NCBI RefSeq assembly: GCF_020177335.1
Contig: NZ_JAIVMG010000005.1
Coordinates: forward strand, 186,001-250,000
Reading direction: 5' to 3'
Length of the DNA: 64,000 nucleotides
From: Stappia indica
GTDB lineage: Bacteria; Pseudomonadota; Alphaproteobacteria; Rhizobiales; Stappiaceae
Shown: piece by piece, positions 1-64,000 of the stretch
How the letters are laid out: each line of letters opens with the position of its first letter
Position numbering within the stretch: position 1 is the stretch's first letter
Position numbers and translations under genes: made by a program
The notes under the pieces: generated by a model
Database searches by the model: none
What the model saw: the letters and a program-made list of their open reading frames with translations, nothing else
Told to the model about the DNA's origin: nothing

Positions 1-1200
1 CAGGCGCGCCATCCGGGCGTCGGCCAGGCGCTTGTCCGGCATCTGGCGGAGTATTTCTCCGCCCGCGGCCTCGCCCATCTCGATCTGTCGGTAATGCATG
101 ACAACGAGCAGGCCATCGCCCTTTACGAAAAGCTCGGCTTCGAGCGAGTCCCCTATTTCACCGTCAAGCGCAAGAACCCGATCAACGAGACCCTCTACAC
201 CGGCCCGGAGGTGGATAGCGCGCTCAACCCTTACGCCACGATCATCGTCAAGGAAGCCCGCCGGCGCGGCATTCATGTGGAGGTCAGCGACGCGGAGCGG
301 GGGTTTTTCTCCCTGTCGCAAGGCGGGCGGACGATCCGCTGCCGCGAAAGCCTGTCGGACATGACCAGCGCGGTTGCCATGTCGATCTGCGATGACAAGA
401 CCGCCACCCGCGCCGTCGTCGAGGCGGCGGGCGTTGCCGTCCCGCAGCAGATCCAGGCCGACGCGGGCCCGGCGGAGCTGGAGGCCTTTCTCGCCGCCCA
501 TGGCAAGGTGGTGGTCAAGCCGGCGCGCGGCGAGCAGGGGCGCGGCGTCGCCGTCGGTCTCACCGACATGGCGGAGATCGCGGCGGCGGTGGAGACCGCA
601 GGCAAGATTTGCGACACGGTGCTGATCGAGGAATGCGTCACCGGCGAGGACCTGCGCCTGATCGTCATCAACTACAAGCTGGTGGCCGCCGCCGTCCGGC
701 GTCCGCCGGTGATCGTCGGTAATGGCCAGCAGCCGATCCGCGCGCTGATCGCCGCGCAAAGCCGGCGCCGCCTGGCGGCCACCGGCGGAGAATCGCACAT
801 TCCCATCGATGCGGAAACCGAACGCACCATTCGTCAGGCCGGCTACGACATGGACAGCGTTCTGGAGGCCGGCACCGAGCTGCAGGTGCGCCGCACCGCC
901 AATCTTCATACCGGCGGCACCATCCATGACGTGACCGACATCGTTCATCCGGTGCTGGTGGAGGCGGCGGTGACGGCGGCGCGGGCCATCGACATTCCGG
1001 TCACCGGCATCGACCTGATGGTCAAGGCACCCACCCTGCCGGACTACCGTTTCATCGAGGCCAACGAGCGGCCGGGGCTGGCCAATCACGAGCCGCAGCC
1101 GACGGCGGAACGGTTCATCGACCTGTTGTTTCCCCTGTCCATTCCCGCACCGGTGCGGCAGGCTGCCTTGGAAACACCTCAGACGGCAAGCGAGGCATGA
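1..1200 (+). CDS. ngg: N-acetylglutaminylglutamine synthetase, 5' truncated by window edge
   Basis: This is the C-terminal 399 residues of a GNAT acetyltransferase plus ATP-grasp fusion; the reading frame is open from base 1, so the start lies outside the window. Residues about 1-55 are the end of a GNAT fold (HPGVGQALVRHL, then DNEQAIALYEKLGFERV). The rest is an ATP-grasp ligase (KVVVKPARGEQGRGV, LIEECVTGEDLRLIVI, FIEANERPGL). This architecture and the M42 peptidase that follows match the trio making the osmolyte N-acetylglutaminylglutamine amide in Pseudomonas and Sinorhizobium. The enzyme would acetylate glutamine and join a second glutamine in the cytoplasm, and the amidotransferase gene should lie just upstream. 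The stop overlaps the next start (ATGA). Confidence 0.88.
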   Translation, partial: QARHPGVGQALVRHLAEYFSARGLAHLDLSVMHDNEQAIALYEKLGFERVPYFTVKRKNPINETLYTGPEVDSALNPYATIIVKEARRRGIHVEVSDAERGFFSLSQGGRTIRCRESLSDMTSAVAMSICDDKTATRAVVEAAGVAVPQQIQADAGPAELEAFLAAHGKVVVKPARGEQGRGVAVGLTDMAEIAAAVETAGKICDTVLIEECVTGEDLRLIVINYKLVAAAVRRPPVIVGNGQQPIRALIAAQSRRRLAATGGESHIPIDAETERTIRQAGYDMDSVLEAGTELQVRRTANLHTGGTIHDVTDIVHPVLVEAAVTAARAIDIPVTGIDLMVKAPTLPDYRFIEANERPGLANHEPQPTAERFIDLLFPLSIPAPVRQAALETPQTASEA

Positions 1201-2357
1201 TGCGCCTGACCATCGACACCGACTACCTGTCCGAAACACTCCAGGCGCTTTTGAACATCCCCAGCCCGACCGGGTACACCGACACGGTGGTCCGCTTCGT
1301 CTCGGTGGAGCTGGAACGACTCGGGCTCAAGGTGGAGCTGACCCGGCGCGGTGCGATCCGGGCGATCCGCAAGGGGGCCCGGGACAGCGGCGCCCGTGCC
1401 ATCGTCTCCCATCTCGACACCCTCGGCGCGCAGGTCAAGTTCCTGAAGGACAATGGCCGCCTGTCGCTGGTGCCGATCGGCCACTGGTCGGCACGCTTTG
1501 CCGAAGGCGCCCGCACCACAATCTTCACCGGCTCGGGCGCCTATCGCGGCACCATCCTGCCGCTGAAATCCTCCGGTCACACCTTCAATGATGAAATCGA
1601 CACCCTGCCGGTCGGCTGGGACCACGTCGAGATGCGCGTCGATGCACTGGCCTACAGCCGGGACGATCTCGACCGGCTCGGCATCGAGGTCGGCGACATC
1701 GTCTCCATCGACCCGCAGTCGGAATTCCTCGACAACGGTTTCATCATATCCCGCCACCTGGACAACAAGGCCGGGGTCGCGGTCACCCTCGCGGCGTTGA
1801 AGGCCTTGAACGAAGCCGGCGCGGAAACTCCGGTCGACATCCACTGGCTGTTCACCATCGCCGAGGAGGTGGGGGTCGGCGCCTCGTCGATCCTGATGCC
1901 GGAGGTCGCCTCCATGCTGACGGTGGACAATGGCACCACCGCCCCGGGGCAGAACTCCAGCGAGTTCGGTGTCACCTTCTCCATGGCCGACCAGACCGGC
2001 CCGTTCGACTACCACCTGACCAAGAAGCTGGTGGAGCTGTGTCAGGAGAACGACATCCGCTACCAGAAGGACGTGTTCCGCTACTACCGCTCGGATTCGG
2101 CCAGCGCCCTGGAAGCGGGGGCGGATGTGCGCACCGCGCTGATCACCTTCGGCGTGGACAGCTCGCACGGCTATGAGCGCATCCATATGCATGCGCTGCG
2201 CTCGCTGGCGGAGCTGATCACCTGCTATGTGGTGAGCCCGGTGGCCATCAAGCGGGACTATCAGGAAACCGCCGGCGTCAGCGGCTTCACCCGCCAGCCG
2301 ACCGAGGAAGCGGAACAGTCCCTGACCGCCGACAGCGACGATCCGGCGACACCCTGA
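1197..2357 (+). CDS. M42-family metallopeptidase of the NAGGN osmoprotectant system
   Basis: The 386-residue protein is a dinuclear-metal aminopeptidase-like hydrolase. The expected metal and catalytic residues are visible: His-Asp in IVSHLDTLG, Asp in SRHLDNKAGVA, the Glu pair in FTIAEEVGVGA, Asp in MLTVDNGT, and a late His in VDSSHGYERIHMH. Members next to the NAGGN synthetase form a recognised subgroup, thought to trim or turn over the acetylated dipeptide or its precursors. Its start overlaps the ngg stop by four bases, so the two are probably translationally coupled. The exact substrate is not shown by the sequence. Confidence 0.88.
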   Translation: MMRLTIDTDYLSETLQALLNIPSPTGYTDTVVRFVSVELERLGLKVELTRRGAIRAIRKGARDSGARAIVSHLDTLGAQVKFLKDNGRLSLVPIGHWSARFAEGARTTIFTGSGAYRGTILPLKSSGHTFNDEIDTLPVGWDHVEMRVDALAYSRDDLDRLGIEVGDIVSIDPQSEFLDNGFIISRHLDNKAGVAVTLAALKALNEAGAETPVDIHWLFTIAEEVGVGASSILMPEVASMLTVDNGTTAPGQNSSEFGVTFSMADQTGPFDYHLTKKLVELCQENDIRYQKDVFRYYRSDSASALEAGADVRTALITFGVDSSHGYERIHMHALRSLAELITCYVVSPVAIKRDYQETAGVSGFTRQPTEEAEQSLTADSDDPATP

Positions 2358-2504
2358 GGCGGCGCGGGCCTTCCGATCGCAGTTCATAAAACTGCCAAGA
2401 AACTGAAACCGCGCTGTTGCACCGATGTGTTCCAAGGCCCGGATCGGGGCGCGCTGGAAGCTCCTCCTTCCATGCCACCCCGCGCCAACTCATGGAGCCA
2501 TCGG

Positions 2505-3863
2505 ATGACTTTTCGCAGCCTTATCGCGGCCGGCCTGGCCGCGGCGACCCTGACGGGCGCCGCCTCCCCCGCCTTCGCCGAGGAAATCACCCTCACCCTC
2601 TGGTCCCGCGCCGACCGCTCGGGCCCGCTGCGCGCCGGCAACATCGTCGAAGCGGCCAAGACCCTCAACCAGATGCTGGCCGCCAGCGGCTCCGACAAGA
2701 GCGTCAAGGTCGAGCTGATCGAGACCAACGCCAAGGGCTTCGATGCCGACGCCCTCGATGTGCTGAAGGCGCATTCGGTCGGCGACACGCCGGACATCAT
2801 CGTCGCCGCCCATGAGTGGATCGGCTCCTTCGTGAAGGCCGGCCTGGCCGCCAATCTGGAAGAGCACATCGCCGCCAACCCGAGCCTTTACGACGACATC
2901 ATCCCTGCCCTCTGGAACGCGGTCAGCTACAAGGGCGCGCGCTACGGCGTGCCGCAGGACGGCGAAGTGCGGATGTTCTTCCTCAACAACGACATGCTGC
3001 GCAAGGCGGGCAAGTCCGAGGAGTTCATCGCCAGCCTGCCGGCCAAGGTCAACGCCGGTGAGTTCACCATGGCCGACATGTGCACCCTCGCCGCCGAGGT
3101 GAAGGATGCCGGTGCCTCCGAGCTCGGTCTGGTGCACCGCCCGAACGTCGGTCCGGACTTCCAGATGGCGATGGCCGCCTTCGGCATCGACATGTACAAC
3201 GATGAGGAAGCCCGCCTGCAGGTCTCCAAATCCGGCCTGGAAAAATACTATGGCTGGCTGAAGACCTGCGTCGATCAGGGCGCGATCCCCGCCGACATGA
3301 CCAGCTATTCCTGGGACAGCGTCCATGCCGCGTTCCGCGGCGAGAAGGCGATGGCCAAGTTCCACGGCATCTGGAACCTCGGCGCCCAGCTCGAAGCCTT
3401 CGGCATTGATCCGCTCGACAAGGACGCCTATTTCAAGAAGATCACCTGGATCAACGCTCCGGCCGGCGAAAAGGGCGGCACGCCGAAGAACCTGTCGCAT
3501 CCCATCGTCTATGTGGTCGGCGACACGCCGAACAAGGACCTGGCGGCGATGCTCGTGGCCCTTGCCTCCCAGCATGTGCCGAACACCCGCCACGCGGTCA
3601 CCACCAACCACACGCCGATCAACTACGGCCAGATGGCCATGCCCGCCTTCCAGAAGGAAGGCTGGGGTCTGGTCGCCGGCGTGCCGCTGCTGGAATACGC
3701 CGAGTTCATGCCGAACCATCCGCGCGTCGGCCAGTACAACGCCATCACCTTCCAGGGCGTGCAGGCGGTGGAAACTGGCGAAATGACCGTGGATGAGGCG
3801 GTCGAGATGGTCCTCGAAGAGCTCGAAACCGAGCTTGGCGAAGACGTCATCATTCTCGACTGA
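2505..3863 (+). CDS. Periplasmic solute-binding protein of a MalE/UgpB-type ABC importer
   Basis: This 452-residue family-1 binding protein captures the ligand in the periplasm. ATG 2505 is chosen over an upstream ATG at 2427 because it has a GGAG eight bases before it and is followed directly by a signal peptide (MTFRSLIAAGLAAATLTGAA, cleavage near AFA-EEI). The mature protein opens with ITLTLWSRADRSG, typical of MalE-like folds. It heads an operon of two permeases, an ATPase and three phosphodiesterases. A stem-loop follows it, as is common where the binding protein is made in excess. The ligand is not evident; downstream enzymes suggest a phosphodiester such as a glycerophospho-compound. 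Confidence 0.85.
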   Translation: MTFRSLIAAGLAAATLTGAASPAFAEEITLTLWSRADRSGPLRAGNIVEAAKTLNQMLAASGSDKSVKVELIETNAKGFDADALDVLKAHSVGDTPDIIVAAHEWIGSFVKAGLAANLEEHIAANPSLYDDIIPALWNAVSYKGARYGVPQDGEVRMFFLNNDMLRKAGKSEEFIASLPAKVNAGEFTMADMCTLAAEVKDAGASELGLVHRPNVGPDFQMAMAAFGIDMYNDEEARLQVSKSGLEKYYGWLKTCVDQGAIPADMTSYSWDSVHAAFRGEKAMAKFHGIWNLGAQLEAFGIDPLDKDAYFKKITWINAPAGEKGGTPKNLSHPIVYVVGDTPNKDLAAMLVALASQHVPNTRHAVTTNHTPINYGQMAMPAFQKEGWGLVAGVPLLEYAEFMPNHPRVGQYNAITFQGVQAVETGEMTVDEAVEMVLEELETELGEDVIILD

Positions 3864-3877
3864 TCCCCTTTCATCCG

Positions 3878-3902
3878 GGGGGCGCGGCGCTGCCGTGCCC
3901 CC
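3878..3902 (+). promoter_or_regulatory. Intercistronic stem-loop after the binding-protein gene
   Basis: An 11-bp stem with one G-T pair (3878-3888 with 3892-3902) closes on a three-base loop and has no following T run. It lies between the binding-protein stop and the first permease. Such hairpins usually protect the upstream mRNA end, raising the binding protein over the membrane subunits. Confidence 0.6.
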
Positions 3903-3922
3903 AACCATCCGGTTCCCAGCCC

Positions 3923-4870
3923 ATGCCCTCCTCAGCTTCCGCGCGCCAGGCCAGCAACGCGCTCATCTTTCTCGGCCCGGCGATCCTTCTCCTGTTTGCC
4001 CTGCTCGTCGTGCCCATCGTCGTCGATCTGGTGGTCGCCTTCACCGACATGGCCCAGACGGTCACCATCGGCGAATTCACCACGCGCCAGTTCGACAAGC
4101 TGGTCCGGCCCAGCAAGGATGCCTGGTTCGGCTTCGAGCTGCGCGGCTCGTTCTACCGCGCGCTGTCGCTGACCGCGATCTACGTCTTCTGCACCCTGAC
4201 GATCTTCAACATCACCTTCGGCCTGATCCTGGCGCTGACGACAACCGCCTTGAGCGACCGGCTCGGCGCGTTCTTCCGCGCGGTCTGGCTATTGCCGCGC
4301 ATGTCCCCTTCCGTGGTTTACGGCCTGTTGTGGATCTGGGTGGTGGACCCGACCGAACGCGGGCTGCTCAATCAGGTCCTGATCAATGTCTTCGGCATGG
4401 AGCCGATCAACATGATGCTGGATCACCCGATGGTCCTGATCGTGATGGCAAACGGCTTCATCGGCGCCTCCATCGGCATGCTGATCCTGACCAGCGCCAT
4501 TCGCTCGATCCCCAAGCATCTGTTTCACGCGGCGCGGGCCGACGGCGCCGGGCCGATGGCCATCACCTGGCACATCGTCCTGCCGGCACTGCGCTGGCCG
4601 CTCAGCTACATCACCGTGTTCCAGACCCTCTCTCTGCTGGTGAGCTTTGAGTACATCTTCCTGATCATGGGCGCCTCGCGCTCGACCATGACCATGGCGA
4701 TGCTGGCCTATACCAAGACCCTCGCGCCGGACATCGGCTCTGGCCAATACGCCTATGGCGCGGCGATCACCCTGATCCTGATCGTCATCGGCATGGCAAC
4801 GGCCATGTTCATGTGGCGCATGTCCAACATGAAGGCGTTGCTCGCCAAGCCGAAAATCGAGGTGCAGTGA
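3923..4870 (+). CDS. ABC permease, MalF type
   Basis: A 315-residue inner-membrane permease with about six hydrophobic segments, starting with AILLLFALLVVPIVVDLVVA near residue 15. The cytoplasmic EAA-like loop that contacts the ATPase is ARADGAGPMAITWHIVLPAL near residue 210. It should pair with the next permease to form the channel for the ligand of the upstream binding protein. Its last base is the first base of the next gene's ATG (TGATG). Confidence 0.88.
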   Translation: MPSSASARQASNALIFLGPAILLLFALLVVPIVVDLVVAFTDMAQTVTIGEFTTRQFDKLVRPSKDAWFGFELRGSFYRALSLTAIYVFCTLTIFNITFGLILALTTTALSDRLGAFFRAVWLLPRMSPSVVYGLLWIWVVDPTERGLLNQVLINVFGMEPINMMLDHPMVLIVMANGFIGASIGMLILTSAIRSIPKHLFHAARADGAGPMAITWHIVLPALRWPLSYITVFQTLSLLVSFEYIFLIMGASRSTMTMAMLAYTKTLAPDIGSGQYAYGAAITLILIVIGMATAMFMWRMSNMKALLAKPKIEVQ

Positions 4871-5919
4871 TGACCGCCATTGACTGGAACCGGCTCGCAA
4901 CGCGAGCCCGGCGCGGCCGGCGTGTGCGCAGCGCCCTGCTGCTTGCCTTCCTGACGCTGGTGTCGCTGCCTGTGATCCTGCCGTTCTTCTGGGTGGTGGT
5001 GATCTCCGTCTCCGCCCGCACCGGCGGAGTCGAGGCCGCCGTCCTGTGGAAGGCCTGCGCCGTGCTGGTGCCTTGCGTTCTCGCCTATGCAGGCGTGCAT
5101 ACCTTCATCGCGTCCGTCCGCGCGCGGATCATCGCCGGCCTGTTGCTCGGCGGCCTTTGCCTCATCGGGCTTTACGTGCTGATCGGCGCGGACCTTCACC
5201 TCAACAACTACCGCTTTCTCGTCAATCCCAACCTGATCGAGGACATTCGCGGGGCGGCGACCATCGGCGGCCAGTTCCCCTGGGTTTGGGAAGCCTTCGG
5301 CAACTCGCTGCTGGTCGCCCTCACCTCCATGACCCTGAAGGTGATCGTTGCCACGCTGGCCGGCTACTACCTGTCGCGCTTTGCCTTTCGCGGCCGCTCC
5401 TTCTTCCTGCAAAGCCTTTTGCTGCTGGAAGTGTTCCACCCGTGGATGCTGACGATCCCGATCTTCCTGGTGATCTTCTGGGTCGGCCTGCTCAACACCC
5501 TCAGCGGTCCGATCCTGGTTCTCACGGTGATCGACCTGCCCTTCTACATCTTCATCATGAAGGGCTTCTTCGACGCGGTTCCCTGGGACATCGAGATGAG
5601 CGCGATGACCGATGGCGCGACCCGCCGTCAGGCGTTCCGCCATGTGGTCCTACCGCAGGTGCGCGGCGGCATCATCGCCATCTCCGTGCTCGGTTTCATC
5701 AAGGGCTGGGAGGAATACGTGTTCGTCACCGCCCTCCGGACCGGCAACTCCTACTGGGTGATGTCCACCTATCTCTACTATGTCGCGGAAGATGTCATGG
5801 GCGTCGACTATGGCCTCGTCGCCGCCGTCAGCGTGTTCTACATGCTGCCGAGCCTCCTGCTCTACCTCTTCCTCCAGAAATACCTCACGCAACTGACGCT
5901 TGGCGGCGTCAAAGGATAA
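4870..5919 (+). CDS. ABC permease, MalG type
   Basis: A 349-residue inner-membrane permease. ATG 4870 is chosen because it overlaps the previous stop as TGATG; an earlier in-frame ATG at 4813 would overlap the upstream gene by 58 bases. There are extra hydrophobic segments in the first 110 residues, beyond the six of the core. The EAA-like loop is SAMTDGATRRQAFRHVVLPQ near residue 240. The ATPase gene starts three bases after its stop. Confidence 0.87.
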   Translation: MTAIDWNRLATRARRGRRVRSALLLAFLTLVSLPVILPFFWVVVISVSARTGGVEAAVLWKACAVLVPCVLAYAGVHTFIASVRARIIAGLLLGGLCLIGLYVLIGADLHLNNYRFLVNPNLIEDIRGAATIGGQFPWVWEAFGNSLLVALTSMTLKVIVATLAGYYLSRFAFRGRSFFLQSLLLLEVFHPWMLTIPIFLVIFWVGLLNTLSGPILVLTVIDLPFYIFIMKGFFDAVPWDIEMSAMTDGATRRQAFRHVVLPQVRGGIIAISVLGFIKGWEEYVFVTALRTGNSYWVMSTYLYYVAEDVMGVDYGLVAAVSVFYMLPSLLLYLFLQKYLTQLTLGGVKG

Positions 5920-5922
5920 ATC

Positions 5923-6993
5923 ATGGCCCGCGTCGATCTACAGAACGTCACCAAGGACTGGGGGACGGCCGTTGCCGTCGATGACATCAGCCTCGATCTC
6001 AAGGATGGCGAATTCGTCGCCGTTCTCGGCCCCTCCGGCTGCGGCAAGTCCACCACGCTGTTCATGCTGGCCGGCATCTACGCGCCGAGCAGCGGCGACA
6101 TCCGTTTCGACGGCGCCCGCGTCAACGACGTGGAAGCACGCGACCGCAATGTCGGCATCGTGTTCCAATCCTACGCGCTCTATCCGAACATGACCGTCTT
6201 GCAGAACATCCTCTTTCCGCTGCGCTTCCAGAAGGTGCCCCGGACTGACGCGGAACGGGAGGCACGGGAGATCGCCCGGCTGGTGCAGATCGAAAACCTG
6301 CTCGACCGGCGCCCAGGGCAGCTCTCCGGCGGCCAGCAGCAGCGGGTGGCGCTCGCCCGCGCGCTGGTCAAGAAGCCGAACCTGCTCCTGCTCGATGAGC
6401 CGCTGTCCAACCTCGACGCCACCTTGCGCCTGTCCATGCGCGCGGAAATCCGCCGTATCCAGCGCGAACTCGGGGTGACGACCATCCTCGTCACCCACGA
6501 CCAGATCGAGGCGACCACCATGGCCGACAGGATCATCTGCATGAATGCGGGCCGGGTCGAGCAGATCGGCACGCCGACCGATCTGTACCGGGCGCCGGAG
6601 ACCACCTTCGTCGCCGCCTTCATCGGCTCGCCGCCGATCAACCTGATCGACGCCCGGCTTGCCGGCGACACGCTGGAGATCGGCGACAAGCGCCTGCGCG
6701 CGACCGGAGCCGGCACCGAGCACGGCGGCCCGGTCAAGCTGGGATTGCGGCCGGAGCATATCCGCGAGGCCGCGACGGGGCTGGCCGCGACGATCACCGC
6801 CAGTGAGCCGATGGGCCGGGAAACGCTCTACACCGCCGATACGCCGATCGGCTCCCTGCACTTCCTCGAAGCGACCTCGATGCCACGCCTTGCGCCCGGC
6901 GCGAAACTTTCCCTTACCTTCGATGGGGCCGACAGTCTAGTGTTCGACGCCGCGACCACGCGGCTGATGCATGGAGTTTGCGCCCATGTCTGA
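5923..6993 (+). CDS. ABC importer ATPase, MalK/UgpC type
   Basis: A 356-residue nucleotide-binding subunit. Walker A is GPSGCGKST near residue 37, the signature is LSGGQQQRVALARAL near 133, Walker B is LLLLDEPLSNLD and the H-loop is LVTHDQ. A C-terminal TOBE-like region of about 100 residues follows, as in MalK and UgpC. It should energise the two preceding permeases. Its end overlaps the following nuclease-family gene by eight bases. Confidence 0.9.
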   Translation: MARVDLQNVTKDWGTAVAVDDISLDLKDGEFVAVLGPSGCGKSTTLFMLAGIYAPSSGDIRFDGARVNDVEARDRNVGIVFQSYALYPNMTVLQNILFPLRFQKVPRTDAEREAREIARLVQIENLLDRRPGQLSGGQQQRVALARALVKKPNLLLLDEPLSNLDATLRLSMRAEIRRIQRELGVTTILVTHDQIEATTMADRIICMNAGRVEQIGTPTDLYRAPETTFVAAFIGSPPINLIDARLAGDTLEIGDKRLRATGAGTEHGGPVKLGLRPEHIREAATGLAATITASEPMGRETLYTADTPIGSLHFLEATSMPRLAPGAKLSLTFDGADSLVFDAATTRLMHGVCAHV

Positions 6994-8029
6994 GCGCTCC
7001 ACCTGGCCGGTCGTCACCGCCTCCTCCGCCACCCTGACGCCGCCGTCCGAAGACTGGCGCGCGGCCGCCAATAGCGGCACCGCCACGCCGGAACGGCATG
7101 CGGAGCTGCGCCGCACCTCCGGCTGTTTCGACCATGTGCGCCTCTGCCAGCCTGGCATCGCCGCCGCACCAGCCACCCGGCTGAGGGTGGTCTCCTGGAA
7201 CCTGGAACGCTGCAAGCATGTGGAGCAAAGCGCCGCCGTTCTGGCTCGCGAGCAGGCGGATATCTGCCTGTTGACGGAGCTGGACCTGGGCATGGCGCGC
7301 GCCGGCAACCGGGACACCTCGGCGGAGCTGGCCGAACGGCTGGCCATGGGGGAGGCCTTCGGCACCGAATTCATCGAACTGGGGCTCGGCGATCAGCGCG
7401 AGCAGTCCGAGCACGCGGGCGAACGCAACCTGGGGGGCTTGCATGGCAACGCGGTGCTGAGCCGCCTTGCCATCGACCGGGCGGCATTGTTGCCGCTCGA
7501 CGATGACGGTTTCTGGTACATCGACGCGGCGCAGCGCGATCAACGCCGCATCGGCAGCCGGATGGCGATCGCCGTACGCCACACGGCGCCCCGCCCGTTC
7601 TGGGTGGTGGCGGTGCATTTCGAAAGCCGCCTCGGTCCGGAGGAGCGCGGCCAGGAAATGGCGGCCCTGCTGGCGCATGTAGCTCAGCTTTGCGGCGACG
7701 AGCCGGTGCTGATCGGCGGCGACTTCAACAGCATCGGGCTAATGCATGCCGGGCTGGAGGGCGCGGCGCTGCTGGAACGCCCGCAAGACGCGGAACCGAT
7801 GTTCGCCCGGCTTGCCGATGCCGGCTTCGACTGGCACACCTGCAACACCGCCGAGCCCACCACCCGCAACCATCCCTGGACGGCGGCCGATGACCGCAGG
7901 CTGAAGAAGATCGACTGGTTCTTCGCCCGTGGCCTTGCCTGTTCCGCCCCCGCCGTCGTCGCCGCCATCGGCCCCGATGGCAAAAACCTTTCCGATCACG
8001 AAGCAATCCGCGTGGAGATTTCGTTTTGA
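6986..8029 (+). CDS. Endonuclease/exonuclease/phosphatase (EEP) family hydrolase
   Basis: A 347-residue Mg-dependent phosphodiesterase or phosphatase. Start 6986 is preferred over an in-frame ATG at 6971 because GGAG lies ten bases upstream of it. The EEP core is present: VVSWNLE with the catalytic Asn, LLTELD with the metal Glu, IGGDFNS with Asp-Asn, KIDWFF, and terminal LSDHEAI with the catalytic His. There is no signal peptide, so it acts in the cytoplasm. Being embedded in an importer operon and followed by a GDPD and a second EEP, it probably hydrolyses an imported phosphodiester rather than DNA. The substrate is inferred only. Confidence 0.8.
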   Translation: MSERSTWPVVTASSATLTPPSEDWRAAANSGTATPERHAELRRTSGCFDHVRLCQPGIAAAPATRLRVVSWNLERCKHVEQSAAVLAREQADICLLTELDLGMARAGNRDTSAELAERLAMGEAFGTEFIELGLGDQREQSEHAGERNLGGLHGNAVLSRLAIDRAALLPLDDDGFWYIDAAQRDQRRIGSRMAIAVRHTAPRPFWVVAVHFESRLGPEERGQEMAALLAHVAQLCGDEPVLIGGDFNSIGLMHAGLEGAALLERPQDAEPMFARLADAGFDWHTCNTAEPTTRNHPWTAADDRRLKKIDWFFARGLACSAPAVVAAIGPDGKNLSDHEAIRVEISF

Positions 8030-8742
8030 CCCGCACGAAAATGGTCTGTCATCGCGGCGCCTGCCGGCTCGCGCCCGAAAACACCTTCGCCTCGGCGGAA
8101 AAGGCCCTGGAGCTGGGCGGCGCCTATATCGAACTGGACGTGCGCGAAAGCGCCGATGGCGTGCTCTACGTGATGCATGACCAGACCGTCGACCGCACCA
8201 CCAACGGCTCCGGCGCAATCGCCCGGATGAGCTCGGCGGAGATCGACGCGCTCGATGCGGGAAGCTGGTTCGATCCCCGGTTTTCCGGCGAACGGGTGCC
8301 CCGCCTCGATGCCTTCCTGGAAAACCTCAAGGGCCGCGCCGGCGCCTATGTGGAGCTGAAGTGGTGCGACCCGGCGAAGCTGGCGCGGATGATCCGCGAC
8401 CTCGGCATGGCCAAGGATATCTTCTGGTTCTCCTTCAAGCCGGAGATGCGCGCGGCCATGCGCGCGGCCGCCCCCGACATGCGGGCGATGATCACCCTCG
8501 ACATTGCCCGCACCCCTTCCCTCGCCCGGCCGCTGTTTGGCGCGGCGATGGTCGAAATGGAGGTGGATGAGGCAACGCCGGCGGTGCTCGCCTCCTGCCG
8601 CGAGCTCGATCACGAGACCATGATCTACTACCCCGGTGAGGATCCGGCGGTGTTCCGGCAGATCGCCGAGGCCGGCGTCGACTATGTCAATCTTGACCAG
8701 CCCGCGCTCTATGCCGCGGCCGAGGCGGAGCTTTCGGCATGA
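8026..8742 (+). CDS. Glycerophosphodiester phosphodiesterase (GDPD) family protein
   Basis: A 238-residue cytoplasmic TIM-barrel phosphodiesterase. GDPD hallmarks are CHRGACRLAPENT near residue 7, IELDVRES near 35 and VMHDQTVDRTTNGSG near 50. These supply the catalytic histidines and the Glu-Asp metal ligands. The TTG start at 8026 overlaps the preceding stop (TTGA) with GGAG nine bases upstream; ATG 8041 is an alternative. The family cleaves glycerophosphodiesters to glycerol-3-phosphate and an alcohol. The lack of a signal peptide fits action on substrate already imported by the ABC system. Confidence 0.85.
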   Translation: MTRTKMVCHRGACRLAPENTFASAEKALELGGAYIELDVRESADGVLYVMHDQTVDRTTNGSGAIARMSSAEIDALDAGSWFDPRFSGERVPRLDAFLENLKGRAGAYVELKWCDPAKLARMIRDLGMAKDIFWFSFKPEMRAAMRAAAPDMRAMITLDIARTPSLARPLFGAAMVEMEVDEATPAVLASCRELDHETMIYYPGEDPAVFRQIAEAGVDYVNLDQPALYAAAEAELSA

Positions 8743-9599
8743 GGATCATCAGCTACAACATCCAGTACGGCCTTGGCATCGATGGTCGCTACGACCTCGC
8801 GCGCATCGCCGACGAGATCCGCGATGGCGACATCATCGGCCTGCAGGAGGTCGAGCGCTACTGGCAGCGTTCGGGCATGGTCGATGAGGCGGAGGCGCTG
8901 GCCGCGCTGCTGCCGGACCATCATTGGGTCTATGGCGCCAATCTCGACATGGACGCCAGCTACCGCGATGAGGGCGGCAAGCTGGTCAACCGGCGGCGCC
9001 AGTTCGGCACCATGGTGCTGTCGCGCTTCCCGATCCTCTCCTCGCGCAACTTTCCACTGCCGAAATTCGGCACCCTCGACCAGCATTCGATCCAGCAGGG
9101 TCTGCTGGAAACGGTGATCGACCCGGGCATCGGGCCGATCCGCTTCTACAGCGTCCACCTCAGTCATCTGTGTTCGGAAACCCGCATGCCGCAGGTCGAG
9201 GCAATCCTCGACATCCTGCGCCGGGCCCCTGCGGAGGGCGGCGCCTGGTGCGGCGGGCACCCGGACCCGGCGGCAGGCTGGACGGAAGGCGAGATGCCGC
9301 CGATGCCGCGTGACGTGGTGCTGGTCGGCGACATGAACTGCACCAACACCAGCCCGGAATATACCACCCTCACCGGACCGATGACCGGCCGCTATGGCCG
9401 GCTGTGCAACACCGACGGGCTGGTGGATGCCTATGTGGCGGCCGGCAATGACGAAAACGGCGGCAGCAGCCATCCGGCCGGCAGCCGCATCGACCATTGC
9501 TTTGTCTCCGCCTCCCTGCGCCACCGGGTCCGCGCGGTCAGCATCGATGATACGGCGACCGGGTCGGACCACTGGCCGGTGCGGATCGATCTCGACTAA
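8739..9599 (+). CDS. Second EEP-family phosphodiesterase/phosphatase
   Basis: A 286-residue EEP-fold hydrolase distinct from the one at 6986. Core motifs are ISYNIQYGLG, IGLQEVERYW with the metal Glu, LVGDMNCTN with Asp-Asn, SRIDHCFV and TGSDHWPV with the catalytic His. It has no signal peptide. Its ATG overlaps the GDPD stop (ATGA), making it the last gene of the operon. Two EEP enzymes flanking a GDPD suggests stepwise degradation of a substrate with more than one phosphoester, though this is inference. Confidence 0.82.
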   Translation: MRIISYNIQYGLGIDGRYDLARIADEIRDGDIIGLQEVERYWQRSGMVDEAEALAALLPDHHWVYGANLDMDASYRDEGGKLVNRRRQFGTMVLSRFPILSSRNFPLPKFGTLDQHSIQQGLLETVIDPGIGPIRFYSVHLSHLCSETRMPQVEAILDILRRAPAEGGAWCGGHPDPAAGWTEGEMPPMPRDVVLVGDMNCTNTSPEYTTLTGPMTGRYGRLCNTDGLVDAYVAAGNDENGGSSHPAGSRIDHCFVSASLRHRVRAVSIDDTATGSDHWPVRIDLD

Positions 9600-9664
9600 A
9601 AGGCCGCTCTCGCCGCCCGGAGCCTGGCGCGGAATTGCTTCCACGCCGAGCCATGACATCGGCG

Positions 9665-12388
9665 CTACAGCGCCTTGGTCTCCTGCGGCCGAAAGAGCCG
9701 ATAGCCGTTGCCGCCCTCTTGCTTGACCTGATAGAGGGCGGCATCGGCATTTCTCATGACGGCACGGATATCGCTTGCTCCGGTCGGCATGCGGGCAATG
9801 CCCAGGCTGACGCCGACCGACGCCAGGTTCTCGCCGACATCGACAGCCTGCCCCAGGGTCTCGATGATCCGCCCGGCGATGCCCGCAAGCTCGCGGTCCT
9901 CGACCTTTTCCAGAATGACCGCGAATTCATCGCCGCCGAACCGGGCGACTAGATCCGTATCGCGAACGGACTTGCGAAGACGCCGCGCCACCTCCTCAAG
10001 CAGCGCATCGCCGGCCCCATGGCCATAAGTATCGTTCACGGCCTTGAACCGGTCGAGGTCCAGCAGCATCAGCACATAGCCTGCGGTCCCGCCGGCCGCG
10101 TCGGCAACTGCATCTTCAAGGCGCCGGTTGAACAGCGAGCGATTGGCGAGACCGGTCAGCGTGTCATGATGCGCCGCATGCAGGATCCGTTCGGAAGCCT
10201 TGTCCTGCTCCGTCACATCCTCGTGGGTGCCGATCCAGCCCCCATCGGGTAACGGAGCGTGGACCGTGAGAACGGTACGGCCACAGCCCAGATGGAACCG
10301 CACCCGCACCACCTCGCCAGCCTGCAGCCGCGCCCGCAGGTCCGCCACGTAACCCGCTACATCCCCTTCGAAATCCCCCCGCGCCTTCTTGGCCTCGACC
10401 AACTCGGTCAGGGGGGCGCCGGTCCACGCCTCCTCGGGATTCATCTCGAACAGGTCGATATACTGACGGTTCCAGAGCACCAGACGGCCCTCGCCGTCGA
10501 ACACACTCACCCCCTGGTTCATGTTCGCAAGGGTGATTTCAAGCTCGGTCGATTTCTCCCGCGCGATCCGTTCATTCTCGATATAGCGCCGCTCGGTCTG
10601 CTTGCGTTCGGTGATGTCCGCGAAGGTCAGCACAAGGCCGCCTCCGGGGACCGGCGTGCCCTTGATTTCAAGAACCGTCCCATCCGGTCGCACCCGCTCG
10701 TAGCTGTGCGCCTCGCCGCTGCACAGGCGCTCCACCCGCTCGCGGATAATCGTATCGGCCTCGCCCTCGCCATACTCGCTGCGGTTCACATTGAACCGGA
10801 AATAGGCTTCCAGATCCGGTTTTTGCGCCAAAAATTCGTCGGGAAGGTCAAGCAGTTGCTTGAACGCCTCGTTATAGGCCTGCAACCGCATGTCCCGATC
10901 GAAGAAGACGACGCCGCCCGGAAAGTTTTCGAACACGCCAGCCAGCATGTCCGCCTGACGCTTCCCGTCGGTAATATCGGTCAATGAGACGACCATCGCC
11001 GCCTCGCCATCCTCATACCGCTCGGCGATCCGCACCACGTTGATCGTCAACCAGCGCTGGCCCGTCTCGCCATCACCGCAAAGGCCTAGGGTCGCGGTTT
11101 TCGCTTCCTCGGCTTCCAGAACACGCAGGAACGGATTGCCCTGCTCCCCCCCCACGCTCGTATCCGGACCAAACAACCGAGCGATTTCACCGATATGCGC
11201 CGTGGCCAGTTGCTCCGCCGACAGGCCGAGAATCCGGCAGGCGGCCGGGTTGTAAGAGCAGATCTGCCCATCCCGCCCCAGGACGAGAATCCCCTCCGTC
11301 AGAGCCTCGAGCGTCGATTTGTAAAGGGTTTCGGACCGACGAATGTGCAGATCCGCGGCTTTTTGCGGTGTGACGTCACGAATGGCGCCCACAAGGCGAC
11401 AGACCTCGTCATTTTCGACGATAACCCGCCCCACCGCATGGACCCAGCGCGGGCGACCGGTGGCGGTGCGGAACGGCACTTCAAGGTCCCAGCCCGCGCC
11501 ATCGGTCTGGCAGCGCCCGATGGCCTCGGTGATTTTCGTCCGCGCTTCCAGCGGATAAAACGCCAGCGCCGTCTCCAGCGTGGGCTGATAATCCTCAGCG
11601 ACTTCGTGGATCTGCCGCGTCTGCCGGGTCCAGGTCACCTGGCGCGTTTTCATATCCAATTGCCAGCCGCCGACGCCGGCCACACCGACGACGTCCTCCA
11701 ACAACGCCAGCCGTTCCCGGTGTTTCTGGTTCAGGCGGTCGGCCTCGGCTCTGGCCCGCGTCACCTCCAGCGCATGTGCATGCGAGCGGATCAGGCCTTC
11801 CACGGCCGTTGCCAGCCGGCAGAGCTGGCGCATCTGCGCCTCGCTCGGCTGACGCGGCACATAGTCGACCACACACAAGGCACCGAGGCGATGCACGCCG
11901 TCGATCGAAACCGGGCAGCCGGCGTAAAAGCGGACATACGGATCGCCGGTGACCAGCGGATTGTTACAAAAGCGGGGATCCTTGGTGGCATCCGGCACGA
12001 TCAATGGGCTCGCGCTACGAATGGTCCAGTTGCAAAAGGCAACATCCATCGGAGTGCCGTCGAGGTCGATCCCACAGCGGGCCTTGAACCACTGGTAGTC
12101 ATCATCCACCAGCGATACCAGCCCTATCGGGCAGTCGAAAATCTCAGCAACAGCTTCGACGATGGCATCGAATTCCGGCGTGCGCTCCGTGTTCAGGATC
12201 GCGATCGCACGCAATGCCTCAAGACGCTTGGCCTCATTTTCCAAAATACCATGCATCGACTTCGGAGCCTTGTCCTTACAGGTCAGCAATAGCTCAGAGC
12301 AATTGACAAACCCTGAAATACTTCCCTCCAACACCGCCGGCTTGCCTTTACCGCCGATGCTCGCCCCCACCGGAACGCAATCGTTCAT
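9665..12388 (-). CDS. GAF- and PAS-domain diguanylate cyclase
   Basis: A 907-residue cytoplasmic sensor with no clear membrane segment. The order is an N-terminal GAF domain (about 60-205, with VSLVDDDYQWFKARCG), several PAS domains to about residue 735, then a GGDEF domain. The active-site GGDEF is intact near residue 818. The product-inhibition site RxxD (RDTD) sits exactly five residues before it, so this should be an active, feedback-inhibited cyclic-di-GMP synthase. No EAL domain is present. ATG 12388 has no good ribosome site; an internal ATG at 12256 just before the GAF domain is a possible start. It converges on the phosphodiesterase operon. Confidence 0.9.
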   Translation of the reverse strand: MNDCVPVGASIGGKGKPAVLEGSISGFVNCSELLLTCKDKAPKSMHGILENEAKRLEALRAIAILNTERTPEFDAIVEAVAEIFDCPIGLVSLVDDDYQWFKARCGIDLDGTPMDVAFCNWTIRSASPLIVPDATKDPRFCNNPLVTGDPYVRFYAGCPVSIDGVHRLGALCVVDYVPRQPSEAQMRQLCRLATAVEGLIRSHAHALEVTRARAEADRLNQKHRERLALLEDVVGVAGVGGWQLDMKTRQVTWTRQTRQIHEVAEDYQPTLETALAFYPLEARTKITEAIGRCQTDGAGWDLEVPFRTATGRPRWVHAVGRVIVENDEVCRLVGAIRDVTPQKAADLHIRRSETLYKSTLEALTEGILVLGRDGQICSYNPAACRILGLSAEQLATAHIGEIARLFGPDTSVGGEQGNPFLRVLEAEEAKTATLGLCGDGETGQRWLTINVVRIAERYEDGEAAMVVSLTDITDGKRQADMLAGVFENFPGGVVFFDRDMRLQAYNEAFKQLLDLPDEFLAQKPDLEAYFRFNVNRSEYGEGEADTIIRERVERLCSGEAHSYERVRPDGTVLEIKGTPVPGGGLVLTFADITERKQTERRYIENERIAREKSTELEITLANMNQGVSVFDGEGRLVLWNRQYIDLFEMNPEEAWTGAPLTELVEAKKARGDFEGDVAGYVADLRARLQAGEVVRVRFHLGCGRTVLTVHAPLPDGGWIGTHEDVTEQDKASERILHAAHHDTLTGLANRSLFNRRLEDAVADAAGGTAGYVLMLLDLDRFKAVNDTYGHGAGDALLEEVARRLRKSVRDTDLVARFGGDEFAVILEKVEDRELAGIAGRIIETLGQAVDVGENLASVGVSLGIARMPTGASDIRAVMRNADAALYQVKQEGGNGYRLFRPQETKAL

Positions 12389-12880
12389 CTACGAAAAAAC
12401 ACGTAATGCCATCCGCCGCCGCCAAAGGCAAATCCACAAGCGGCCGATCGGCGGATCGGGCGCCGCCGTCCCCTTTTCGGACGCTTGCGCCTATTCGCCG
12501 GTGCACAGCTGCGGGAAAGCTGTCGGGATCGGGCACGAACGTCTTGCGACATGCGGCCATCTGGCTATCATGAGCGGCAACCATCCCGATATGTGACCAT
12601 ATCGCTGACCTTTCAGATCAAACCGACACACGCCTGAATGTTTCCCACTCATTCTCACTGCCCATAAGGTCGAACTCGGGCCGTCCGAACACAGACAGCT
12701 CTCGTCAGAATCCCCCGCGGAGGAGGGGCTTCGGTTCTGACGATGGTTTTTCAGGACGCGCCCCAAAGGATATTGACGTTACATATTATTGTCGCACAAC
12801 TTGGTCAGCATGGGAGCTGATTCAAGAATTCGATAAGAAGAACCGCTCAGGCGTGAACGGTCTTAATGCAGGGAGGATTA
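12389..12880. other. 492-base divergent intergenic region
   Basis: This non-coding stretch separates the minus-strand cyclase from the plus-strand TRAP operon and probably holds both promoters. I see no convincing small gene. The one clear element is the stem-loop with T run at 12703-12751. A TTGACG at 12773-12778 could be a -35 element, but no good -10 follows at normal spacing. The DctQ ribosome site GGGAGG is at 12871-12876. Confidence 0.6.
12703..12751 (+). terminator. Stem-loop followed by five T: terminator or leader attenuator
   Basis: CGTCAGAA (12703-12710) pairs perfectly with TTCTGACG (12735-12742). An inner CCCC/GGGG stem lies at 12712-12715 and 12725-12728, and T5 follows at 12747-12751. 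It faces the TRAP operon, about 130 bases before it, and no plus-strand gene ends just upstream. It may end a small transcript or attenuate an early-starting TRAP leader. Confidence 0.5.
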
Positions 12881-13384
12881 ATGCTGTTCCGCTTTATCGA
12901 CGGCATAAATGAGGTTGTGGGACGGGTCGTCTGTGTCATTGCCATCATTTTTGCGGGTATCATCATCTATGACGTCATCATGCGCTACGCATTCAACGAC
13001 CCAACCCGCTGGGCCTTTGACGTTTCCAAACAGATGTTCGGGTTCTACTTTGTCCTGCTTGGCGGCTATGCGCTGCGCCATCAGGCGCATGTGAAGGTCG
13101 ACCTCATCACCGGCGCGCTCCGGCCGACGCCGCGCCGCTGGATCGAGGCCGCCGGGTATCCGATCTTCTTCTTCCCCTTCGCCTGGGTGTTCTTCACCCG
13201 CTCCTGGGAGTTCGCCCAGCGCTCCTGGGCGCAAGGCGAGACAACCTACGGCTCCGTGCAATTGCCGGTCTATCCGCTGAAGATCGCCATGTGCGTGGCC
13301 GCCGGGCTCTTGCTGCTGCAGGGAATTTCCGAGTTCCTCAAGCTGGTCCTGAACAGGGAAGAGTACAACCGACATGACGCCTGA
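12881..13384 (+). CDS. TRAP transporter small permease, DctQ type
   Basis: A 167-residue membrane protein with four hydrophobic segments, beginning VVCVIAIIFAGIIIYDVIMR. ATG 12881 is chosen because GGGAGG lies just upstream; another ATG at 12866 precedes that site. Conserved features of the small TRAP subunit are seen (RYAFNDPTRWAFDVSKQMFG, GGYALRHQAHVKVDL). It forms a secondary, ion-driven importer with the next two gene products and overlaps DctM by eleven bases. Confidence 0.88.
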   Translation: MLFRFIDGINEVVGRVVCVIAIIFAGIIIYDVIMRYAFNDPTRWAFDVSKQMFGFYFVLLGGYALRHQAHVKVDLITGALRPTPRRWIEAAGYPIFFFPFAWVFFTRSWEFAQRSWAQGETTYGSVQLPVYPLKIAMCVAAGLLLLQGISEFLKLVLNREEYNRHDA

Positions 13385-14699
13385 TCTCATTGCAGCTTCC
13401 ATGTTCGGCCTGTTGCTGCTGGGCCTGTTCATGGGGCATCCGCTGGCCTTCGTCCTTGGCGGCACAGCGGTTCTCGGCGCGCTGATCGCCGGCAAGCCGC
13501 TGGTTCTGGGCATCGTCATCAACCGTATCTTCGGCGATGTGCTGGACAACTACACCCTGATCGCCATTCCGCTGTTCGTGCTGATGGCCCGGTTCCTGTC
13601 CGATTCCGGCGTCACCGACCGCATGTTCGAGACCCTGCGACTGCTGATGTCCAATGTGCGCGGCGGCCTCGCCCTTGCCGTGGTCTTCATCTCGATCCTG
13701 CTCGCGGCGACGACCGGCATCATCGGCGCCTCGATCACCGTGATGGGCGTGATGGCGCTGCGGCCGATGCTGCAATACGGCTACAGCCCGCGGTTGACGA
13801 CCGGCGTGATCGCATCTTCGGGCTGCCTCGGCATCCTGATCCCGCCATCGATCATGCTGATCCTGATGGCCAGCTACTCGCCGCTTTCGGTCGGCGAGCT
13901 GTTCGCCGGTTCGATGGTTCCGGGCGTGTTGCTCGGCCTGCTGTACGCTGGCTGGGTCGCCGTCGTCGCCGTGCTGCGGCCCGACATGGCGCCGTCGGTG
14001 GAGCCGGACGAGAAGGTCAGCCGGGGTCAGCTCCTGCGTCTTCTGGCGATTGAGGCGGCCCCGCCGCTGGTGTTGATCCTCGGCATTCTCGGCAGCCTGC
14101 TGGCGGGTATCGCCACCGCGACCGAGGCCTCGGCGATCGGTGCGGCGCTGGCGCTGGGGATCGTCATCCTGCGCGGCAAGTTCCGGCTCGATACCTTTTA
14201 CGGCGCCCTGAAGGAGACCGGCCGCACCTCGGCGATGATCCTGTTCATCGTCATCGGCGCCACCGCGTTCACCGGTGTCTTCAACATCACCGGCGGCTTG
14301 CGTGCGGTGCAGGAGATCATCCGTGCGCTGGACATGGAGCCCTGGCTGCTGATCACGATGATGATGTTCATCGTCTTCCTGCTGGGCGCCTTCCTCGACT
14401 GGACCGGCATCGTGCTGCTGTCCTTCCCGATCTTCCTGCCGATCGTGCAGGAGATGAACATCAACCTGTTGTGGTTCGTCGTTTTGATGGCGGTGGTTCT
14501 TCAGACATCGTTCCTGACCCCGCCCTTCGGCTATGCGCTGTTCTACTTGCGCGCCATAGCCCCAAGGGAGGTCAAAACGGCCGATATCATCATGGGGGTC
14601 CTGCCTTTTATCGGCTTGATCATCATGATGTGCATCGTCGTGGCCCTGTTCCCCGCATTGGTGACATGGCTGCCGGACGTTCTTTACGCGACCAAATAA
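13374..14699 (+). CDS. TRAP transporter large permease, DctM type
   Basis: A 441-residue polytopic membrane protein, the usual length of the large TRAP subunit. Family-typical stretches include GHPLAFVLGGTAVLGA, LAATTGIIGASITVMG, GCLGILIPPSIMLI and GAFLDWTGIVLLSFPIF. It is the ion-coupled translocating subunit. The binding-protein gene follows 17 bases after its stop, an order (Q, M, P) found in many TRAP operons. The substrate cannot be read from the permease. Confidence 0.92.
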   Translation: MTPDLIAASMFGLLLLGLFMGHPLAFVLGGTAVLGALIAGKPLVLGIVINRIFGDVLDNYTLIAIPLFVLMARFLSDSGVTDRMFETLRLLMSNVRGGLALAVVFISILLAATTGIIGASITVMGVMALRPMLQYGYSPRLTTGVIASSGCLGILIPPSIMLILMASYSPLSVGELFAGSMVPGVLLGLLYAGWVAVVAVLRPDMAPSVEPDEKVSRGQLLRLLAIEAAPPLVLILGILGSLLAGIATATEASAIGAALALGIVILRGKFRLDTFYGALKETGRTSAMILFIVIGATAFTGVFNITGGLRAVQEIIRALDMEPWLLITMMMFIVFLLGAFLDWTGIVLLSFPIFLPIVQEMNINLLWFVVLMAVVLQTSFLTPPFGYALFYLRAIAPREVKTADIIMGVLPFIGLIIMMCIVVALFPALVTWLPDVLYATK

Positions 14700-14716
14700 G
14701 AGTGGGAGAATCTTAT

Positions 14717-15811
14717 ATGCTTAAAGCAACGAAGCTGATGGCCGGCGTGGCCCTGCTGGCCCTTGTCGGCAGCCCGGCCAGTGCCGGCGACACGTGGACC
14801 ATGACCACGACCTGGCCCTCCTCGCTTGAATTGATCGCCACCGATCAGCACTTCGTGGAGCTGGCCAACAAGCTGACCGGCGACGACCTCAAGATCGACT
14901 TCTACGAAGGCGGCAGCCTGGTGCCCGCCGGCGAGGTGTTCGGCGCGGTCGAATCCGGCACCATCCAGGCCGGCGCCGACTGGCCGGGCTACTGGGCCGG
15001 CCGCGACCCCGCCTTCTCGCCGCTCGCCACCACCGCGAGCCTGTTCAACGCCGTCGACTACGTCAACTGGATCCAGCAGTGGGGCGGCGCCAAGATCTAT
15101 GACGAGGTTTATGGCAAGTTCGGCATGGTCTACCTGCCCTATGGCGTGACCAACAACGAATCCGGCTTCCGCACCAACTCGCCGATCCGCACGCTGGAAG
15201 ACCTCAAGGGCAAGCGCCTGCGCCTGTCCGGTCTGGAGCAGGGCCGTCTGCTGGAGCAGCTCGGCGGCAATCAGGTGTCGATGGCCGGCGGCGAGATCTA
15301 CCAGTCGCTGGAACGCGGCGTGATCGACGGTGCCGAATTCTCCACGCCGAACGTGGACTACTCCGGCGGCTTCCATCAGGTCACGACCCACTGGGCGACC
15401 CCGGGCTGGCACCAGTCCGCCTCGGTGTTCGGGGTGATGATCAACAAGCAGGCCTGGGACGCGCTGTCGCCGGAGACCCAGGAGAAGCTGAAGATCGCGG
15501 CCGACGCCACCTTGCTGTGGTCGCTCGCCTTCACGGAAAAGCGCGCCTCGGAAGCCTACCGGCAGTTCCAGGAAGCGGGCGTCGAAATCACCCGCTATGA
15601 CGACGAGACGCTGGAGAAGGTCCAGCTGATGGCAAACAAGGTGATCGAGGACACCGCCTGCGAGAACCCGTCCTCGGCCAAGGTCTACCTCAGCCAGCTC
15701 AGCTACCTGCAGGATTACAGCGGCTGGCGCGATGCCTCCGCGCCGTTCAATCTCGGCCGCACGCCGAACGGTCCGGATCTGGAGAAGATCCGCGCCTGCG
15801 CCGAAAAGTAA
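14717..15811 (+). CDS. TRAP transporter periplasmic binding protein, DctP family
   Basis: A 364-residue secreted binding protein. ATG 14717 has GGGAGA nine bases upstream and begins a signal peptide (MLKATKLMAGVALLALVGSP, cleavage near ASA-GDT). The mature part shows the DctP fold: MTTTWPSSLEL, LEDLKGKRLRLSGLEQ with the substrate-gating Arg, and ERGVIDGAEFSTPN. Members with the LPYGVTNNESGFRT stretch resemble those for keto-acids or other carboxylates, so an organic acid is the likely ligand, at low certainty. A terminator follows. Confidence 0.9.
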   Translation: MLKATKLMAGVALLALVGSPASAGDTWTMTTTWPSSLELIATDQHFVELANKLTGDDLKIDFYEGGSLVPAGEVFGAVESGTIQAGADWPGYWAGRDPAFSPLATTASLFNAVDYVNWIQQWGGAKIYDEVYGKFGMVYLPYGVTNNESGFRTNSPIRTLEDLKGKRLRLSGLEQGRLLEQLGGNQVSMAGGEIYQSLERGVIDGAEFSTPNVDYSGGFHQVTTHWATPGWHQSASVFGVMINKQAWDALSPETQEKLKIAADATLLWSLAFTEKRASEAYRQFQEAGVEITRYDDETLEKVQLMANKVIEDTACENPSSAKVYLSQLSYLQDYSGWRDASAPFNLGRTPNGPDLEKIRACAEK

Positions 15812-15831
15812 TCGGCAACCTTGCTCTGAAG

Positions 15832-15874
15832 CGCCGGGGTGTCTGGGCTGAGAAGCCCGACGCTCCGGCGTTTT
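15832..15874 (+). terminator. Rho-independent terminator of the TRAP operon
   Basis: CGCCGG (15832-15837) pairs with CCGGCG (15865-15870), enclosing an inner GGGCT/AGCCC hairpin, followed by four T at 15871-15874. It ends the TRAP transcript. Its T run meets the 5' edge of the first, degenerate CRISPR repeat. Confidence 0.75.
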
Positions 15875-16039
15875 CCGTTTGGCCCCGCGTTTTCTGAACT
15901 GCTACCGTTGCGGGTTTCCTCGATCCGCCGCGCCATGGGTTGCGGTTGGCCTGCGTTTTCTGAACTGCTACCGTTTACGGCAACAATCTCTCCCCCGCGG
16001 ATAGTTGCGGTTGGCCTGCGTTTTCTGAACTGCTACCGT
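15873..16039 (+). CRISPR. Short type II-C CRISPR array: three 36-base repeats, two spacers
   Basis: Repeats lie at 15873-15908, 15939-15974 and 16004-16039. The last two are identical, starting GTTGCGG and ending TGCTACCGT. The first keeps only its 3' 22 bases (15887-15908) and is degenerate before that. Spacers are 30 bases (15909-15938) and 29 bases (15975-16003). The sense strand is plus, because the tracrRNA anti-repeat at 20848 is complementary to this strand. The repeat end resembles the Neisseria II-C repeat, whose TGCTACAAT acts as an extended -10, so each repeat may start its own crRNA. The array converges on cas2. Confidence 0.93.
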
Positions 16040-16046
16040 AGATAAG

Positions 16047-16086
16047 GGCCCAATCCCTTGAAAACCCAAGCGGATTGGGCCTTTCT
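16047..16086 (+). terminator. Strong hairpin between CRISPR array and cas2
   Basis: GGCCCAATCC (16047-16056) pairs perfectly with GGATTGGGCC (16072-16081), and CTTG/CAAG extends the stem inside; TTTCT follows. It sits eight bases after the last repeat and 26 bases past the cas2 stop. It could terminate array transcripts on the plus strand and protect or end the cas transcript on the minus strand. Confidence 0.72.
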
Positions 16087-16111
16087 CGGCGGCAAATTCG
16101 CCCAGCCTTTG

Positions 16112-16486
16112 CTAGAAAAGCGCGATCTGTTCGGGATTCTTTTTGCGCGCGCGGCGCGACTGATCGCTGAAGCGAACGATGTTTTCGTATTGCCGATCGG
16201 TAAATTGAAAGATGAAGACATCGCCCCGCTCCGGCAGATTGGCTTCGATCCGGCGCACATGCGTCTCGAACTGCTCCAGGCCGTTCACCAGCCGCAGATA
16301 ATTCGACAACTGGCTCATTTCAAAACCCTGATCCAGCAGATATTGCCGGAATTTGGTCGCGGCGGCACGCTGTTTCTTCGTCTCCACCGGCAAGTCAAAG
16401 GTCACGAGCATCCACATCAGCCTGTAAGCGGACAGGTATGTCGGCGCCGTCCGCTCTCCCCGTTTCTGTGTGTAAAGCGTGGTCAT
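16112..16486 (-). CDS. cas2: CRISPR-associated endoribonuclease-fold protein Cas2
   Basis: A 124-residue Cas2 of the type II subgroup. It shows LSAYRLMWMLVTFDLPVETK near residue 18 with the conserved Asp, KFRQYLLDQGFEMSQ, RIEANLPERGDVFIFQFTD, and the usual ending KKNPEQIALF. It would pair with Cas1 in the spacer-integration complex. Its ATG overlaps the cas1 stop (ATGA). The frame is intact, unlike cas1 and cas9, and the N terminus is about ten residues longer than I recall for relatives. Confidence 0.95.
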   Translation of the reverse strand: MTTLYTQKRGERTAPTYLSAYRLMWMLVTFDLPVETKKQRAAATKFRQYLLDQGFEMSQLSNYLRLVNGLEQFETHVRRIEANLPERGDVFIFQFTDRQYENIVRFSDQSRRARKKNPEQIALF

Positions 16487-17411
16487 GACAGCGCCTCCCC
16501 TTCCCGGCCCAGACCGACGAGGACAAGCGGTTCGGGCGCACGCGGCAGGTCGAGCTCACCCTTTCCCGCCTGAAAGGCTGCACCGAGCTGTTGTGCCAGC
16601 CGGGCCGCATGAAGATGCAGCGGTGTCATGCCCTGAACACTGGCGAGGTCGAACCCGCTCAAAGCCGCCAGCACACGCTTGGCCTCGGGCGTCACCGTCT
16701 CGGTGCCGTCGCGGCTGAGGTTGAAAACCAGACGGTCGACCAGCGGCCGGTACGGCTCCATCAGATCGTCGGCCAGCGCGAAGGCATTGCCGCGATTGCT
16801 GTGGTGCAGCCCGATGGTGGGGTGCAATCCGGCGGCGCAGATGGCCCGGGCCACCGTCGCCCGCAGCACCGTGTAGCCATAGTTCAGCAGCGCATTCACG
16901 CCGTCGCCACCGGTGTCGCGGCGGAATTCCGGGCCCATCAAGGCCTGCCAGTAACGACGCGCGGCCTGCGCCTCCACATTATCCGGATCGCCCGAGCGCA
17001 CCTTGCGCGCCAGAAGGTCGAAGGCCCCCGCTTCACCGCCGGCGGAGGCGAGCACCGCCCCTTGCATCCGGATCTTGGCGGCGACGATATCGCGCCAGAG
17101 GCGCTTTGACAGAGGGCGTGCCGCCCCGACTTGGGCATTCAGCCGGGCGCCTTGCGCGTGATGCCCCTCCAGCGGCCAGACGCAGGCAATCGGCGCATGA
17201 TTGGCCGCACACAGCACCACCGGCACGGACCGTTCGGCCAGACGGTGAAAACGGTGTTCGACCAACTCAACCCATGGGCATGGGCAATGACCGCGCCAAT
17301 GTCATCGAGCGCCACGCGCCCCTGTTCCTCACGGTCCTTCGAGACCGTGAGGAACCCCCGGTGGACGGCCACATGCAGGCCGTCGGATGACAGATCGACC
17401 ACGCGTTGCAT
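16483..17411 (-). pseudogene. cas1: cas1 (type II) disrupted by a one-base frameshift
   Basis: Cas1 is the integrase of spacer acquisition. The gene starts normally at 17411 (MQRVVDLSSDGLHVAVHRGF) and reads the family motif AHGLSWSN. At the A run 17248-17251 (T4 on the coding strand) the frame then shifts: the original frame becomes nonsense and ends near 17139, while the next frame continues as HRLAERSVPVVLCAANHAPI. Adding one base there restores a 309-residue protein, close to normal length. Downstream active-site regions are intact (VEAQAARRYW, HHSNRGNAFALADDLMEPY). A TTG at 17265 could restart translation but would lack the N-terminal domain. A sequencing error in the run cannot be excluded. 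Confidence 0.9.
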
Positions 17412-17465
17412 GGAGACATACTACCACCAGATGCGACCTGCCGCGCGCGCAAGGTTAATCCGTGG

Positions 17466-20400
17466 TTAATCCGGCGCCTTCTCCCACCATGCGCCCGGGT
17501 CGAACACCTGGCCGATTTCATCGATGCGCACCTGGCGCGCCCGGTCCCGGCGCAGGGTCGAGGCCCCGCGAGAGATATATTTGAACGGGTCCTGCTTGTC
17601 GGCATCACGGCTCTTCAGAGCACCCGCCTCGTGATGATCGCAAAGTATCAACTGACCACTCTCGGCGAATTTCACCACGCGGCAGAGCCGGCGCCCGTCC
17701 TCGCCCTCCAGCGCCACGCAGTCACCCTGCTGCAGGCTGAAAACCTTCTTCGCCGTCGGGTGCTCGGCACGCAAGGGCGAACACCACCCCGGCTGGTGCG
17801 CATCGAAGGTGGAGACCACCTCCGCCTTCCATTTGCCATCAAGCAACTGCCAGACGTCGTAGCGGTGATTGCTGTCGCCCTTGTAGCCCTTGTAGGCACG
17901 GCCATTGGCATCGCGGATCGGGATCGTTTTCAGCGGCTCGACCACCCGCACATGGCGGATGCCGGCGAATTTGTCGTCTTTCTCGATGAACCGCTGCACC
18001 GCCGCCTCGAAGGCCTTGCCTTCGGTGTCGCGCGTTGCCTCCCACAGCCGGTCGCGCAATTCCGAATGACCATGGGCGTTGCCGCGGATCGCCATCAGGT
18101 CCGCCGGCTTCTTGAAATGCGACAGCGGCACCCGCCGCACCACCAGATCGTTCCCCTTGGCGTCTTTTTCGCCGGTGTAGCCATAGGCGGTGTCGTTGTG
18201 CAGCTTGCCGGCGGTCTGGCCGCGCCCGTTGGCATAGCCGCCGCGCGACACGGTGCCATGATCGGGCTTGTGGCTGACGGTGGTGGCGCGCACCTTCTCG
18301 CGCAGCTCGTCACGGAAGGTCGGCCAGGGCGGCCGGACCTCGCGGGCAACCCGCTCCGCCCCCTCAGTTTCCGCCCGGGCGGAGGCCGAGGCCAGCTTCT
18401 GGATCAACGCCCGCGAGGTGCAAGCGATCACCGCCGCATCGATGGCATGGTGGCGATGGTCGAGCCGGTTCTTGGATTTCACCACCTCGGCGTGATTGTG
18501 GTCGTAGAGAAGATCGTTGAGGCCCCAGTTGCGGCGCAGCATCTCGGTCATGCGCCCGGGCAGCGCCCGTACCCGGCTGTGCTGACGGAACACCCCGTCA
18601 ATGCCCGCTTCCTCCGCCGGGTAGAGCGCCGCCAGATAGGTGAGCGCCAACCGCGACATGTATTGCATGTCGGTCACCTGCCGGGCGAGGAAGCCCTCCT
18701 CCTCGCCATGGCGTGTCATGGCATCCTCGGCGAAGCGCCATTGCTTGTTTTTCGGCAAGGTGGTGGCGCGGGCGAGGATCTCGTCATAGCGGCCCCGCCA
18801 CTGCGGCACCTCCGCCGGCGCGCGGTTGCGCTTTTCCCGGTTGCAGGGCTGGCAGCAGAGCAGTTTGTTGCCCTCGCCGTCATCCAGGGTTTTGGAATAG
18901 GGCAGGATATGATCCACATCGGCCTCGCCATTGAACAGCATGTTGCCGCTGATCGGCTTGCCGCAATAGATGCAGACCCGGTTGACCGGTTGGGGGTTGA
19001 GCTCTTCCCAGAGCTTCAGCCGCAAGCGGTTGTAGCCGGTATCGGGCTGCTTGTGGGTTTCGATCAGCTTCTCGGACCGCTCCTTCGCCGCCCTGGTATT
19101 CGCGCCGATCCGCTTGTTGACCTCCTGCCGCTTCTGCTCGTTCAGCTTCAACTCGCGCCCCAGCTCGATGGCGATGCGGTTCGGGCGGCCATGCTTGGCG
19201 ATGACGCCATTGACCACGCGGCGCAGTTGGTTGAGGGCAATATGCACCGTCGGATTGGTGATGCGGCCCATCACCTCGTCCCATTCCGGGGCCTTGGGGT
19301 CGGCCTTGCCGCCGGTGCCGGGGGGAATGTGCCGCTCCAGGATCTGCTGATACTTCGGCAAATCCTCCTCCGCCTCGCGGTTGGGATCGCCTTGCGAGTT
19401 GGTGCGGCCATAGACCCGGATCGCCGCCTCCGCCTCGGTGATGACGAAGCCGTTGTCGTCCACGCCTCGGGTCATTTCGTCGAGCAGTGAGGACAGCGCG
19501 GTCTCGCCCAGCCGACCGAAGCCCTCCGGCACAACGGTATCGGCAACAGCGCGGGCGTTATCAGCGGCAAGACCGCAGTCGGTGCGCAGCCAGACGATCA
19601 GCTCATCCCGGTCGCTCGCGGTGCGCAGCCGTTCCGTGATCTCCGCCTGGCGGGCCATCGGCAGCGCGCTCCAGTCATTGCCGAAACACTCCGGCCGCGA
19701 CAGGCGGAAATACACCACATCGCCATCAAGGCCCTAGCGGTTGTCGCTTTCCTTGTTGAAGCGGACCTCCTTGCCGAGCTTCAACTGGCGCCGCAGCTTG
19801 GAAAAGGGCGCATTGCCCTGTTTGTTGAGGCCGGTGCGCAGCAGCAGGACCAGCGCGTCGCGCTGCTCGGGCGTCAGCTTCCGGTGTTTCTGGTCCTCGC
19901 CGACGATTTCCAGCTCGTTGACCTCCTTCATCAGCCGGAAGGCCTGAAACAGCGGATGCGCCTTCGGCAGGCGGCTTTCCGCCGGGTTGTAGGAGCATCT
20001 GCCCGGGATCACCGGCCGCAAGGGCCGCTGGTGGAAGATCACCTCGCGCAGCTCCGCCACCAGCCCCTCGGTGAGAAGGTCGGCGTGAAACAGCCGCTGC
20101 CGGTCGCAGATGCGGTCGAACTCCCGCTCCAGAACGGCGCGCGAGGGGTAGAAATCATAGCCCTTGCCGTCGGCGGTCATGCGGGCGCGCACGGACAGGC
20201 CGGCGCGGCGGCGCATGTCGAGCCATTCGCCGAAGCTGCGGGCCTGGTCCTCCAGCATCCGCTCTTCCAGACGGGTCACGGCGGCGGCGATCTTGCCCTG
20301 CTCCGCATCGTTGCTGTCGGTCTTGCGGTTGGACTTGAAGCCGCGCCGCTGATTGAGCTGAAACAGCACCCGCCCCAGCTCATGCGGCGTCAAGGCATGG

Positions 20401-20783
20401 TCGAGCGCGCGGGCGCGCAAGGCATGGACGGAGGCGTCCAGATCGCCGCCCTTGCCGTCGGAGGTCTCCTTCAGCAACCGAGCCCGCGCCTCGGGCTCCG
20501 CCGGCATCAGGCCGCTTTCGGTCAGAAGGTCAAGCAACCGGGCGCGGCGCTTCAGATAGCGGTCGCGGCGGCGGCGCATGCCGCGCGCCTCGCGCCGGGC
20601 CACCGCCAGCGAGGCCTTCGACTGCGGGTCACGGCCAGCCATTTCCGCCTGCGAGAAGATCCGCACGCCGATGTCGACAATGCGCCCCTCCTCCCGCGCG
20701 CCGGGCTCGCCCGTGGTTTCGATCAGGCACCAGCCCAGCGAGTTGGTTCCAAGGTCGAGGCCCAGAGTGGTAATTTTCGTCAT
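17466..20783 (-). pseudogene. cas9: cas9 (type II-C) interrupted by in-frame TAG at codon 350
   Basis: Cas9 is the RNA-guided DNA nuclease. ATG 20783 is used because the RuvC-I motif LGLDLGTNSLGW begins five residues later with Asp10, and a GGGGGATG-like ribosome site precedes it. The Arg-rich bridge helix (RREARGMRRRRDRYLKRRAR) follows. At 19736-19734 an amber TAG replaces codon 350; the same frame then continues as GLDGD to a TAA at 17466, giving 1105 positions, a normal II-C size. RuvC-II (IAIELGRELK, Glu about 540), HNH (DVDHILPYSK, His about 625) and RuvC-III (HHAIDA, about 780) are all intact. A GTG at 19718 could restart a C-terminal half. One base change explains the lesion. Confidence 0.93.
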
Positions 20784-20811
20784 CCCATCCCCCAGATTGC
20801 TCACGGCAGGA

Positions 20812-20840
20812 TTGACAAAAACGACGCCATGTACAATATT
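20812..20840 (+). promoter_or_regulatory. Putative tracrRNA promoter
   Basis: TTGACA (20812-20817) is a consensus -35. With spacing 16-17 the -10 would be CAATAT or AATATT at 20834-20840, placing the start near 20847, exactly at the anti-repeat. It lies in the short divergent gap before cas9. Confidence 0.65.
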
Positions 20841-20924
20841 GGTTGCGTTCAGAAAACGCAGTCCAGCCGTTAACAAGCTGAGATATGCACCAGATAAGGT
20901 CAGCGCTCCGGCGCTGGCTTTTTT
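20841..20924 (+). ncRNA. tracrRNA of the type II-C system
   Basis: The 14 bases TTCAGAAAACGCAG (20848-20861) are the exact complement of the middle of the CRISPR repeat, and the flanks pair partly with the repeat's 5' third. A tail follows, ending in CAGCGC (20901-20906), loop TCCG, GCGCTG (20911-20916) and six T (20919-20924), a strong terminator. It is transcribed divergently from cas9. It should pair with pre-crRNA for Cas9 loading and RNase III cleavage. Ends are estimated from the promoter and terminator, so the start may be some bases off. Confidence 0.88.
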
Positions 20925-20956
20925 GGTTTCCGGCGCCCCCTGCTGCCCCTAGCTCC

Positions 20957-21853
20957 TTAGGCGTCCTGATAGCGCTCCACGTAGCGTTCGAAGGTCTCGA
21001 CCAGTGCGGCACATTCGCCGCTCAGCTTGTCGCCAAGGGGCTTGATGATCGAATACTCGAAGCGCTCAATGACCTCGATCGGCCGGACAATGCCGCCCAT
21101 GCGCGCGTGATCTTCGGCGGTGAAGGCATCGATGATGCCAACGCCGATGCCGCGCAGCACCAGCGCGGAGACGATATGCGACAGGTAGGATTTCATCTTC
21201 GGCAGTGGCGGGTGGCGCATCTTGGCGAACAGCCGGTCGAAGGTCCGCCCGGACATGGTGGAATCGACGAAGCCGACGAAATCGAGCCCTGACAGATCGC
21301 GCAGGCGGATCACCTGCCGCGCGCCCAGCGGATGATCCGGCGGGGCAATAAAGCGGAAGGGCACGGATCCGCTGCGGATCACGTCGATTTCGAACTTGTG
21401 CTGGCTCGGAATGCCAAAGCCGATCTGACACTGGCGCAGTGCCACCTGCCGCACCACTGGCAGGGTCGTCATCGACAGGAACTCGGCGCGAAATTCCGGC
21501 CGTTCCGCCAGCATCAAGGCGACCACCTCGGGAAGCGCGGACTGGGCGATGGCCGGTGCCGCGGCAATCGTCAGGGTCGCCCGGTGCCCCTGCTTGATCT
21601 GTGCCGCCGCCCGTTCGATCTGGGTCAGGCCGACGAAGCTGCGCTCGACCTCGGTCCAGAGTTCGTGCGCCTCGCGGGTGGCGACGACACGGCCGCCGTA
21701 GCGGCGAAACAAGGACAACTCAAGCCGCTCCTCAAGGTCGCGGATCAAGCGGCTGACCGCCGGCTGAGAGACCGCCAATTCCTCGGCGGCTGCGGAGACC
21801 GTGCCGGTGCGCATGACGGCCTGAAACGCCTCGAGTGAACGTTGCGACAGCAT
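20957..21853 (-). CDS. LysR-family transcriptional regulator
   Basis: A 298-residue regulator. The N-terminal winged helix-turn-helix reads SLEAFQAVMRTGTVSAAAEE then LAVSQPAVSRLIRDLEERL. A periplasmic-binding-like effector domain covers about residues 90-295. It diverges from the FAD-oxidase operon starting at 21955, with inverted repeats in the 101-base gap, so it probably controls that operon and itself in response to an amino acid or amine. The effector cannot be read from sequence. Confidence 0.92.
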   Translation of the reverse strand: MLSQRSLEAFQAVMRTGTVSAAAEELAVSQPAVSRLIRDLEERLELSLFRRYGGRVVATREAHELWTEVERSFVGLTQIERAAAQIKQGHRATLTIAAAPAIAQSALPEVVALMLAERPEFRAEFLSMTTLPVVRQVALRQCQIGFGIPSQHKFEIDVIRSGSVPFRFIAPPDHPLGARQVIRLRDLSGLDFVGFVDSTMSGRTFDRLFAKMRHPPLPKMKSYLSHIVSALVLRGIGVGIIDAFTAEDHARMGGIVRPIEVIERFEYSIIKPLGDKLSGECAALVETFERYVERYQDA

Positions 21854-21878
21854 TTTCGCTATAACATTTCCGTATGTG

Positions 21879-21904
21879 TAACGAAGGAAACGGTATTTGC
21901 GTTA
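21879..21904. promoter_or_regulatory. Candidate LysR-type operator
   Basis: TAACG (21879-21883) and CGTTA (21900-21904) form an inverted repeat, and TTTCC/GGAAA lies around the same centre (21867-21890). The site is between the LysR start and the GTG of the oxidase operon, the usual place for a LysR activator site. No DNA-binding evidence exists. Confidence 0.45.
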
Positions 21905-21954
21905 TATCCACAGCCTGCCCACTGTGACAAGCTGACACATGTCGGGAGAGCACT

Positions 21955-23250
21955 GTGAGCGGGATGGAAGAGCGGTCGGCGCTGCCGGAAAAGAGCCAGG
22001 TCGTCATTATTGGCGGCGGAATCGTCGGCGTCTGCACGGCGCTTTATCTTGCCGAAAAAGGCATTCCGGTCGTCCTGTGCGAAAAGGGCCGGATTGCGGC
22101 CGAGCAGTCCTCGCGAAACTGGGGCTGGATCCGCAAGGCGGGACGCGATTCCCGCGAGCTGCAACTGATGATCGAGAGCGCCAGGCTGTGGCGCGAGATC
22201 GCCCCCCGGCTCGGCGAGGACATCGGCTATGGCATTCGCGGCACCACCTATCTCGCCGGTAACGCGGCCGAGCTTGCCCGGCACGAGGCCTGGCTGACGG
22301 AAAACGCCGCCTTCGATCATGGCGCGCGACTGCTTTCCCCCCGAGAGACCGACGATCTTCTGAAGCGCGACGACCGCCGCTTCGCCGGCGCCCTGCACAC
22401 GCCCTCCGACGCGACCGCCGAGCCGGCGCTTGCGGTTCCGGCGATGGCGCGCCTTGCCGCGCGCTGCGGCGCGGTGATCCTGGAAGGCTGCGCGGTGCGG
22501 TCGGTGGAGCGCCTGGGCGGACGGGTCAGCAGTGTCGTCACCGAGCGGGGCGAGATCGCCTGCGAGACAGTGGTTCTCGCCGGCGGCGCCTGGTCGCGGA
22601 CCTTTCTGGAAAACCTTGATATTTTCCTGCCGCAACTGGCGATCAAATCCTCGGTGCTGCGCACCGCGCCGGCGCCGGAAATCATCGCCGGCACCGTGGG
22701 GGCGACCAAGGCGTCGCTGCGGCGGCGGGCCGATGGCGGCTACACCATCGCCCGCTCGGGCGCGGCGGAATTCCAGATCATCCCCGCCGCCTTTCGGCAC
22801 CTGCGCGCCTTCCTGCCGGTGATCGCCGACCGCTGGCGCATCCTGAAGATCCGCGTTGGCGGCGAGTTCTTCGGCCCGCTCGGACGGCACCGCTGGCAGG
22901 CCGACGAGGTCACCCCGTTTGAACAGGTCCGGGTGCTCGATCCGGCACCGGATCAGGCGCTGCTGGCCTCCGTGCTGGCCGCCGCCAAGGCGCTGCATCC
23001 CCGGCTTGAGGGCATCGAGGTCGCGGAGACCTGGGGCAGCTTCATCGACGTGATGCCCGACGAGATCCCGGTGATCGACGAGCCGGCCGGCTGGCCCGGA
23101 CTGGTGATCGCCACCGGGCTCTCCGGCCATGGCTTCGGCATCGGCCCCGGGGTGGCCAAGCTCGTTGTCCAGCACATCGAGGGTCAAGAACCGCTGGTCG
23201 ACATGGCCCCCTTCGCCCTCGCCCGCTTCGGCAGGAAGGTTGCCGCATGA
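21955..23250 (+). CDS. FAD-dependent amine/D-amino-acid oxidoreductase, DadA-like
   Basis: A 431-residue flavoprotein of the DAO fold. The GTG start at 21955 is chosen because GGGAGAG ends five bases before it; ATG 21964 is an alternative. The FAD Rossmann motif is VVIIGGGIVGVCTALYLAEK with the following acidic residue in LCEKG. SSRNWGWIRKAGRDSREL is a hallmark of a proteobacterial subgroup often found beside peptide or amino-acid importers. The late ATGLSGHGFGIGPGVAKLV segment contacts FAD. It likely oxidises an imported amino acid or N-substituted derivative. It overlaps a second, related oxidase by four bases. Confidence 0.85.
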   Translation: MSGMEERSALPEKSQVVIIGGGIVGVCTALYLAEKGIPVVLCEKGRIAAEQSSRNWGWIRKAGRDSRELQLMIESARLWREIAPRLGEDIGYGIRGTTYLAGNAAELARHEAWLTENAAFDHGARLLSPRETDDLLKRDDRRFAGALHTPSDATAEPALAVPAMARLAARCGAVILEGCAVRSVERLGGRVSSVVTERGEIACETVVLAGGAWSRTFLENLDIFLPQLAIKSSVLRTAPAPEIIAGTVGATKASLRRRADGGYTIARSGAAEFQIIPAAFRHLRAFLPVIADRWRILKIRVGGEFFGPLGRHRWQADEVTPFEQVRVLDPAPDQALLASVLAAAKALHPRLEGIEVAETWGSFIDVMPDEIPVIDEPAGWPGLVIATGLSGHGFGIGPGVAKLVVQHIEGQEPLVDMAPFALARFGRKVAA

Positions 23251-24425
23251 CCGGCGCGCCCCTCCCCGCACCGGATGTGCTCGTCATCGGCGCCGGGATC
23301 ACCGGGACCGCTGCGGCGCTGGAGCTGGCGGAAAGCGGCGCAAGGGTCGAACTGATCGACCGCTATGGCCCGGCGGCGATGGCCTCTGGCTGGACGCTGG
23401 CCGGGGTGCGCCAGTCTGGGCGCCACCCGGCGGAACTGCCGCTGGCGCGTAGCGCCGTCGCCCTGTGGCCGGAGCTCGACGAACGGCTCGGCGCGGAGAC
23501 CGGCTATCGCCGCTCCGGCAATCTGCGGCTGGCACGCAATGCGGCAGAGGCCGAGACCATCCGGGCGCTGGTCGCCGACCAGTCTGCCGCAGGCCTCGAT
23601 CTGCGCTATCTTGCGGACCTCGCCGCGATCCGCGAGATCGCCCCGCCCCTGTCCGACGAGGTGATCGCAGCGTCCTTCTGCCTGACCGATGGGCATGCGG
23701 ACCCGGTCGCCACCGTCTCCGCCTATGCCCGGCGGGCCGGCGATCAAGGCGCGGTGCTGTCCTTCGGCGAGACCGTCCGCCATTTCGAGACCCAAGGCGG
23801 GCGCATCACCCGTGTCGTCACCGACCGGCGCGCGCTTGCCCCCGGAGCGGTGCTGCTTGCCGCCGGCTTCCTGGCGAACGACCTTCTGGCTCCGCTCGGC
23901 GTGCGCCTCCCCTTGCGCCGACCGATGGTCACGGTGCTCAGAAGCGCGCCCATCGCTCCCCTTCTCGCCCCGGTGCTCGGCGTTGCCAATGCGGATATGG
24001 CGGCCCGGCAGGAACTCACCGGACGATTGCGGGTGACGAGCGGCGCGGAGGACTGGGCCGGCGGCCTGGTCGAGCGCGCCGGCGTTCCGGCCATCCGCCC
24101 CCGCATACGTTCGGTTCAGGCGACCATCGACAAGGTGCGCCGCGTGCTTCCGGCCTTTGCCGAGGCGGAGCTGGAAGACGTCTGGGCCGGCGCCCTCGAC
24201 CTCACGCCGGACGCCCTTCCCGTCATCGACCGGGTGCCGGGGGTTGAAAATCTCGTCGTCGCCGCTGGCTTCTCCGGGCACGGCTTCGGCATCGGCCCGG
24301 TGACGGGGCCGATGGCCGCGCGGCTCGCCATTGGGGAGGAACCGGACGACCGGCTTGCCTCCTTCCGCTTCGACCGGTTCGCCGATGGCGCCGTCGCCAC
24401 TGCCCCCCTCACCCTGCACGGATAA
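23247..24425 (+). CDS. Second FAD-dependent oxidoreductase, DAO family
   Basis: A 392-residue paralogous flavoprotein. FAD binding is seen in VLVIGAGITGTAAALELAES with Asp in VELIDRYG, and the C-terminal AAGFSGHGFGIGPVTG stretch matches its neighbour. The N-terminal substrate loop differs (AAMASGWTLAGVRQSGRHPA), so the two enzymes probably differ in substrate or act as two subunits of a heteromeric oxidase. The ATG overlaps the preceding stop (ATGA), and an SDR gene follows after ten bases. Confidence 0.85.
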   Translation: MTGAPLPAPDVLVIGAGITGTAAALELAESGARVELIDRYGPAAMASGWTLAGVRQSGRHPAELPLARSAVALWPELDERLGAETGYRRSGNLRLARNAAEAETIRALVADQSAAGLDLRYLADLAAIREIAPPLSDEVIAASFCLTDGHADPVATVSAYARRAGDQGAVLSFGETVRHFETQGGRITRVVTDRRALAPGAVLLAAGFLANDLLAPLGVRLPLRRPMVTVLRSAPIAPLLAPVLGVANADMAARQELTGRLRVTSGAEDWAGGLVERAGVPAIRPRIRSVQATIDKVRRVLPAFAEAELEDVWAGALDLTPDALPVIDRVPGVENLVVAAGFSGHGFGIGPVTGPMAARLAIGEEPDDRLASFRFDRFADGAVATAPLTLHG

Positions 24426-24435
24426 GGAGAGCCCA

Positions 24436-25152
24436 TTGCTCAACCCCGAAGGTCGCGTCATCATGGTTTCCGGAGCGAGCCGGGGGATCGGTCTCGCCAT
24501 TGCCCGAACGCTTCTTGCCAAGGGCTATGCTGTCAGCGCCGGCGCGCGAGACCCGGAACGGGTGCAAGCCGGCCTGAAAGGGGCACCCGGGGGGGACAAG
24601 CTTCTGTGCGCACGCTATGACGCGGCCGACCGGGCCAGCCACGAAGCCTGGCTCGGCGCCACGCTCGACCGGTTCGGCCGGCTCGACGGGCTGGTCAACA
24701 ATGCCGGCACCTCCAACACATTCTCGATCGAGGAAGGCGAGGAAGCGGAGCTGGATGCGCTCTGGGCGATCAACGTCAAGGGGCCGCTGTTCCTGACCCG
24801 GATCTGCCTGCCGCATCTGAAGGCGGCCGGCAATGGCCGGGTGATCAACGTCGCCTCGCTCTCCGGCAAGAGGGTGCGCAACGAGAACATCGCCTACAAC
24901 ATGACCAAGCACGCGGTGATGGCGCTGACCCATGGCACCCGCCGCATCGGCTGGGATCATGGCGTGCGCGCCACGGCGATCTGCCCGAGCTTCGTTGCCA
25001 CCGACCTGACCGACGGGGTCACCAAGATCAGCCGCGAGGCGATGATCGACCCGGAGGATTTCGCGGAAATAACCGCCCTGGCACTGGCCCTGCCGAATAC
25101 GGCAGCCATGGCGGAAATGCTGGTGAATTGCCGGCTGGAGGACACGCTTTAG
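24436..25152 (+). CDS. Short-chain dehydrogenase/reductase
   Basis: A 238-residue classical SDR. TTG 24436 is used because AAGGAGA lies five bases upstream and it leads straight into the nucleotide-binding motif VSGASRGIGLAIARTLL. The NNAG motif is at about residue 88, Ser in INVASLSG at about 139 and the catalytic pair in AYNMTK at about 153-157. It would oxidise or reduce a carbonyl/alcohol in the pathway begun by the two oxidases. The cofactor preference is not obvious. Confidence 0.85.
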   Translation: MLNPEGRVIMVSGASRGIGLAIARTLLAKGYAVSAGARDPERVQAGLKGAPGGDKLLCARYDAADRASHEAWLGATLDRFGRLDGLVNNAGTSNTFSIEEGEEAELDALWAINVKGPLFLTRICLPHLKAAGNGRVINVASLSGKRVRNENIAYNMTKHAVMALTHGTRRIGWDHGVRATAICPSFVATDLTDGVTKISREAMIDPEDFAEITALALALPNTAAMAEMLVNCRLEDTL

Positions 25153-25226
25153 AACCCAGACAATAGGGAACGGCGTGAACCTGGGTCATCCATAAAAAAA
25201 GAACCAACCGACCAGAGGACGAAAAC

Positions 25227-26768
25227 ATGAAAGCAAGGATGGGAATTGCGCTGGCGGGACTGCTGGTGGCGGGCAATGCCTTTGCCGCCGGCACCACGCT
25301 GAATGTGGGCATGGGCAGCGCCGACGCCGGCAAGCTCGACCCGCATGTTGCCACCTCGACCCCGGACAAGGGGCTATTGCACTGGATGTTCAGCGGCCTG
25401 GTGCGGATCAAGCCGGGCGAAGCCAGCCCGGAGTTCATCGAGCCGGACATCGCCAAGAGCTGGACCACCTCCGACGACGGGCTGACCTGGACCTTTTCCC
25501 TGCGCGACGACGTGGAATGCCACGGTGACTACGGCAAGATCGATGCGGAGGATGTGGTCTATTCGCTGAAACGGTCGGCCAATCCGGAGGTCTCCGCCTT
25601 CGCCAAGGACTACACCGCCTTTGACAGCATCGAGGCGACCGGTCCGCTCGAGGTGACGATCAAGCTGAAGAACACCGTGCCGAGCCTGCTTGGCCTGCTG
25701 GTGCCCTATCACGGCGGCAACATCGTCTGCAAGGATGCGGTCGAGGCGCTTGGCGAGGAGTATCAGCGCACGCCGATCGGCACCGGTCCCTTCATGTTCG
25801 CCGAGTATCAGCCGCAGCAATACGTCAAGCTGGTCGCCAATCCGGAGTATTATCGCGGCGAGCCGAAGATCAAGGAAATCTACTACCGCTACATTCCCTC
25901 CGATTCCTCGCGCGACCTTGCCTTCCAGGCCGGCGAGATCGACATGATCTACGGCAAACAGGAACAGACCTGGGTCGAGCGGATCCAGAAAGTCCCCGGC
26001 ACCAAGGTCACGGTGATGAAGCCGGGCGAAATGTCCGTCATCCATCTCAACATGACCATGCCGCCGCTGGACGATGTGCGGGTGCGCCGGGCCGTCGCCC
26101 ATGCCATCAACCGGGATGCGATGGTGCAGTTCAAGGGACCGGACGTCACGCTGGCCGCGCTTTCGCCGGTGCCGGAGGGCCATCTTGGCTTCACCGCCGA
26201 CGTGCCGACCTATGAGTATTCCATCGACAAGGCCAAGGCGCTGCTGGCCGAAGCCGGTCATCCGGACGGGGTGACGATCAAGGCGATCCACACCACCCTG
26301 CCCGGCATGCTCTCGACCATGGAAGCGGTCCAGGCGCTCTTGCGCGAAGCCGGCATCACCCTGGAGATCGAGACCGTCGAACACGCCACCTTCCATGAGC
26401 AGATCCGCAAGGACATGAGCCAGGTCACCCACTATGCGGCGGCCCGGTTCCCGGTGGCCGACGTCTACCTCTCCCAGTTCTTCCATTCGGATGCCACGGT
26501 CGGCACCGAGACGGCCATTGCCAACTTCTCGCATTGCGCTGTTGCCGATGCGGAGATCGCGGCGGCCCGCGTCGAAACCGATCCGGCCAAGCAGCTCGCC
26601 CTGTGGGCCACCGCCCAGCAGAAGATCATGGACGAGGTCTGTGCCGTTCCGGTGGTGCAGAGCATGCAGCTCTGGGCCTGGAAGGACACGCTCGACCTCG
26701 GCGTCACCGTCAACGGATCGCTGAACCTCAGCCCGCCCGTCACCGAGCAAGCCGCCTTCTCCGAGTAA
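25227..26768 (+). CDS. Periplasmic binding protein, DppA/OppA family (SBP_bac_5)
   Basis: A 513-residue family-5 binding protein with a signal peptide (MKARMGIALAGLLVAGNAFA). Family features are GLLHWMFSGLVRI, TWTFSLRDDVECHGD, DVVYSLKRS and RRAVAHAINRDAMVQ. AGAGGA lies nine bases before the start. It captures a di/oligopeptide, opine or similar amino compound in the periplasm for the downstream permeases. The location right after amino-acid oxidases supports an amino-compound ligand. Two GC-rich hairpins follow the stop. Confidence 0.9.
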   Translation: MKARMGIALAGLLVAGNAFAAGTTLNVGMGSADAGKLDPHVATSTPDKGLLHWMFSGLVRIKPGEASPEFIEPDIAKSWTTSDDGLTWTFSLRDDVECHGDYGKIDAEDVVYSLKRSANPEVSAFAKDYTAFDSIEATGPLEVTIKLKNTVPSLLGLLVPYHGGNIVCKDAVEALGEEYQRTPIGTGPFMFAEYQPQQYVKLVANPEYYRGEPKIKEIYYRYIPSDSSRDLAFQAGEIDMIYGKQEQTWVERIQKVPGTKVTVMKPGEMSVIHLNMTMPPLDDVRVRRAVAHAINRDAMVQFKGPDVTLAALSPVPEGHLGFTADVPTYEYSIDKAKALLAEAGHPDGVTIKAIHTTLPGMLSTMEAVQALLREAGITLEIETVEHATFHEQIRKDMSQVTHYAAARFPVADVYLSQFFHSDATVGTETAIANFSHCAVADAEIAAARVETDPAKQLALWATAQQKIMDEVCAVPVVQSMQLWAWKDTLDLGVTVNGSLNLSPPVTEQAAFSE

Positions 26769-26788
26769 TCGGACCGCGCATGGCCGGC

Positions 26789-26901
26789 GCCGGGGTCGCG
26801 ACACGGCGGCCCCGGCATGTGACGACGCATCGCCCTTCCGGGGGCGGCACTCATCCGCCGTGCGGCGGACCTTTCGTCCTGGCGACAGGGTCCGCCGCAC
26901 G
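26789..26901 (+). promoter_or_regulatory. Two strong stem-loops between binding-protein and permease genes
   Basis: The first is GCCGGGG (26789-26795) with CCCCGGC (26810-26816). The second is a perfect 13-bp stem, 26859-26871 with 26889-26901, around a 17-base loop. Neither has a T run. Together they occupy most of the 153-base gap and probably stabilise the upstream mRNA, setting binding protein above permease. Confidence 0.65.
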
Positions 26902-26921
26902 CGACAGGGGCGCGCTTACCC

Positions 26922-27863
26922 ATGACAGCATTTATCCTGAAGCGGCTCGGCTTTGCCGCGATCACGCTCTTTGCCGTTCTGACCATCGTCTTCTTCATCG
27001 TCCGGGTGCTGCCCGGCGATCCGGCGCTGGCAATCCTTGGCGACCAGGCCAGCCAGGCCGCGCTGGAGGCCCTCAGGGTCCGGCTGGGGCTGGATGTTCC
27101 GCTTTATCAGCAATATGTGGCGTTTCTCGGCGGGGTTCTGGTCGGTGACTGGGGCATCTCCATGGTGTCCGGCCGACCGGTGATCGAGGAGATCATCAAG
27201 GTTCTGCCGGCAACGCTGGAGCTGACCATCGCCTCGCTGATCCTCGGCGTCGTGGTCGGCATCCCCATCGGCGTCTGGTCGGCGGTGCGGCGCAACAAGC
27301 TGCCGGACTACCTCGCCCGCATCGGCTCGCTGCTTGGCCTGTCCTTTCCCGCCTTTGTCTCGGCGGTGCTGCTGCTGCTGTTCTTCTCCATCCAGCTCCG
27401 CTGGTTCCCGGTGATCAGCTCCGGTCAGGGCGGCAGCCTTGCCGACCGGCTGCGCGATCTGGCCCTTCCGGCGATCAATCTGGGGCTGATCATGGCCGCC
27501 TACATCACCCGGGTGACCCGCTCGGCCATGCTGGAGGTGCTTAACCAGGACTATGTGCGCACCGCCCATGCCAAGGGGCTGGTGTTCGCCGTCATCGTCT
27601 GGCGCCACTGCCTCCGGAACGCGCTGATCCCGGTGGTCACCGTGGTCGGTCTCTACCTCGGCATCCTGATCGGCAATTCGGTGCTGACCGAAATCGTCTT
27701 CAACCGTCCCGGCCTCGGCAAGCTGATCGTCGGCGCGCTCAACCAGCGCGACTACACCATGCTGCAGGGCATGATGGTGATCTACACGCTGATCGTCGTC
27801 CTGGTGAACCTTGTCACCGACCTGACCTACGGCCTGATCGACCCGAGGATCAAATACGCATGA
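26922..27863 (+). CDS. ABC permease, DppB type
   Basis: A 313-residue inner-membrane permease. It opens with the conserved DppB start FILKRLGFAAITLFAVLTIV and VRVLPGDPA. The ATPase-contact loop is VLNQDYVRTAHAKGL near residue 205, followed by RHCLRNALIPVVTVVG. It pairs with the next permease. Its stop overlaps the next ATG (ATGA). Confidence 0.92.
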   Translation: MTAFILKRLGFAAITLFAVLTIVFFIVRVLPGDPALAILGDQASQAALEALRVRLGLDVPLYQQYVAFLGGVLVGDWGISMVSGRPVIEEIIKVLPATLELTIASLILGVVVGIPIGVWSAVRRNKLPDYLARIGSLLGLSFPAFVSAVLLLLFFSIQLRWFPVISSGQGGSLADRLRDLALPAINLGLIMAAYITRVTRSAMLEVLNQDYVRTAHAKGLVFAVIVWRHCLRNALIPVVTVVGLYLGILIGNSVLTEIVFNRPGLGKLIVGALNQRDYTMLQGMMVIYTLIVVLVNLVTDLTYGLIDPRIKYA

Positions 27864-28765
27864 CGTCGCCCTCGCACTCTCCCCGCCTGTCGCGGTCGGC
27901 CTATCTCCGGATCGCGCTCGCCTCTCTCGCCGCAGGCTTGTTCAAGGCATTCAACGCCAACAAGACCTCCTGGATCGGGCTGGCAGTGTTCCTGATCGTC
28001 GCACTGCTCGCCCTGCTGGCGCCGGTCATCGCTCCTTATGACCCGCTCGACCAGAACATCCTCAACCGCCTCAAACCGCCCTCGGCGGCGCATTGGCTCG
28101 GCACCGATTATTACGGCCGCGACACGCTCTCGCGCATTCTCTGGGGCGCGCGGATCTCCCTCACCATCGGCCTGATGGCGATCGGATCGGCCATGGTCAT
28201 CGGCACATTGATCGGCATGATCGCCGGCTATTTCGGCGGCCGGACGGATCTTCTCATCATGCAGGTGATGGATGTGCTGCTCGCCTTCCCGTCGCTGATC
28301 CTCGGCCTGATCGTCGTCGCCATGCTCGGCCCGTCGGTCGCCAATCTGGTGATCGCCATCGCCCTGACCGCCATTCCGCCGTTTTCGCGGATCGCCCGGG
28401 CGCCGACCATTGCGGTCAAGAACCGCGAGTTCATCGAGGCGGGCCATGCGCTCGGCTACTCGCATCCGCGGCTGATGTTCGGGCATATCCTGCCCAACAT
28501 CGCACCTGAGGTGCTGGTGATGGGCTCCCTTTGGCTGGCGACCGCCATCCGGGTGGAGGCGTCGCTCGCCTTCATCGGCCTTGGCGTCAACCCGCCGACC
28601 GCCACCTGGGGCGGCATGATCCGCGAGGGCTTCGAGAACATTCTCGACAGTTTCTGGCTGGCCCTTTTCCCCTCGCTCGCGATCCTGATCGTCGTCTTTT
28701 CCTTGAACCTTCTGGGCGATGGCCTGCGCGATGCGGTCGATCCCCGGCTGAAGGGGGAACAATGA
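27860..28765 (+). CDS. ABC permease, DppC type
   Basis: A 301-residue inner-membrane permease. The family features [20 protein letters not shown] near residue 78, the EAA-type loop [20 protein letters not shown] near 188 and [12 protein letters not shown] near 250 are present. It completes the channel with the DppB-type subunit. It overlaps the ATPase gene start by four bases. Confidence 0.92.
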
Positions 28766-30558
28766 CCCATCCCATCCTTTCGGTAGACAATCTGACCACC
28801 TCCTTCCGGGTCGATGGCGACTGGGTTCCGGTGGTGCGGGACGTCAGCTTCACCGTCGACCGGGGCGAGACCGTCGCCATCGTCGGCGAATCCGGGTCCG
28901 GCAAATCGGTCACCGCCCTGTCGATCATGCGGCTGGTGCAACAGAGCCACGGCCGGATCGAAGGAGCGATCACCCTTGATGGCGTTGACCTTCTCGGCCT
29001 CGACGAGCCGGCAATGCGCGATGTGCGCGGCGGCGATATCGGCATGATCTTCCAGGAGCCGATGACCAGCCTCAACCCGGTGCTGAAGATCGGCTTTCAG
29101 GTCGGCGAGGTGCTGCGCCGGCATCGCGGCATGAGCGCCGCCGAGGCGGACCGGGAGGTTCTGCGGCTGTTCGATCTGGTGCGCATTCCCGACGCGCGGC
29201 GGCGGATCGACGAGTACCCGCACAGCTTTTCCGGCGGCATGCGCCAGCGGGCGATGATCGCCATGGCACTCGCCTGCCAGCCCAAGCTTCTGATCGCCGA
29301 CGAGCCGACCACGGCGCTCGACGTAACGATCCAGGCGCAGATCCTGGAGCTGATCCGCGAGCTTCAAAAAGAGATCGGCATGGCGGTGATGTTCATCACC
29401 CATGACATGGGCGTGGTCGCCGAGATTTCCGACCGGGTCGTGGTCATGCTGCGCGGCGACAAGGTCGAGGAAGCGCCGGTGCGCGAGCTCTTCGCCGCGC
29501 CAAAGCACAATTACACCCGGATGCTGCTCGGCGCCGTGCCGAAGCTCGGCGGGCTGGGCGACACGCAGACGCCGCGGCGCTTCCCCACGCTCGACAGCAA
29601 CGGCACCGGCCCGGAGCCGGACAACGAGGCCGATCACCGGGGCAAGACCATTCTGGAGGTTCGCAACCTGACCACGCGCTTTGCCGTGCGCGGCGGGCTC
29701 CTGAACCGCCCGGTCGGCAATGTCCATGCGGTGGAGAATGTGTCCCTGTCGCTCGCCGCCGGTGAAACCCTCGCCCTTGTCGGCGAATCCGGCTGCGGCA
29801 AGTCGACCACCGGACGCTCGATCCTGCGGTTGATCGAACCGGTGGCCGGCGAAATCCTGTTCGAGGGGCAGGACCTGATGGCGGCCAGCCACGCCGAGCT
29901 GCGTCAGGCGCGCCGGCGGATGCAGATGATCTTTCAGGACCCTTACGGCTCGCTCAACCCGCGCAAGGCGGTCGGCGCCGCCATCGCCGAACCGATGCAT
30001 GTGCATGGGCTGATGGACAGCGCGCGGATCGGCGAGCGCGTCACCGAGCTTCTGCGTCTGGTCGGGCTGGACGAGGAGCACGCCCTCCGCTTCCCGCACG
30101 AGTTTTCCGGCGGGCAGCGCCAGCGTATCTGCATCGCCCGCAGCCTTGCCCTCAACCCCAGCCTGATCGTCGCCGATGAATCGGTCTCCGCCCTCGATGC
30201 CTCGATCAAGGCACAGGTGGTGAACCTGATGCTCGACCTCCAGCGGGAACTGGATCTGGCCTATCTGTTCATCAGCCACGACATCGCCGTGGTGGAGCGG
30301 GTCAGCCACCGCATCGCCGTGATGCTGCTGGGCGAGATCGTCGAGACCGGCCCCAGGGACAAGATCCTGCGCGATCCGCAACACCCCTACACGAAAAAGC
30401 TGATCGAGGCGGTGCCGATCCCCAACCCGGAGACGCGGCGCGAGCGCGGCGGCCTGATCACCGACGAATTGATGAGCCCGGTGCGCGCCCTCGACTGGAC
30501 CCATCCGGCCACCCGGATGCACGCCGTGTCCGAGGATCATTTCGTGCGCGAGTTCTAG
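28762..30558 (+). CDS. Fused DppD-DppF dual ATPase of the peptide-type ABC importer
   Basis: A 598-residue protein with two complete nucleotide-binding domains in one chain. The first has Walker [10 protein letters not shown], signature [15 protein letters not shown] and [13 protein letters not shown]. The second, from about residue 295, has [24 protein letters not shown] and [12 protein letters not shown]. Each half ends with the oligopeptide-type C-terminal extension ([16 protein letters not shown]). Many relatives carry separate DppD and DppF; fused forms are common in rhizobia. ATG 28762 overlaps the DppC-type stop. Confidence 0.93.
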
Positions 30559-30616
30559 GCACGCGCGTTGATCGCGGCTACCGATGGCGCAAGGCCCGCG
30601 CCATCAGCACGCACAC

Positions 30617-31630
30617 CTACCGCCGTTGCGGCGTCCTGTTGCGCGGCCGATGCAAGGTGGTGGCCGGCGCCTCGCCGAACTGCGCGCGATAGGCGCGCGA
30701 GAAATTGGCCACATGCCGGTAGCCGAGCCGGATCGCCACTTCGCTGACGGGCAGCTTCTCCTCATGCAACAGGCGCCGGGCGGCCCGCAGCCGCTCGCCG
30801 CGCACGAAGGCCGCCAGGCTGACACCGCGCAGCGCCTTGAACATCTGCTCCACCCGCGCCAGCTTCAACCCCGCCTGGGCGGCGAAGGTGCGGCCGGCGA
30901 GAGTGTCATCGAGATGGTCGCGGATATGCGCCAACATCTCGTCGAAGCGCATCAGCTCCCAGGCGGTGAAGGGCTGCCCGACCGGATTGTGCTCGCAAAA
31001 CGCGCGAAGCGCCTGGCTGAACAGTTGTTTGCCCAGCCCCTCGATGGTCATCGCCCGCAGCGGCCCGTCGAGGCTGGGGCCAAAAAGATCCGTCGCCAGT
31101 GTCTTGACGCTGGCTGGCAACGGCAAGGTCTCGAACCGCTCCAGCGTCTTGCCGCGCTCCATGAAGGGGGCGAGCCGCAGCGGCATGGTTCCGTTCAGTT
31201 GCTGCTTCAGGATGCGCAAGGACACCGCCACGCCGGTATGCCGGATCAACATTCCGGCGGGCAGGTCCAGCACGAACCCGGAAGGGCCCACCCGCATCAG
31301 CGCCAAAGTGTCTTCCGCCATGGCGCAGGTCTTGCCGCCAAGGGTGCTCAGCGCGGCGGACCCGGCCAGTTGCACTGAAAAGCCGAGCCAGGGCTGCGGC
31401 AACTGGTTGGGGACGGTGAAGCGACAATCGGCGACCGCTTCGATCTCCGAGCGGTAGATGGCAACGCCCTTGTCGAAGACGAGCCGTTCGACCCGTCCCT
31501 GGGCGCCGGGAATGGCAATGGCGTTGCCACCGACCATGCGCCATTCCGGCGCGTCAACGCCTTGATCCATGCGCTCCGCCGTGCCCCCACCCTTGCCCGC
31601 TGTTTTGCACACCTCGTCACCGCGCGTCAT
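30617..31630 (-). CDS. AraC-family transcriptional regulator
   Basis: A 337-residue regulator. Two C-terminal helix-turn-helix units are visible: FAAQAGLKLARVEQMFKALR, then VSEVAIRLGYRHVANFSRAY, ending in the usual FGEAP. The N-terminal 230 residues form an unassigned effector domain; overall layout and length recall the PchR/YbtA group, but no ligand motif is clear. It faces away from the autotransporter at 31767, with direct repeats near its own start, so it may control that gene. Confidence 0.9.
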   Translation of the reverse strand: MTRGDEVCKTAGKGGGTAERMDQGVDAPEWRMVGGNAIAIPGAQGRVERLVFDKGVAIYRSEIEAVADCRFTVPNQLPQPWLGFSVQLAGSAALSTLGGKTCAMAEDTLALMRVGPSGFVLDLPAGMLIRHTGVAVSLRILKQQLNGTMPLRLAPFMERGKTLERFETLPLPASVKTLATDLFGPSLDGPLRAMTIEGLGKQLFSQALRAFCEHNPVGQPFTAWELMRFDEMLAHIRDHLDDTLAGRTFAAQAGLKLARVEQMFKALRGVSLAAFVRGERLRAARRLLHEEKLPVSEVAIRLGYRHVANFSRAYRAQFGEAPATTLHRPRNRTPQRR

Positions 31631-31633
31631 GAC

Positions 31634-31661
31634 AAATGATAACTCCCCGTCAAAATGATAA
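31634..31661. promoter_or_regulatory. Two direct AAATGATAA repeats, candidate AraC-type site
   Basis: AAATGATAA occurs at 31634-31642 and 31653-31661, 19 bases apart start to start, within four bases of the AraC start codon. Spacing near two helical turns fits AraC dimers. The AT-rich GATAA elements also resemble half of a Fur box. Further right, GGCTATTC (31673-31680) and GAATAGCC (31746-31753) flank the palindrome GATCCGCGGATC (31715-31726). Confidence 0.45.
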
Positions 31662-31766
31662 AAAAATCAGATGGCTATTCCAATAGCGGACTTTTACCGT
31701 TCGGCCAATCTCCGGATCCGCGGATCTCCGGACCCTTGATCATTTGAATAGCCAGAGACGTCCCCC

Positions 31767-34700
31767 ATGAAATCAGTGATGCCGTCGAGACCCTGCACCG
31801 CGCGGAAGACGATGGAGGCGAGAAAGACCTGGCTGCGTGCCAGCACCGCGTTGTTGGCCGCGGCATTGATGTGTCCCGCCTCTTCCGGATGGGCTCAGGA
31901 GGTCATCAACGGGTCTTATGAAACCGTCGATGGCGGCGGCACCGGCACCCGGCCAAGTCCCTGGACAATCCCGGGCAGCCTGACCGTCAGCGAGACCCTG
32001 ACCAGCGGATTGTACATCCAGAATGGCGGCGTCGTCAGCGCCAGCGAGGTTCTGCTGGGTGCAAACCCGGGCGGGGATGGAACGCTTCGGCTCACAGGCA
32101 CGGTTTCCCAGCGCGGCGCTCTGGAAACCGGTCAGGTCAGCGTGGGCGCGGGCAGCGGCACGCTCCGCTTTGACGGCGGCATCCTCCGCCTCACTGGCGA
32201 TCAGACGGATCTGTTCGCCGGCTTCGACCCCGGCGACATCACGATCGGCTACAACAACGCGTATATCGACACGCAAGGATTTTCGGTCAAAACCTCCCAC
32301 GGTCTCCAGGGCTTGGGCGGTGTGCTCAAATCCGGGTCCGGCACGCTGACCCTGACCGGCGACAACAGCTACGCGGGGGGCACCACGGTGTACGGCGGCA
32401 CCCTGGAGGTCGACGGCGGCAGCATCGACCACGCCTCCGGGCACGTCTACGTCGCAGTAAGCAGTGGCGACAACGCTTCCCTCGTCATTCGCAATGGCGG
32501 CACGGTTGACGCCTACAACGGTCAGATCGGCTGGGGCACGGGAGCAACCGGCGCGGTGTTGGTGACGGATGCCGGCTCGCGCTGGAGCAGTGGCGGTATC
32601 CTGAATGTCGGCGGCTTCGGCGCAGGCACGCTGACCATCCAGAATGGCGGTCTGGTCGAGAGCCAGAACAGCCACATCGGCTATTCCAGCACTGGCACCG
32701 GCCAGGTCCTGGTCTCCGGCAGCGGATCGCGCTGGACGGTCACGGGCGAATTGCAGGTCGGCCGCATGGGCACCGGTGCCATGGTCATTGAGGATGGCGG
32801 AACGGTCAGCAGCACCCGCGCCATGCTCGGCGATGAAGGAACCGGCACCGGCACCGTCCTGGTGACCGGTTCTGGGTCGCTCTGGGACGTTGCAGGCGAA
32901 CTCGCCGTCGGCTTTGCCGGGCAAGGCACCCTCACCATCGCCGATGGTGCCCGGGTGTCGTCGGACACCACAGTTGTCGGCAGCTTCAGCGCCGCCAGCG
33001 GCACGGTGATCCTCAGCGGGACGCCGGGCGCGCGCGGTGTCTTGGAAACCAATCAGGTCTCCGAACGCTCTGGCGACGGCAATTTCATCTTCGATGGCGG
33101 CATTCTGCGCCTGACCGACAATCAGACCAATCTGTTTGCCGCCTTCGATGCCGGCGACATCACCCTTGCCGCCGGAGGCGGCTTCATCGACACCCAGGGC
33201 TTTTCGGTCTACAGCAGCGCGGTTCTTGACGGCGTCGGCGGCTTGACCAAGCAAGGCAGCGGCAAGCTGACGCTGAGCGGCGCCAATACCTACACCGGGG
33301 CTACGGTGGTTGAAGCCGGCACGCTGGTGCTGACCAACGGTCAGGCGATCGCCGACACCGGCGCGGTGGTCCTCCAGGGCGGCGTGCTACGGCTCATAAG
33401 CAGCGAGACCATTGGCTCCCTGAGCGGCCTTGCCGGGACCAGTATCGAGCTTCAGGGCAACACGCTGACAGCTGGTGGCAATGGTGCCAACACCACGCTG
33501 GCGGGCACCTTCACCGGCCCCGGCGGGTTTCACAAGACCGGCGCCGGCACGCTGACCCTGACCGGAGACAACTCCGGCTTCAACGGGACCACTGAAGTTT
33601 CTGGCGGCACGCTGATCGTCGGGGTTGGCGGCAGCGGCGCGCTGGGCGGCACGCTGGATGTTCTGAACGGCGGCGCGCTGGGCGGCTCGGGCACGGTGGG
33701 CACAGTCACCGTTGGCTCCGGGGGCATCTTGCGGCCGGGCAATTCCATCAGCACACAGAACGTGGCCGGCGACCTGACCTTTGAGAGCGGCTCGGCCTAT
33801 GAGGTGGAGGTCGACAGCGCCGGACACAGCGACCTGATCGCCGCGACCGGCCAGGTGACCATCAATGGCGGCACGGTCAATGTCCGTGCCGAAAACGGCC
33901 TGGATGACGGATCGACCTACGATCCAAGCACCACCTACACCATCCTGACCGGGACCGGCGGTGTCACCGGCACCTTCGACACGGTGACGGACAACTTCGC
34001 CTTCCTCAACGCTTCGCTTTCCTATGATCCCAACGCCGTTCATCTCACCCTTGTGCGCAACGACACGGATTTCGCCAGCCTCGCCGACACGCCCAATCAG
34101 CGGCACGCGGCCCAGGGCGCCGAAAGCCTCGACCCGACCAACGACCTCGTCAAGGCGATCGTCGGGCTGAGCACCACCGAAGCCCCCCGGGCCTTCGATG
34201 CCATCTCCGGCGAAATCCACGCCTCGGCGAAGACCGGCTTCATCACCGACAGCCGCCTGATCCGCGACCTGGCCACCAACCGGGTGCGCGTTGCCTTCGA
34301 GGAGGCCGCAGCCGCCGCGCCGGTCGGAACGGACCGCTCCACGCCAGTGGCGCTCTGGGGCGCCGGCTTCGGCTCCTGGAACAACATCTCCGGCAACGGC
34401 AACGCGGCCGGCAGCACGCACTCCAGCGGCGGCCTGCTCGTGGGCGCCGATGCGATGGCCGGAGACTGGCGCCTCGGCCTGATGGCCGGCTACAGTCACT
34501 CGTCTTTCCAGGTGGATGAACGCGCCTCCTCCGGCAGCAGCGACAACTTCCACCTCGGTTTTTACGGCGGGCGGCAATGGGGCGCGGTCGGCCTGAGCGC
34601 CGGTGTTGCCTACTCCTGGCATGACATCGGAACCACCCGCACCGTTGCCTTCAGCGGCTTCCGCGACACGCTTTCGGGCAAGTATCACGCAGGCACCGCG

Positions 34701-35162
34701 CAAGCCTTCGGTGAATTGGGCTACCGGGTCGAAACGAAAGCGGTGACCCTCGATCCATTCGTCAGCCTGGCGCATGTCAGCCATTCGACCGGCGGCTATA
34801 CCGAAAAGGGCGGCGCGGCGGCGCTGGTGGCAGGGCGTCAGACCACCGATGTCACCTTCACCACGCTCGGCCTGCGTGCCAGACGGGATATTCGCCTTGG
34901 CGGCCTCAGCGGTGTGCTGCACGGCATGGGCGGCTGGCAGCACGCCTTCGGCGACATCACCCCCGACGCCACCCACGCGCTTGTCGGCGGCAGTGCCTTC
35001 ACCGTGACCGGGGTTCCGCTCGCCACCGACGCGGCCATCATTGAGGCCGGGTTGAACCTTGGCCTTGAGGCCGGCGCCGTGCTGGGGCTGTCCTACAATG
35101 GGCAAATCGCCGGTGATGCGCAGAGCCACAGCCTCAACGCCAAGCTCGGCTTCGCGTTCTGA
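31767..35162 (+). CDS. Autotransporter (type Va secretion) with repeat-built passenger
   Basis: A 1131-residue outer-membrane protein. A signal peptide ends near SSGWA-QEV; ATG 31812 is a possible later start that keeps it. The passenger (about 46-760) is beta-helix-like. It has autotransporter beta-strand repeats (LKSGSGTLTLTGDNSYAGG, LTKQGSGKLTLSGANTYTGA, FHKTGAGTLTLTGDN) and three 50-residue tandem repeats. The last 270 residues form a beta-barrel starting at VALWGAGFGSW and ending in Phe (LNAKLGFAF), as needed for Bam insertion. No protease triad or RGD is obvious in the passenger, so adhesion or biofilm function is only a guess. It is likely monocistronic, closed by a bidirectional terminator. 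Confidence 0.92.
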   Translation: MKSVMPSRPCTARKTMEARKTWLRASTALLAAALMCPASSGWAQEVINGSYETVDGGGTGTRPSPWTIPGSLTVSETLTSGLYIQNGGVVSASEVLLGANPGGDGTLRLTGTVSQRGALETGQVSVGAGSGTLRFDGGILRLTGDQTDLFAGFDPGDITIGYNNAYIDTQGFSVKTSHGLQGLGGVLKSGSGTLTLTGDNSYAGGTTVYGGTLEVDGGSIDHASGHVYVAVSSGDNASLVIRNGGTVDAYNGQIGWGTGATGAVLVTDAGSRWSSGGILNVGGFGAGTLTIQNGGLVESQNSHIGYSSTGTGQVLVSGSGSRWTVTGELQVGRMGTGAMVIEDGGTVSSTRAMLGDEGTGTGTVLVTGSGSLWDVAGELAVGFAGQGTLTIADGARVSSDTTVVGSFSAASGTVILSGTPGARGVLETNQVSERSGDGNFIFDGGILRLTDNQTNLFAAFDAGDITLAAGGGFIDTQGFSVYSSAVLDGVGGLTKQGSGKLTLSGANTYTGATVVEAGTLVLTNGQAIADTGAVVLQGGVLRLISSETIGSLSGLAGTSIELQGNTLTAGGNGANTTLAGTFTGPGGFHKTGAGTLTLTGDNSGFNGTTEVSGGTLIVGVGGSGALGGTLDVLNGGALGGSGTVGTVTVGSGGILRPGNSISTQNVAGDLTFESGSAYEVEVDSAGHSDLIAATGQVTINGGTVNVRAENGLDDGSTYDPSTTYTILTGTGGVTGTFDTVTDNFAFLNASLSYDPNAVHLTLVRNDTDFASLADTPNQRHAAQGAESLDPTNDLVKAIVGLSTTEAPRAFDAISGEIHASAKTGFITDSRLIRDLATNRVRVAFEEAAAAAPVGTDRSTPVALWGAGFGSWNNISGNGNAAGSTHSSGGLLVGADAMAGDWRLGLMAGYSHSSFQVDERASSGSSDNFHLGFYGGRQWGAVGLSAGVAYSWHDIGTTRTVAFSGFRDTLSGKYHAGTAQAFGELGYRVETKAVTLDPFVSLAHVSHSTGGYTEKGGAAALVAGRQTTDVTFTTLGLRARRDIRLGGLSGVLHGMGGWQHAFGDITPDATHALVGGSAFTVTGVPLATDAAIIEAGLNLGLEAGAVLGLSYNGQIAGDAQSHSLNAKLGFAF
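32496..33044 (+). repeat. 150-base tandem repeats in the autotransporter passenger
   Basis: Three consecutive 50-codon units run 32496-32645, 32646-32795 and 32796-32945, with a fourth partial unit to about 33044. Each begins GG-x-V, has G-x-VLV-x-G-SxW in the middle and ends G-TLTI or a variant. They are diverged at DNA level. The segments before (about 32080-32415) and after (about 33000-33325) are themselves related copies sharing LETxQVS, FDGGILRLT, FIDTQGFSV or close variants. Confidence 0.85.
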
Positions 35163-35184
35163 TCCAGCGCCAAACAGATGATGT

Positions 35185-35231
35185 CGGCTTTCAGGATATC
35201 GGGGGGCGTCCCGGCCTTGTCCTGAAAGCCG
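35185..35231. terminator. Bidirectional stem-loop between convergent genes
   Basis: CGGCTTTCAGGA (35185-35196) pairs perfectly with TCCTGAAAGCCG (35220-35231), with a GGG/CCC hairpin in the loop. It sits 22 bases past the autotransporter stop and four bases past the end of the minus-strand gene, so it can terminate both. Confidence 0.75.
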
Positions 35232-35235
35232 GCCT

Positions 35236-36528
35236 TCACCGCCCGCCCTCCTCCTTCCAGCCAGAAGCGGCCCGGTCGATCAGGGCATCGACCTCCGCCT
35301 TCAGGGTTTCACCCGCTGCTGCCGCCGATTGCGCCTTTTGCGCCAGCCGGTCGGCCACGAGCGCGGTGCCCCGCACCTCTCCCCTTTCGGGATGCTGTCT
35401 CCATCCCCAGCAATCTCCCACCGGCACAAGCCCCGGGTCAGGCTGCGGAAAGCCTGCGTCCTCCGGCCAGAGCACCCCGCCGAAAGCTCCCGGCCAATTC
35501 GCCACCGTGCTGACCAGCGGCCGCTCGAACCGTTTGCGGGTCTTGAAATGGCCGAAGTCAACCACTTCCAGGCCGCTGCTGCGTCCCGACCGGGCGATCT
35601 GAATGTTCACCCCCTCCACCTCAATGGGAAACCGGCGTCCCTCGAAACCGGCGAGCAGCGCCTCCGGTACCCGCGCCGGCGCCTTCAGACCCGGGCAGTC
35701 GCTCAGCCAGACACCGTCGGGCTTCCTGTCGAGGCGGATCGGGTCATCCGCCGAGCTGGTCAGGCCGAAGCGGCGCAGCATCAGCTCCACGCTCAGACAA
35801 GCGCGCTGCTCCTCCGAGCGGGCAATCGGCAGATCCGAGACCCAGGAGCGCAGATGCCCACGCCGCACGCAGACCGCCGCCGGCAAGCGTGCGCCGGTTT
35901 CGTCCAGGATTGCAAAGCCAAGATCGATGATCGCGTAGATCGGCAGGCTGGCGCAGGGCGCCTCGCAGTGGTGGAACACCGCGCCGACAAGGCGCGACCA
36001 CAGATACTCCTCAAAGGCCTCGGACAGGCTCATCAACCCGTTGGAATAGGCGCGCCGCTGCGGCGTGCAGCCGGGCCCCACGCCGACACCCTTGATATCG
36101 AGCCACACCTTGTCCGGGCGTGGCTCGACCACGCTCGCACCCGCCAGATGTGGCAGGTTCGACCGCGCCCAGCCGGGCACCGGATCGTCGACAAGGCGAA
36201 AGCAGGCGCGGCCATAGCGCGGCGGCCGGAACCCCTCAAGCTTCCGGTCGCCGACGGGGATGGCAGCGTTCACCGTGTCATGGGAAAGCTGCTCTTGCGA
36301 GACGATCGCGGCTTCCTGCAACAGCCAAGCGCGCATTGCCGCGACAAAGCCGGCGCGGACCTTTGGCGTCAGCCTTGCCAAATCCACATCCAGATCCATG
36401 GCCAGAGCCGGCGCGTCGAACAGCACGACGCGCCCCGTTTCCACGGCCCGGAACCGCTCGCTCAAGGATGGCGCGCGGTCCGGCGAGGGGGGATCGGGAC
36501 TGGGCGAGGCAAGCGATGCGGTCGTCAA
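35236..36528 (-). CDS. Divergent SelO-like pseudokinase-fold protein (putative AMPylase)
   Basis: A 430-residue cytoplasmic protein I do not recognise as a named family. Its motif order parallels SelO, the protein AMP-transferase with a kinase fold: RYGRACF near 105, WLDIKGVGVG with Lys146 (SelO LKGAG), SLSEAFEEYLWSRL with Glu174 (SelO IREFL), AAVCVRRGHLRSW near 217, EGVNIQI with Asn308 (SelO MNTDN) and EVVDFGHF with Asp324 (SelO DYGPF). These would be the nucleotide and metal residues. It is shorter than typical SelO and much diverged. It overlaps the upstream repeat-protein gene by four bases and diverges from the carbamoyltransferase operon. The family call is by-eye inference. Confidence 0.5.
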   Translation of the reverse strand: MTTASLASPSPDPPSPDRAPSLSERFRAVETGRVVLFDAPALAMDLDVDLARLTPKVRAGFVAAMRAWLLQEAAIVSQEQLSHDTVNAAIPVGDRKLEGFRPPRYGRACFRLVDDPVPGWARSNLPHLAGASVVEPRPDKVWLDIKGVGVGPGCTPQRRAYSNGLMSLSEAFEEYLWSRLVGAVFHHCEAPCASLPIYAIIDLGFAILDETGARLPAAVCVRRGHLRSWVSDLPIARSEEQRACLSVELMLRRFGLTSSADDPIRLDRKPDGVWLSDCPGLKAPARVPEALLAGFEGRRFPIEVEGVNIQIARSGRSSGLEVVDFGHFKTRKRFERPLVSTVANWPGAFGGVLWPEDAGFPQPDPGLVPVGDCWGWRQHPERGEVRGTALVADRLAQKAQSAAAAGETLKAEVDALIDRAASGWKEEGGR

Positions 36529-37097
36529 CGGCCTTCGACGCTATCCGCCATCAGCTCGGCATAGCTCGACACCTGTTCAAGGGTCCTGGCCAGTTCGGCG
36601 CCCGCAGCGGGGAGCGTCTCGAACGACTGCGCCAGTGCGCCCAGCGCATGGGCCGCGCCCTCGATATTCTCGGCGATCTGCGGTGCCCCCTCAAGCGTTG
36701 GGGCCATCGGTTCGGCGGAAAGCGCAAGATCCCTCAGGGCATTGGCAATCGGGCCGGATTCAACCGAATGCAGGATGCCTTCCATATTCTCCATCAAGGC
36801 CTCCGCCGAACGGACAGCCCCGACGGAGGGCACCGGCCCGGTTTCCAACCCCGCCATCTGCCCCGGAGCGGTTTCAAGGCCCAGCGCCGCCGGATCGGTT
36901 TCCACACCAGTAAGCACAGCCGGCTCGGCTTCCAGATTGGCCATCCCGGGCATGGCCTCGATCCCGGCTGGCACCGATTTCGCGTTGGCTTCGACGCCGT
37001 TCGCAATGGCCGACAAAGCCTCGATCGCCTGCGGCAGCTTGTCGACCAGATCATCGGCCAACCGGCGGGCCCGCTCGTATTCGCTCGCTCCGGACAT
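36525..37097 (-). CDS. Small hypothetical protein with decapeptide repeats
   Basis: A 190-residue acidic protein without a recognised family. ATG 37097 is chosen because GGAGG lies five bases upstream; ATG 37100 is next to it. Residues 34-90 contain six copies of a roughly 10-residue unit [VIL]-E-[AT], often with Pro two residues on (GVEANAK, GIEAMP, LEAEP, GVETDP, LETAP, LETGP). Flanking parts are Ala/Glu/Leu-rich and probably helical. No signal peptide or cysteine is seen in the chosen product. It is coupled to the SelO-like gene by an ATGA overlap, so it may be that enzyme's substrate or partner. That is speculation. Confidence 0.6.
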   Translation of the reverse strand: MSGASEYERARRLADDLVDKLPQAIEALSAIANGVEANAKSVPAGIEAMPGMANLEAEPAVLTGVETDPAALGLETAPGQMAGLETGPVPSVGAVRSAEALMENMEGILHSVESGPIANALRDLALSAEPMAPTLEGAPQIAENIEGAAHALGALAQSFETLPAAGAELARTLEQVSSYAELMADSVEGR

Positions 37098-37246
37098 CAT
37101 TACCTCCACACACAACCAAAACGATACGCGCAATCAAGAAACAACTCACTCTGAAAGTCAATCTCATCTGCCCAAGGGGCAGCAGAGCGCCGGAAACGGA
37201 TCGCCCTAGCGTCTCACCAACTCAATCAAAAAGAGATTTTCCGAAC

Positions 37247-37274
37247 TTGAACAACCAAAAACCCTTGATAGTAT
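37247..37274 (+). promoter_or_regulatory. Candidate promoter of the carbamoyltransferase operon
   Basis: TTGAAC (37247-37252), a 16-base spacer and TAGTAT (37269-37274) lie in the AT-rich divergent gap. They would start a transcript near 37281, 26 bases before the first gene. Confidence 0.45.
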
Positions 37275-37306
37275 TGCGTGCATAGTGTCCCAGACGAGGA
37301 TCCAAG

Positions 37307-38992
37307 GTGGCGGCAGGACGGACGGGCTGGATTGCGGGGGTAAACCATGGTGCCCACGATGCGTCCGCAGTGCTGCTTCACGAGGGCCGGCTGGTCGTCT
37401 GGGTCGAGCAGGAACGGCTCTCCCGCACCAAACACGCGATCGACGAGCCGCCTGCGGAGGCGCTGCGGGCCTGTCTGGAGTTTGCCGGCATCGGCCCGGC
37501 GGATCTCGACTGCATTGCCCTAGGGTCGGATCACGACGCGCTCGCACGCTGGCTCTGCCTTGACGCAGAGCAAAGGCGAAAGGTGCTGCCCTTCGACCGG
37601 CCCGAGCGCATTCTCCCCGCCGATCTTCTTGACGGCGGCGCACCTCCTCCGATGGTCTCCGTCCGACATCATCTCGCCCATGCGGCCAGCGCCTTTTACC
37701 CGAGCGGCTTCGACCGGGCGGCGGGGCTGGTGATGGATGCGATGGGCGAAGACGCCTCGACCAGCCTTGCCGTCTGTCAGAACAAGGAGCTCTCGCTGCC
37801 CGTGTCCTACGGTGTCGAGGAGTCCCTCGGGTTCTTTTATGAAGCCGCCGCGCTCTATGCCGGCTTCTCCCGCCTCCAGACCGGCAAGCTGATGGGGCTT
37901 GCCTCCTACGGCACCCCCGGCCAGCCGATGCCGCTTGAGGCCGACCGCAACCAGAGCGGCCGGCTCTGGACCCTGCGGCACAATGCGCGAACGCCCGGGC
38001 GGACCGGCATCAACAACCGGGAAGAAGACCTTCTGGCGTTCTTCGGCGAGCAATCGTTTCCGCATTGCCGGCGGGAGACGGCAGAGGTAATGGCGTATCA
38101 GGACTTCGCCGCCTCCGCCCAGGCCGCCCTTGAAGACGCCATCCTGACGCTCGCCGAACGGGCTGTCAGCCTGGCGGGATCGCGCGATCTGACGCTGTCC
38201 GGCGGCGTGGCGCTGAATTGCTCGGCCAATGGCGTCCTGTCCCGCTCCGGCCTTTGCGACAGGCTCTTCGTGCAGCCGGCTTCAACAGATTCCGGCGTTG
38301 CCTATGGGGCAGCGCTGGTCAAGGCACGGGAGCTCTACGGCACCGCCTTCCAGCCCGGCGAGATGCGTGACGCCTATTGGGGGCTTGAGAGCACGCGCAC
38401 GGAAATCCGCGCCGCGCTCGACACCTCCGGCCTGCCCTACCGGGAACTGGCCGCACCCGCCCTGTGCGAGGCAGCCGCAGACGTAATCGCCCGCGATGGC
38501 ATCCTTGCTTGGCATCAGGGACGGGCGGAAATCGGCCCGCGTTCGCTCGGCGCACGCAGTCTTCTGGGCAACCCGGCGCGGCGCGCGACCCTTGCCCGCA
38601 TCAACCGGATCAAGCAGCGCGAGGTCTGGCGGCCGCTGGCGCCGAGCGTTCTGGACACGCACTTCAGCAGCTATTTCGACGGAACGCCCAACCCGTTCAT
38701 GATCGTGTCCGCGCTGGTCAGACCGGAGATGCGCCGTCGCATTCCCGCCGTCACCCATGTGGATGGCACCGCCCGGCCGCAGTTGGTCACGCGCAGCGCC
38801 AATCCCCGCTTTCACGACCTTCTGACCCATCTTCATCGCAAGACCGGCACGCCCATCGCGATCAACACCTCGCTCAACGGCCCGGAGGAGCCGATCTGCC
38901 TCCGTCCGGCGGAAACGATCCGCCTGTTTCAGTCCACCGAGATCGATGCGCTGGCGCTGGGAGATTTCCTTGTCGAGAAGCCCCATGGCTGA
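37307..38992 (+). CDS. Carbamoyltransferase 1 (NodU/TobZ family)
   Basis: A 561-residue O-carbamoyltransferase, which would make carbamoyl-adenylate from carbamoyl phosphate and ATP and pass the carbamoyl to a hydroxyl. GTG 37307 has GAGGA six bases upstream. The Kae1-like N domain shows GVNHGAHDASAVLL, VEQERLSRTKHA and the metal-binding HHLAHAASAFYPSG; GKLMGLASYG follows. The C-terminal domain has EIGPRSLGARSLLGNP, REVWRPLAPSVL, THVDGTARPQ and INTSLNGPEEPI. All expected motifs are intact. It is the first gene of an operon with two more family members, so each probably modifies a different hydroxyl or intermediate. Confidence 0.92.
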   Translation: MAAGRTGWIAGVNHGAHDASAVLLHEGRLVVWVEQERLSRTKHAIDEPPAEALRACLEFAGIGPADLDCIALGSDHDALARWLCLDAEQRRKVLPFDRPERILPADLLDGGAPPPMVSVRHHLAHAASAFYPSGFDRAAGLVMDAMGEDASTSLAVCQNKELSLPVSYGVEESLGFFYEAAALYAGFSRLQTGKLMGLASYGTPGQPMPLEADRNQSGRLWTLRHNARTPGRTGINNREEDLLAFFGEQSFPHCRRETAEVMAYQDFAASAQAALEDAILTLAERAVSLAGSRDLTLSGGVALNCSANGVLSRSGLCDRLFVQPASTDSGVAYGAALVKARELYGTAFQPGEMRDAYWGLESTRTEIRAALDTSGLPYRELAAPALCEAAADVIARDGILAWHQGRAEIGPRSLGARSLLGNPARRATLARINRIKQREVWRPLAPSVLDTHFSSYFDGTPNPFMIVSALVRPEMRRRIPAVTHVDGTARPQLVTRSANPRFHDLLTHLHRKTGTPIAINTSLNGPEEPICLRPAETIRLFQSTEIDALALGDFLVEKPHG

Positions 38993-40289
38993 AATCCGGT
39001 TTCCGTTCTGCCGCTCAAGAGCCGTCTTTCGGCGCGGCGCTGATCCGCGGCCGGGCAGACCCGCCATGCTCTACCTCACCAACAAGCTGCGGCGGTATCC
39101 GGATTCCGGCGGCGCCCGGCGGGAGCATGAGTTGCTGCGCCGCCTGACCGGCCGGTTCGACATCCACTATGTCGCCTTCACGCCGGACTTTCCGGAAGAG
39201 GCCGGCGCGGTCGAGGCGCCGCCGCTGGCCTTTGCCTCCACCACGGTGGTTGCCGCCGGCGATGCCGCCCCCCCTGCCGCCGGCCCTTCCCTGCCCGAGC
39301 GCATCAGTGCCCATGCAGCCCCGATCGGGCGGGAGGTGATCGCCTGGCTGGCCCGCAGCTTCGCCCCCGGCTTGGTGCATTGCGAAGGCTACTTCCTGAT
39401 GCAGCACCTTCCGGAGAACCTTGGCCTGCCCATTGTTCTGCAAGAGGAAAACATCGAGTTCGAGCTCGACCGCGACCGGACCCGGGTTCAGGGCGAGGAG
39501 CGGAGCGCCGCCGCGGTGCATTCCCTCGCGGAGGAGATCGAGGTTGCCTGCTGGCGCCGGGCCGCCGCGTGCATCGCGGTTACCCGCGAGGATGCGGATA
39601 TCCTGCGGGCACGGGCACCCAAAGTGCCGACGGTCTGTCTGGTCAATGGCGGTGAAGCCGCGCCGCAGCCGCTGGCGGCGCCGGAAAGCGGCCGGGCGCT
39701 CTATGTCGCCAATTTCAAATGGGCGCCCAGCCGCGATGCCTGCAGCTACCTGCTGCGGGACATCTGGCCCCGTGTCAGGCAGTTGAACCCGGAGGCCGAG
39801 CTTCTCCTTGCCGGGGCAGAGATGGACGACGGGCTGAGGCGCCAGGCCGCACTTGCCGAAGGGGTGGAGATCGAAAGCCCCTTCGACACGTTTTCCGAAG
39901 TGGCCGCCCGCTGCGCCCTCCTCGTCAGCCCGCTGCGGTTCGGCGGCGGCCACAAGATGAAGATCGTCGAAGCCCTGTGCGCCGGATTGCCGATCGTGGC
40001 AACGCCGCTTTCCCTGCGCGGCTTCGGCGAGGAGGTCCGGCGGACGGTGGCGGCGACCGCCAACCCCACCGCCTTTGCCGCCCTCACCGCCGCGCTTCTC
40101 ACCTCGCCCGAGGTTTGCCGCAACATGGCCCGCGCCTCCCTCCTTGCTGCCCGCGAACTGCCCGGCTGGGACCAGGTGACCGACGGGCTGGCGGAGGTCT
40201 GGCTTGGCGCGCTCACACCCGGCCTTGCGGCGGCCACGGCGGCTTCTTCTTCGCCCGCACCGCATCCGGCCGTGCAATCAGGGGACTGA
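38985..40289 (+). CDS. Glycosyltransferase family 4 (GT-B)
   Basis: A 434-residue (from 38985) nucleotide-sugar-dependent glycosyltransferase. ATG 38985 overlaps the previous stop by eight bases and follows GAGAAG; ATG 39066 is more typical of GT4 N termini (MLYLTNKLRRYPDSGGARRE). The C-terminal Rossmann half shows YVANFKWAPSRDA, LLLAGAEM, VSPLRFGGGHKMKIVEALCA and LPIVATPLSLRGF, where family-4 enzymes bind the donor. It should attach a sugar in the cytoplasm within the carbamoyltransferase cluster. The donor and acceptor are unknown. Confidence 0.85.
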   Translation: MAEIRFPFCRSRAVFRRGADPRPGRPAMLYLTNKLRRYPDSGGARREHELLRRLTGRFDIHYVAFTPDFPEEAGAVEAPPLAFASTTVVAAGDAAPPAAGPSLPERISAHAAPIGREVIAWLARSFAPGLVHCEGYFLMQHLPENLGLPIVLQEENIEFELDRDRTRVQGEERSAAAVHSLAEEIEVACWRRAAACIAVTREDADILRARAPKVPTVCLVNGGEAAPQPLAAPESGRALYVANFKWAPSRDACSYLLRDIWPRVRQLNPEAELLLAGAEMDDGLRRQAALAEGVEIESPFDTFSEVAARCALLVSPLRFGGGHKMKIVEALCAGLPIVATPLSLRGFGEEVRRTVAATANPTAFAALTAALLTSPEVCRNMARASLLAARELPGWDQVTDGLAEVWLGALTPGLAAATAASSSPAPHPAVQSGD

Positions 40290-40295
40290 CAGGCA

Positions 40296-41945
40296 ATGTA
40301 TATTCTCGGCCTCAATGCGCCTCCCCTTGGCTGGCACGACCCGAGCGCGGCGCTGATCGACGCCGACGGCACCGTGCTGGCGCTGGTAGAGGAAGAACGG
40401 GTCTCGCGCCGCAAGCACGGCCTGCACCAGTACCCCACAGGGGCCATCAAGGCCTGCCTCGACATCGCCGGGATCGGAGTGGAGGAGATCGCCACGGTCG
40501 CCATCGGCTGGGACCTGCCACGGCAATGGCCAAGGCGCGACCGGGATGCGCTCGATCCGCCGCTGCCCGGCCGGCTCTGGAGTTTCGACGACTGGGCCGC
40601 CTATCTCGATGCCTGCCTGGGCACGAGTTGCCGCAACCGGCCGGACCTCGTGTTCGTGCCGCATCACACCGCCCATGCGCTCAGCACGTTTCACGGCTCG
40701 GGTTGGCCCTCCGCCGCCATTCTCATCGTCGATGGCAATGGCGACGACGAGGCCATCTCGGTCTACCACGCCAAGCGCGGCGCCTTTCCGGTGCGCAAGG
40801 CCCGGCTGCCGTTCAGCCATTCCATCGGCACCATGTACGATACGGTGAGCAACTGGATCGGCCTCAGCTTCCTGGAGGCGGGCAAGACCATGGGACTTGC
40901 CGCCTATGGCCGCGGTACTGAGGCCGCCGGCGAGATGTTCCGCATCCGCGAGGACGGCATCGCCCCGCCCTTCGACCTGCCGCGCGACAGCGAATACGAT
41001 GCGGTGGTGGCCGAATGGAACCGGCATTTCGAACGTTCGGGCTTTCGCAAATCCTCCAGACCGGTGGCGGAGCTTCACACCTGCGCGGATGCGGTGTCGC
41101 TGTCATGGGCGGCGCAGTCCGGGCTTGAGACGCTGATGGGGCAACTGGTGGACTGGGCGCGCGAACTGACCGGGGAGACCCGCCTGTGCCTTGCCGGCGG
41201 GGTGGCGCTGAACTGTTCCGCCAACGGGCTGCTGCCCGAGCCGGTCTATGTGCCGCCGGTGCCGCATGACGCTGGTGTCGCCCTTGGCGCGGCGTGGTTC
41301 GTGGCCCCGCCAAGGATCGCCGCGCCGCTTTCTCCTTACCTTGGGCGCGGCGCCAGCGAGGCGGAGATCCACCGCGCGATCCGCGCCAGCGGCCTGTCAC
41401 GCACGCCGTTCGAGGCCGCACGCCTTGCCGGGGAGTTGGCGGAGGGGCGCATCGGCGCGCTCTTCACCGGTCGGTCCGAAGCCGGCCCCCGCGCGCTCTG
41501 CCACCGCTCGATCCTCGCCCGCCCCCATAGCGCCGAGGCGCGCGATACGGTCAACAGCCGCAAGTCCCGCGAATTGTGGCGGCCGCTCAGCCCGGTCGCC
41601 CTTGCCGGCCATTGCAACGCCTATTGGCAGGATGCGCCAAACCTTCATCGCTACATGGTGGGCGCGGCCACGGTCAGCGAAACCTGCCGGCAGGTGGCGC
41701 CGGGCGTCGTTCACGTGGATGGCACCGCGCGGCCGCAGCGGGTGGAGGACGACGGCGAACCGGTCGCCCGGATCCTGCGGGCGATGGAGGGCGCCGGCGC
41801 TCCCGGGCTTCTCATCAACACCTCGTTCAACCGGCGCGGCGAACCGATCGTCGACGATCCGCTGACAGCGATAGACGCCTTCCGCGCCATGCGGCTCGAT
41901 TTTCTGGTCTTCGACGACAAATGGGTGGTGCATGATCATGGATGA
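40296..41945 (+). CDS. Carbamoyltransferase 2 (NodU/TobZ family)
   Basis: A 549-residue O-carbamoyltransferase. The N-terminal part has GWHDPSAALIDADG, VEEERVSRRKHG, PHHTAHALSTFHGSG with the metal histidines, and GKTMGLAAYG. The C-terminal part has EAGPRALCHRSILARP, RELWRPLSPVAL, VHVDGTARPQRV and INTSFNRRGEPIVDDP. It differs clearly from the first copy, especially around WPRRDRDALDPPLPGRLW, so it is not a recent tandem duplicate. It lies six bases after the glycosyltransferase and overlaps the dioxygenase gene. Confidence 0.92.
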   Translation: MYILGLNAPPLGWHDPSAALIDADGTVLALVEEERVSRRKHGLHQYPTGAIKACLDIAGIGVEEIATVAIGWDLPRQWPRRDRDALDPPLPGRLWSFDDWAAYLDACLGTSCRNRPDLVFVPHHTAHALSTFHGSGWPSAAILIVDGNGDDEAISVYHAKRGAFPVRKARLPFSHSIGTMYDTVSNWIGLSFLEAGKTMGLAAYGRGTEAAGEMFRIREDGIAPPFDLPRDSEYDAVVAEWNRHFERSGFRKSSRPVAELHTCADAVSLSWAAQSGLETLMGQLVDWARELTGETRLCLAGGVALNCSANGLLPEPVYVPPVPHDAGVALGAAWFVAPPRIAAPLSPYLGRGASEAEIHRAIRASGLSRTPFEAARLAGELAEGRIGALFTGRSEAGPRALCHRSILARPHSAEARDTVNSRKSRELWRPLSPVALAGHCNAYWQDAPNLHRYMVGAATVSETCRQVAPGVVHVDGTARPQRVEDDGEPVARILRAMEGAGAPGLLINTSFNRRGEPIVDDPLTAIDAFRAMRLDFLVFDDKWVVHDHG

Positions 41946-42756
41946 GACAGTGAGCGATGCGCTCGGCCGCCTGGCAGACACGGGCTTCTGCGTCATCGAA
42001 GGAGCGTTGACGCCCGATACCATCGCCGTGCTCAAGGCAGAGATCGACGCCGTTGCCGCACGCGAGCGCGCGGAGGAAACCTGCTGGTACTCCCATGGCA
42101 ATCAACGCATTTTCATGCTCGCCAACAAGGGTAAGGCCTTTCTCGACCTGATCGAGCATCCGCTTGCCCTGGCGCTTGCCCGGGCCGTTCTGGATCCGGA
42201 CTGCCTGCTGTCGAGCATCACCGCCAACATCGCCAATCCGGGCAATACCTCCCAGCACCTCCACGCGGATCAGGGCTACATCCCCCTGCCCTGGCCACGG
42301 GCGGAAGTGGTCAACTTCATCTGGGTGGTCGACCCGTTTACCGAGCGGAACGGGGCAACCCGGATCATCCCGGGGTCTCACAAGTGCATGACACCGCCCG
42401 CCCCGGACGCCGAGACCCTGCCACTCTGCGCTCCGCAAGGCGCGCTTGTGTGCATGGATGGCCGGGTCTGGCACGGGACCGGCAGCAATCTCACGCAAGA
42501 CATGCCCCGCCGGGGCATCTTCGCCTATTACTGCCGGCCCTATATCCGCCAGCAGGAGAACTTCACCCGCTCGCTGCGTCGTGAGTTGCTCGCCGAGTTG
42601 TCCGACACCCAGCGGAGGCTGCTCGGCTTCGATATCTGGCAGGGGCTTGGCGCGGTCAATGGCCTGCCGACCGCCTGGATGGACGGACGCCGGCGCGTCG
42701 GCCCGACCGACGAGGACGGCCTGTTCGCTGCCGCCGCGAAGGACCCGACCCGGTGA
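41932..42756 (+). CDS. PhyH-family Fe(II)/2-oxoglutarate dioxygenase
   Basis: A 274-residue non-heme iron oxygenase. The facial triad is visible as His-x-Asp in QHLHADQGY near residue 105 and the distal His in RVWHGTGSN near 182; an Arg in PRRGIFAYY could bind 2-oxoglutarate. The NGATRIIPGSHK stretch before the distal His is typical of PhyH enzymes acting on small molecules. It likely hydroxylates an intermediate and may create a site for carbamoylation. ATG 41932 overlaps the upstream gene by 14 bases; ATG 41938 is possible. It overlaps the third carbamoyltransferase as GTGA. Confidence 0.88.
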   Translation: MIMDETVSDALGRLADTGFCVIEGALTPDTIAVLKAEIDAVAARERAEETCWYSHGNQRIFMLANKGKAFLDLIEHPLALALARAVLDPDCLLSSITANIANPGNTSQHLHADQGYIPLPWPRAEVVNFIWVVDPFTERNGATRIIPGSHKCMTPPAPDAETLPLCAPQGALVCMDGRVWHGTGSNLTQDMPRRGIFAYYCRPYIRQQENFTRSLRRELLAELSDTQRRLLGFDIWQGLGAVNGLPTAWMDGRRRVGPTDEDGLFAAAAKDPTR

Positions 42757-44735
42757 AGGCGATCGGCTTCAGCGGCGGACCGGACCACATCGCCTTTCCC
42801 GCCGTCGCGCCGGGCCTGTCACCGCTGTTCTTTCATGACGCGGCGGCGGCATTGGCGATTGATGGTGAGGTGCTGTTCGCAGTCGAGCAGGAGCGGCTGT
42901 CGCGACAAAAGCATACAAATGCCTTCCCGGTGGAGGCCTTGCGGGCCTGCACCGCCTTTGGCGGCCTCGCCCCTGGAGAGATCGACGCCTTCGCCTTCTT
43001 CTTCGAGGAGGCCTATTACGACCGGTCGCTGCAGGACGATTGCCGCAAGCTCGGCCTGCCCGCGCCGCCGCCGGTGCGCCAATTGCTGCGTGAGCGCCTG
43101 TCGGCGACCTTCGAGACGGAGATTGCCGACGAAAAGCTGTTTTTCATCAATCATCACAAGGCGCACGCCCTTTCCGCCTACCGCGCCTCGGGTCTCAATC
43201 ACGCGCTGGTGCTGGTGGTCGACGGCAATGGCGAGGATGTATCGTCCAGCCTCTTCGATGCCCGAGGGGGCGACTTGCGCCTCCTGACCAACCATGGTGC
43301 CGCCCATTCCCTGGGGCACTTCTTTCGTCTGGCGACAAAGCTGGGCGGGTTTCGCGATTTCGAGGAATACAAGTTCATGGGGCTCGCCCCCTATGGTGAT
43401 GCGGCGGCGCTGCAAACCGGGATGATGGCGCTGTTCACCCCGCTCGCCGACGGCGGCTATGAGCTGGACCTGGACGGGTTGACGGCACTGGCGGCTCGTC
43501 ATCGGGTCGGCGGCAAAAGTGCGGGAATGCCGGACCGGGTGACCGCCGATTTCGCTGCCGCCGCCCAGGCGCTGCTGGAACGGGCCGTCCAACATCTCCT
43601 GGCCCCCTGGGTGGGGCGAACCGGCGCCCGCGCGCTTTGCCTTGCCGGCGGCGTTGCCCAGAACTGTGTCATGAACGCGCGCCTTGCCCGCACCGAAGAC
43701 TTCGACACGGTGTTCGCCTACCCCGCCGCCTATGACGCGGGCGCGGCAATCGGCGCGGCACTGGCCGTCTCCCCTCCACCCCGCCCAGCGCCCTGCCCGA
43801 CAGCAACGGCAACCGGCGCCGCTTATTCTGCCTTTCTCGGACCGGAGCTGGAGCGCGATGCGGAGATCGCGGCGGAGCTGGAGCGGTTCGGTCTGCTGGT
43901 TGAAGCGCGCCCCATCGCGGCGCCCGAAGAACGGGCCGCCGAGTGCCTGGCGGAAGGAGAGATCATCGGCTTTGCCGCCGGACGTTCGGAGTTCGGCCCC
44001 CGCGCCCTCGGGGCACGGTCCATTCTCGCCGACCCCCGCCCCAAGGAGAACTGGCAGCGGATCAACCTCGCCATCAAGCAGCGGGAAAGCTTTCGCCCCT
44101 TTGCCCCGGCGGCGCTGGCCGAGGAGGCGACGGCGCTGTTCGACACGCCCGATGCGGCACTGAACCTCGACCACATGACCTTCGTCAGCCGCGTCCGCCC
44201 GGTTCACCAGGCCCAGCTCGGCGCAGTCACCCATGTGGATGGCAGCGCGCGGCTGCAGACCGTGGCGGCCTCCTCCAACCCCGCACTTTACAGCCTTATC
44301 AGCGCCTTCAAGGCGCGGACCGGCTGCCCGGTTCTGCTCAACACCTCCTTCAACAACAGTCACGAGCCCATCGTCCAGAGCGCCAGGGACGCACTGCGCA
44401 CCTTCCTCACCACCGAACTGGATTGCCTGTTCGTCGGCGGCTTCGAGGTCCGCAAGGCCGGCGCGCTGATCGACCATCTCCCGGCCCTGCGCTGGCGCCT
44501 CGATCCCTGGGTCGAGATCACAAAGGAAGACGCGGAGCAGGTGACCCTGACCCGGGCCGGGCGGTATCGCACCACCCTGCCCGCCCCCTTGTTCGCAATG
44601 CTGCTTGAGCCGGAGGAAAATGGCGCGCGCGGGTCGCAGTCCCCCAGACAAGCAGACCAGGACCAACACCAGATTGCCGACGCGGTCGCAACGCTCTGGC
44701 GGCAACGGTTCATCGACGTGCATCATGCGTGCTGA
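42753..44735 (+). CDS. Carbamoyltransferase 3 (NodU/TobZ family), long form
   Basis: A 660-residue O-carbamoyltransferase, about 100 residues longer than its two neighbours. GTG 42753 overlaps the dioxygenase stop. Motifs are HDAAAALAIDGEV, VEQERLSRQKHT, NHHKAHALSAYRASG, YKFMGLAPYGD, EFGPRALGARSILADP, RESFRPFAPAAL, THVDGSARLQ and LNTSFNNSHEPI. The last 100 residues (from about VGGFEVRKAGAL) form an extra tail without a recognised motif. Its SFRPFAP and GLAPYGD variants resemble the classic NodU/CmcH branch. The kinase gene overlaps its end by eleven bases. Confidence 0.92.
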   Translation: MKAIGFSGGPDHIAFPAVAPGLSPLFFHDAAAALAIDGEVLFAVEQERLSRQKHTNAFPVEALRACTAFGGLAPGEIDAFAFFFEEAYYDRSLQDDCRKLGLPAPPPVRQLLRERLSATFETEIADEKLFFINHHKAHALSAYRASGLNHALVLVVDGNGEDVSSSLFDARGGDLRLLTNHGAAHSLGHFFRLATKLGGFRDFEEYKFMGLAPYGDAAALQTGMMALFTPLADGGYELDLDGLTALAARHRVGGKSAGMPDRVTADFAAAAQALLERAVQHLLAPWVGRTGARALCLAGGVAQNCVMNARLARTEDFDTVFAYPAAYDAGAAIGAALAVSPPPRPAPCPTATATGAAYSAFLGPELERDAEIAAELERFGLLVEARPIAAPEERAAECLAEGEIIGFAAGRSEFGPRALGARSILADPRPKENWQRINLAIKQRESFRPFAPAALAEEATALFDTPDAALNLDHMTFVSRVRPVHQAQLGAVTHVDGSARLQTVAASSNPALYSLISAFKARTGCPVLLNTSFNNSHEPIVQSARDALRTFLTTELDCLFVGGFEVRKAGALIDHLPALRWRLDPWVEITKEDAEQVTLTRAGRYRTTLPAPLFAMLLEPEENGARGSQSPRQADQDQHQIADAVATLWRQRFIDVHHAC

Positions 44736-45657
44736 CGCGGCCGCCACGGAGGAGGTTCGGCGCTGGGCGACGAGACTTGTCGGCAGCGCCCCGGACCGGC
44801 TGACCCGCCTTGCCGGCGGTCAGGGCTCGGGATCGGATGTGTTCCGCGCCGACTGGACTGACCTGCCCGCGAAAGCCCGCCCCCTTGTCATCCGCCGCCA
44901 TGGCGACCGGCAATGGCTTGCGCGGGAACCCGACCTGCCAGAGCGGGAAGCCCGGATGCTGGGTTTCGCGGCGGCAAGCGGCCTGCCCGCACCGCGCCTT
45001 GTCGGGCAGATATCCGCCCCCTCGCCAATGCTCGCCATGACCGCCCTGCCCGGGCGGACGATCCCGCCGCGCCATCTCACGGCGGCGCATCTGGACTGCG
45101 CCGCGCGTGCTGCCCGGCACCTGCATCAAGTGCCGATCCCGCAGGAACAGCGGGCGACGCTCCCCCGCTATGCACCGCATTACATCACCGGAACGCTGCC
45201 CATCCTCGCCCCGGACTGGAGCCATCGGCCGGAGATCTGGCGCCGCGCCATCGAGCTCTACTTTCTCTGGCCAGAGGATTTGGAACACGGCAGCCACGGT
45301 CCCCATCTGGTGCACAGGGACTTTCACTTCGGCAACCTTCTGTTCGAGGGCGAGGCGCTTTGCGGCGTCGTCGACTGGGTCACCTCCTGTATCGGCGACC
45401 CGCAGGCCGACATCGGCCACATGCGCTGGAATCTGGTGCATGACCTCGGCTTTGACGCCGCCGACCGTTTCACCGCGCTTTATTGCGAAGGCAGCGGCGC
45501 CGCGCCCTACCACCGGAAGTGGGATCTTTATGCGCTCGTCGGCGCCCTGCCCGACCTGCCGCCGCTTCCCCTTGAAGTCCGCTCCCGACTGGAGGCCTTT
45601 CTGGCCGAAACCCTGAATGTGCTTGAAGGAACCACGCCATGGAGGGAGCAGCCATGA
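44725..45657 (+). CDS. Aminoglycoside phosphotransferase (APH)-family kinase
   Basis: A 310-residue small-molecule kinase of the APH/choline-kinase fold. ATG 44725 gives the usual length. The catalytic loop HRDFHFGNLLF holds Asp and Asn near residue 195, and the metal-binding Asp follows in CGVVDWVTSCIGDPQADIGH. The N-terminal glycine-rich stretch is LAGGQGSGSDVFRADW. Such enzymes phosphorylate hydroxyls of antibiotics or sugars; next to a phosphatase gene in a biosynthetic operon it could mask a product or activate an intermediate. The SurE-like gene begins inside its stop region (ATGA). Confidence 0.85.
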   Translation: MRADAAATEEVRRWATRLVGSAPDRLTRLAGGQGSGSDVFRADWTDLPAKARPLVIRRHGDRQWLAREPDLPEREARMLGFAAASGLPAPRLVGQISAPSPMLAMTALPGRTIPPRHLTAAHLDCAARAARHLHQVPIPQEQRATLPRYAPHYITGTLPILAPDWSHRPEIWRRAIELYFLWPEDLEHGSHGPHLVHRDFHFGNLLFEGEALCGVVDWVTSCIGDPQADIGHMRWNLVHDLGFDAADRFTALYCEGSGAAPYHRKWDLYALVGALPDLPPLPLEVRSRLEAFLAETLNVLEGTTPWREQP

Positions 45658-46391
45658 CGGGTGCCCCCATTGCCGTGACCTGCGACGACGGGGTCGACGC
45701 GCCGGGCTTCGCCGCACTGATCGGCGCTCTGCGCAAGGGAGGTTGGCCGCTCCGGGCCGGGGCGACGACCCGCTCCTGGCCGAGCAACGGCACGGCCACG
45801 GGCTTTGCCGCACCGGAAGACCTTGATCATGCACGCTTCGATCTGGCGGAGGTGGCCGGGATCAGGTGCCGGGTCCATGACGCCGCGCCCGCCTTTGTCG
45901 CCCGGTGCCTGCTTGCCGGCGCGAGCGAGGACGCCCCGGCACCGCGTCTCCTGATCGCCGGGGTCAATGCGGGACCGAACGTCGGCCGCGACCTCATTCA
46001 TTCGGGAACCTTCGGCGCGGCCCTCACCGCCATGTGGCTTGGCCTTCCGGCCATCGCCGTCAGTCTCGACGATGTTCATTCGGTCGATGAGCGCAACCCC
46101 GGACCGCTGCGATACGATCTGGCGGCCCGGGTCGCGGCGCTGGCGCTTGGCTCTCTGCTTGACGCACCAGCGCCACATCTTGTGAACCTCAACATTCCCA
46201 ATTCGATATCCTCGGACCGCGCCCGCTTTCATGCCGCGACGCCGCATCCGGGCGACGGATCGGGCCTCGACGGCGATATCGACGCCTTGAGGCGCGGTCT
46301 GGTGGCCGTCTCGGTCTTTCGCGGGCGCGACCTTTCCTGCGACGGGCAGGAGAGCCGCGATCTGGCGGCGGCCCTTGGCCGCTCCTGGTAG
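45654..46391 (+). CDS. Divergent SurE-like phosphatase
   Basis: A 245-residue protein related to SurE, a nucleotide and phosphate-ester phosphatase. ATG 45654 is preferred over 45639 because GGAGGGAG lies just before it and it overlaps the kinase stop as ATGA. The metal loop reads VTCDDGVDAPGF, with Cys where SurE has Asn but the Asp pair kept. The second loop VNAGPNVGRDLIHSGTFGAA is well conserved, while the usual RSG and TPTDC segments are altered. It is therefore a specialised relative, probably acting on a cluster intermediate. It is the last plus-strand gene of the cluster. Confidence 0.75.
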   Translation: MTGAPIAVTCDDGVDAPGFAALIGALRKGGWPLRAGATTRSWPSNGTATGFAAPEDLDHARFDLAEVAGIRCRVHDAAPAFVARCLLAGASEDAPAPRLLIAGVNAGPNVGRDLIHSGTFGAALTAMWLGLPAIAVSLDDVHSVDERNPGPLRYDLAARVAALALGSLLDAPAPHLVNLNIPNSISSDRARFHAATPHPGDGSGLDGDIDALRRGLVAVSVFRGRDLSCDGQESRDLAAALGRSW

Positions 46392-46396
46392 GGCGA

Positions 46397-47638
46397 TCAG
46401 GCCACGCAGGCGCTAGCCACCTCCGCGAAGGCGTTCCGCGCGGCGGCGACCGTCCCGGCGATATCCTCCTCGGTCATCGCCAGGCAGGTGAACCAGTGAT
46501 GGGCCGGATGCAGCAGGACGCCACGCTTCAGCATCGCCTTGCAGAAGGTCCGCATCGCCGCCTGATCGAGCGCGGGATCGCCGTGGTCGAAGCGCAGGAA
46601 GGGCATGACGGGCAATCCGGCCGGGCGGGCCGGCACACGGGCCTCGCTTGCGGCCCGGGCAAGACCATCGGACAGCGCCTGCCCCAGCGACCAGAGCCGC
46701 CGGTAGGGAGCGCCGCCCTCCAGCCGGTCGAGGGTCGCATGGGCTGCGGCGAAACCATCGGCGCCGCGAAAGAACACCGAGGAGGCGGACACATCCGCCA
46801 TGCCCTGCATGATCGCACGCCGACCGGCAACGGCGGAGATCGCGTGCCCGTTCGCCATCGCCTTGCTGAGGCAGACAAGATCGGCGGCAATGCCGAAATG
46901 GCTCTGCGCGCCCCCGGGGGCCAGCCGAAAGCCGGTGCGCACCTCGTCAAACACCAGCGGAATGCCGTGATGATCGCAGGCCGCCCGAACCGCCTCCAGA
47001 AACCCCGGTTCCGGCGGATCGATTTCAACCGGCATCATGATGACACAGGCGACCGCCTCGCCATCGCGCTGCAAGCGGGCCACCAAACCCTCGGCATCAT
47101 TGTAGGTGAACGCTGCGGTTCGCGCGCGCACCTCCGCCGGTATGCCGCCGGGACGCGGCGCGCACCAGTCATGCCAGCCATGATAGCCCCAGCGCAGCAC
47201 CAGATCGCGTTTCCGGTAGGCCCGGCATAGGCGCACGGCGAGCGAGGTGGCATCGGACCCGGTCTTCAGGAAGGCAGCCATCTCCGCCCCGGGAACCGTT
47301 CGCACCAGCCGTTCGGCCAGTGTCACCTGGCTCTCAAGATGCAGGGATGGCGCAACTCCATCGGCCAGCGCTGCCGTGACAGCGGCGGAAACCTGCGGAT
47401 CGGCATGGCCAAGCACCACCGAGCCGAAGCCTTGCAGGAAGTCGAGATAGCGGTTGCCGTCGACGTCCTCGACATGCGCGCCCGAGGCACGCCGGACGAA
47501 GACCGGATAGGCATCGCCCGGACCATACCCGGCGGACAGCACGCCTGCTCGGCCCTGAAACGACGCATCCACGGCCTGGGCCCGGTCGAGCCATGCCATT
47601 CCGACCGCCAGGGATTGCGACCTCTCCCCCACCTCCAT
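46397..47638 (-). CDS. PLP-dependent class III aminotransferase, GSA-aminomutase-like
   Basis: A 413-residue PLP enzyme. ATG 47638 is chosen because GGAGG precedes it by five bases; a TTG at 47677 gives a longer form. The N-terminal part reads GPGDAYPVFVRRASGAHVED and GNRYLDFLQGFG, the cofactor pocket FDEVRTGFRL, and the PLP lysine lies in CLSKAMANGHAISA. It converges on the SurE-like gene with a five-base gap. It lies 75 bases past the last gene of the minus-strand catabolic operon, so it could belong to either system. The amine donor and substrate are unknown. Confidence 0.85.
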   Translation of the reverse strand: MEVGERSQSLAVGMAWLDRAQAVDASFQGRAGVLSAGYGPGDAYPVFVRRASGAHVEDVDGNRYLDFLQGFGSVVLGHADPQVSAAVTAALADGVAPSLHLESQVTLAERLVRTVPGAEMAAFLKTGSDATSLAVRLCRAYRKRDLVLRWGYHGWHDWCAPRPGGIPAEVRARTAAFTYNDAEGLVARLQRDGEAVACVIMMPVEIDPPEPGFLEAVRAACDHHGIPLVFDEVRTGFRLAPGGAQSHFGIAADLVCLSKAMANGHAISAVAGRRAIMQGMADVSASSVFFRGADGFAAAHATLDRLEGGAPYRRLWSLGQALSDGLARAASEARVPARPAGLPVMPFLRFDHGDPALDQAAMRTFCKAMLKRGVLLHPAHHWFTCLAMTEEDIAGTVAAARNAFAEVASACVA

Positions 47639-47713
47639 CGACGCCTCCACGCGCAAGGCGCGCCCGCGAGCGAGCAAATCGCAGGACGCACAATCACAAG
47701 ATGTGAAGACACC

Positions 47714-48211
47714 TTAGCGGCGGTCCCGGGGTTTGTCTTCTCCCGACTGCACGGAACGGGCGCGAATGGCCACGCCGATGCTGCCCTCGGCGAGAACCGT
47801 GCCGGTGGCGTCCAGCACCTCGACCTGTGCCACCATACGCCGTCCGCTCCGGTGGCTGACATGACCAGTGGCGGTGAAGGGACCGCGGTCGAGCCTGCCC
47901 GGCGCAAGGTAGCGTACGGCAAGATCCGAGGTCAGGATGGTTTCGTGCGCGCCGATCAGGGTCATCGCCGCACCGCCGCCGCCCATGTCGATCAGCGAGG
48001 CGGTCACGCCGCCATGGACGAGGCCGGCAAGATTGGCGTGGCCGGCGTCGATCTCGCAGCGCAGCATCATCCGGCCGGTTGAGACCTCTGTCGGTTCGAC
48101 CCGCAGCCGCTCGAAGAACCCGCCCGGCTGGCGCTGTTCAAGCCACCGCTGCGCCAGTTCGTAGCCGGTCTTGTCCGGGTCGAGCGAGAAGTCCACGGCC
48201 CGCGCCGTCAT
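47714..48211 (-). CDS. PaaI-type hotdog-fold thioesterase
   Basis: A 165-residue acyl-CoA thioesterase-like protein. The hotdog helix region reads NLAGLVHGGVTASLIDMGGG, with the usual HGG and acidic residue, and the outer strands include LAVRYLAPGRLDRGPF. It probably releases CoA from dead-end acyl-CoAs formed by the operon's ligases and thiolases. Its ATG overlaps the upstream flavoprotein stop by four bases. Confidence 0.85.
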   Translation of the reverse strand: MTARAVDFSLDPDKTGYELAQRWLEQRQPGGFFERLRVEPTEVSTGRMMLRCEIDAGHANLAGLVHGGVTASLIDMGGGGAAMTLIGAHETILTSDLAVRYLAPGRLDRGPFTATGHVSHRSGRRMVAQVEVLDATGTVLAEGSIGVAIRARSVQSGEDKPRDRR

Positions 48212-49137
48212 GCGGGGACCTTCGCCGAAAGCTGCGCGATCGCCGCGCGGTATTCGGCCTCCAGCGTGGCAACGATCTCGGACACCGGCTCGATGGCGCG
48301 GCTCTTCCCGACCCCCTGGCCCGCCGCCCAGATATCGCGCCAGCGCTTGGCCACATCGCCGGAGTATTCCCGCTTGGCCGGGGCGCCCGGGCTCGCCGGG
48401 TCATAGCCCGCCGCCTCCAGGCTGGCGTTCAGCCAGGACGCAGGTGTGCCGGTCACCGCCGACGTGACGGTCAGATCGTCGATCCCCGCATCGAGCACCA
48501 TCGCCTTGTAGGCCGGGGCGGCGCGGCTTTCGGTGGCGGGCAGGAAGCGGGTGCCCATGTAGACCAGATCGGCACCGGCGGCGATGGCGCCGGCAATTCC
48601 CGCGCCATCGGAGATCCCGCCGCCCACCGCGATCATCCCGCCAAAGAAACTGCGCACGGCGGAGATGAAGGCGAAGGGCGAAAGATGCCCGGTGTGACCG
48701 CCGGCACCGGTGCTGATGCAGGCCATGCCATCCACCCCCGCCTCGGCGGCCTTGCGCGCCAGCTTGAGGTTGACCACATCGGCGAACACCTTGCCGCCAT
48801 AGCCCTTGATCGTTTCCATCACCGGCTTCGGGCTGCCCAGTGCGGTGATGACCAGCGGCGGCTTGTATTCCGCCACCAGCGCCAGATCGTCGGCCAGCCG
48901 GGTATTGCTGGAATGGGTGATGAGATTGGCCGCCCAGGGCCCGTCACCCGGCTCAAGCGCCTGGGTGATCGTGCCCATCCATTCATCAAGCTCGGCGGGG
49001 GTGCGCAGGTTGGTGGTGGGAAAGGCACCGCCGATCCCGGCCTTGGCCGCCGCGATCACCAGCTCGGGCCCGGAGACAAGGAACATCGGCGCGCAGATCA
49101 CCGGCAGGCGCATGGAGGCGAGAAGCGGCTCGGTCAT
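48208..49137 (-). CDS. Nitronate monooxygenase-family FMN protein
   Basis: A 309-residue TIM-barrel flavoprotein of the NMO/2-nitropropane dioxygenase group. ATG 49137 shares its first base with the last base of the acyl-CoA ligase stop. Typical segments are PVICAPMFLVSGPELVIAAA, CISTGAGGHTGHLSP with the His of the FMN site, GGMIAVGGGISDGAG and YMGTRFLPATES. Relatives oxidise alkyl nitronates, but many members in CoA-linked operons have unknown substrates, so the role here is open. Confidence 0.85.
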   Translation of the reverse strand: MTEPLLASMRLPVICAPMFLVSGPELVIAAAKAGIGGAFPTTNLRTPAELDEWMGTITQALEPGDGPWAANLITHSSNTRLADDLALVAEYKPPLVITALGSPKPVMETIKGYGGKVFADVVNLKLARKAAEAGVDGMACISTGAGGHTGHLSPFAFISAVRSFFGGMIAVGGGISDGAGIAGAIAAGADLVYMGTRFLPATESRAAPAYKAMVLDAGIDDLTVTSAVTGTPASWLNASLEAAGYDPASPGAPAKREYSGDVAKRWRDIWAAGQGVGKSRAIEPVSEIVATLEAEYRAAIAQLSAKVPA

Positions 49138-50834
49138 CAGGCGAACTCCGCGCGCAGCTCGCGCTTGAGCAGCTTGCCGACCGGGTTGCGCGGCAGTTGC
49201 TCCTTCTCTTCCAGCCGCTCGATCTGCTTGAAGATGGCGACGTGCTTCTCCTCGCGCAGGAACCGGTTGAGCTCGTCCTTGCCGGCGCTCTGTCCCGCCT
49301 TGAACACGACAAAGGCGCAAAGCCGCTCGCCCAGCTTGTCGTCCGGCTCTCCGACAATGGCCACATCCGCCACCGCCGGATGGGCCAGCAGATAGCCCTC
49401 GATCTCCTCCGACGAAATGTTCTGCCCGCCGCGAATGATGATGTCCTTGCAGCGCCCGACGAAGCGGTAGAACTGATCCTTGTCGCCGGCGATCTCGAAC
49501 ATATCGCCGGTGCGGAACCAGCCATCGGCATCGAACACGCGGGCGGTCGCCTCCGGGTTCTCCCAGTAACCGGCGAAAACCGACGGTCCCTTCATGCGCA
49601 GCTCCCCAGGGATGCCGGGTTCGCTCACGGGCTGCTCGGTCGCCGGGTCGACCAGTCGGGTCTCGCACCGGTCATGCAGCACCGCCTTCCAGGTAAAGCG
49701 CGGATCGAAGCGGGGGAAGAACGCCGCGCGCTGCGCCGGATCGGGAAAGTCGTGATAGGTGCTGGGAAAGGCCGCGCCCTCGTTGGAGCCGAAATAGTTG
49801 GCGATCTCGATGCCGAACTTTTCCTTGAAGCCCCGAACCATCCATTCCGACAAGGGCGCGGATCCGGAGCCGATGTTGCGCAAGTGGCTGAAATCGACCC
49901 CGTCCACCAGCGCCTCGTTCTGAAGCAGCATGTTGAGGATCGCCGGCGGCGCGACGGTATAGGCCACCTTCTCCTCCTGGATCTGCCGCAGAAACAGCCC
50001 CAGATCGAACGGGTGATGCTGGACGAGCGTGCCACTGGTCATCAGCCAGGCGACAAAGCCGGTGGAGATTCCGGCCATGTTGACCATCGGGAAAGGGTTC
50101 AGCATGCGGTCGCCGGTTTCCAGCTCGGCGGCATCGGCCACCACCTCGCCCATCACCAGCCACTCATTGTGGTTGCGCGGCACGCCCTTGGGCCGCGCCT
50201 CGGTGCCGGACGTCCAGCAGATGGTGACGATATCATCGGCAGTGATCGCGGCGGCCTCTATGGCCGCTTTCGCCGCCTGCCGCATCGCCGGAGTGACCCC
50301 GGTCAGCGCCGCATCGAGCCCGACGCTGCCCGCGACGGTCTCGCCGAGCGAGAACACCACCTCAAGGCTCGCCACCTCCTCCTTGACCTGCAAGGCGGCG
50401 GCAGTGCCGGCATAGCCGGCGATCCGCGCCGCGCTGACCATGCCCTTGGCCCGAATGCTTGCGGCGATGAAGGCAAGCTCGTTTTCCCGGTACTGCACCG
50501 GTGTCGGGCTGACGATGACGCCAAGCCGGCAGCACGCAAGGTAGATCGCCGGCAAGTCGACCAGATTGGGCAGTTGCACCACCAGAGCGTCGTCCTTGCC
50601 GATGCCATGGGCGGTCAGCACCGCCGCATAGCGCTCGGCCAGATCGTCAAGCGCTTCCCAGCTCAGGCGCTGCGGCGCCCGGCCGATCAGATCCTCGCAA
50701 TTGAGCGGATCGACGGCCGCCTCGGCACCCGGGTCACGGGCGAGATTGCGGGCAAAAAGGTCCTGAAGGCGCGTGTCTCCCCACCAGCCCCTGGCCTTGT
50801 AGCTCGCGATCTTGTCCTGCGGTATGATGATCAT
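49137..50834 (-). CDS. AMP-dependent acyl-CoA ligase 1
   Basis: A 565-residue adenylate-forming enzyme. AGGGAGG precedes ATG 50834 by nine bases. The ATP loop reads CWTSGTEARPKGVPRNHN near residue 210, slightly off the usual TSGTTGxPKG. The hinge region is WFRTGDMFEIAGD with FVGRCKDIIIRGGQNISSEE, and the catalytic Lys lies in NPVGKLLKREL near the C terminus. It should activate a carboxylic acid as CoA thioester. The acid may come from the PaaN-type dehydrogenase nearby. Confidence 0.9.
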   Translation of the reverse strand: MIIIPQDKIASYKARGWWGDTRLQDLFARNLARDPGAEAAVDPLNCEDLIGRAPQRLSWEALDDLAERYAAVLTAHGIGKDDALVVQLPNLVDLPAIYLACCRLGVIVSPTPVQYRENELAFIAASIRAKGMVSAARIAGYAGTAAALQVKEEVASLEVVFSLGETVAGSVGLDAALTGVTPAMRQAAKAAIEAAAITADDIVTICWTSGTEARPKGVPRNHNEWLVMGEVVADAAELETGDRMLNPFPMVNMAGISTGFVAWLMTSGTLVQHHPFDLGLFLRQIQEEKVAYTVAPPAILNMLLQNEALVDGVDFSHLRNIGSGSAPLSEWMVRGFKEKFGIEIANYFGSNEGAAFPSTYHDFPDPAQRAAFFPRFDPRFTWKAVLHDRCETRLVDPATEQPVSEPGIPGELRMKGPSVFAGYWENPEATARVFDADGWFRTGDMFEIAGDKDQFYRFVGRCKDIIIRGGQNISSEEIEGYLLAHPAVADVAIVGEPDDKLGERLCAFVVFKAGQSAGKDELNRFLREEKHVAIFKQIERLEEKEQLPRNPVGKLLKRELRAEFA

Positions 50835-50857
50835 TGCGCGCGTTTCCTCCCTGAAAT

Positions 50858-52327
50858 CTACGCTTGTTCTTGTGACACGAGGGTCCGGACATCACTGCGG
50901 ACCACTTTGCCCACTGGATTGCGCGGCAGCCCCGCGACCCGGTGAAACCGTTTTGGTGTGCGCACCGGGCCGACCCGCTCACGCATGAAGGCGTGCAGCT
51001 CCTCGACCGACGCCCCCGTTACCACGGCCACCTCCAGCCGTTCCCCCCAAACCGGATCCTCCACCCCGAAGGCACAGGCGTCGCGCACCCCGGGATGCGC
51101 CACCAGCGCCTGCTCCACCTCCGCGAAGTAGACATTATAGCCACCGGTGATGATCATCTCCTTCGCCCGCCCGACAATGGCAAGCGCGCCATCCACCCCG
51201 ATCCGGCCGATGTCGCCGGTCCTGAGCCAGCCTTTGTGACGGGCCTCGGCGGTGAGATCAGGAGCATCGAGATAGAAGGTCTCGGTCAGATCGCCGCGCA
51301 CCAGCACCTCGCCGGTCGCCTCATGGGTTGCCACCTTGCCCTCCTCCGTCAGAACCGCCAGTTCTATGCCAGGAAAGGGGAAACCGACGGTGGCGCGCAG
51401 CTCCGGCCGGGCGAGTTGATCCGGGGTGAGCCCGGTGATCGCCATCGGCGCCTCGGTCTGGCCATAGAGGGTGGAGAGCACCGGACCGAAACGGGAAATC
51501 GCCTCCTCGATGACCGCAGGGGCCATCGGCGCCGCCGAATAGGTGATGTGGCGCAGAGCCGGGAAATCGGCGGGGCCGAAATCCGCCTCATCCATCAGCA
51601 TCCGGATCACGGTCGGCGGCAGGAACACCACCGAAACCCGGCGCTTCAGCTCTTCGAGGATCGCCGCCCGGTCGGGCCGGGCAAGCACCACATGGGCCGC
51701 ACCGGCGGCCAGCACCGGCAGGATGTAATGGGAAGCCCCATGCGAGAGCGGCGCGACGGCAAGATGCACATCCTCCGGACCGAACCGGTAGAACGCCTCC
51801 AGCGAGGCAAGGGCCGCGCCCGCGCTGCGCGTGGTCTGCACCACCCCCTTGGGCACGCCCGTGGACCCACCGGTGAACTTGATCGCGAAGGCTGCGGCAG
51901 GCCGGTCGGCGATGGCCGGCAACTCGCCCGTGGGCAGCGGTCCGGCGAGCCAGCCATCGAGACCGATCACCGGCGCTGCGGGATCGCCGAGGCTGGTGCG
52001 CGAGGCGTCATCGCACAGGGCCAGCGCCAGCCCTGCCCGCGCCATCAGCGCGCTGTTCAGCCCCGCGCCGTTGTTGGGGTTGATCGGCACCCAGACCGCG
52101 CCGGCACGCAGGATCGCCAGATAGGCGACGATGTTGCCCCAGGAGTTTTCCGCGCATAACCCGATCCGCGCGCCCGGCGCCACCTGCCGTAAGAGATCGG
52201 CCGCCGCCCGGTCAACCAGATCAACCAGCGCGCCGTAGCGCATCGTGGTCGCGCCGTCGTGGATCGCCACCCGGTCGCGCTTCGTGTCGAGATCGCGATA
52301 GAGCGCGGAAATCGGGTGCGCGCTCAT
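50858..52327 (-). CDS. AMP-dependent acyl-CoA ligase 2
   Basis: A 489-residue adenylate-forming enzyme unlike ligase 1 in length and detail. The ATP loop is KFTGGSTGVPKGVVQTTRS near residue 152, then YGQTEAPMAITG, WLRTGDIGRIGVDG with IVGRAKEMIITGGYNVYFAE, and NPVGKVVRSDVR at the end. Two ligases in one operon suggest that two acid fragments of the same substrate are activated. The start overlaps the thiolase stop (ATGA). Confidence 0.9.
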   Translation of the reverse strand: MSAHPISALYRDLDTKRDRVAIHDGATTMRYGALVDLVDRAAADLLRQVAPGARIGLCAENSWGNIVAYLAILRAGAVWVPINPNNGAGLNSALMARAGLALALCDDASRTSLGDPAAPVIGLDGWLAGPLPTGELPAIADRPAAAFAIKFTGGSTGVPKGVVQTTRSAGAALASLEAFYRFGPEDVHLAVAPLSHGASHYILPVLAAGAAHVVLARPDRAAILEELKRRVSVVFLPPTVIRMLMDEADFGPADFPALRHITYSAAPMAPAVIEEAISRFGPVLSTLYGQTEAPMAITGLTPDQLARPELRATVGFPFPGIELAVLTEEGKVATHEATGEVLVRGDLTETFYLDAPDLTAEARHKGWLRTGDIGRIGVDGALAIVGRAKEMIITGGYNVYFAEVEQALVAHPGVRDACAFGVEDPVWGERLEVAVVTGASVEELHAFMRERVGPVRTPKRFHRVAGLPRNPVGKVVRSDVRTLVSQEQA

Positions 52328-53544
52328 GCCGGCCCCTCCAACACGGTGACGACGGTCACGCCCTCTTCGACCCCGAGAAAGCCGCCGCCATTCTCGGCAA
52401 CGGCGATGCGCGCGCCCGCAACCTGCCGCGCGCCCGCCTCACCGCGCAGCTGGGTGACGAGCTCATGAAGCTGGGCAATGCCGGTCGCGCCGATCGGATG
52501 CCCCTTGGCCAGCAATCCGCCGGAGGGGTTCACCGGGCTCTTGCCGCCCAGCGCGAAGTCGCCCGCCCGCAGCCGCGCCCCGACGGTGCCGGGTTCGGCC
52601 AGGCCAAGGTTCTCGATCTGCTGCACCTCGGCGTAGGCGGTTGCATCATGCACCTCGGCGACATCCACATCCGAGGGAGAAATGCCGGCCATCTCATAAG
52701 CGGCCTCTGCCGCCCGGCGACCAACGTGGCTCGCATAGTCATCCCTGGCCCGCTCGGTTGCGCTCCTGAGCGCACAGCCGCGCACACGCACGCTGCGCGG
52801 CGCGCCGAGGCGCCGTAGCGCCCGTTCGCCGACCACCACGGCGGCAGCGGCCCCATCGCTCACCGGAGCGCACATGGCACGGGTGAAAGGGAAGACGATG
52901 GGCTTGTCGGCCAACACCTCTTCTACCGTGAAGGGGGTGCGGTATTGCGCGTTGGGGTTCAGCGCGCCGGCGGAGTGGTTCTTGGCGGCGACGCGGGCAA
53001 AATCCTCCTGGAGGGTGCCGAAGCGCGCCATGTGACTGCGGGCCTGAGCCGCATAAAGGTCCATGAACAGGCTCCGGCCCGGCCCCGGGCGCTCGCCGCC
53101 GATCGATACGATGTAGTCGAGCACCCCGTCGCGATCATGAACATCAGTGCCGCCGGCAAAGGCCGCCGCGACCTGTTCCGGCCGGTCCGGATAGACCATC
53201 TTCTCGGTGCCGACGATCAACGCCACCTCGACCATTCCGGCACGGATCGCCGCCATCGCCTGCCACAGGGCGGTCGAGCCCGAGGCGCAGGCGTTTTCCA
53301 CCGTGGCTATGGGAATGCCGGTGATGCCGGCCGCCCGCAGGGCAATCTGGCCGCGAATGGTGTTCTGCCCCTCCAGCATCGGCTGGCGGGTGTTGGCAAA
53401 CCACGCCGCCTCGATATCGCCGGTGCCGAGCCCCGCGTCAGTGAGTGCCGCCGCCACCGCCGTGGCGGTGAGGCTCTTCACGCTCTCGGCGGGATGCTTG
53501 CCAAAGCGCGTCATCGCCGCGCCGAGGATATGAACGCCGCTCAT
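52324..53544 (-). CDS. Thiolase, SCP-x/acetyl-CoA acetyltransferase type
   Basis: A 406-residue thiolase of the SCP-2-related branch. The nucleophilic Cys is in VENACASGSTALW near residue 85. The His loop is NPSGGLLAKGHPIGATGIAQ near 340, and EVHDATAYAEV near 295 is typical of this branch. It would cleave a beta-ketoacyl-CoA to acetyl-CoA and a shortened acyl-CoA. The start overlaps the PaaN gene stop by four bases. Confidence 0.88.
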   Translation of the reverse strand: MSGVHILGAAMTRFGKHPAESVKSLTATAVAAALTDAGLGTGDIEAAWFANTRQPMLEGQNTIRGQIALRAAGITGIPIATVENACASGSTALWQAMAAIRAGMVEVALIVGTEKMVYPDRPEQVAAAFAGGTDVHDRDGVLDYIVSIGGERPGPGRSLFMDLYAAQARSHMARFGTLQEDFARVAAKNHSAGALNPNAQYRTPFTVEEVLADKPIVFPFTRAMCAPVSDGAAAAVVVGERALRRLGAPRSVRVRGCALRSATERARDDYASHVGRRAAEAAYEMAGISPSDVDVAEVHDATAYAEVQQIENLGLAEPGTVGARLRAGDFALGGKSPVNPSGGLLAKGHPIGATGIAQLHELVTQLRGEAGARQVAGARIAVAENGGGFLGVEEGVTVVTVLEGPA

Positions 53545-55247
53545 GCGCCGGACCTCATCGGACGCCGGCTTTGCACGATGCGAAAGCGCGCGGCGACAAA
53601 GGCGGCGTCAGCCAGACAGGCATTGCCCGCCGGATTGAGGCCGGTGACGTGATAGTCGCTGTAGGCGGCGGCGAAGTTGATCCACATCGCCCCGGTGAGA
53701 TTGATGGTCAGGTTCGCCCCGGCGCTCTCATAAAGCGGCAGCGCCCGGTCGGTGAACGCCTCGTCGGTGGAATAGAGATAACAGGAGATCGTGCCCCGGG
53801 TCCGGGCCAGCTCGGTGGCCTCCTCCACCGCCGCACGCCCGCTCTCGGCGGCGACGATGAAGAGCACCGGGCCGAACCGCTCCTCGGCGTAAAGCTCCAC
53901 CTGCTGCGGCTCGACCGCCAGTACCAGCGGTGTGAGAGTGCGCGCTTTCGGATAGTGCGGATGCGCATAAGGGCCGGCCTTGCGCAGAACGCGCAAGCCC
54001 TCGCGCGCGGCGGTCGCCGCCAGATCGGCCACCACATCGAGGCTCACCTGCCCCTGCACCGCCCCCATGATACCGGCGGCCATGGCCGGATCCCGGGCGA
54101 TGGCGTCGATCTCATCGACCAAAGCCTGCGCGACCTCATCGAAGGAGACATGTCCGGCGGCGGTGTCGATACCGTCCCTGGGCACATAGATCACTTGCGG
54201 GCTGGTGCACATCTGCGCCGAGAATAGCGAACTGGCCCGGGCGATGGCCCGCATGGCAGAGGTCAGATCCTCGGCGCTTTCCACCACCACCGAATTGACC
54301 CCGGCGGTCTCGGTGTAAAGCAGCTTGCCGGTGATCGTGGTTTCCAGCTCGCGGCCATAGCGCGGGCTGCCGGTGAAGTCGATGATCTGCACCGCCGGAT
54401 GGGCGATGATCCGGCCGGCGACGGGCTCCGCCCGGGTGTCGACGGCCAGCGTCACCAGATTGGGATCGAAGCCATATTCCGTCAGCACCGCACGGGCGAT
54501 CTCCACCGCAAGCGCCATCGGTGCCACCGCAATGGGATGGGGCTTGACGATCACCGGATTGCCGGTGGCAAGGCTGGCGAACATGGCCGGATAGGCATTC
54601 CACGTGGGGAACGAGGCGCAGCAGATCACCAGTCCGATGCCACGCGGCACCAGCGTGTAGCGCTTGGTCAGCGCCACGTCCTCGCGCCCGAAGGTCCGGC
54701 GATACTCCGCCTCCGGAACCACCGCCTCCATGGCACGGGCGGCATGGGCAAGGGCTTCCAGCCCTCGGTCGAGCGCATTCGGACCGGAACCGGAGAACGC
54801 CTGGGTGTAGCTTTGTCCGGTGGTGTGCATGATGAGATGGGTCATCTCGAAATTGCGGTCATAGAGCCGCATCGCTATCTCGGCGCAGAGCGCCACCCGC
54901 AACGCCGGCGCGGCAGTGGCCCACGCCCCTTGCGCCGCATCGGCAGCGGCGATCAGCGCCTCCGGGTCGCTGACCGGATAGGTGATGCCCAATGGCTCGC
55001 CGGTATAGGGCGAGACCTCTTCCCCGCTCCATCCCAGCACGCCGGGCTGGCCCAGATCGTAAGGGCGGCCAAGGCGTTCCTCGAACGCGGCCTTGCCGGT
55101 GCGGGGCTTTTCCGGCCCATGCACCTTCGTCGATGGCGTATCGTGAAACGGGCTCCAGCTCTCGCGGCTGCCGACCGCCGCGATCGCCCGGGCGACAAGC
55201 GGGGCATGCGCGGCCACCAGCGCGGCGCGTTTGTCGATCACGTCCAT
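53541..55247 (-). CDS. paaN: PaaN-type aldehyde dehydrogenase
   Basis: A 568-residue aldehyde dehydrogenase matching the PaaN2 form, which lacks the MaoC hydratase domain of E. coli PaaZ. The N-terminal WSPFHDTPSTKVHG, the conserved GIGLVICCASFPTWNAYPA, the nucleotide region DFTGSPRYGRELE and the catalytic Cys in LFSAQMCTSPQVIYVP are seen. Relatives oxidise semialdehydes in aromatic catabolism. Here it more likely oxidises an aldehyde released by the carotenoid-oxygenase-type enzyme, since no phenylacetyl-CoA epoxidase genes are present. The symbol reflects family, not proven role. Confidence 0.8.
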   Translation of the reverse strand: MDVIDKRAALVAAHAPLVARAIAAVGSRESWSPFHDTPSTKVHGPEKPRTGKAAFEERLGRPYDLGQPGVLGWSGEEVSPYTGEPLGITYPVSDPEALIAAADAAQGAWATAAPALRVALCAEIAMRLYDRNFEMTHLIMHTTGQSYTQAFSGSGPNALDRGLEALAHAARAMEAVVPEAEYRRTFGREDVALTKRYTLVPRGIGLVICCASFPTWNAYPAMFASLATGNPVIVKPHPIAVAPMALAVEIARAVLTEYGFDPNLVTLAVDTRAEPVAGRIIAHPAVQIIDFTGSPRYGRELETTITGKLLYTETAGVNSVVVESAEDLTSAMRAIARASSLFSAQMCTSPQVIYVPRDGIDTAAGHVSFDEVAQALVDEIDAIARDPAMAAGIMGAVQGQVSLDVVADLAATAAREGLRVLRKAGPYAHPHYPKARTLTPLVLAVEPQQVELYAEERFGPVLFIVAAESGRAAVEEATELARTRGTISCYLYSTDEAFTDRALPLYESAGANLTINLTGAMWINFAAAYSDYHVTGLNPAGNACLADAAFVAARFRIVQSRRPMRSGA

Positions 55248-56404
55248 GGCTCAATCCCCTGCCGTTCGACGATCATCGCGGAACCGGTGCCGGACGCGCC
55301 GGTCGCCACCACCAACCCATACCGCCCCCCCGATGCATCAAGCGCATCCAGCAATGTGGAGAGCAGGATCGCGCCGGATGCACCCAGCGGATGGCCCTTG
55401 GCCATGTGTCCGCCACTGACATTCACCTTGTCCGGGTCGGGCCCACAGTCGCGCATGAATTTCGCGATTGTGACGCCGAAGGCTTCCATGAACTCGATCC
55501 GGTCCATCTGCTCCAGCCGCAACCCGGCGCGGTCGAGCGCCCGGTCCATCGCCGCGAAACCGGCGGTGAGCGAGGCAGCAGGATCTCCCCCGACCTCGGC
55601 CCAGGCAAGGATGCGGGCGCGGGGGGCGGCCTCAACCACGCCTTCGGCGCCGACAAGGGCGAGCGCCGCGCCGTCACACATGGGCGGGGCATGGGCGATG
55701 GTGTGCCGGTGGTCGAGCCGCCGGCCCTGCAGCGCCTCGGCATAGGCCCCGGCCAGTTCGGCAAAGGCGGGCGCCAGTGCCGCCAGCGCCTCGGCGGAGG
55801 TCGCCCGGACGCTTTCCTCCCGGTCGAGCCCGGCGACAGGAATGCGCGAGGCGGTCAGCGTGGTGCCCTCCGCCCCGGCGGCGCGGCGCTGGGACAGGAG
55901 CGCCAGCGCATCCATCTCCTCGCGGGAAATGCCCTCATCCTCCGCGAGCCGGTCGGCGGCCAGCGCCACGGGAAGAAACCGCGTGCGCGGCGGGAAGCTG
56001 GCGTCGGTGTAGTAGCTTGCCTTGTCGGCAAGGAACGGCACCGCCGACATCATTTCCACCCCGCCGGCGAGCGCGCTTCCGGCCTGACCACTGGCGACCA
56101 TCGCCGCAGCCTGACCGATGACGGTGAGCCCGGAGACACAGTAGTTGTTCACGGTGAAGGCGCTGGCGCCCTCATCGAGCCCGGCAGCCAGTTTCGAGAC
56201 CAGCGCGAGATTGCCGCCCTGGGCGCCGATCTGGCCGACACAGCCAAGGATCAGCGCTTCGGGCGCGAGCGCCGCACCGACACGGCTCCCGATCGCCGCG
56301 ACAAGCGCGGCGACGAGATCCTGGGGTTTTTGCGCGGCAAGACCGCCGTCGGGCCTCGCCTTGCCGCGTGCGGTTCGCACCGCATCGTAGATGAATGCGG
56401 TCAT
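55238..56404 (-). CDS. Thiolase-family acetyl-CoA acyltransferase with altered second active site
   Basis: A 388-residue thiolase starting at ATG 56404, one base after the upstream stop; an ATG 39 bases earlier is less likely. It opens FIYDAVRTARGKARPDGG, typical of degradative thiolases. The acyl-accepting Cys is in NNYCVSGLT near residue 88 and the His in AKGHPLGASGAI. Where thiolases carry a second catalytic Cys (CIGGGMG), this reads ATGASGTGS with no Cys, so its activity may be changed. It overlaps PaaN by ten bases. Confidence 0.85.
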   Translation of the reverse strand: MTAFIYDAVRTARGKARPDGGLAAQKPQDLVAALVAAIGSRVGAALAPEALILGCVGQIGAQGGNLALVSKLAAGLDEGASAFTVNNYCVSGLTVIGQAAAMVASGQAGSALAGGVEMMSAVPFLADKASYYTDASFPPRTRFLPVALAADRLAEDEGISREEMDALALLSQRRAAGAEGTTLTASRIPVAGLDREESVRATSAEALAALAPAFAELAGAYAEALQGRRLDHRHTIAHAPPMCDGAALALVGAEGVVEAAPRARILAWAEVGGDPAASLTAGFAAMDRALDRAGLRLEQMDRIEFMEAFGVTIAKFMRDCGPDPDKVNVSGGHMAKGHPLGASGAILLSTLLDALDASGGRYGLVVATGASGTGSAMIVERQGIEPWT

Positions 56405-56405
56405 G

Positions 56406-57851
56406 TCAGCGAACGAACGCCTCGCCCGGCGCCCAAGTGCCATGGAACCCGGCCGGCATGCGCTGCGGCAGGATCACCCGGGCCACCGGCGCATCGGAGA
56501 AGTTCCGGGCATCGAGGATCCGCACCTCGGAACGGCCCGTCGCCTCGTCGGTGACGAAGGTGATGACATAGCCATCATCCTCGGCCGTGGCGCCGACACG
56601 CGGGGCGAAGGCCGGCTCGGAGCCATAGACCCCGGGCTCGAACATGTGTTCCTCGGCCTTGCCGGACAGAAGATCGTATTTGTAAAGGCCGTCGAACAGC
56701 AGGCGGATCTCGTCGGACTTGATCGAGACATGGTAGGACCAGCGGCTGTGGTAGCCGGTATGCTCAAGGTTCACCACCGGGAACTCGCCGATGCGGTCGT
56801 CGAGCTGGCGCTGGGTGCAGGCGCCGGTACGCATGTTCATGCGCCATTCCACCGGGACCGCGTGCAGGCTCAGCACCTCGACCATCGGTCCGTAGGCACC
56901 GAATTCGCTGCCGGCGCGGTGACCATGCGGCTGCATCTTGCAGGCCACCATCACCACTTCGTCGCCTTCCTCCCAGCAATTCACCACGTGGTAGATGTAG
57001 CAGCTGTCGGTCTCGAACCACTTGACCTGATCGCCGCGCCCGTTGCGCGGCACCACGCCGAAGCGGGCCGGTTGATCGGCGTGGCGGATGTTCCAGGTGC
57101 CCCGGCGCAGCCCGGTTTCCGTCATCAGCACCGGCAGGTCATGCAGGATCAGATAATTCTCGGTCAGCCCCATATCATGGGGAAGGCGCGGCCCGGGCAG
57201 CTCCACCCGGTCGAAATTCACCAGCTCATTGTTCGCCGACACCACACCGAAGCTCATCCACGGCTCGGTCAGGGAATAGTCGAAGAAGACGAACTCGCCG
57301 GTGCGCCCGTCGACCTTCGAATGCGCCGAGACATGGCGCGGCAGCTTGCCGCCAAAGGTCTCGTTGCCGATGGTCTCCAGCGTGCGCGGGTTCACCCGCA
57401 CCGGCGTGCCGGAGACATACCACAGCGCCATCAACTCGCCATTGTGCAGCACCACGTCCGTATTGGCGGTGTCCTTGTAGACGGTACCGGACCGCTCACG
57501 ATTGGCCGGCAGCAGAATGCCGCCCGCGTCGAGCGTGCCGGCGACTTCCGCCCGGTGGTCGTCGGTCTGGATGTAGCGGTTGCGGTACTCGGCCTTGCCG
57601 TTCTCGAAATAGATCGCGTGCAGCATGCCGTCGCCGTCAAACCAGTGATGCAGCGCGGTCGGGGCATGCACCGGATTGGGGCCGTTGCGGTAGTAGCCAC
57701 CGAAAAGGTCTTTCGGAATCTCGCCGATCACCTCCAGCTCAAGCGCGGTCACTTCGCGCTTCACCGGCTCATAGACCCCTTGCAGATACGGGTTCAGCGT
57801 GTTGATCCCGGTCAGCTCGCCGGTCTCGATCCGTTTCGTCGCAGCATCCAT
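56406..57851 (-). CDS. Carotenoid oxygenase-family double-bond cleavage dioxygenase
   Basis: A 481-residue Fe(II) beta-propeller oxygenase. ATG 57851 is chosen because it follows a G-rich ribosome site and begins just before conserved sequence (NPYLQGVYEPVKREVTA). Iron ligands are visible as His in LHHWFDGDGMLHAI, HVSAHSKVDGRTGE, YLILHDLPV and the C-terminal GFHGTWAPGE. The family splits conjugated C=C bonds of carotenoids, apocarotenoids or stilbenes to aldehydes. As first structural gene of an operon with an aldehyde dehydrogenase and CoA ligases, it probably opens a catabolic route; lignostilbene-type substrates are plausible. Confidence 0.9.
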   Translation of the reverse strand: MDAATKRIETGELTGINTLNPYLQGVYEPVKREVTALELEVIGEIPKDLFGGYYRNGPNPVHAPTALHHWFDGDGMLHAIYFENGKAEYRNRYIQTDDHRAEVAGTLDAGGILLPANRERSGTVYKDTANTDVVLHNGELMALWYVSGTPVRVNPRTLETIGNETFGGKLPRHVSAHSKVDGRTGEFVFFDYSLTEPWMSFGVVSANNELVNFDRVELPGPRLPHDMGLTENYLILHDLPVLMTETGLRRGTWNIRHADQPARFGVVPRNGRGDQVKWFETDSCYIYHVVNCWEEGDEVVMVACKMQPHGHRAGSEFGAYGPMVEVLSLHAVPVEWRMNMRTGACTQRQLDDRIGEFPVVNLEHTGYHSRWSYHVSIKSDEIRLLFDGLYKYDLLSGKAEEHMFEPGVYGSEPAFAPRVGATAEDDGYVITFVTDEATGRSEVRILDARNFSDAPVARVILPQRMPAGFHGTWAPGEAFVR

Positions 57852-57982
57852 CGACACCCCCCCACTTGCATAATCGAACTCATTGGCGACGGTAGCATGT
57901 AAGTTCGGTAATGCAAGCAACTTTGTCGCATCACGCCATCACGACACAGCCAGCGCTGAAACGGAGTGGCGAAAATGCGCGC

Positions 57983-58915
57983 TCAGCCTGGCGAGAAATC
58001 GAAGCGCACATCACGCGGATGAAGCGGTTTTCTACAGCAGGAACAGACCACTGCGGCATCGAGCGGATGGGCATCCGCGCCATGAAACAGAAGCAGCGGC
58101 GACCCTTCGGCGGCCGCGAAATAGCTGTCGCCCCAGCGCAGCAGCATGACCAGCACCGGGTAGTAGTCGATGGATTTGCGGGTGAGCCGATAGCCGCCCC
58201 GACCGGATGCCTCATCGCCCTCGCGGCTGGCGACGAGCCCCTGGCTCTGCAGCCAGCTGAGCCGCTCGGACAGGATGTTGGTGGCCATCCCGCTGTCGGC
58301 GCGGATCTTCTCGAAGCTGGTGATCCCGGTGAAGAGCGCCCGCAGCACGAGGCTTGCCCAGCGATCGCCGATGATCTGCGCCGCTTCGACCATCAGCACC
58401 GGACCGTCCGGGCGTGCCGCCACCGCTTCCCGGTGCTGGCGCCTTCGCGCATAGGCCTCGGGCATCAGCCCCACCCCCGGCCCTTCGCGCCAGCTCACGT
58501 CAAAGGCACTGAACTCCTCGCCGCAGGTCAGGCACTGCGGCACCGGCTCGAACTCCCCGCCGCAGGAGACATGGGTCAGCCGCACCGCATCGCGTGCCTT
58601 GCCGGAGCCCCATTTGCGCTCCCAGCGCAGCATCATCAGCGACACCCAGTAAAGATCGATCCCCATCTGCGAGAGCCGGTATTCATAGCGCGGCGGCCGC
58701 TGCGAATAGGGCACCTTCACCATCACGCCGGCCTCGACCAGGCGCTTGAGCCGGGCGCTGATCAGCGCCTTGCGCAAGCCTGTCATCTCCAGAAACTGGT
58801 CGAACCGCTTGGCCCCGAGCCACGAGGCCTCGATGATCATGACGATGGAGGCATCGCCGATCACCTCCAGCGCGCGCCAGATGGAGCAGGTGCGGATCTG
58901 TTTCTGCGTTGACAT
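57983..58915 (-). CDS. Tandem HxlR-type transcriptional regulator
   Basis: A 310-residue regulator containing two HxlR winged-helix domains in one chain. The first is about residues 9-100 (IGDASIVMIIEASWLGAKRF, LISARLKRLVEAGVM, YRLSQMGIDLYWV). The second is about 180-270 (IGDRWASLVLRALFTGITSF, NILSERLSWLQSQGLV, YRLTRKSIDYYPV). Each is followed by a Cys-x2-Cys segment (PQCLTCGEEF; VCSCCRKPL), a possible metal or redox site. HxlR proteins usually act as dimers of one domain, so this is a fused dimer. It lies directly upstream of the catabolic operon, which it probably controls. Confidence 0.88.
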   Translation of the reverse strand: MSTQKQIRTCSIWRALEVIGDASIVMIIEASWLGAKRFDQFLEMTGLRKALISARLKRLVEAGVMVKVPYSQRPPRYEYRLSQMGIDLYWVSLMMLRWERKWGSGKARDAVRLTHVSCGGEFEPVPQCLTCGEEFSAFDVSWREGPGVGLMPEAYARRRQHREAVAARPDGPVLMVEAAQIIGDRWASLVLRALFTGITSFEKIRADSGMATNILSERLSWLQSQGLVASREGDEASGRGGYRLTRKSIDYYPVLVMLLRWGDSYFAAAEGSPLLLFHGADAHPLDAAVVCSCCRKPLHPRDVRFDFSPG

Positions 58916-59044
58916 CGGGCAGCGCTCGGGGGCCAGAGGGAGGTTCTGCTCTCGCTGCTAGCACAGTCTCCCAAGTCTTTGCCAGCGCGGAGCGCCGGGC
59001 GCGGCGGCTTCTCAGGCAATGCCCCCGGGAGGCACCGCCTTCGA

Positions 59045-60055
59045 TCAATGCGTTCCGCGCAGGATCAGCTCCGGTTCGATCCAGGCGACCTCATTGTCCT
59101 TGCCGGGAGCTTCAAGCCGCGCGCTCAACAGGCGCAGGATCTGCGAAACGGTCTGGTCCATGTCGTTTCGCACGGTGGTGAGATCGAACCCCGGCCAGGC
59201 CGCCATCGAAATATCGTCAAAGCCGATGATCGACAGATCCTCAGGGATGCTGAGGCCGCCTTCCTGCCTGGCCGCCGCCATCACGCCGAGCGCCATTGCG
59301 TCATTGGCACAGAACAGCCCATCGATCTCTGCCCCCCCGGCCAGCAGATCCCGTGCCGCCGCATAGCCGCCCTCGAAACTGTAGTCCGCATGCGCCAGCA
59401 CGGCCGGTGAAAGGCCTTCCTCGGCGAGCGCGGCTTCAAATCCGGTGCGCCGGTCCTGATCGGACGACAGATGGGGCACCCCGCCGAGATAGCCCAGCTT
59501 TCGGCGCCCCCGCGCCACAAGCGCCCGCACCGCCATCGCCGCACCGCGCGCATTGTCACAACAGACACAGTCGACGCCCGGTGCGGTCATCACCCGGCCT
59601 GACAGGATCATCGGGATGTTCAGCTTGGCGCAATGCAGCGCCACGGATTCGGCGACACTGCCGCCGCGCAGAATCAGCGCGTCGAGTGGATAGCCCAGCA
59701 CGCCGAGCACATCCTCTTCTCGCAGGTCCTCATGCCCGCCCAGCACCACCGGCCACTTGCCCAGACCACGCAGGGACTGGACGAGCCGCGCCAGAATTTC
59801 CGCATCGTAATGGTTGACCAGATCGCCGGTCACGATGGCCACAAGGTCGGAACGGCCGGCGGCTTGCAGCCCGGCGGCCAGCGCATTGGGGCGATAGCCA
59901 AGCTCTTGCGCGACCTTCAGGATCTTCTCGCGTTTGGCCCGATCGAGATAGGCGCCCGCGGTAAAGGCGCGCGACACGGCGGAACGCGATACGCCTGCCG
60001 CCTCCGCCACCTGGGCTGCCGTGATCCGGCGGGACGGCCGGTCCTTGTTCTGCAT
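59045..60055 (-). CDS. LacI-family transcriptional repressor
   Basis: A 336-residue repressor. The N-terminal helix-turn-helix and hinge read AAQVAEAAGVSRSAVSRAFT and ILKVAQELGYRPNALAAGLQ. A periplasmic-binding-like ligand domain follows (DALILRGGS, GVDCVCCDNARGAAMAVRAL, DLSIIGFDDISMA). It diverges from an ABC importer operon with a perfect palindrome between them, so it most likely represses that operon until the imported ligand or a derivative binds. Confidence 0.93.
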   Translation of the reverse strand: MQNKDRPSRRITAAQVAEAAGVSRSAVSRAFTAGAYLDRAKREKILKVAQELGYRPNALAAGLQAAGRSDLVAIVTGDLVNHYDAEILARLVQSLRGLGKWPVVLGGHEDLREEDVLGVLGYPLDALILRGGSVAESVALHCAKLNIPMILSGRVMTAPGVDCVCCDNARGAAMAVRALVARGRRKLGYLGGVPHLSSDQDRRTGFEAALAEEGLSPAVLAHADYSFEGGYAAARDLLAGGAEIDGLFCANDAMALGVMAAARQEGGLSIPEDLSIIGFDDISMAAWPGFDLTTVRNDMDQTVSQILRLLSARLEAPGKDNEVAWIEPELILRGTH

Positions 60056-60150
60056 CGCTTAAGAATCCCGCCTTCGCTGTTTGCCGGCACCCTGCCGCAA
60101 TTTGCAAAATTATTGGTCACGTCACAAACTTGTTACTTCACGCAGTTATG

Positions 60151-60164
60151 TGAACACGTGTTCA
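60151..60164. promoter_or_regulatory. LacI-type operator palindrome
   Basis: TGAACACGTGTTCA is a perfect 14-base palindrome centred on CG, the form bound by LacI-family repressors. It lies 33 bases before the ATPase start and 95 bases before the divergent lacI-type start, so it can govern both. Confidence 0.75.
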
Positions 60165-60197
60165 TAGCATTCACCCAGATTTTGTGGAAGGCACCGA

Positions 60198-61319
60198 ATG
60201 CCCCTGGATCAGTCCGCTCTCGCTAACGCTCCCCTCAAGCTCGGCGCAGGTATCAGCCTCAGCGACCTGCGCGTGGGCTATTCCGAGCAGGACGTTCTGT
60301 CGGGCATCAATCTGGAGGTTGCCGCAGGCGAGTTTGTCGCCCTGCTCGGCGCCTCGGGCTGCGGCAAGACCACGCTGCTGCGGGCGCTTGCCGGGTTCGT
60401 TCCTGTGCGGGGTGGCGCCATGCATGTGGACGGGCACGACATGACCGGGGTGGGCCCGGAAAAGCGCGGCATGGCGATGATGTTCCAGTCCTACGCGCTG
60501 TGGCCGCACATGAACGTGGCGCAGAACATCGGCTATGGCCTGAAGCTCCGGCGCAAGTCGCGCGCGGAAATCGAGACGCGGGTGAAGGAAATGGCCCATC
60601 TGGTGGGCCTGCAAGATCTGCTTCATCGCAGGATCGCGGCCCTTTCGGGCGGTCAGCGTCAGCGGGTGGCGCTGGCACGGGCGCTGGCGATCGACCCGCC
60701 CGTCCTGCTGCTCGATGAACCCCTGTCGAACCTCGACGCCGGCATCCGCGCCACCATGCGCCACGAAATCCGCGACCTTCAGCAACGCCTCGGCCTGACC
60801 ACCATTCTCGTCACTCATGATCGGGAAGAGGCCATGTCGATGGCCGACCGGGTGGTGATCCTGAACGCGGGCCGCATCGCCCAGGTCGGCACGCCGGAGG
60901 AGGTGTTTCACACGCCGGCCAATGCCTATGTGGCCCGGTTCATGGGCGCGGGCAACACGCTTCACGCCACCGCCCGCCTCATCGGAGGGGCTGTCGAGCT
61001 TCAGCTGGACGACGCCACCTGCCAGCTTCCCCGGGCAAGCGGATCTGAGGCCGGGGTCCATTTCCCAAAGGCCCAGGACGGCCCCGTGGAGGTGATGTTT
61101 CACAGCGATGCCGTGCGGCTTGGCCCGGCGCCACAGCCGGGCGAGAGCCTGGCCCTCAAGGGCACGGTCATCCAGCATTCCTATCTGGGATCGGTTTATC
61201 GCCACGAGGTGCGGATCGGCAGCACCCGTATTCTGGCGGACGATCCCGCGAAGGTGCCCATCGGCAGTGCGATCGATGTGAGCATACCGGCCACGGCCCT
61301 CAGTCTGTTTCCTGCATAG
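60198..61319 (+). CDS. ABC importer ATPase, PotA/FbpC type
   Basis: A 373-residue nucleotide-binding subunit. GGAAGG lies just before ATG 60198. It shows Walker A GASGCGKTT near residue 52, signature LSGGQRQRVALARAL, Walker B LLLDEPLSNLD and H-loop VTHDREEAMSMADR. The C-terminal part after residue 260 is a TOBE-type regulatory domain. It is the first gene of the operon, ahead of binding protein and permeases, an order common in PotABCD/FbpABC-like systems. The repressor next door points to an inducible organic ligand rather than iron. Confidence 0.9.
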   Translation: MPLDQSALANAPLKLGAGISLSDLRVGYSEQDVLSGINLEVAAGEFVALLGASGCGKTTLLRALAGFVPVRGGAMHVDGHDMTGVGPEKRGMAMMFQSYALWPHMNVAQNIGYGLKLRRKSRAEIETRVKEMAHLVGLQDLLHRRIAALSGGQRQRVALARALAIDPPVLLLDEPLSNLDAGIRATMRHEIRDLQQRLGLTTILVTHDREEAMSMADRVVILNAGRIAQVGTPEEVFHTPANAYVARFMGAGNTLHATARLIGGAVELQLDDATCQLPRASGSEAGVHFPKAQDGPVEVMFHSDAVRLGPAPQPGESLALKGTVIQHSYLGSVYRHEVRIGSTRILADDPAKVPIGSAIDVSIPATALSLFPA

Positions 61320-61386
61320 CCCCAGACACCCGTGACCGGAAATGGGCGGCCCCTGGCCCGCCTCACCCCCTGAATGGAGAAACTCC

Positions 61387-62529
61387 ATGGCACTCAAGAT
61401 TACGAACCTTCTGGCCTCGGCGGCCATTGTCCTTGCCGGCACGGGCGCCGCGCAGGCACAGAACGTGCTGAACGTCGTCTCGGGCGGCTCGGAGAACATG
61501 GTCGACTATGTCACCGACTATCTCGGCCCCCTCTTTGAGGAACAGAACCCGGGCTGGACGGTGAAGATCGTCGGCACCGGCGCCGGCGATGCCGGCTCGC
61601 AGACGATCATGGAAAAGCTGGTCGCCCAGTCCGGCAACGATGCCTGGGATACCGACGTGGTCGTCGTCACCCAGCTCAAGGCCGGTGAAATGGTCACCGA
61701 CGGCCTGCTGCAGGCCTATGTCGGCGATATCGCCACCGGCAAGCTGGCGACCCGCGACACCGCCAAGGTCGCGCTCGGCACCAATGTCGAGGGCTATGTG
61801 ATGCCGATGTTCCACAGCCAGACCGCGATCGCCTACAACCCGGACGTCGTCGCCAACCCGCCCAAGAGCTTTGACGAGCTGAAGGCATGGACGGCCGAGC
61901 ATCCCGGCGCGTTCGGCTACAACGGCATCAAGAACGGCATGTCCGGCGTCGCCTTCACCACCGGCTGGATGTACGCCTATGCGGGCAACACCGACCAGCT
62001 GATGAACGGCCCCTACGATCCGGAGCTGAAGGCGGGCTGGGACAAGGCCCTCACTGAGCTGAAGGCCTTCAACGAGAACGTGACCTTCACCCCGGGCAAT
62101 GCCGGCACGCTCGACATGATGAACCGAGGCGAGATCGTCATGGGTCCGGTCTGGGTCGACATGTTCTACACCTGGCAGGCCGACGGCCGCCTGAACCCGA
62201 ACCTCAAGCTGCTGTTGCCGGAGCCGGGCATGCCGGGCCAGCCCTACTACTATGCGATCCCGGCCAAGGCCGCCAATGCCGAAGCCGCGCGCAAGTTCAT
62301 CGAGCTGGCCACCAGCCCCGACGTGCAGGCCGAAGGCATCGTCAAGCGGTTCAACTGGTATCCGGGCATCGACGCCCAGCATGTGGAGAGCACTCTGGAC
62401 AAGGCCACCTGGGACAAGCTGTTCACCGACGTGACCCCGGCCGATCTGGCCGCCAAGGGCAAGCCGTTCCCGCTCGGCCCGTTCTTCGATGACATCCGCG
62501 AAGCCTATGAAGTGAAGGTTTCCAACTGA
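61387..62529 (+). CDS. Periplasmic solute-binding protein (family 1, PotD/FbpA-like)
   Basis: A 380-residue secreted binding protein. ATG 61387 follows GGAGAAA and starts the signal peptide MALKITNLLASAAIVLAGTG, cleaved near AQA-QNV. The mature part shows NVVSGGSENMVDYVTDYL, TDVVVVTQLKAGEM, FHSQTAIAYNPDVV and GEIVMGPVWVDMFYTW, a periplasmic fold of the PotD/YnjB type. The ligand is not recognisable. A strong hairpin with a T run follows, before the permease genes. Confidence 0.88.
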   Translation: MALKITNLLASAAIVLAGTGAAQAQNVLNVVSGGSENMVDYVTDYLGPLFEEQNPGWTVKIVGTGAGDAGSQTIMEKLVAQSGNDAWDTDVVVVTQLKAGEMVTDGLLQAYVGDIATGKLATRDTAKVALGTNVEGYVMPMFHSQTAIAYNPDVVANPPKSFDELKAWTAEHPGAFGYNGIKNGMSGVAFTTGWMYAYAGNTDQLMNGPYDPELKAGWDKALTELKAFNENVTFTPGNAGTLDMMNRGEIVMGPVWVDMFYTWQADGRLNPNLKLLLPEPGMPGQPYYYAIPAKAANAEAARKFIELATSPDVQAEGIVKRFNWYPGIDAQHVESTLDKATWDKLFTDVTPADLAAKGKPFPLGPFFDDIREAYEVKVSN

Positions 62530-62545
62530 TCGCCTCACGGCATCG

Positions 62546-62577
62546 AAGCGCGAGCCCCCGCAAGGCTCGCGCTTTTT
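62546..62577 (+). terminator. Partial terminator between binding-protein and permease genes
   Basis: AAGCGCGAGCC (62546-62556) pairs perfectly with GGCTCGCGCTT (62564-62574), with T5 at 62573-62577. It is a textbook Rho-independent structure inside an operon, so it probably lets only part of transcription reach the permeases. Confidence 0.75.
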
Positions 62578-62596
62578 CTCTTGCGAAGGCTCCCCG

Positions 62597-63433
62597 ATGC
62601 TCTCACGTCGCGCCTCTCTGTTCCTGATCGCCCCAGCCGTCGTGCTGCTCGGCCTGCTCTTCCTCTACCCGCTCAGCTATTCGCTGATCTGGGCCTTCAG
62701 CGACGAGGACCTCGGTGGCTGGGGCCTGCAGAACTTCATCAAGGCCTGGGGTCTTTATTCCTGGGACGTGCTGTTCACGCTGATCATCGTCACATTGTCG
62801 ACCCTGATCATCGGCGCCATGTCGGTGGCCATCGGCGGCTACCTGACCCTTGGCGAGAACCGGGTGGCGCTGACCGTGTTGCGCACGCTCTATCGCTGGC
62901 CGCTGTTCATCCCCTTCGTGGTCTCGGCCCAGCTCATGCGCACCTTTCTGGCCAAGAACGGCATGATGAACAACATCATCACCTCCACCGGACTGATGGA
63001 TCCGCTCGCCGCCGCCAGCTTTCTCGACTGGCGCGGCATCGTCATCACCTTCGTGTGGAAACAGACGCCCTTCGTGGCGCTCTTGGTCGCCGGCGCCATG
63101 GCCGCGCTTGACCGGTCGACCATCGAGGCCGCGCGCAACCTGGGGGCCGGCCGGCTGCGCATTCTCCTCGGCATCGTCGTGCCGCAGGTCGGCACCACGC
63201 TGATGGTCGGGCTGATCCTGTCCTATGTGGTGATGATGTCGGTGCTGTCGGTGCCGCTGATGATCAACGCCCAGACGCCGACCATGATCACCGTCGACAT
63301 GGCCTGGCGCATCAATGCCTACAGCGACTATGGCGTCGCCAACGCGCTTGGCTTCATCACCTATGCAATGACCGCGGTGATTGCCTGGATTTATCTGCGC
63401 CAGGGCGTGCGCGAAGGGGGACGGCCGCAATGA
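62597..63433 (+). CDS. ABC permease 1, PotB/FbpB-like
   Basis: A 278-residue inner-membrane permease with six hydrophobic segments, starting FLIAPAVVLLGLLFLYPLSY. The ATPase-contact loop is IEAARNLGAGRLRILLGIVV near residue 178. It forms the channel with the next, overlapping permease (ATGA). Confidence 0.9.
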   Translation: MLSRRASLFLIAPAVVLLGLLFLYPLSYSLIWAFSDEDLGGWGLQNFIKAWGLYSWDVLFTLIIVTLSTLIIGAMSVAIGGYLTLGENRVALTVLRTLYRWPLFIPFVVSAQLMRTFLAKNGMMNNIITSTGLMDPLAAASFLDWRGIVITFVWKQTPFVALLVAGAMAALDRSTIEAARNLGAGRLRILLGIVVPQVGTTLMVGLILSYVVMMSVLSVPLMINAQTPTMITVDMAWRINAYSDYGVANALGFITYAMTAVIAWIYLRQGVREGGRPQ

Positions 63434-64000
63434 ACATCCTGCGCACCAGTATCATCGCCGTCCTTCTGGCGCTGCTGGCCTTCGCCATTTTCGGACCGAT
63501 CACCAATCTCCTGATCTGGTCGGTGGCCGAAACCTGGTATTTCCCCGCCAAGCTGCCGCAAAGCTACGGTTTCGCTTTCTGGGAGCGGGTCTTCCGCCCT
63601 CAGGGCAACGCGATGGAATCTCTCGGGAATTCGGTCCTGATCGCAGTGTTCACCGTGATCGCGTCCCTCGCCGTGGCCATTCCGGCAGGGCTGGCGCTCG
63701 GGCGCGGCAGGCTGCCGTGGCGCTCCGCCTTCCTGCTTCTGTTCCTGCTGCCGCAGGCGTTTCCCTCGCTCGCCGTACACATGAACATTGCCCGGATCTT
63801 CTACAGCCTCGGGCTCAACGGCACCTATACTGGCGTCGTGCTGGTGCATACCATCCAGGGGCTCGTCTTCTCGGTCTGGATCGCCACCGCCGCCTTTTCG
63901 GCCGTAGACCGGGAGTTGGAGGAAGCAGCGGCCAATATGGGCGCCTCCCCCTTCACCGTGTTCCGCACCATTACCCTGCCGCTGGCGTTGCCGGGATTGA
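63430..64000 (+). CDS. ABC permease 2, truncated by window end
   Basis: The first 190 codons of an inner-membrane permease that runs off the window. ATG 63430 overlaps the previous stop. It begins MNILRTSIIAVLLALLAFAI, has hydrophobic segments near residues 8-30, 75-95, 100-120 and 140-160, and reaches the EAA loop ELEEAAANMGASPFTVFRTI. The visible part is uninterrupted; about 70-80 residues should remain outside. Confidence 0.88.
   Translation, partial: MNILRTSIIAVLLALLAFAIFGPITNLLIWSVAETWYFPAKLPQSYGFAFWERVFRPQGNAMESLGNSVLIAVFTVIASLAVAIPAGLALGRGRLPWRSAFLLLFLLPQAFPSLAVHMNIARIFYSLGLNGTYTGVVLVHTIQGLVFSVWIATAAFSAVDRELEEAAANMGASPFTVFRTITLPLALPGL

Follow-up and report, generated by a model that had tools for sequence, protein, structure and literature searches.

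A conserved proteobacterial gene cluster encoding three different O-carbamoyltransferases, possibly for a multiply carbamoylated aminocyclitol

Several antibiotics have their activity tuned late in biosynthesis by carbamoylation, normally with one enzyme of this kind: the pathways of TobZ (tobramycin/nebramycin), GdmN and NovN use a single carbamoyltransferase (CT) each. In GdmN, the metal ligands are H133, H137, D156 and D333, and the catalytic base is H27. Enzymes of the NodU family also use cell-surface or lipo-oligosaccharides as substrates. The logic of the streptidine/bluensidine pathway (streptomycin, bluensomycin) combines an inositol-phosphate synthase, an aminotransferase of the StsC/DegT family, a kinase, an amidinotransferase, a phosphatase and a carbamoyl group, and the saxitoxin (sxt) gene set includes an amidinotransferase, a carbamoyltransferase and PhyH. 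According to the available part of its description, the PNP-1/GVG-type clusters of Pantoea and Pseudomonas carry a NodU/CmcH carbamoyltransferase with aminotransferase-family genes, and the Pseudomonas versions include an inosamine-phosphate amidinotransferase (PMC4010436).

The locus described here lies within a 64,000-nucleotide stretch of DNA (the window) of Stappia indica, a bacterium of marine type, and its genes are listed in Table 1. An earlier sequence-only reading had listed seven genes on one strand with overlaps or tiny gaps, and all of them were found in that order on the + strand between 37307 and 46391, with junctions of −8, +6, −14, −4, −11 and −4 bases. The last of these, between kinase and phosphatase, is an ATGA overlap, and the corresponding junction in the gammaproteobacterial metagenome-assembled genome (MAG) UBA7310 also overlaps by 4 bases. 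The convergent aminotransferase gene, which had been omitted from that reading, is part of the conserved set. As had been claimed, the ten proteins scanned with Pfam and NCBIfam included no recognisable member of a polyketide, NRPS, terpene or sugar-core family. Within the operon, none of the genes was recognised as coding for an exporter or for resistance. A fourth CT is encoded on the same contig 24 kb downstream, just beyond the window, in a separate cluster.

Table 1. Genes of the conserved set in Stappia indica (positions within the window).
Feature	Position	Strand	Family match (E-value)
CT1, class III O-carbamoyltransferase, 561 aa, TobZ-like length	37307..38992	+	Pfam 4.5e-58, 3.3e-43
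GT4-type glycosyltransferase	38985..40289 (alternative start 39066)	+	Glyco_trans_1_4 6.9e-17
CT2, class III O-carbamoyltransferase, 549 aa, TobZ-like length	40296..41945	+	Pfam 3.1e-45
PhyH-family Fe(II)/2-oxoglutarate dioxygenase	41932..42756	+	PhyH 2.7e-27
CT3, class III O-carbamoyltransferase, 660 aa, C-terminal extension, about GdmN/NovN length	42753..44735	+	Pfam 3.1e-63
APH-fold small-molecule kinase	44725..45657	+	APH 1.9e-23
SurE-like phosphatase	45654..46391 (alternative start 45639)	+	SurE 2.3e-23
Class-III PLP aminotransferase (HemL/GntE/aminoglycoside C-6′ aminotransferase-like), convergent, eighth member of the set	46397..47677	-	Aminotran_3 4.7e-45

All three CTs matched Carbam_trans_N and Carbam_trans_C above the Pfam cut-off (best E 3e-63), with a Kae1-like N-terminal and a YrdC-like C-terminal domain, and by sequence they are class III (NodU/TobZ) O-carbamoyltransferases, predicted to transfer the carbamoyl group of carbamoyl phosphate to an alcohol. 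Among solved structures, TobZ was the best match of CT1 (1.3e-98) and CT2 (6.8e-72), and NovN (1.1e-124) and GdmN (3.2e-123) were the best matches of CT3. The active-site motifs are intact, with H17, HHLAH 121, D144 and D328 in CT1, H14, HHTAH 123, D146 and D325 in CT2, and H28, HHKAH 134, D157 and D328 in CT3; by motif, the GdmN-equivalent base and metal ligands were present in 9 of 9 CTs, three from each of the three genomes. CT1 and CT2 end with the YrdC-like domain, and CT3 continues for ~90 aa beyond it, a tail similar in length to the C-terminal dimerisation extension of ~100 aa typical of the GdmN/NovN subclade. The family, the two-domain core, the metal ligands and the base are shared with TobZ and GdmN/NovN, whereas three orthologous CT types occur here in one cluster and no aminoglycoside-core, coumarin or polyketide genes were seen in the operon. 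Pairwise identities of 32–37% and the tree bear out the earlier view that the three CTs are diverged, and rule out their origin as recent tandem copies.

Conserved motifs were also found in the dioxygenase, kinase, phosphatase and aminotransferase. In the PhyH enzyme, HxD (H111, D113) and H181 are conserved, and its closest solved structures are fungal meroterpenoid enzymes (PrhA, 2e-17), with kanamycin B dioxygenase at 6e-7. The kinase keeps HRD....N and D217, its solved relatives being weak (best 6e-5). The phosphatase keeps the DD, GVN and SGT motifs and scored 81.4 bits against the NCBIfam SurE equivalog TIGR00087, under the cut-off of 135.1; from its sequence, it is a divergent subgroup with the metal motif intact. 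Solved relatives of the aminotransferase were HemL (5.8e-53) and a C-6′ aminotransferase (9.6e-50), and K272 in SKAMANG is conserved. For GT4, a profile search gave no solved relative at 1e-10.

The sequence-only reading had proposed co-occurrence in other genomes as a check on the cluster, with dispersed homologues to count against it; the outcome was the opposite, as the genes, together with the aminotransferase, were found side by side in Stappia taiwanensis and in UBA7310, where all eight families lie within 12.4 kb (locus L041). Identity to the UBA7310 orthologs was 51% for CT1, 55% for CT2, 39–42% for CT3, 38% for GT4 (8664–9896 of L041), 52–56% for PhyH, 30–32% for the kinase, 41% for the phosphatase and 46–47% for the aminotransferase (14758–15978), which is convergent at both loci; tight gene overlaps are also common to both. 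In the tree, another check that had been proposed, each CT was conserved as a separate one-to-one ortholog between Stappia and UBA7310 (support 100/100, 100/97 and 100/98). As a second proteobacterial class has the same eight families in one place, the arrangement exceeds chance, and the eight genes very probably form a co-functioning biosynthetic cluster.

Within the genus, 2 of 14 genomes carried the cluster, the same two in which close orthologs (at least 90%) of the two flanking genes tested were found, and UBA7310 was the only further carrier found in the sampled searches. When all cluster proteins were compared by tblastn with 23 loci, more than one family was matched only at L040 and L041, the other 21 giving CTs only, PhyH only or nothing. 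The neighbours of the CT3-based matches in genomes G083 and G095 look nod-type by eye and the set is absent there. In the PhyH search, none of the five neighbourhoods inspected (two in G530, one each in G365, G516 and G484) matched a second cluster protein by tblastn, although a gene-by-gene blastp of the G516 stretch gave a single weak match to the APH-fold kinase (48 bits). A further match was in G620, and in one search the matches inspected came from 2 of the 24 matching genomes, those of the other 22 being at most 150 bits. PhyH was the sole cluster protein in common with two Streptomyces loci (L042, L043), and among 394 genomes of the Streptomyces family four matches to the CT1 profile lay above threshold, all with CTs only by tblastn (L109 included). 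CT2 had matches in 308 plasmid records, of which three were inspected: two Streptomyces CTs lie downstream of very long genes that resemble polyketide synthases by eye, and a Mycetohabitans CT lies directly before an adenylation-domain gene. No near DNA match was found in plasmids, and the viral contigs scanned with CT2 gave nothing. Since CT2-like and PhyH-like proteins each occur in Streptomyces outside such a cluster, neither gene alone implies a cyclitol.

Clues to the scaffold came from L041. There, CT1 is preceded, at a distance of 6 bp, by a myo-inositol-phosphate synthase (Ino1) homologue, the sole Ino1 found in the UBA7310 genome. An amidinotransferase of the GATM/SxtG/StrB type adjoins the aminotransferase (GATM 3e-78, SxtG 1.7e-75, inosamine-phosphate amidinotransferase 8e-63); it is nearer to GATM, HsvA and SxtG than to the amidinotransferase for inosamine phosphate. 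Apart from Ino1, no scaffold gene is known for the cluster. In a single MAG, an Ino1 beside CT1 might by chance serve a neighbouring function. In Stappia, Ino1 is on another contig, where a PEP mutase gene lies ~5 kb away, and a search of both Stappia genomes at E 0.001 gave no amidinotransferase.

Compared with streptidine/bluensidine, whose logic is shared in part, the set has a SurE-like phosphatase, three CTs and a class III, HemL-like aminotransferase instead of one of the StsC/DegT family, and it occurs in Proteobacteria; the amidinotransferase and clustered Ino1 are found in UBA7310 only, not in the Stappia cluster, and no inositol dehydrogenase was recognised at either locus, the neighbours being scanned by family only in part. 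The UBA7310 locus shares the amidinotransferase, carbamoyltransferase and PhyH kinds with sxt, but has an inositol synthase, a kinase, SurE and GT4 instead; no predicted gene longer than 800 aa, a length that SxtA exceeds, was found in L041, L056 or L057, with neighbours partly scanned by family. For the PNP-1/GVG clusters, the accessible passages name a single CT, along with a formyltransferase, against three CTs here, and the terms kinase, phosphatase and dioxygenase are absent from the main text (PMC4010436). A CT and an amidinotransferase are also encoded in the saskemycin cluster, but its product differs, to judge from the accessible part of the report (PMC12637814).

From the Ino1 and amidinotransferase genes of L041, we predict that the cluster makes an aminocyclitol with several O-carbamoyl groups and probably a sugar, a reading to which we assign a probability of roughly 45%; a cyclitol had been among the scaffolds listed earlier (sugar, cyclitol, nucleoside, amino acid) and is the one now favoured. 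In the pathway that we infer, inositol phosphate would be supplied by the clustered Ino1 in the gammaproteobacterium, and possibly by the Ino1 elsewhere in the genome in Stappia. It would then be dephosphorylated, a ring carbon would be oxidised, possibly by the PhyH enzyme, and an amine would be introduced by the class-III aminotransferase, to be converted into a guanidine by the amidinotransferase in the gammaproteobacterial version. GT4 would attach a sugar, and CT1, CT2 and CT3 would carbamoylate one differing hydroxyl each, from carbamoyl phosphate and ATP via carbamoyl-AMP. The APH-fold kinase may phosphorylate an intermediate from which the SurE-like phosphatase would remove the phosphate, most likely a mask guarding the producer, because Stappia retains the kinase/phosphatase pair although its genomes yielded no amidinotransferase. 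It is more doubtful whether these loci represent a new proteobacterial class of tri-O-carbamoylated (guanidino)aminocyclitol glycosides, with three position-specific CTs, a producer protected by the translationally coupled kinase/phosphatase pair, and a guanidine only in the gammaproteobacterial version.

The main competitor of the aminocyclitol is a small carbamoylated compound with a different scaffold, such as an amino sugar, an oligosaccharide, a nucleoside or an amino acid, with Ino1 a mere add-on in the gammaproteobacterium. This is a real, if somewhat less probable, possibility, as Ino1 is missing from the Stappia cluster, no amidinotransferase was found in the Stappia genome, and GT4, the aminotransferase and the CTs would equally fit an amino-sugar oligosaccharide; the close spacing of Ino1 and CT1 in UBA7310, and the fact that no second Ino1 was found there, speak against it. 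A surface polysaccharide or LPS decorated with carbamoyl groups would be consistent with GT4 in the operon and with the cell-surface substrates of NodU-family enzymes, but it is improbable, as polymerase, flippase and sugar-nucleotide genes are absent among the eight genes and the dioxygenase, kinase, phosphatase and aminotransferase belong to small-molecule enzyme families.

Far less credible is a cluster for a Nod-factor-like lipochitooligosaccharide. CT3 is sister in the tree to the CTs of two loci (L012, L013) that look nod-type by eye, and NodU was the best NCBIfam model for the CTs, though at 109–151 bits against a cut-off of 1000; unlike Nod-factor clusters (NodU/NolO), the operon is without nodABC, and a Pfam and NCBIfam scan that covered its seven genes, the aminotransferase gene and two genes upstream detected no NodA, NodB or NodC. 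An equally slight chance was given to unrelated genes lying together by accident: only three carriers are known, and CTs are common, with a CT3 match at E 0.001 in 34 of 101 relatives (own genome counted), but L041, with the eight families in another class at 30–56% identity and one-to-one CT orthology, led to rejection of a chance assembly.

The kinds of enzyme are known, and their combination looks new; the sequence-only reading knew of no described pathway with this set, and the literature search likewise found no published description of the cluster. Common cluster finders may miss the cluster, as neither a polyketide synthase gene nor a peptide synthase gene was detected in it. It probably builds a small sugar-like compound carbamoylated by three different enzymes, and the retention of three orthologous CT types across two bacterial classes indicates a product with several carbamates. 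CT1, CT2 and CT3 would supply a natural set of position-specific enzymes, and the comparison between Stappia and UBA7310 yields a concrete, testable hypothesis for the scaffold.

The genome containing the window (positions 186001-250000 of contig 5) is 4.66 Mb in size. The seven-gene operon, which encodes three NodU/TobZ-type O-carbamoyltransferases (CT1, CT2 and CT3) among its products, was described by the sequence-only reading as a run of overlapping or nearly touching genes on one strand, and this was borne out by the Pfam families and by junctions of -8, +6, -14, -4, -11 and -4 bases between successive genes. None of the seven genes was named by NCBIfam at its own cut-offs, the NodU model giving 109-151 bits with the CTs vs a cut-off of 1000, and the SurE model 81 bits vs 135 with the SurE-like protein. 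The operon proteins are therefore divergent members of their families. No exporter, regulator or resistance gene was recognised inside the operon.

Coordinates of the operon, its neighbours and other gene groups observed
Feature	Coordinates	Strand	Basis or content
Seven-gene run (CT, GT4, CT, PhyH, CT, APH-fold kinase, SurE)	37307-46391	+	Pfam, each above a cut-off
Class-III aminotransferase	46397-47677	-	Lies 5 bases downstream of the operon
Two overlapping genes	35236-36528 and 36525-37133	-	No Pfam/NCBIfam match at 0.001; larger gene in just 2/14 genomes of the genus
Cas1, Cas2, Cas9	16112-20783	-	One in-frame stop near 19735 splits the Cas9 frame
Genes beside the aminotransferase	47714-57851	-	Thioesterase, large aldehyde dehydrogenase; by eye, acyl-CoA ligases, thiolase-like genes, nitronate-monooxygenase-like gene
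Cluster with a fourth carbamoyltransferase	L007:5280-15871 (window ~69280-79871, just past its end)		WelO5-like oxygenase (below cut-off), SnoaL-like protein, class I/II aminotransferase, AurF-type N-oxygenase, two methyltransferases, MFS transporter, ATP-grasp ligase
Small unnamed Streptomyces cluster around PhyH	L042:4963-15348 and L043:6235-15760		Common to both; by eye, second dioxygenase-like, FAD oxidoreductase-like, GT4-like and methyltransferase-like genes
Ino1 region of the window's genome	L058 (contig 4, 60001-78000)		Fused PEP mutase/nucleotidyltransferase, TPP-enzyme gene; by eye, aminotransferase-like and CDP-alcohol-transferase-like genes

Among the surrounding regions, the gene group next to the aminotransferase resembles a catabolic CoA pathway, and the cluster past the window's end looks like that of a separate amino-acid-derived natural product. 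The two pieces of the interrupted Cas9 have hits to models of RuvC/HNH and of the Cas9 alpha-helical lobe.

When exact peptide patterns from PhyH were scanned against 84,980 species genomes, 13 stretches were obtained, four of which encode relatives: two are the cluster, in Stappia taiwanensis (L040) and in the gammaproteobacterial MAG UBA7310 (L041), and two are Streptomyces loci in which PhyH is the only cluster protein in common with the window, and whose own cluster possibly makes another uncharacterised product. In S. taiwanensis, the seven genes and the aminotransferase are found at 89-96% identity in unchanged order. In UBA7310, Ino1, CT1, GT4, PhyH, CT3, kinase and phosphatase form a run with gaps of +6, -1, -4, -4, -1 and -4, the aminotransferase and an amidinotransferase lie on the opposite strand, and CT2 is found just past them; identities to the window are 51% (CT1), 55% (CT2), 39% (CT3), 38% (GT4), 56% (PhyH), 30% (kinase), 42% (SurE) and 47% (aminotransferase). 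With CT2 placed differently there, the comparison shows that the gene set, and not just one operon string, has been kept together. In a control tblastn of ten UBA7310 cluster proteins and eight window proteins against 23 extracted loci, more than one family was matched in L040 and L041 only; of the remaining loci, 20 give hits to CTs alone or to PhyH alone, and one has no hit. The eight families occur together in two proteobacterial classes. Both the observation and the core of its interpretation stand, and these genes are a genuine and rare biosynthetic cluster that spans classes.

Its rarity was followed with a PhyH profile in four overlapping sets, 293 relatives of UBA7310 (threshold 1e-30), 385 genomes sampled from the window's class and 398 from its phylum (1e-45 each), and 369 from the class of UBA7310 (1e-50), with at most the best 6-8 candidates scored per genome. 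Just two genomes stood out among these candidates, that of the window with 582 bits and UBA7310 with 526 bits. The next best matches had 207 and 182 bits, and the cluster set was absent from their neighbourhoods. A CT1 profile at 1e-110 matched 4 of 394 Streptomyces-family genomes with 381 bits at best (best three candidates per genome), the blastp self-match of CT1 being 1138 bits on a scale not strictly that of the profile. Of the 13 other genomes of the genus, one has CT3, at 91% identity. Two flanking genes also have close orthologs in only 2 of 14 genomes, and therefore the whole region is variable.

The three carbamoyltransferases share 32-37% pairwise identity, as expected from their description as diverged enzymes and not tandem copies. 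A maximum-likelihood tree was built from 35 CTs (CT1-3 of the window and of UBA7310, CT4 of the window's genome, one from a Streptomyces plasmid, and those of 27 loci, L012-L037 and L039). Each of the window's three CTs paired with its own UBA7310 ortholog, with supports of 100/100 (CT1), 100/97 (CT2) and 100/98 (CT3). The S. taiwanensis copies were omitted, and a length/score filter removed L038 (interrupted frame) and the fifth CT of the window's genome (L004). CT3 was sister to the CTs of two loci judged by eye to be nod-type; the program warned of long branches, including UBA7310 CT3 and the Streptomyces CT, so that some joins may be false. By blast, the like-numbered CT was the best cross-genome match for all three pairs, with a small identity margin for CT3 (39% vs 32-37%). 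That the three paralogues have one-to-one counterparts in the two classes argues against their being interchangeable.

The nearest solved structure was TobZ for CT1 (1.3e-98) and CT2 (6.8e-72), and NovN (1.1e-124) and GdmN (3.2e-123) for CT3, whose longer C-terminus is about the length of the NovN/GdmN group. The available text of PMC9633730 gives H133, H137, D156 and D333 as the GdmN iron ligands, proposes that H27 may act as base, and describes the metal ligands as highly conserved across the class. By motif, equivalent residues are kept in 9/9 CTs (three in each of three genomes), so CT1, CT2 and CT3 are all probably active.

In a literature in which most subscription journals were missing, so that a published account may exist, no paper was found on a Stappia carbamoyltransferase or on three carbamoyltransferases, and what was found on NodU combined with inositol, PhyH and related terms was unrelated, judged by titles and abstract openings. 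The nearest cluster in the papers covered was PNP-1/GVG, for which the available text of PMC4010436 names one CT vs three here.

Clues to the scaffold come from two UBA7310 genes beyond the window's set. The inositol-phosphate synthase, the sole Ino1 found in that genome, lies 6 bases upstream of CT1 and matches Pfam (1.9e-31) and the mycothiol-type Ino1 model (1.2e-108), yet falls under the cut-off of the latter (363 vs 638 bits). The amidinotransferase matches GATM (3e-78), HsvA (1.7e-76), SxtG (1.7e-75) and inosamine-phosphate amidinotransferase (8.1e-63). The streptidine and bluensidine routes follow a logic of Ino1, amidinotransferase, aminotransferase, kinase and phosphatase, which the UBA7310 genes resemble. 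In the two Stappia genomes no amidinotransferase was found, and each has one Ino1; that of the window's genome lies ~5 kb from a PEP mutase gene and closer to a TPP-enzyme gene, in a region that may represent an inositol or aminoethylphosphonate lipid operon.

The motifs of both kinase and phosphatase are intact, and their genes share a four-base overlap in both Stappia and UBA7310. As Stappia retains the kinase, which it would not need for amidino transfer alone, the favoured role is that the kinase would add a protective phosphate to an intermediate, to be taken off later. A multiply carbamoylated aminocyclitol is the best-supported candidate for the product class.
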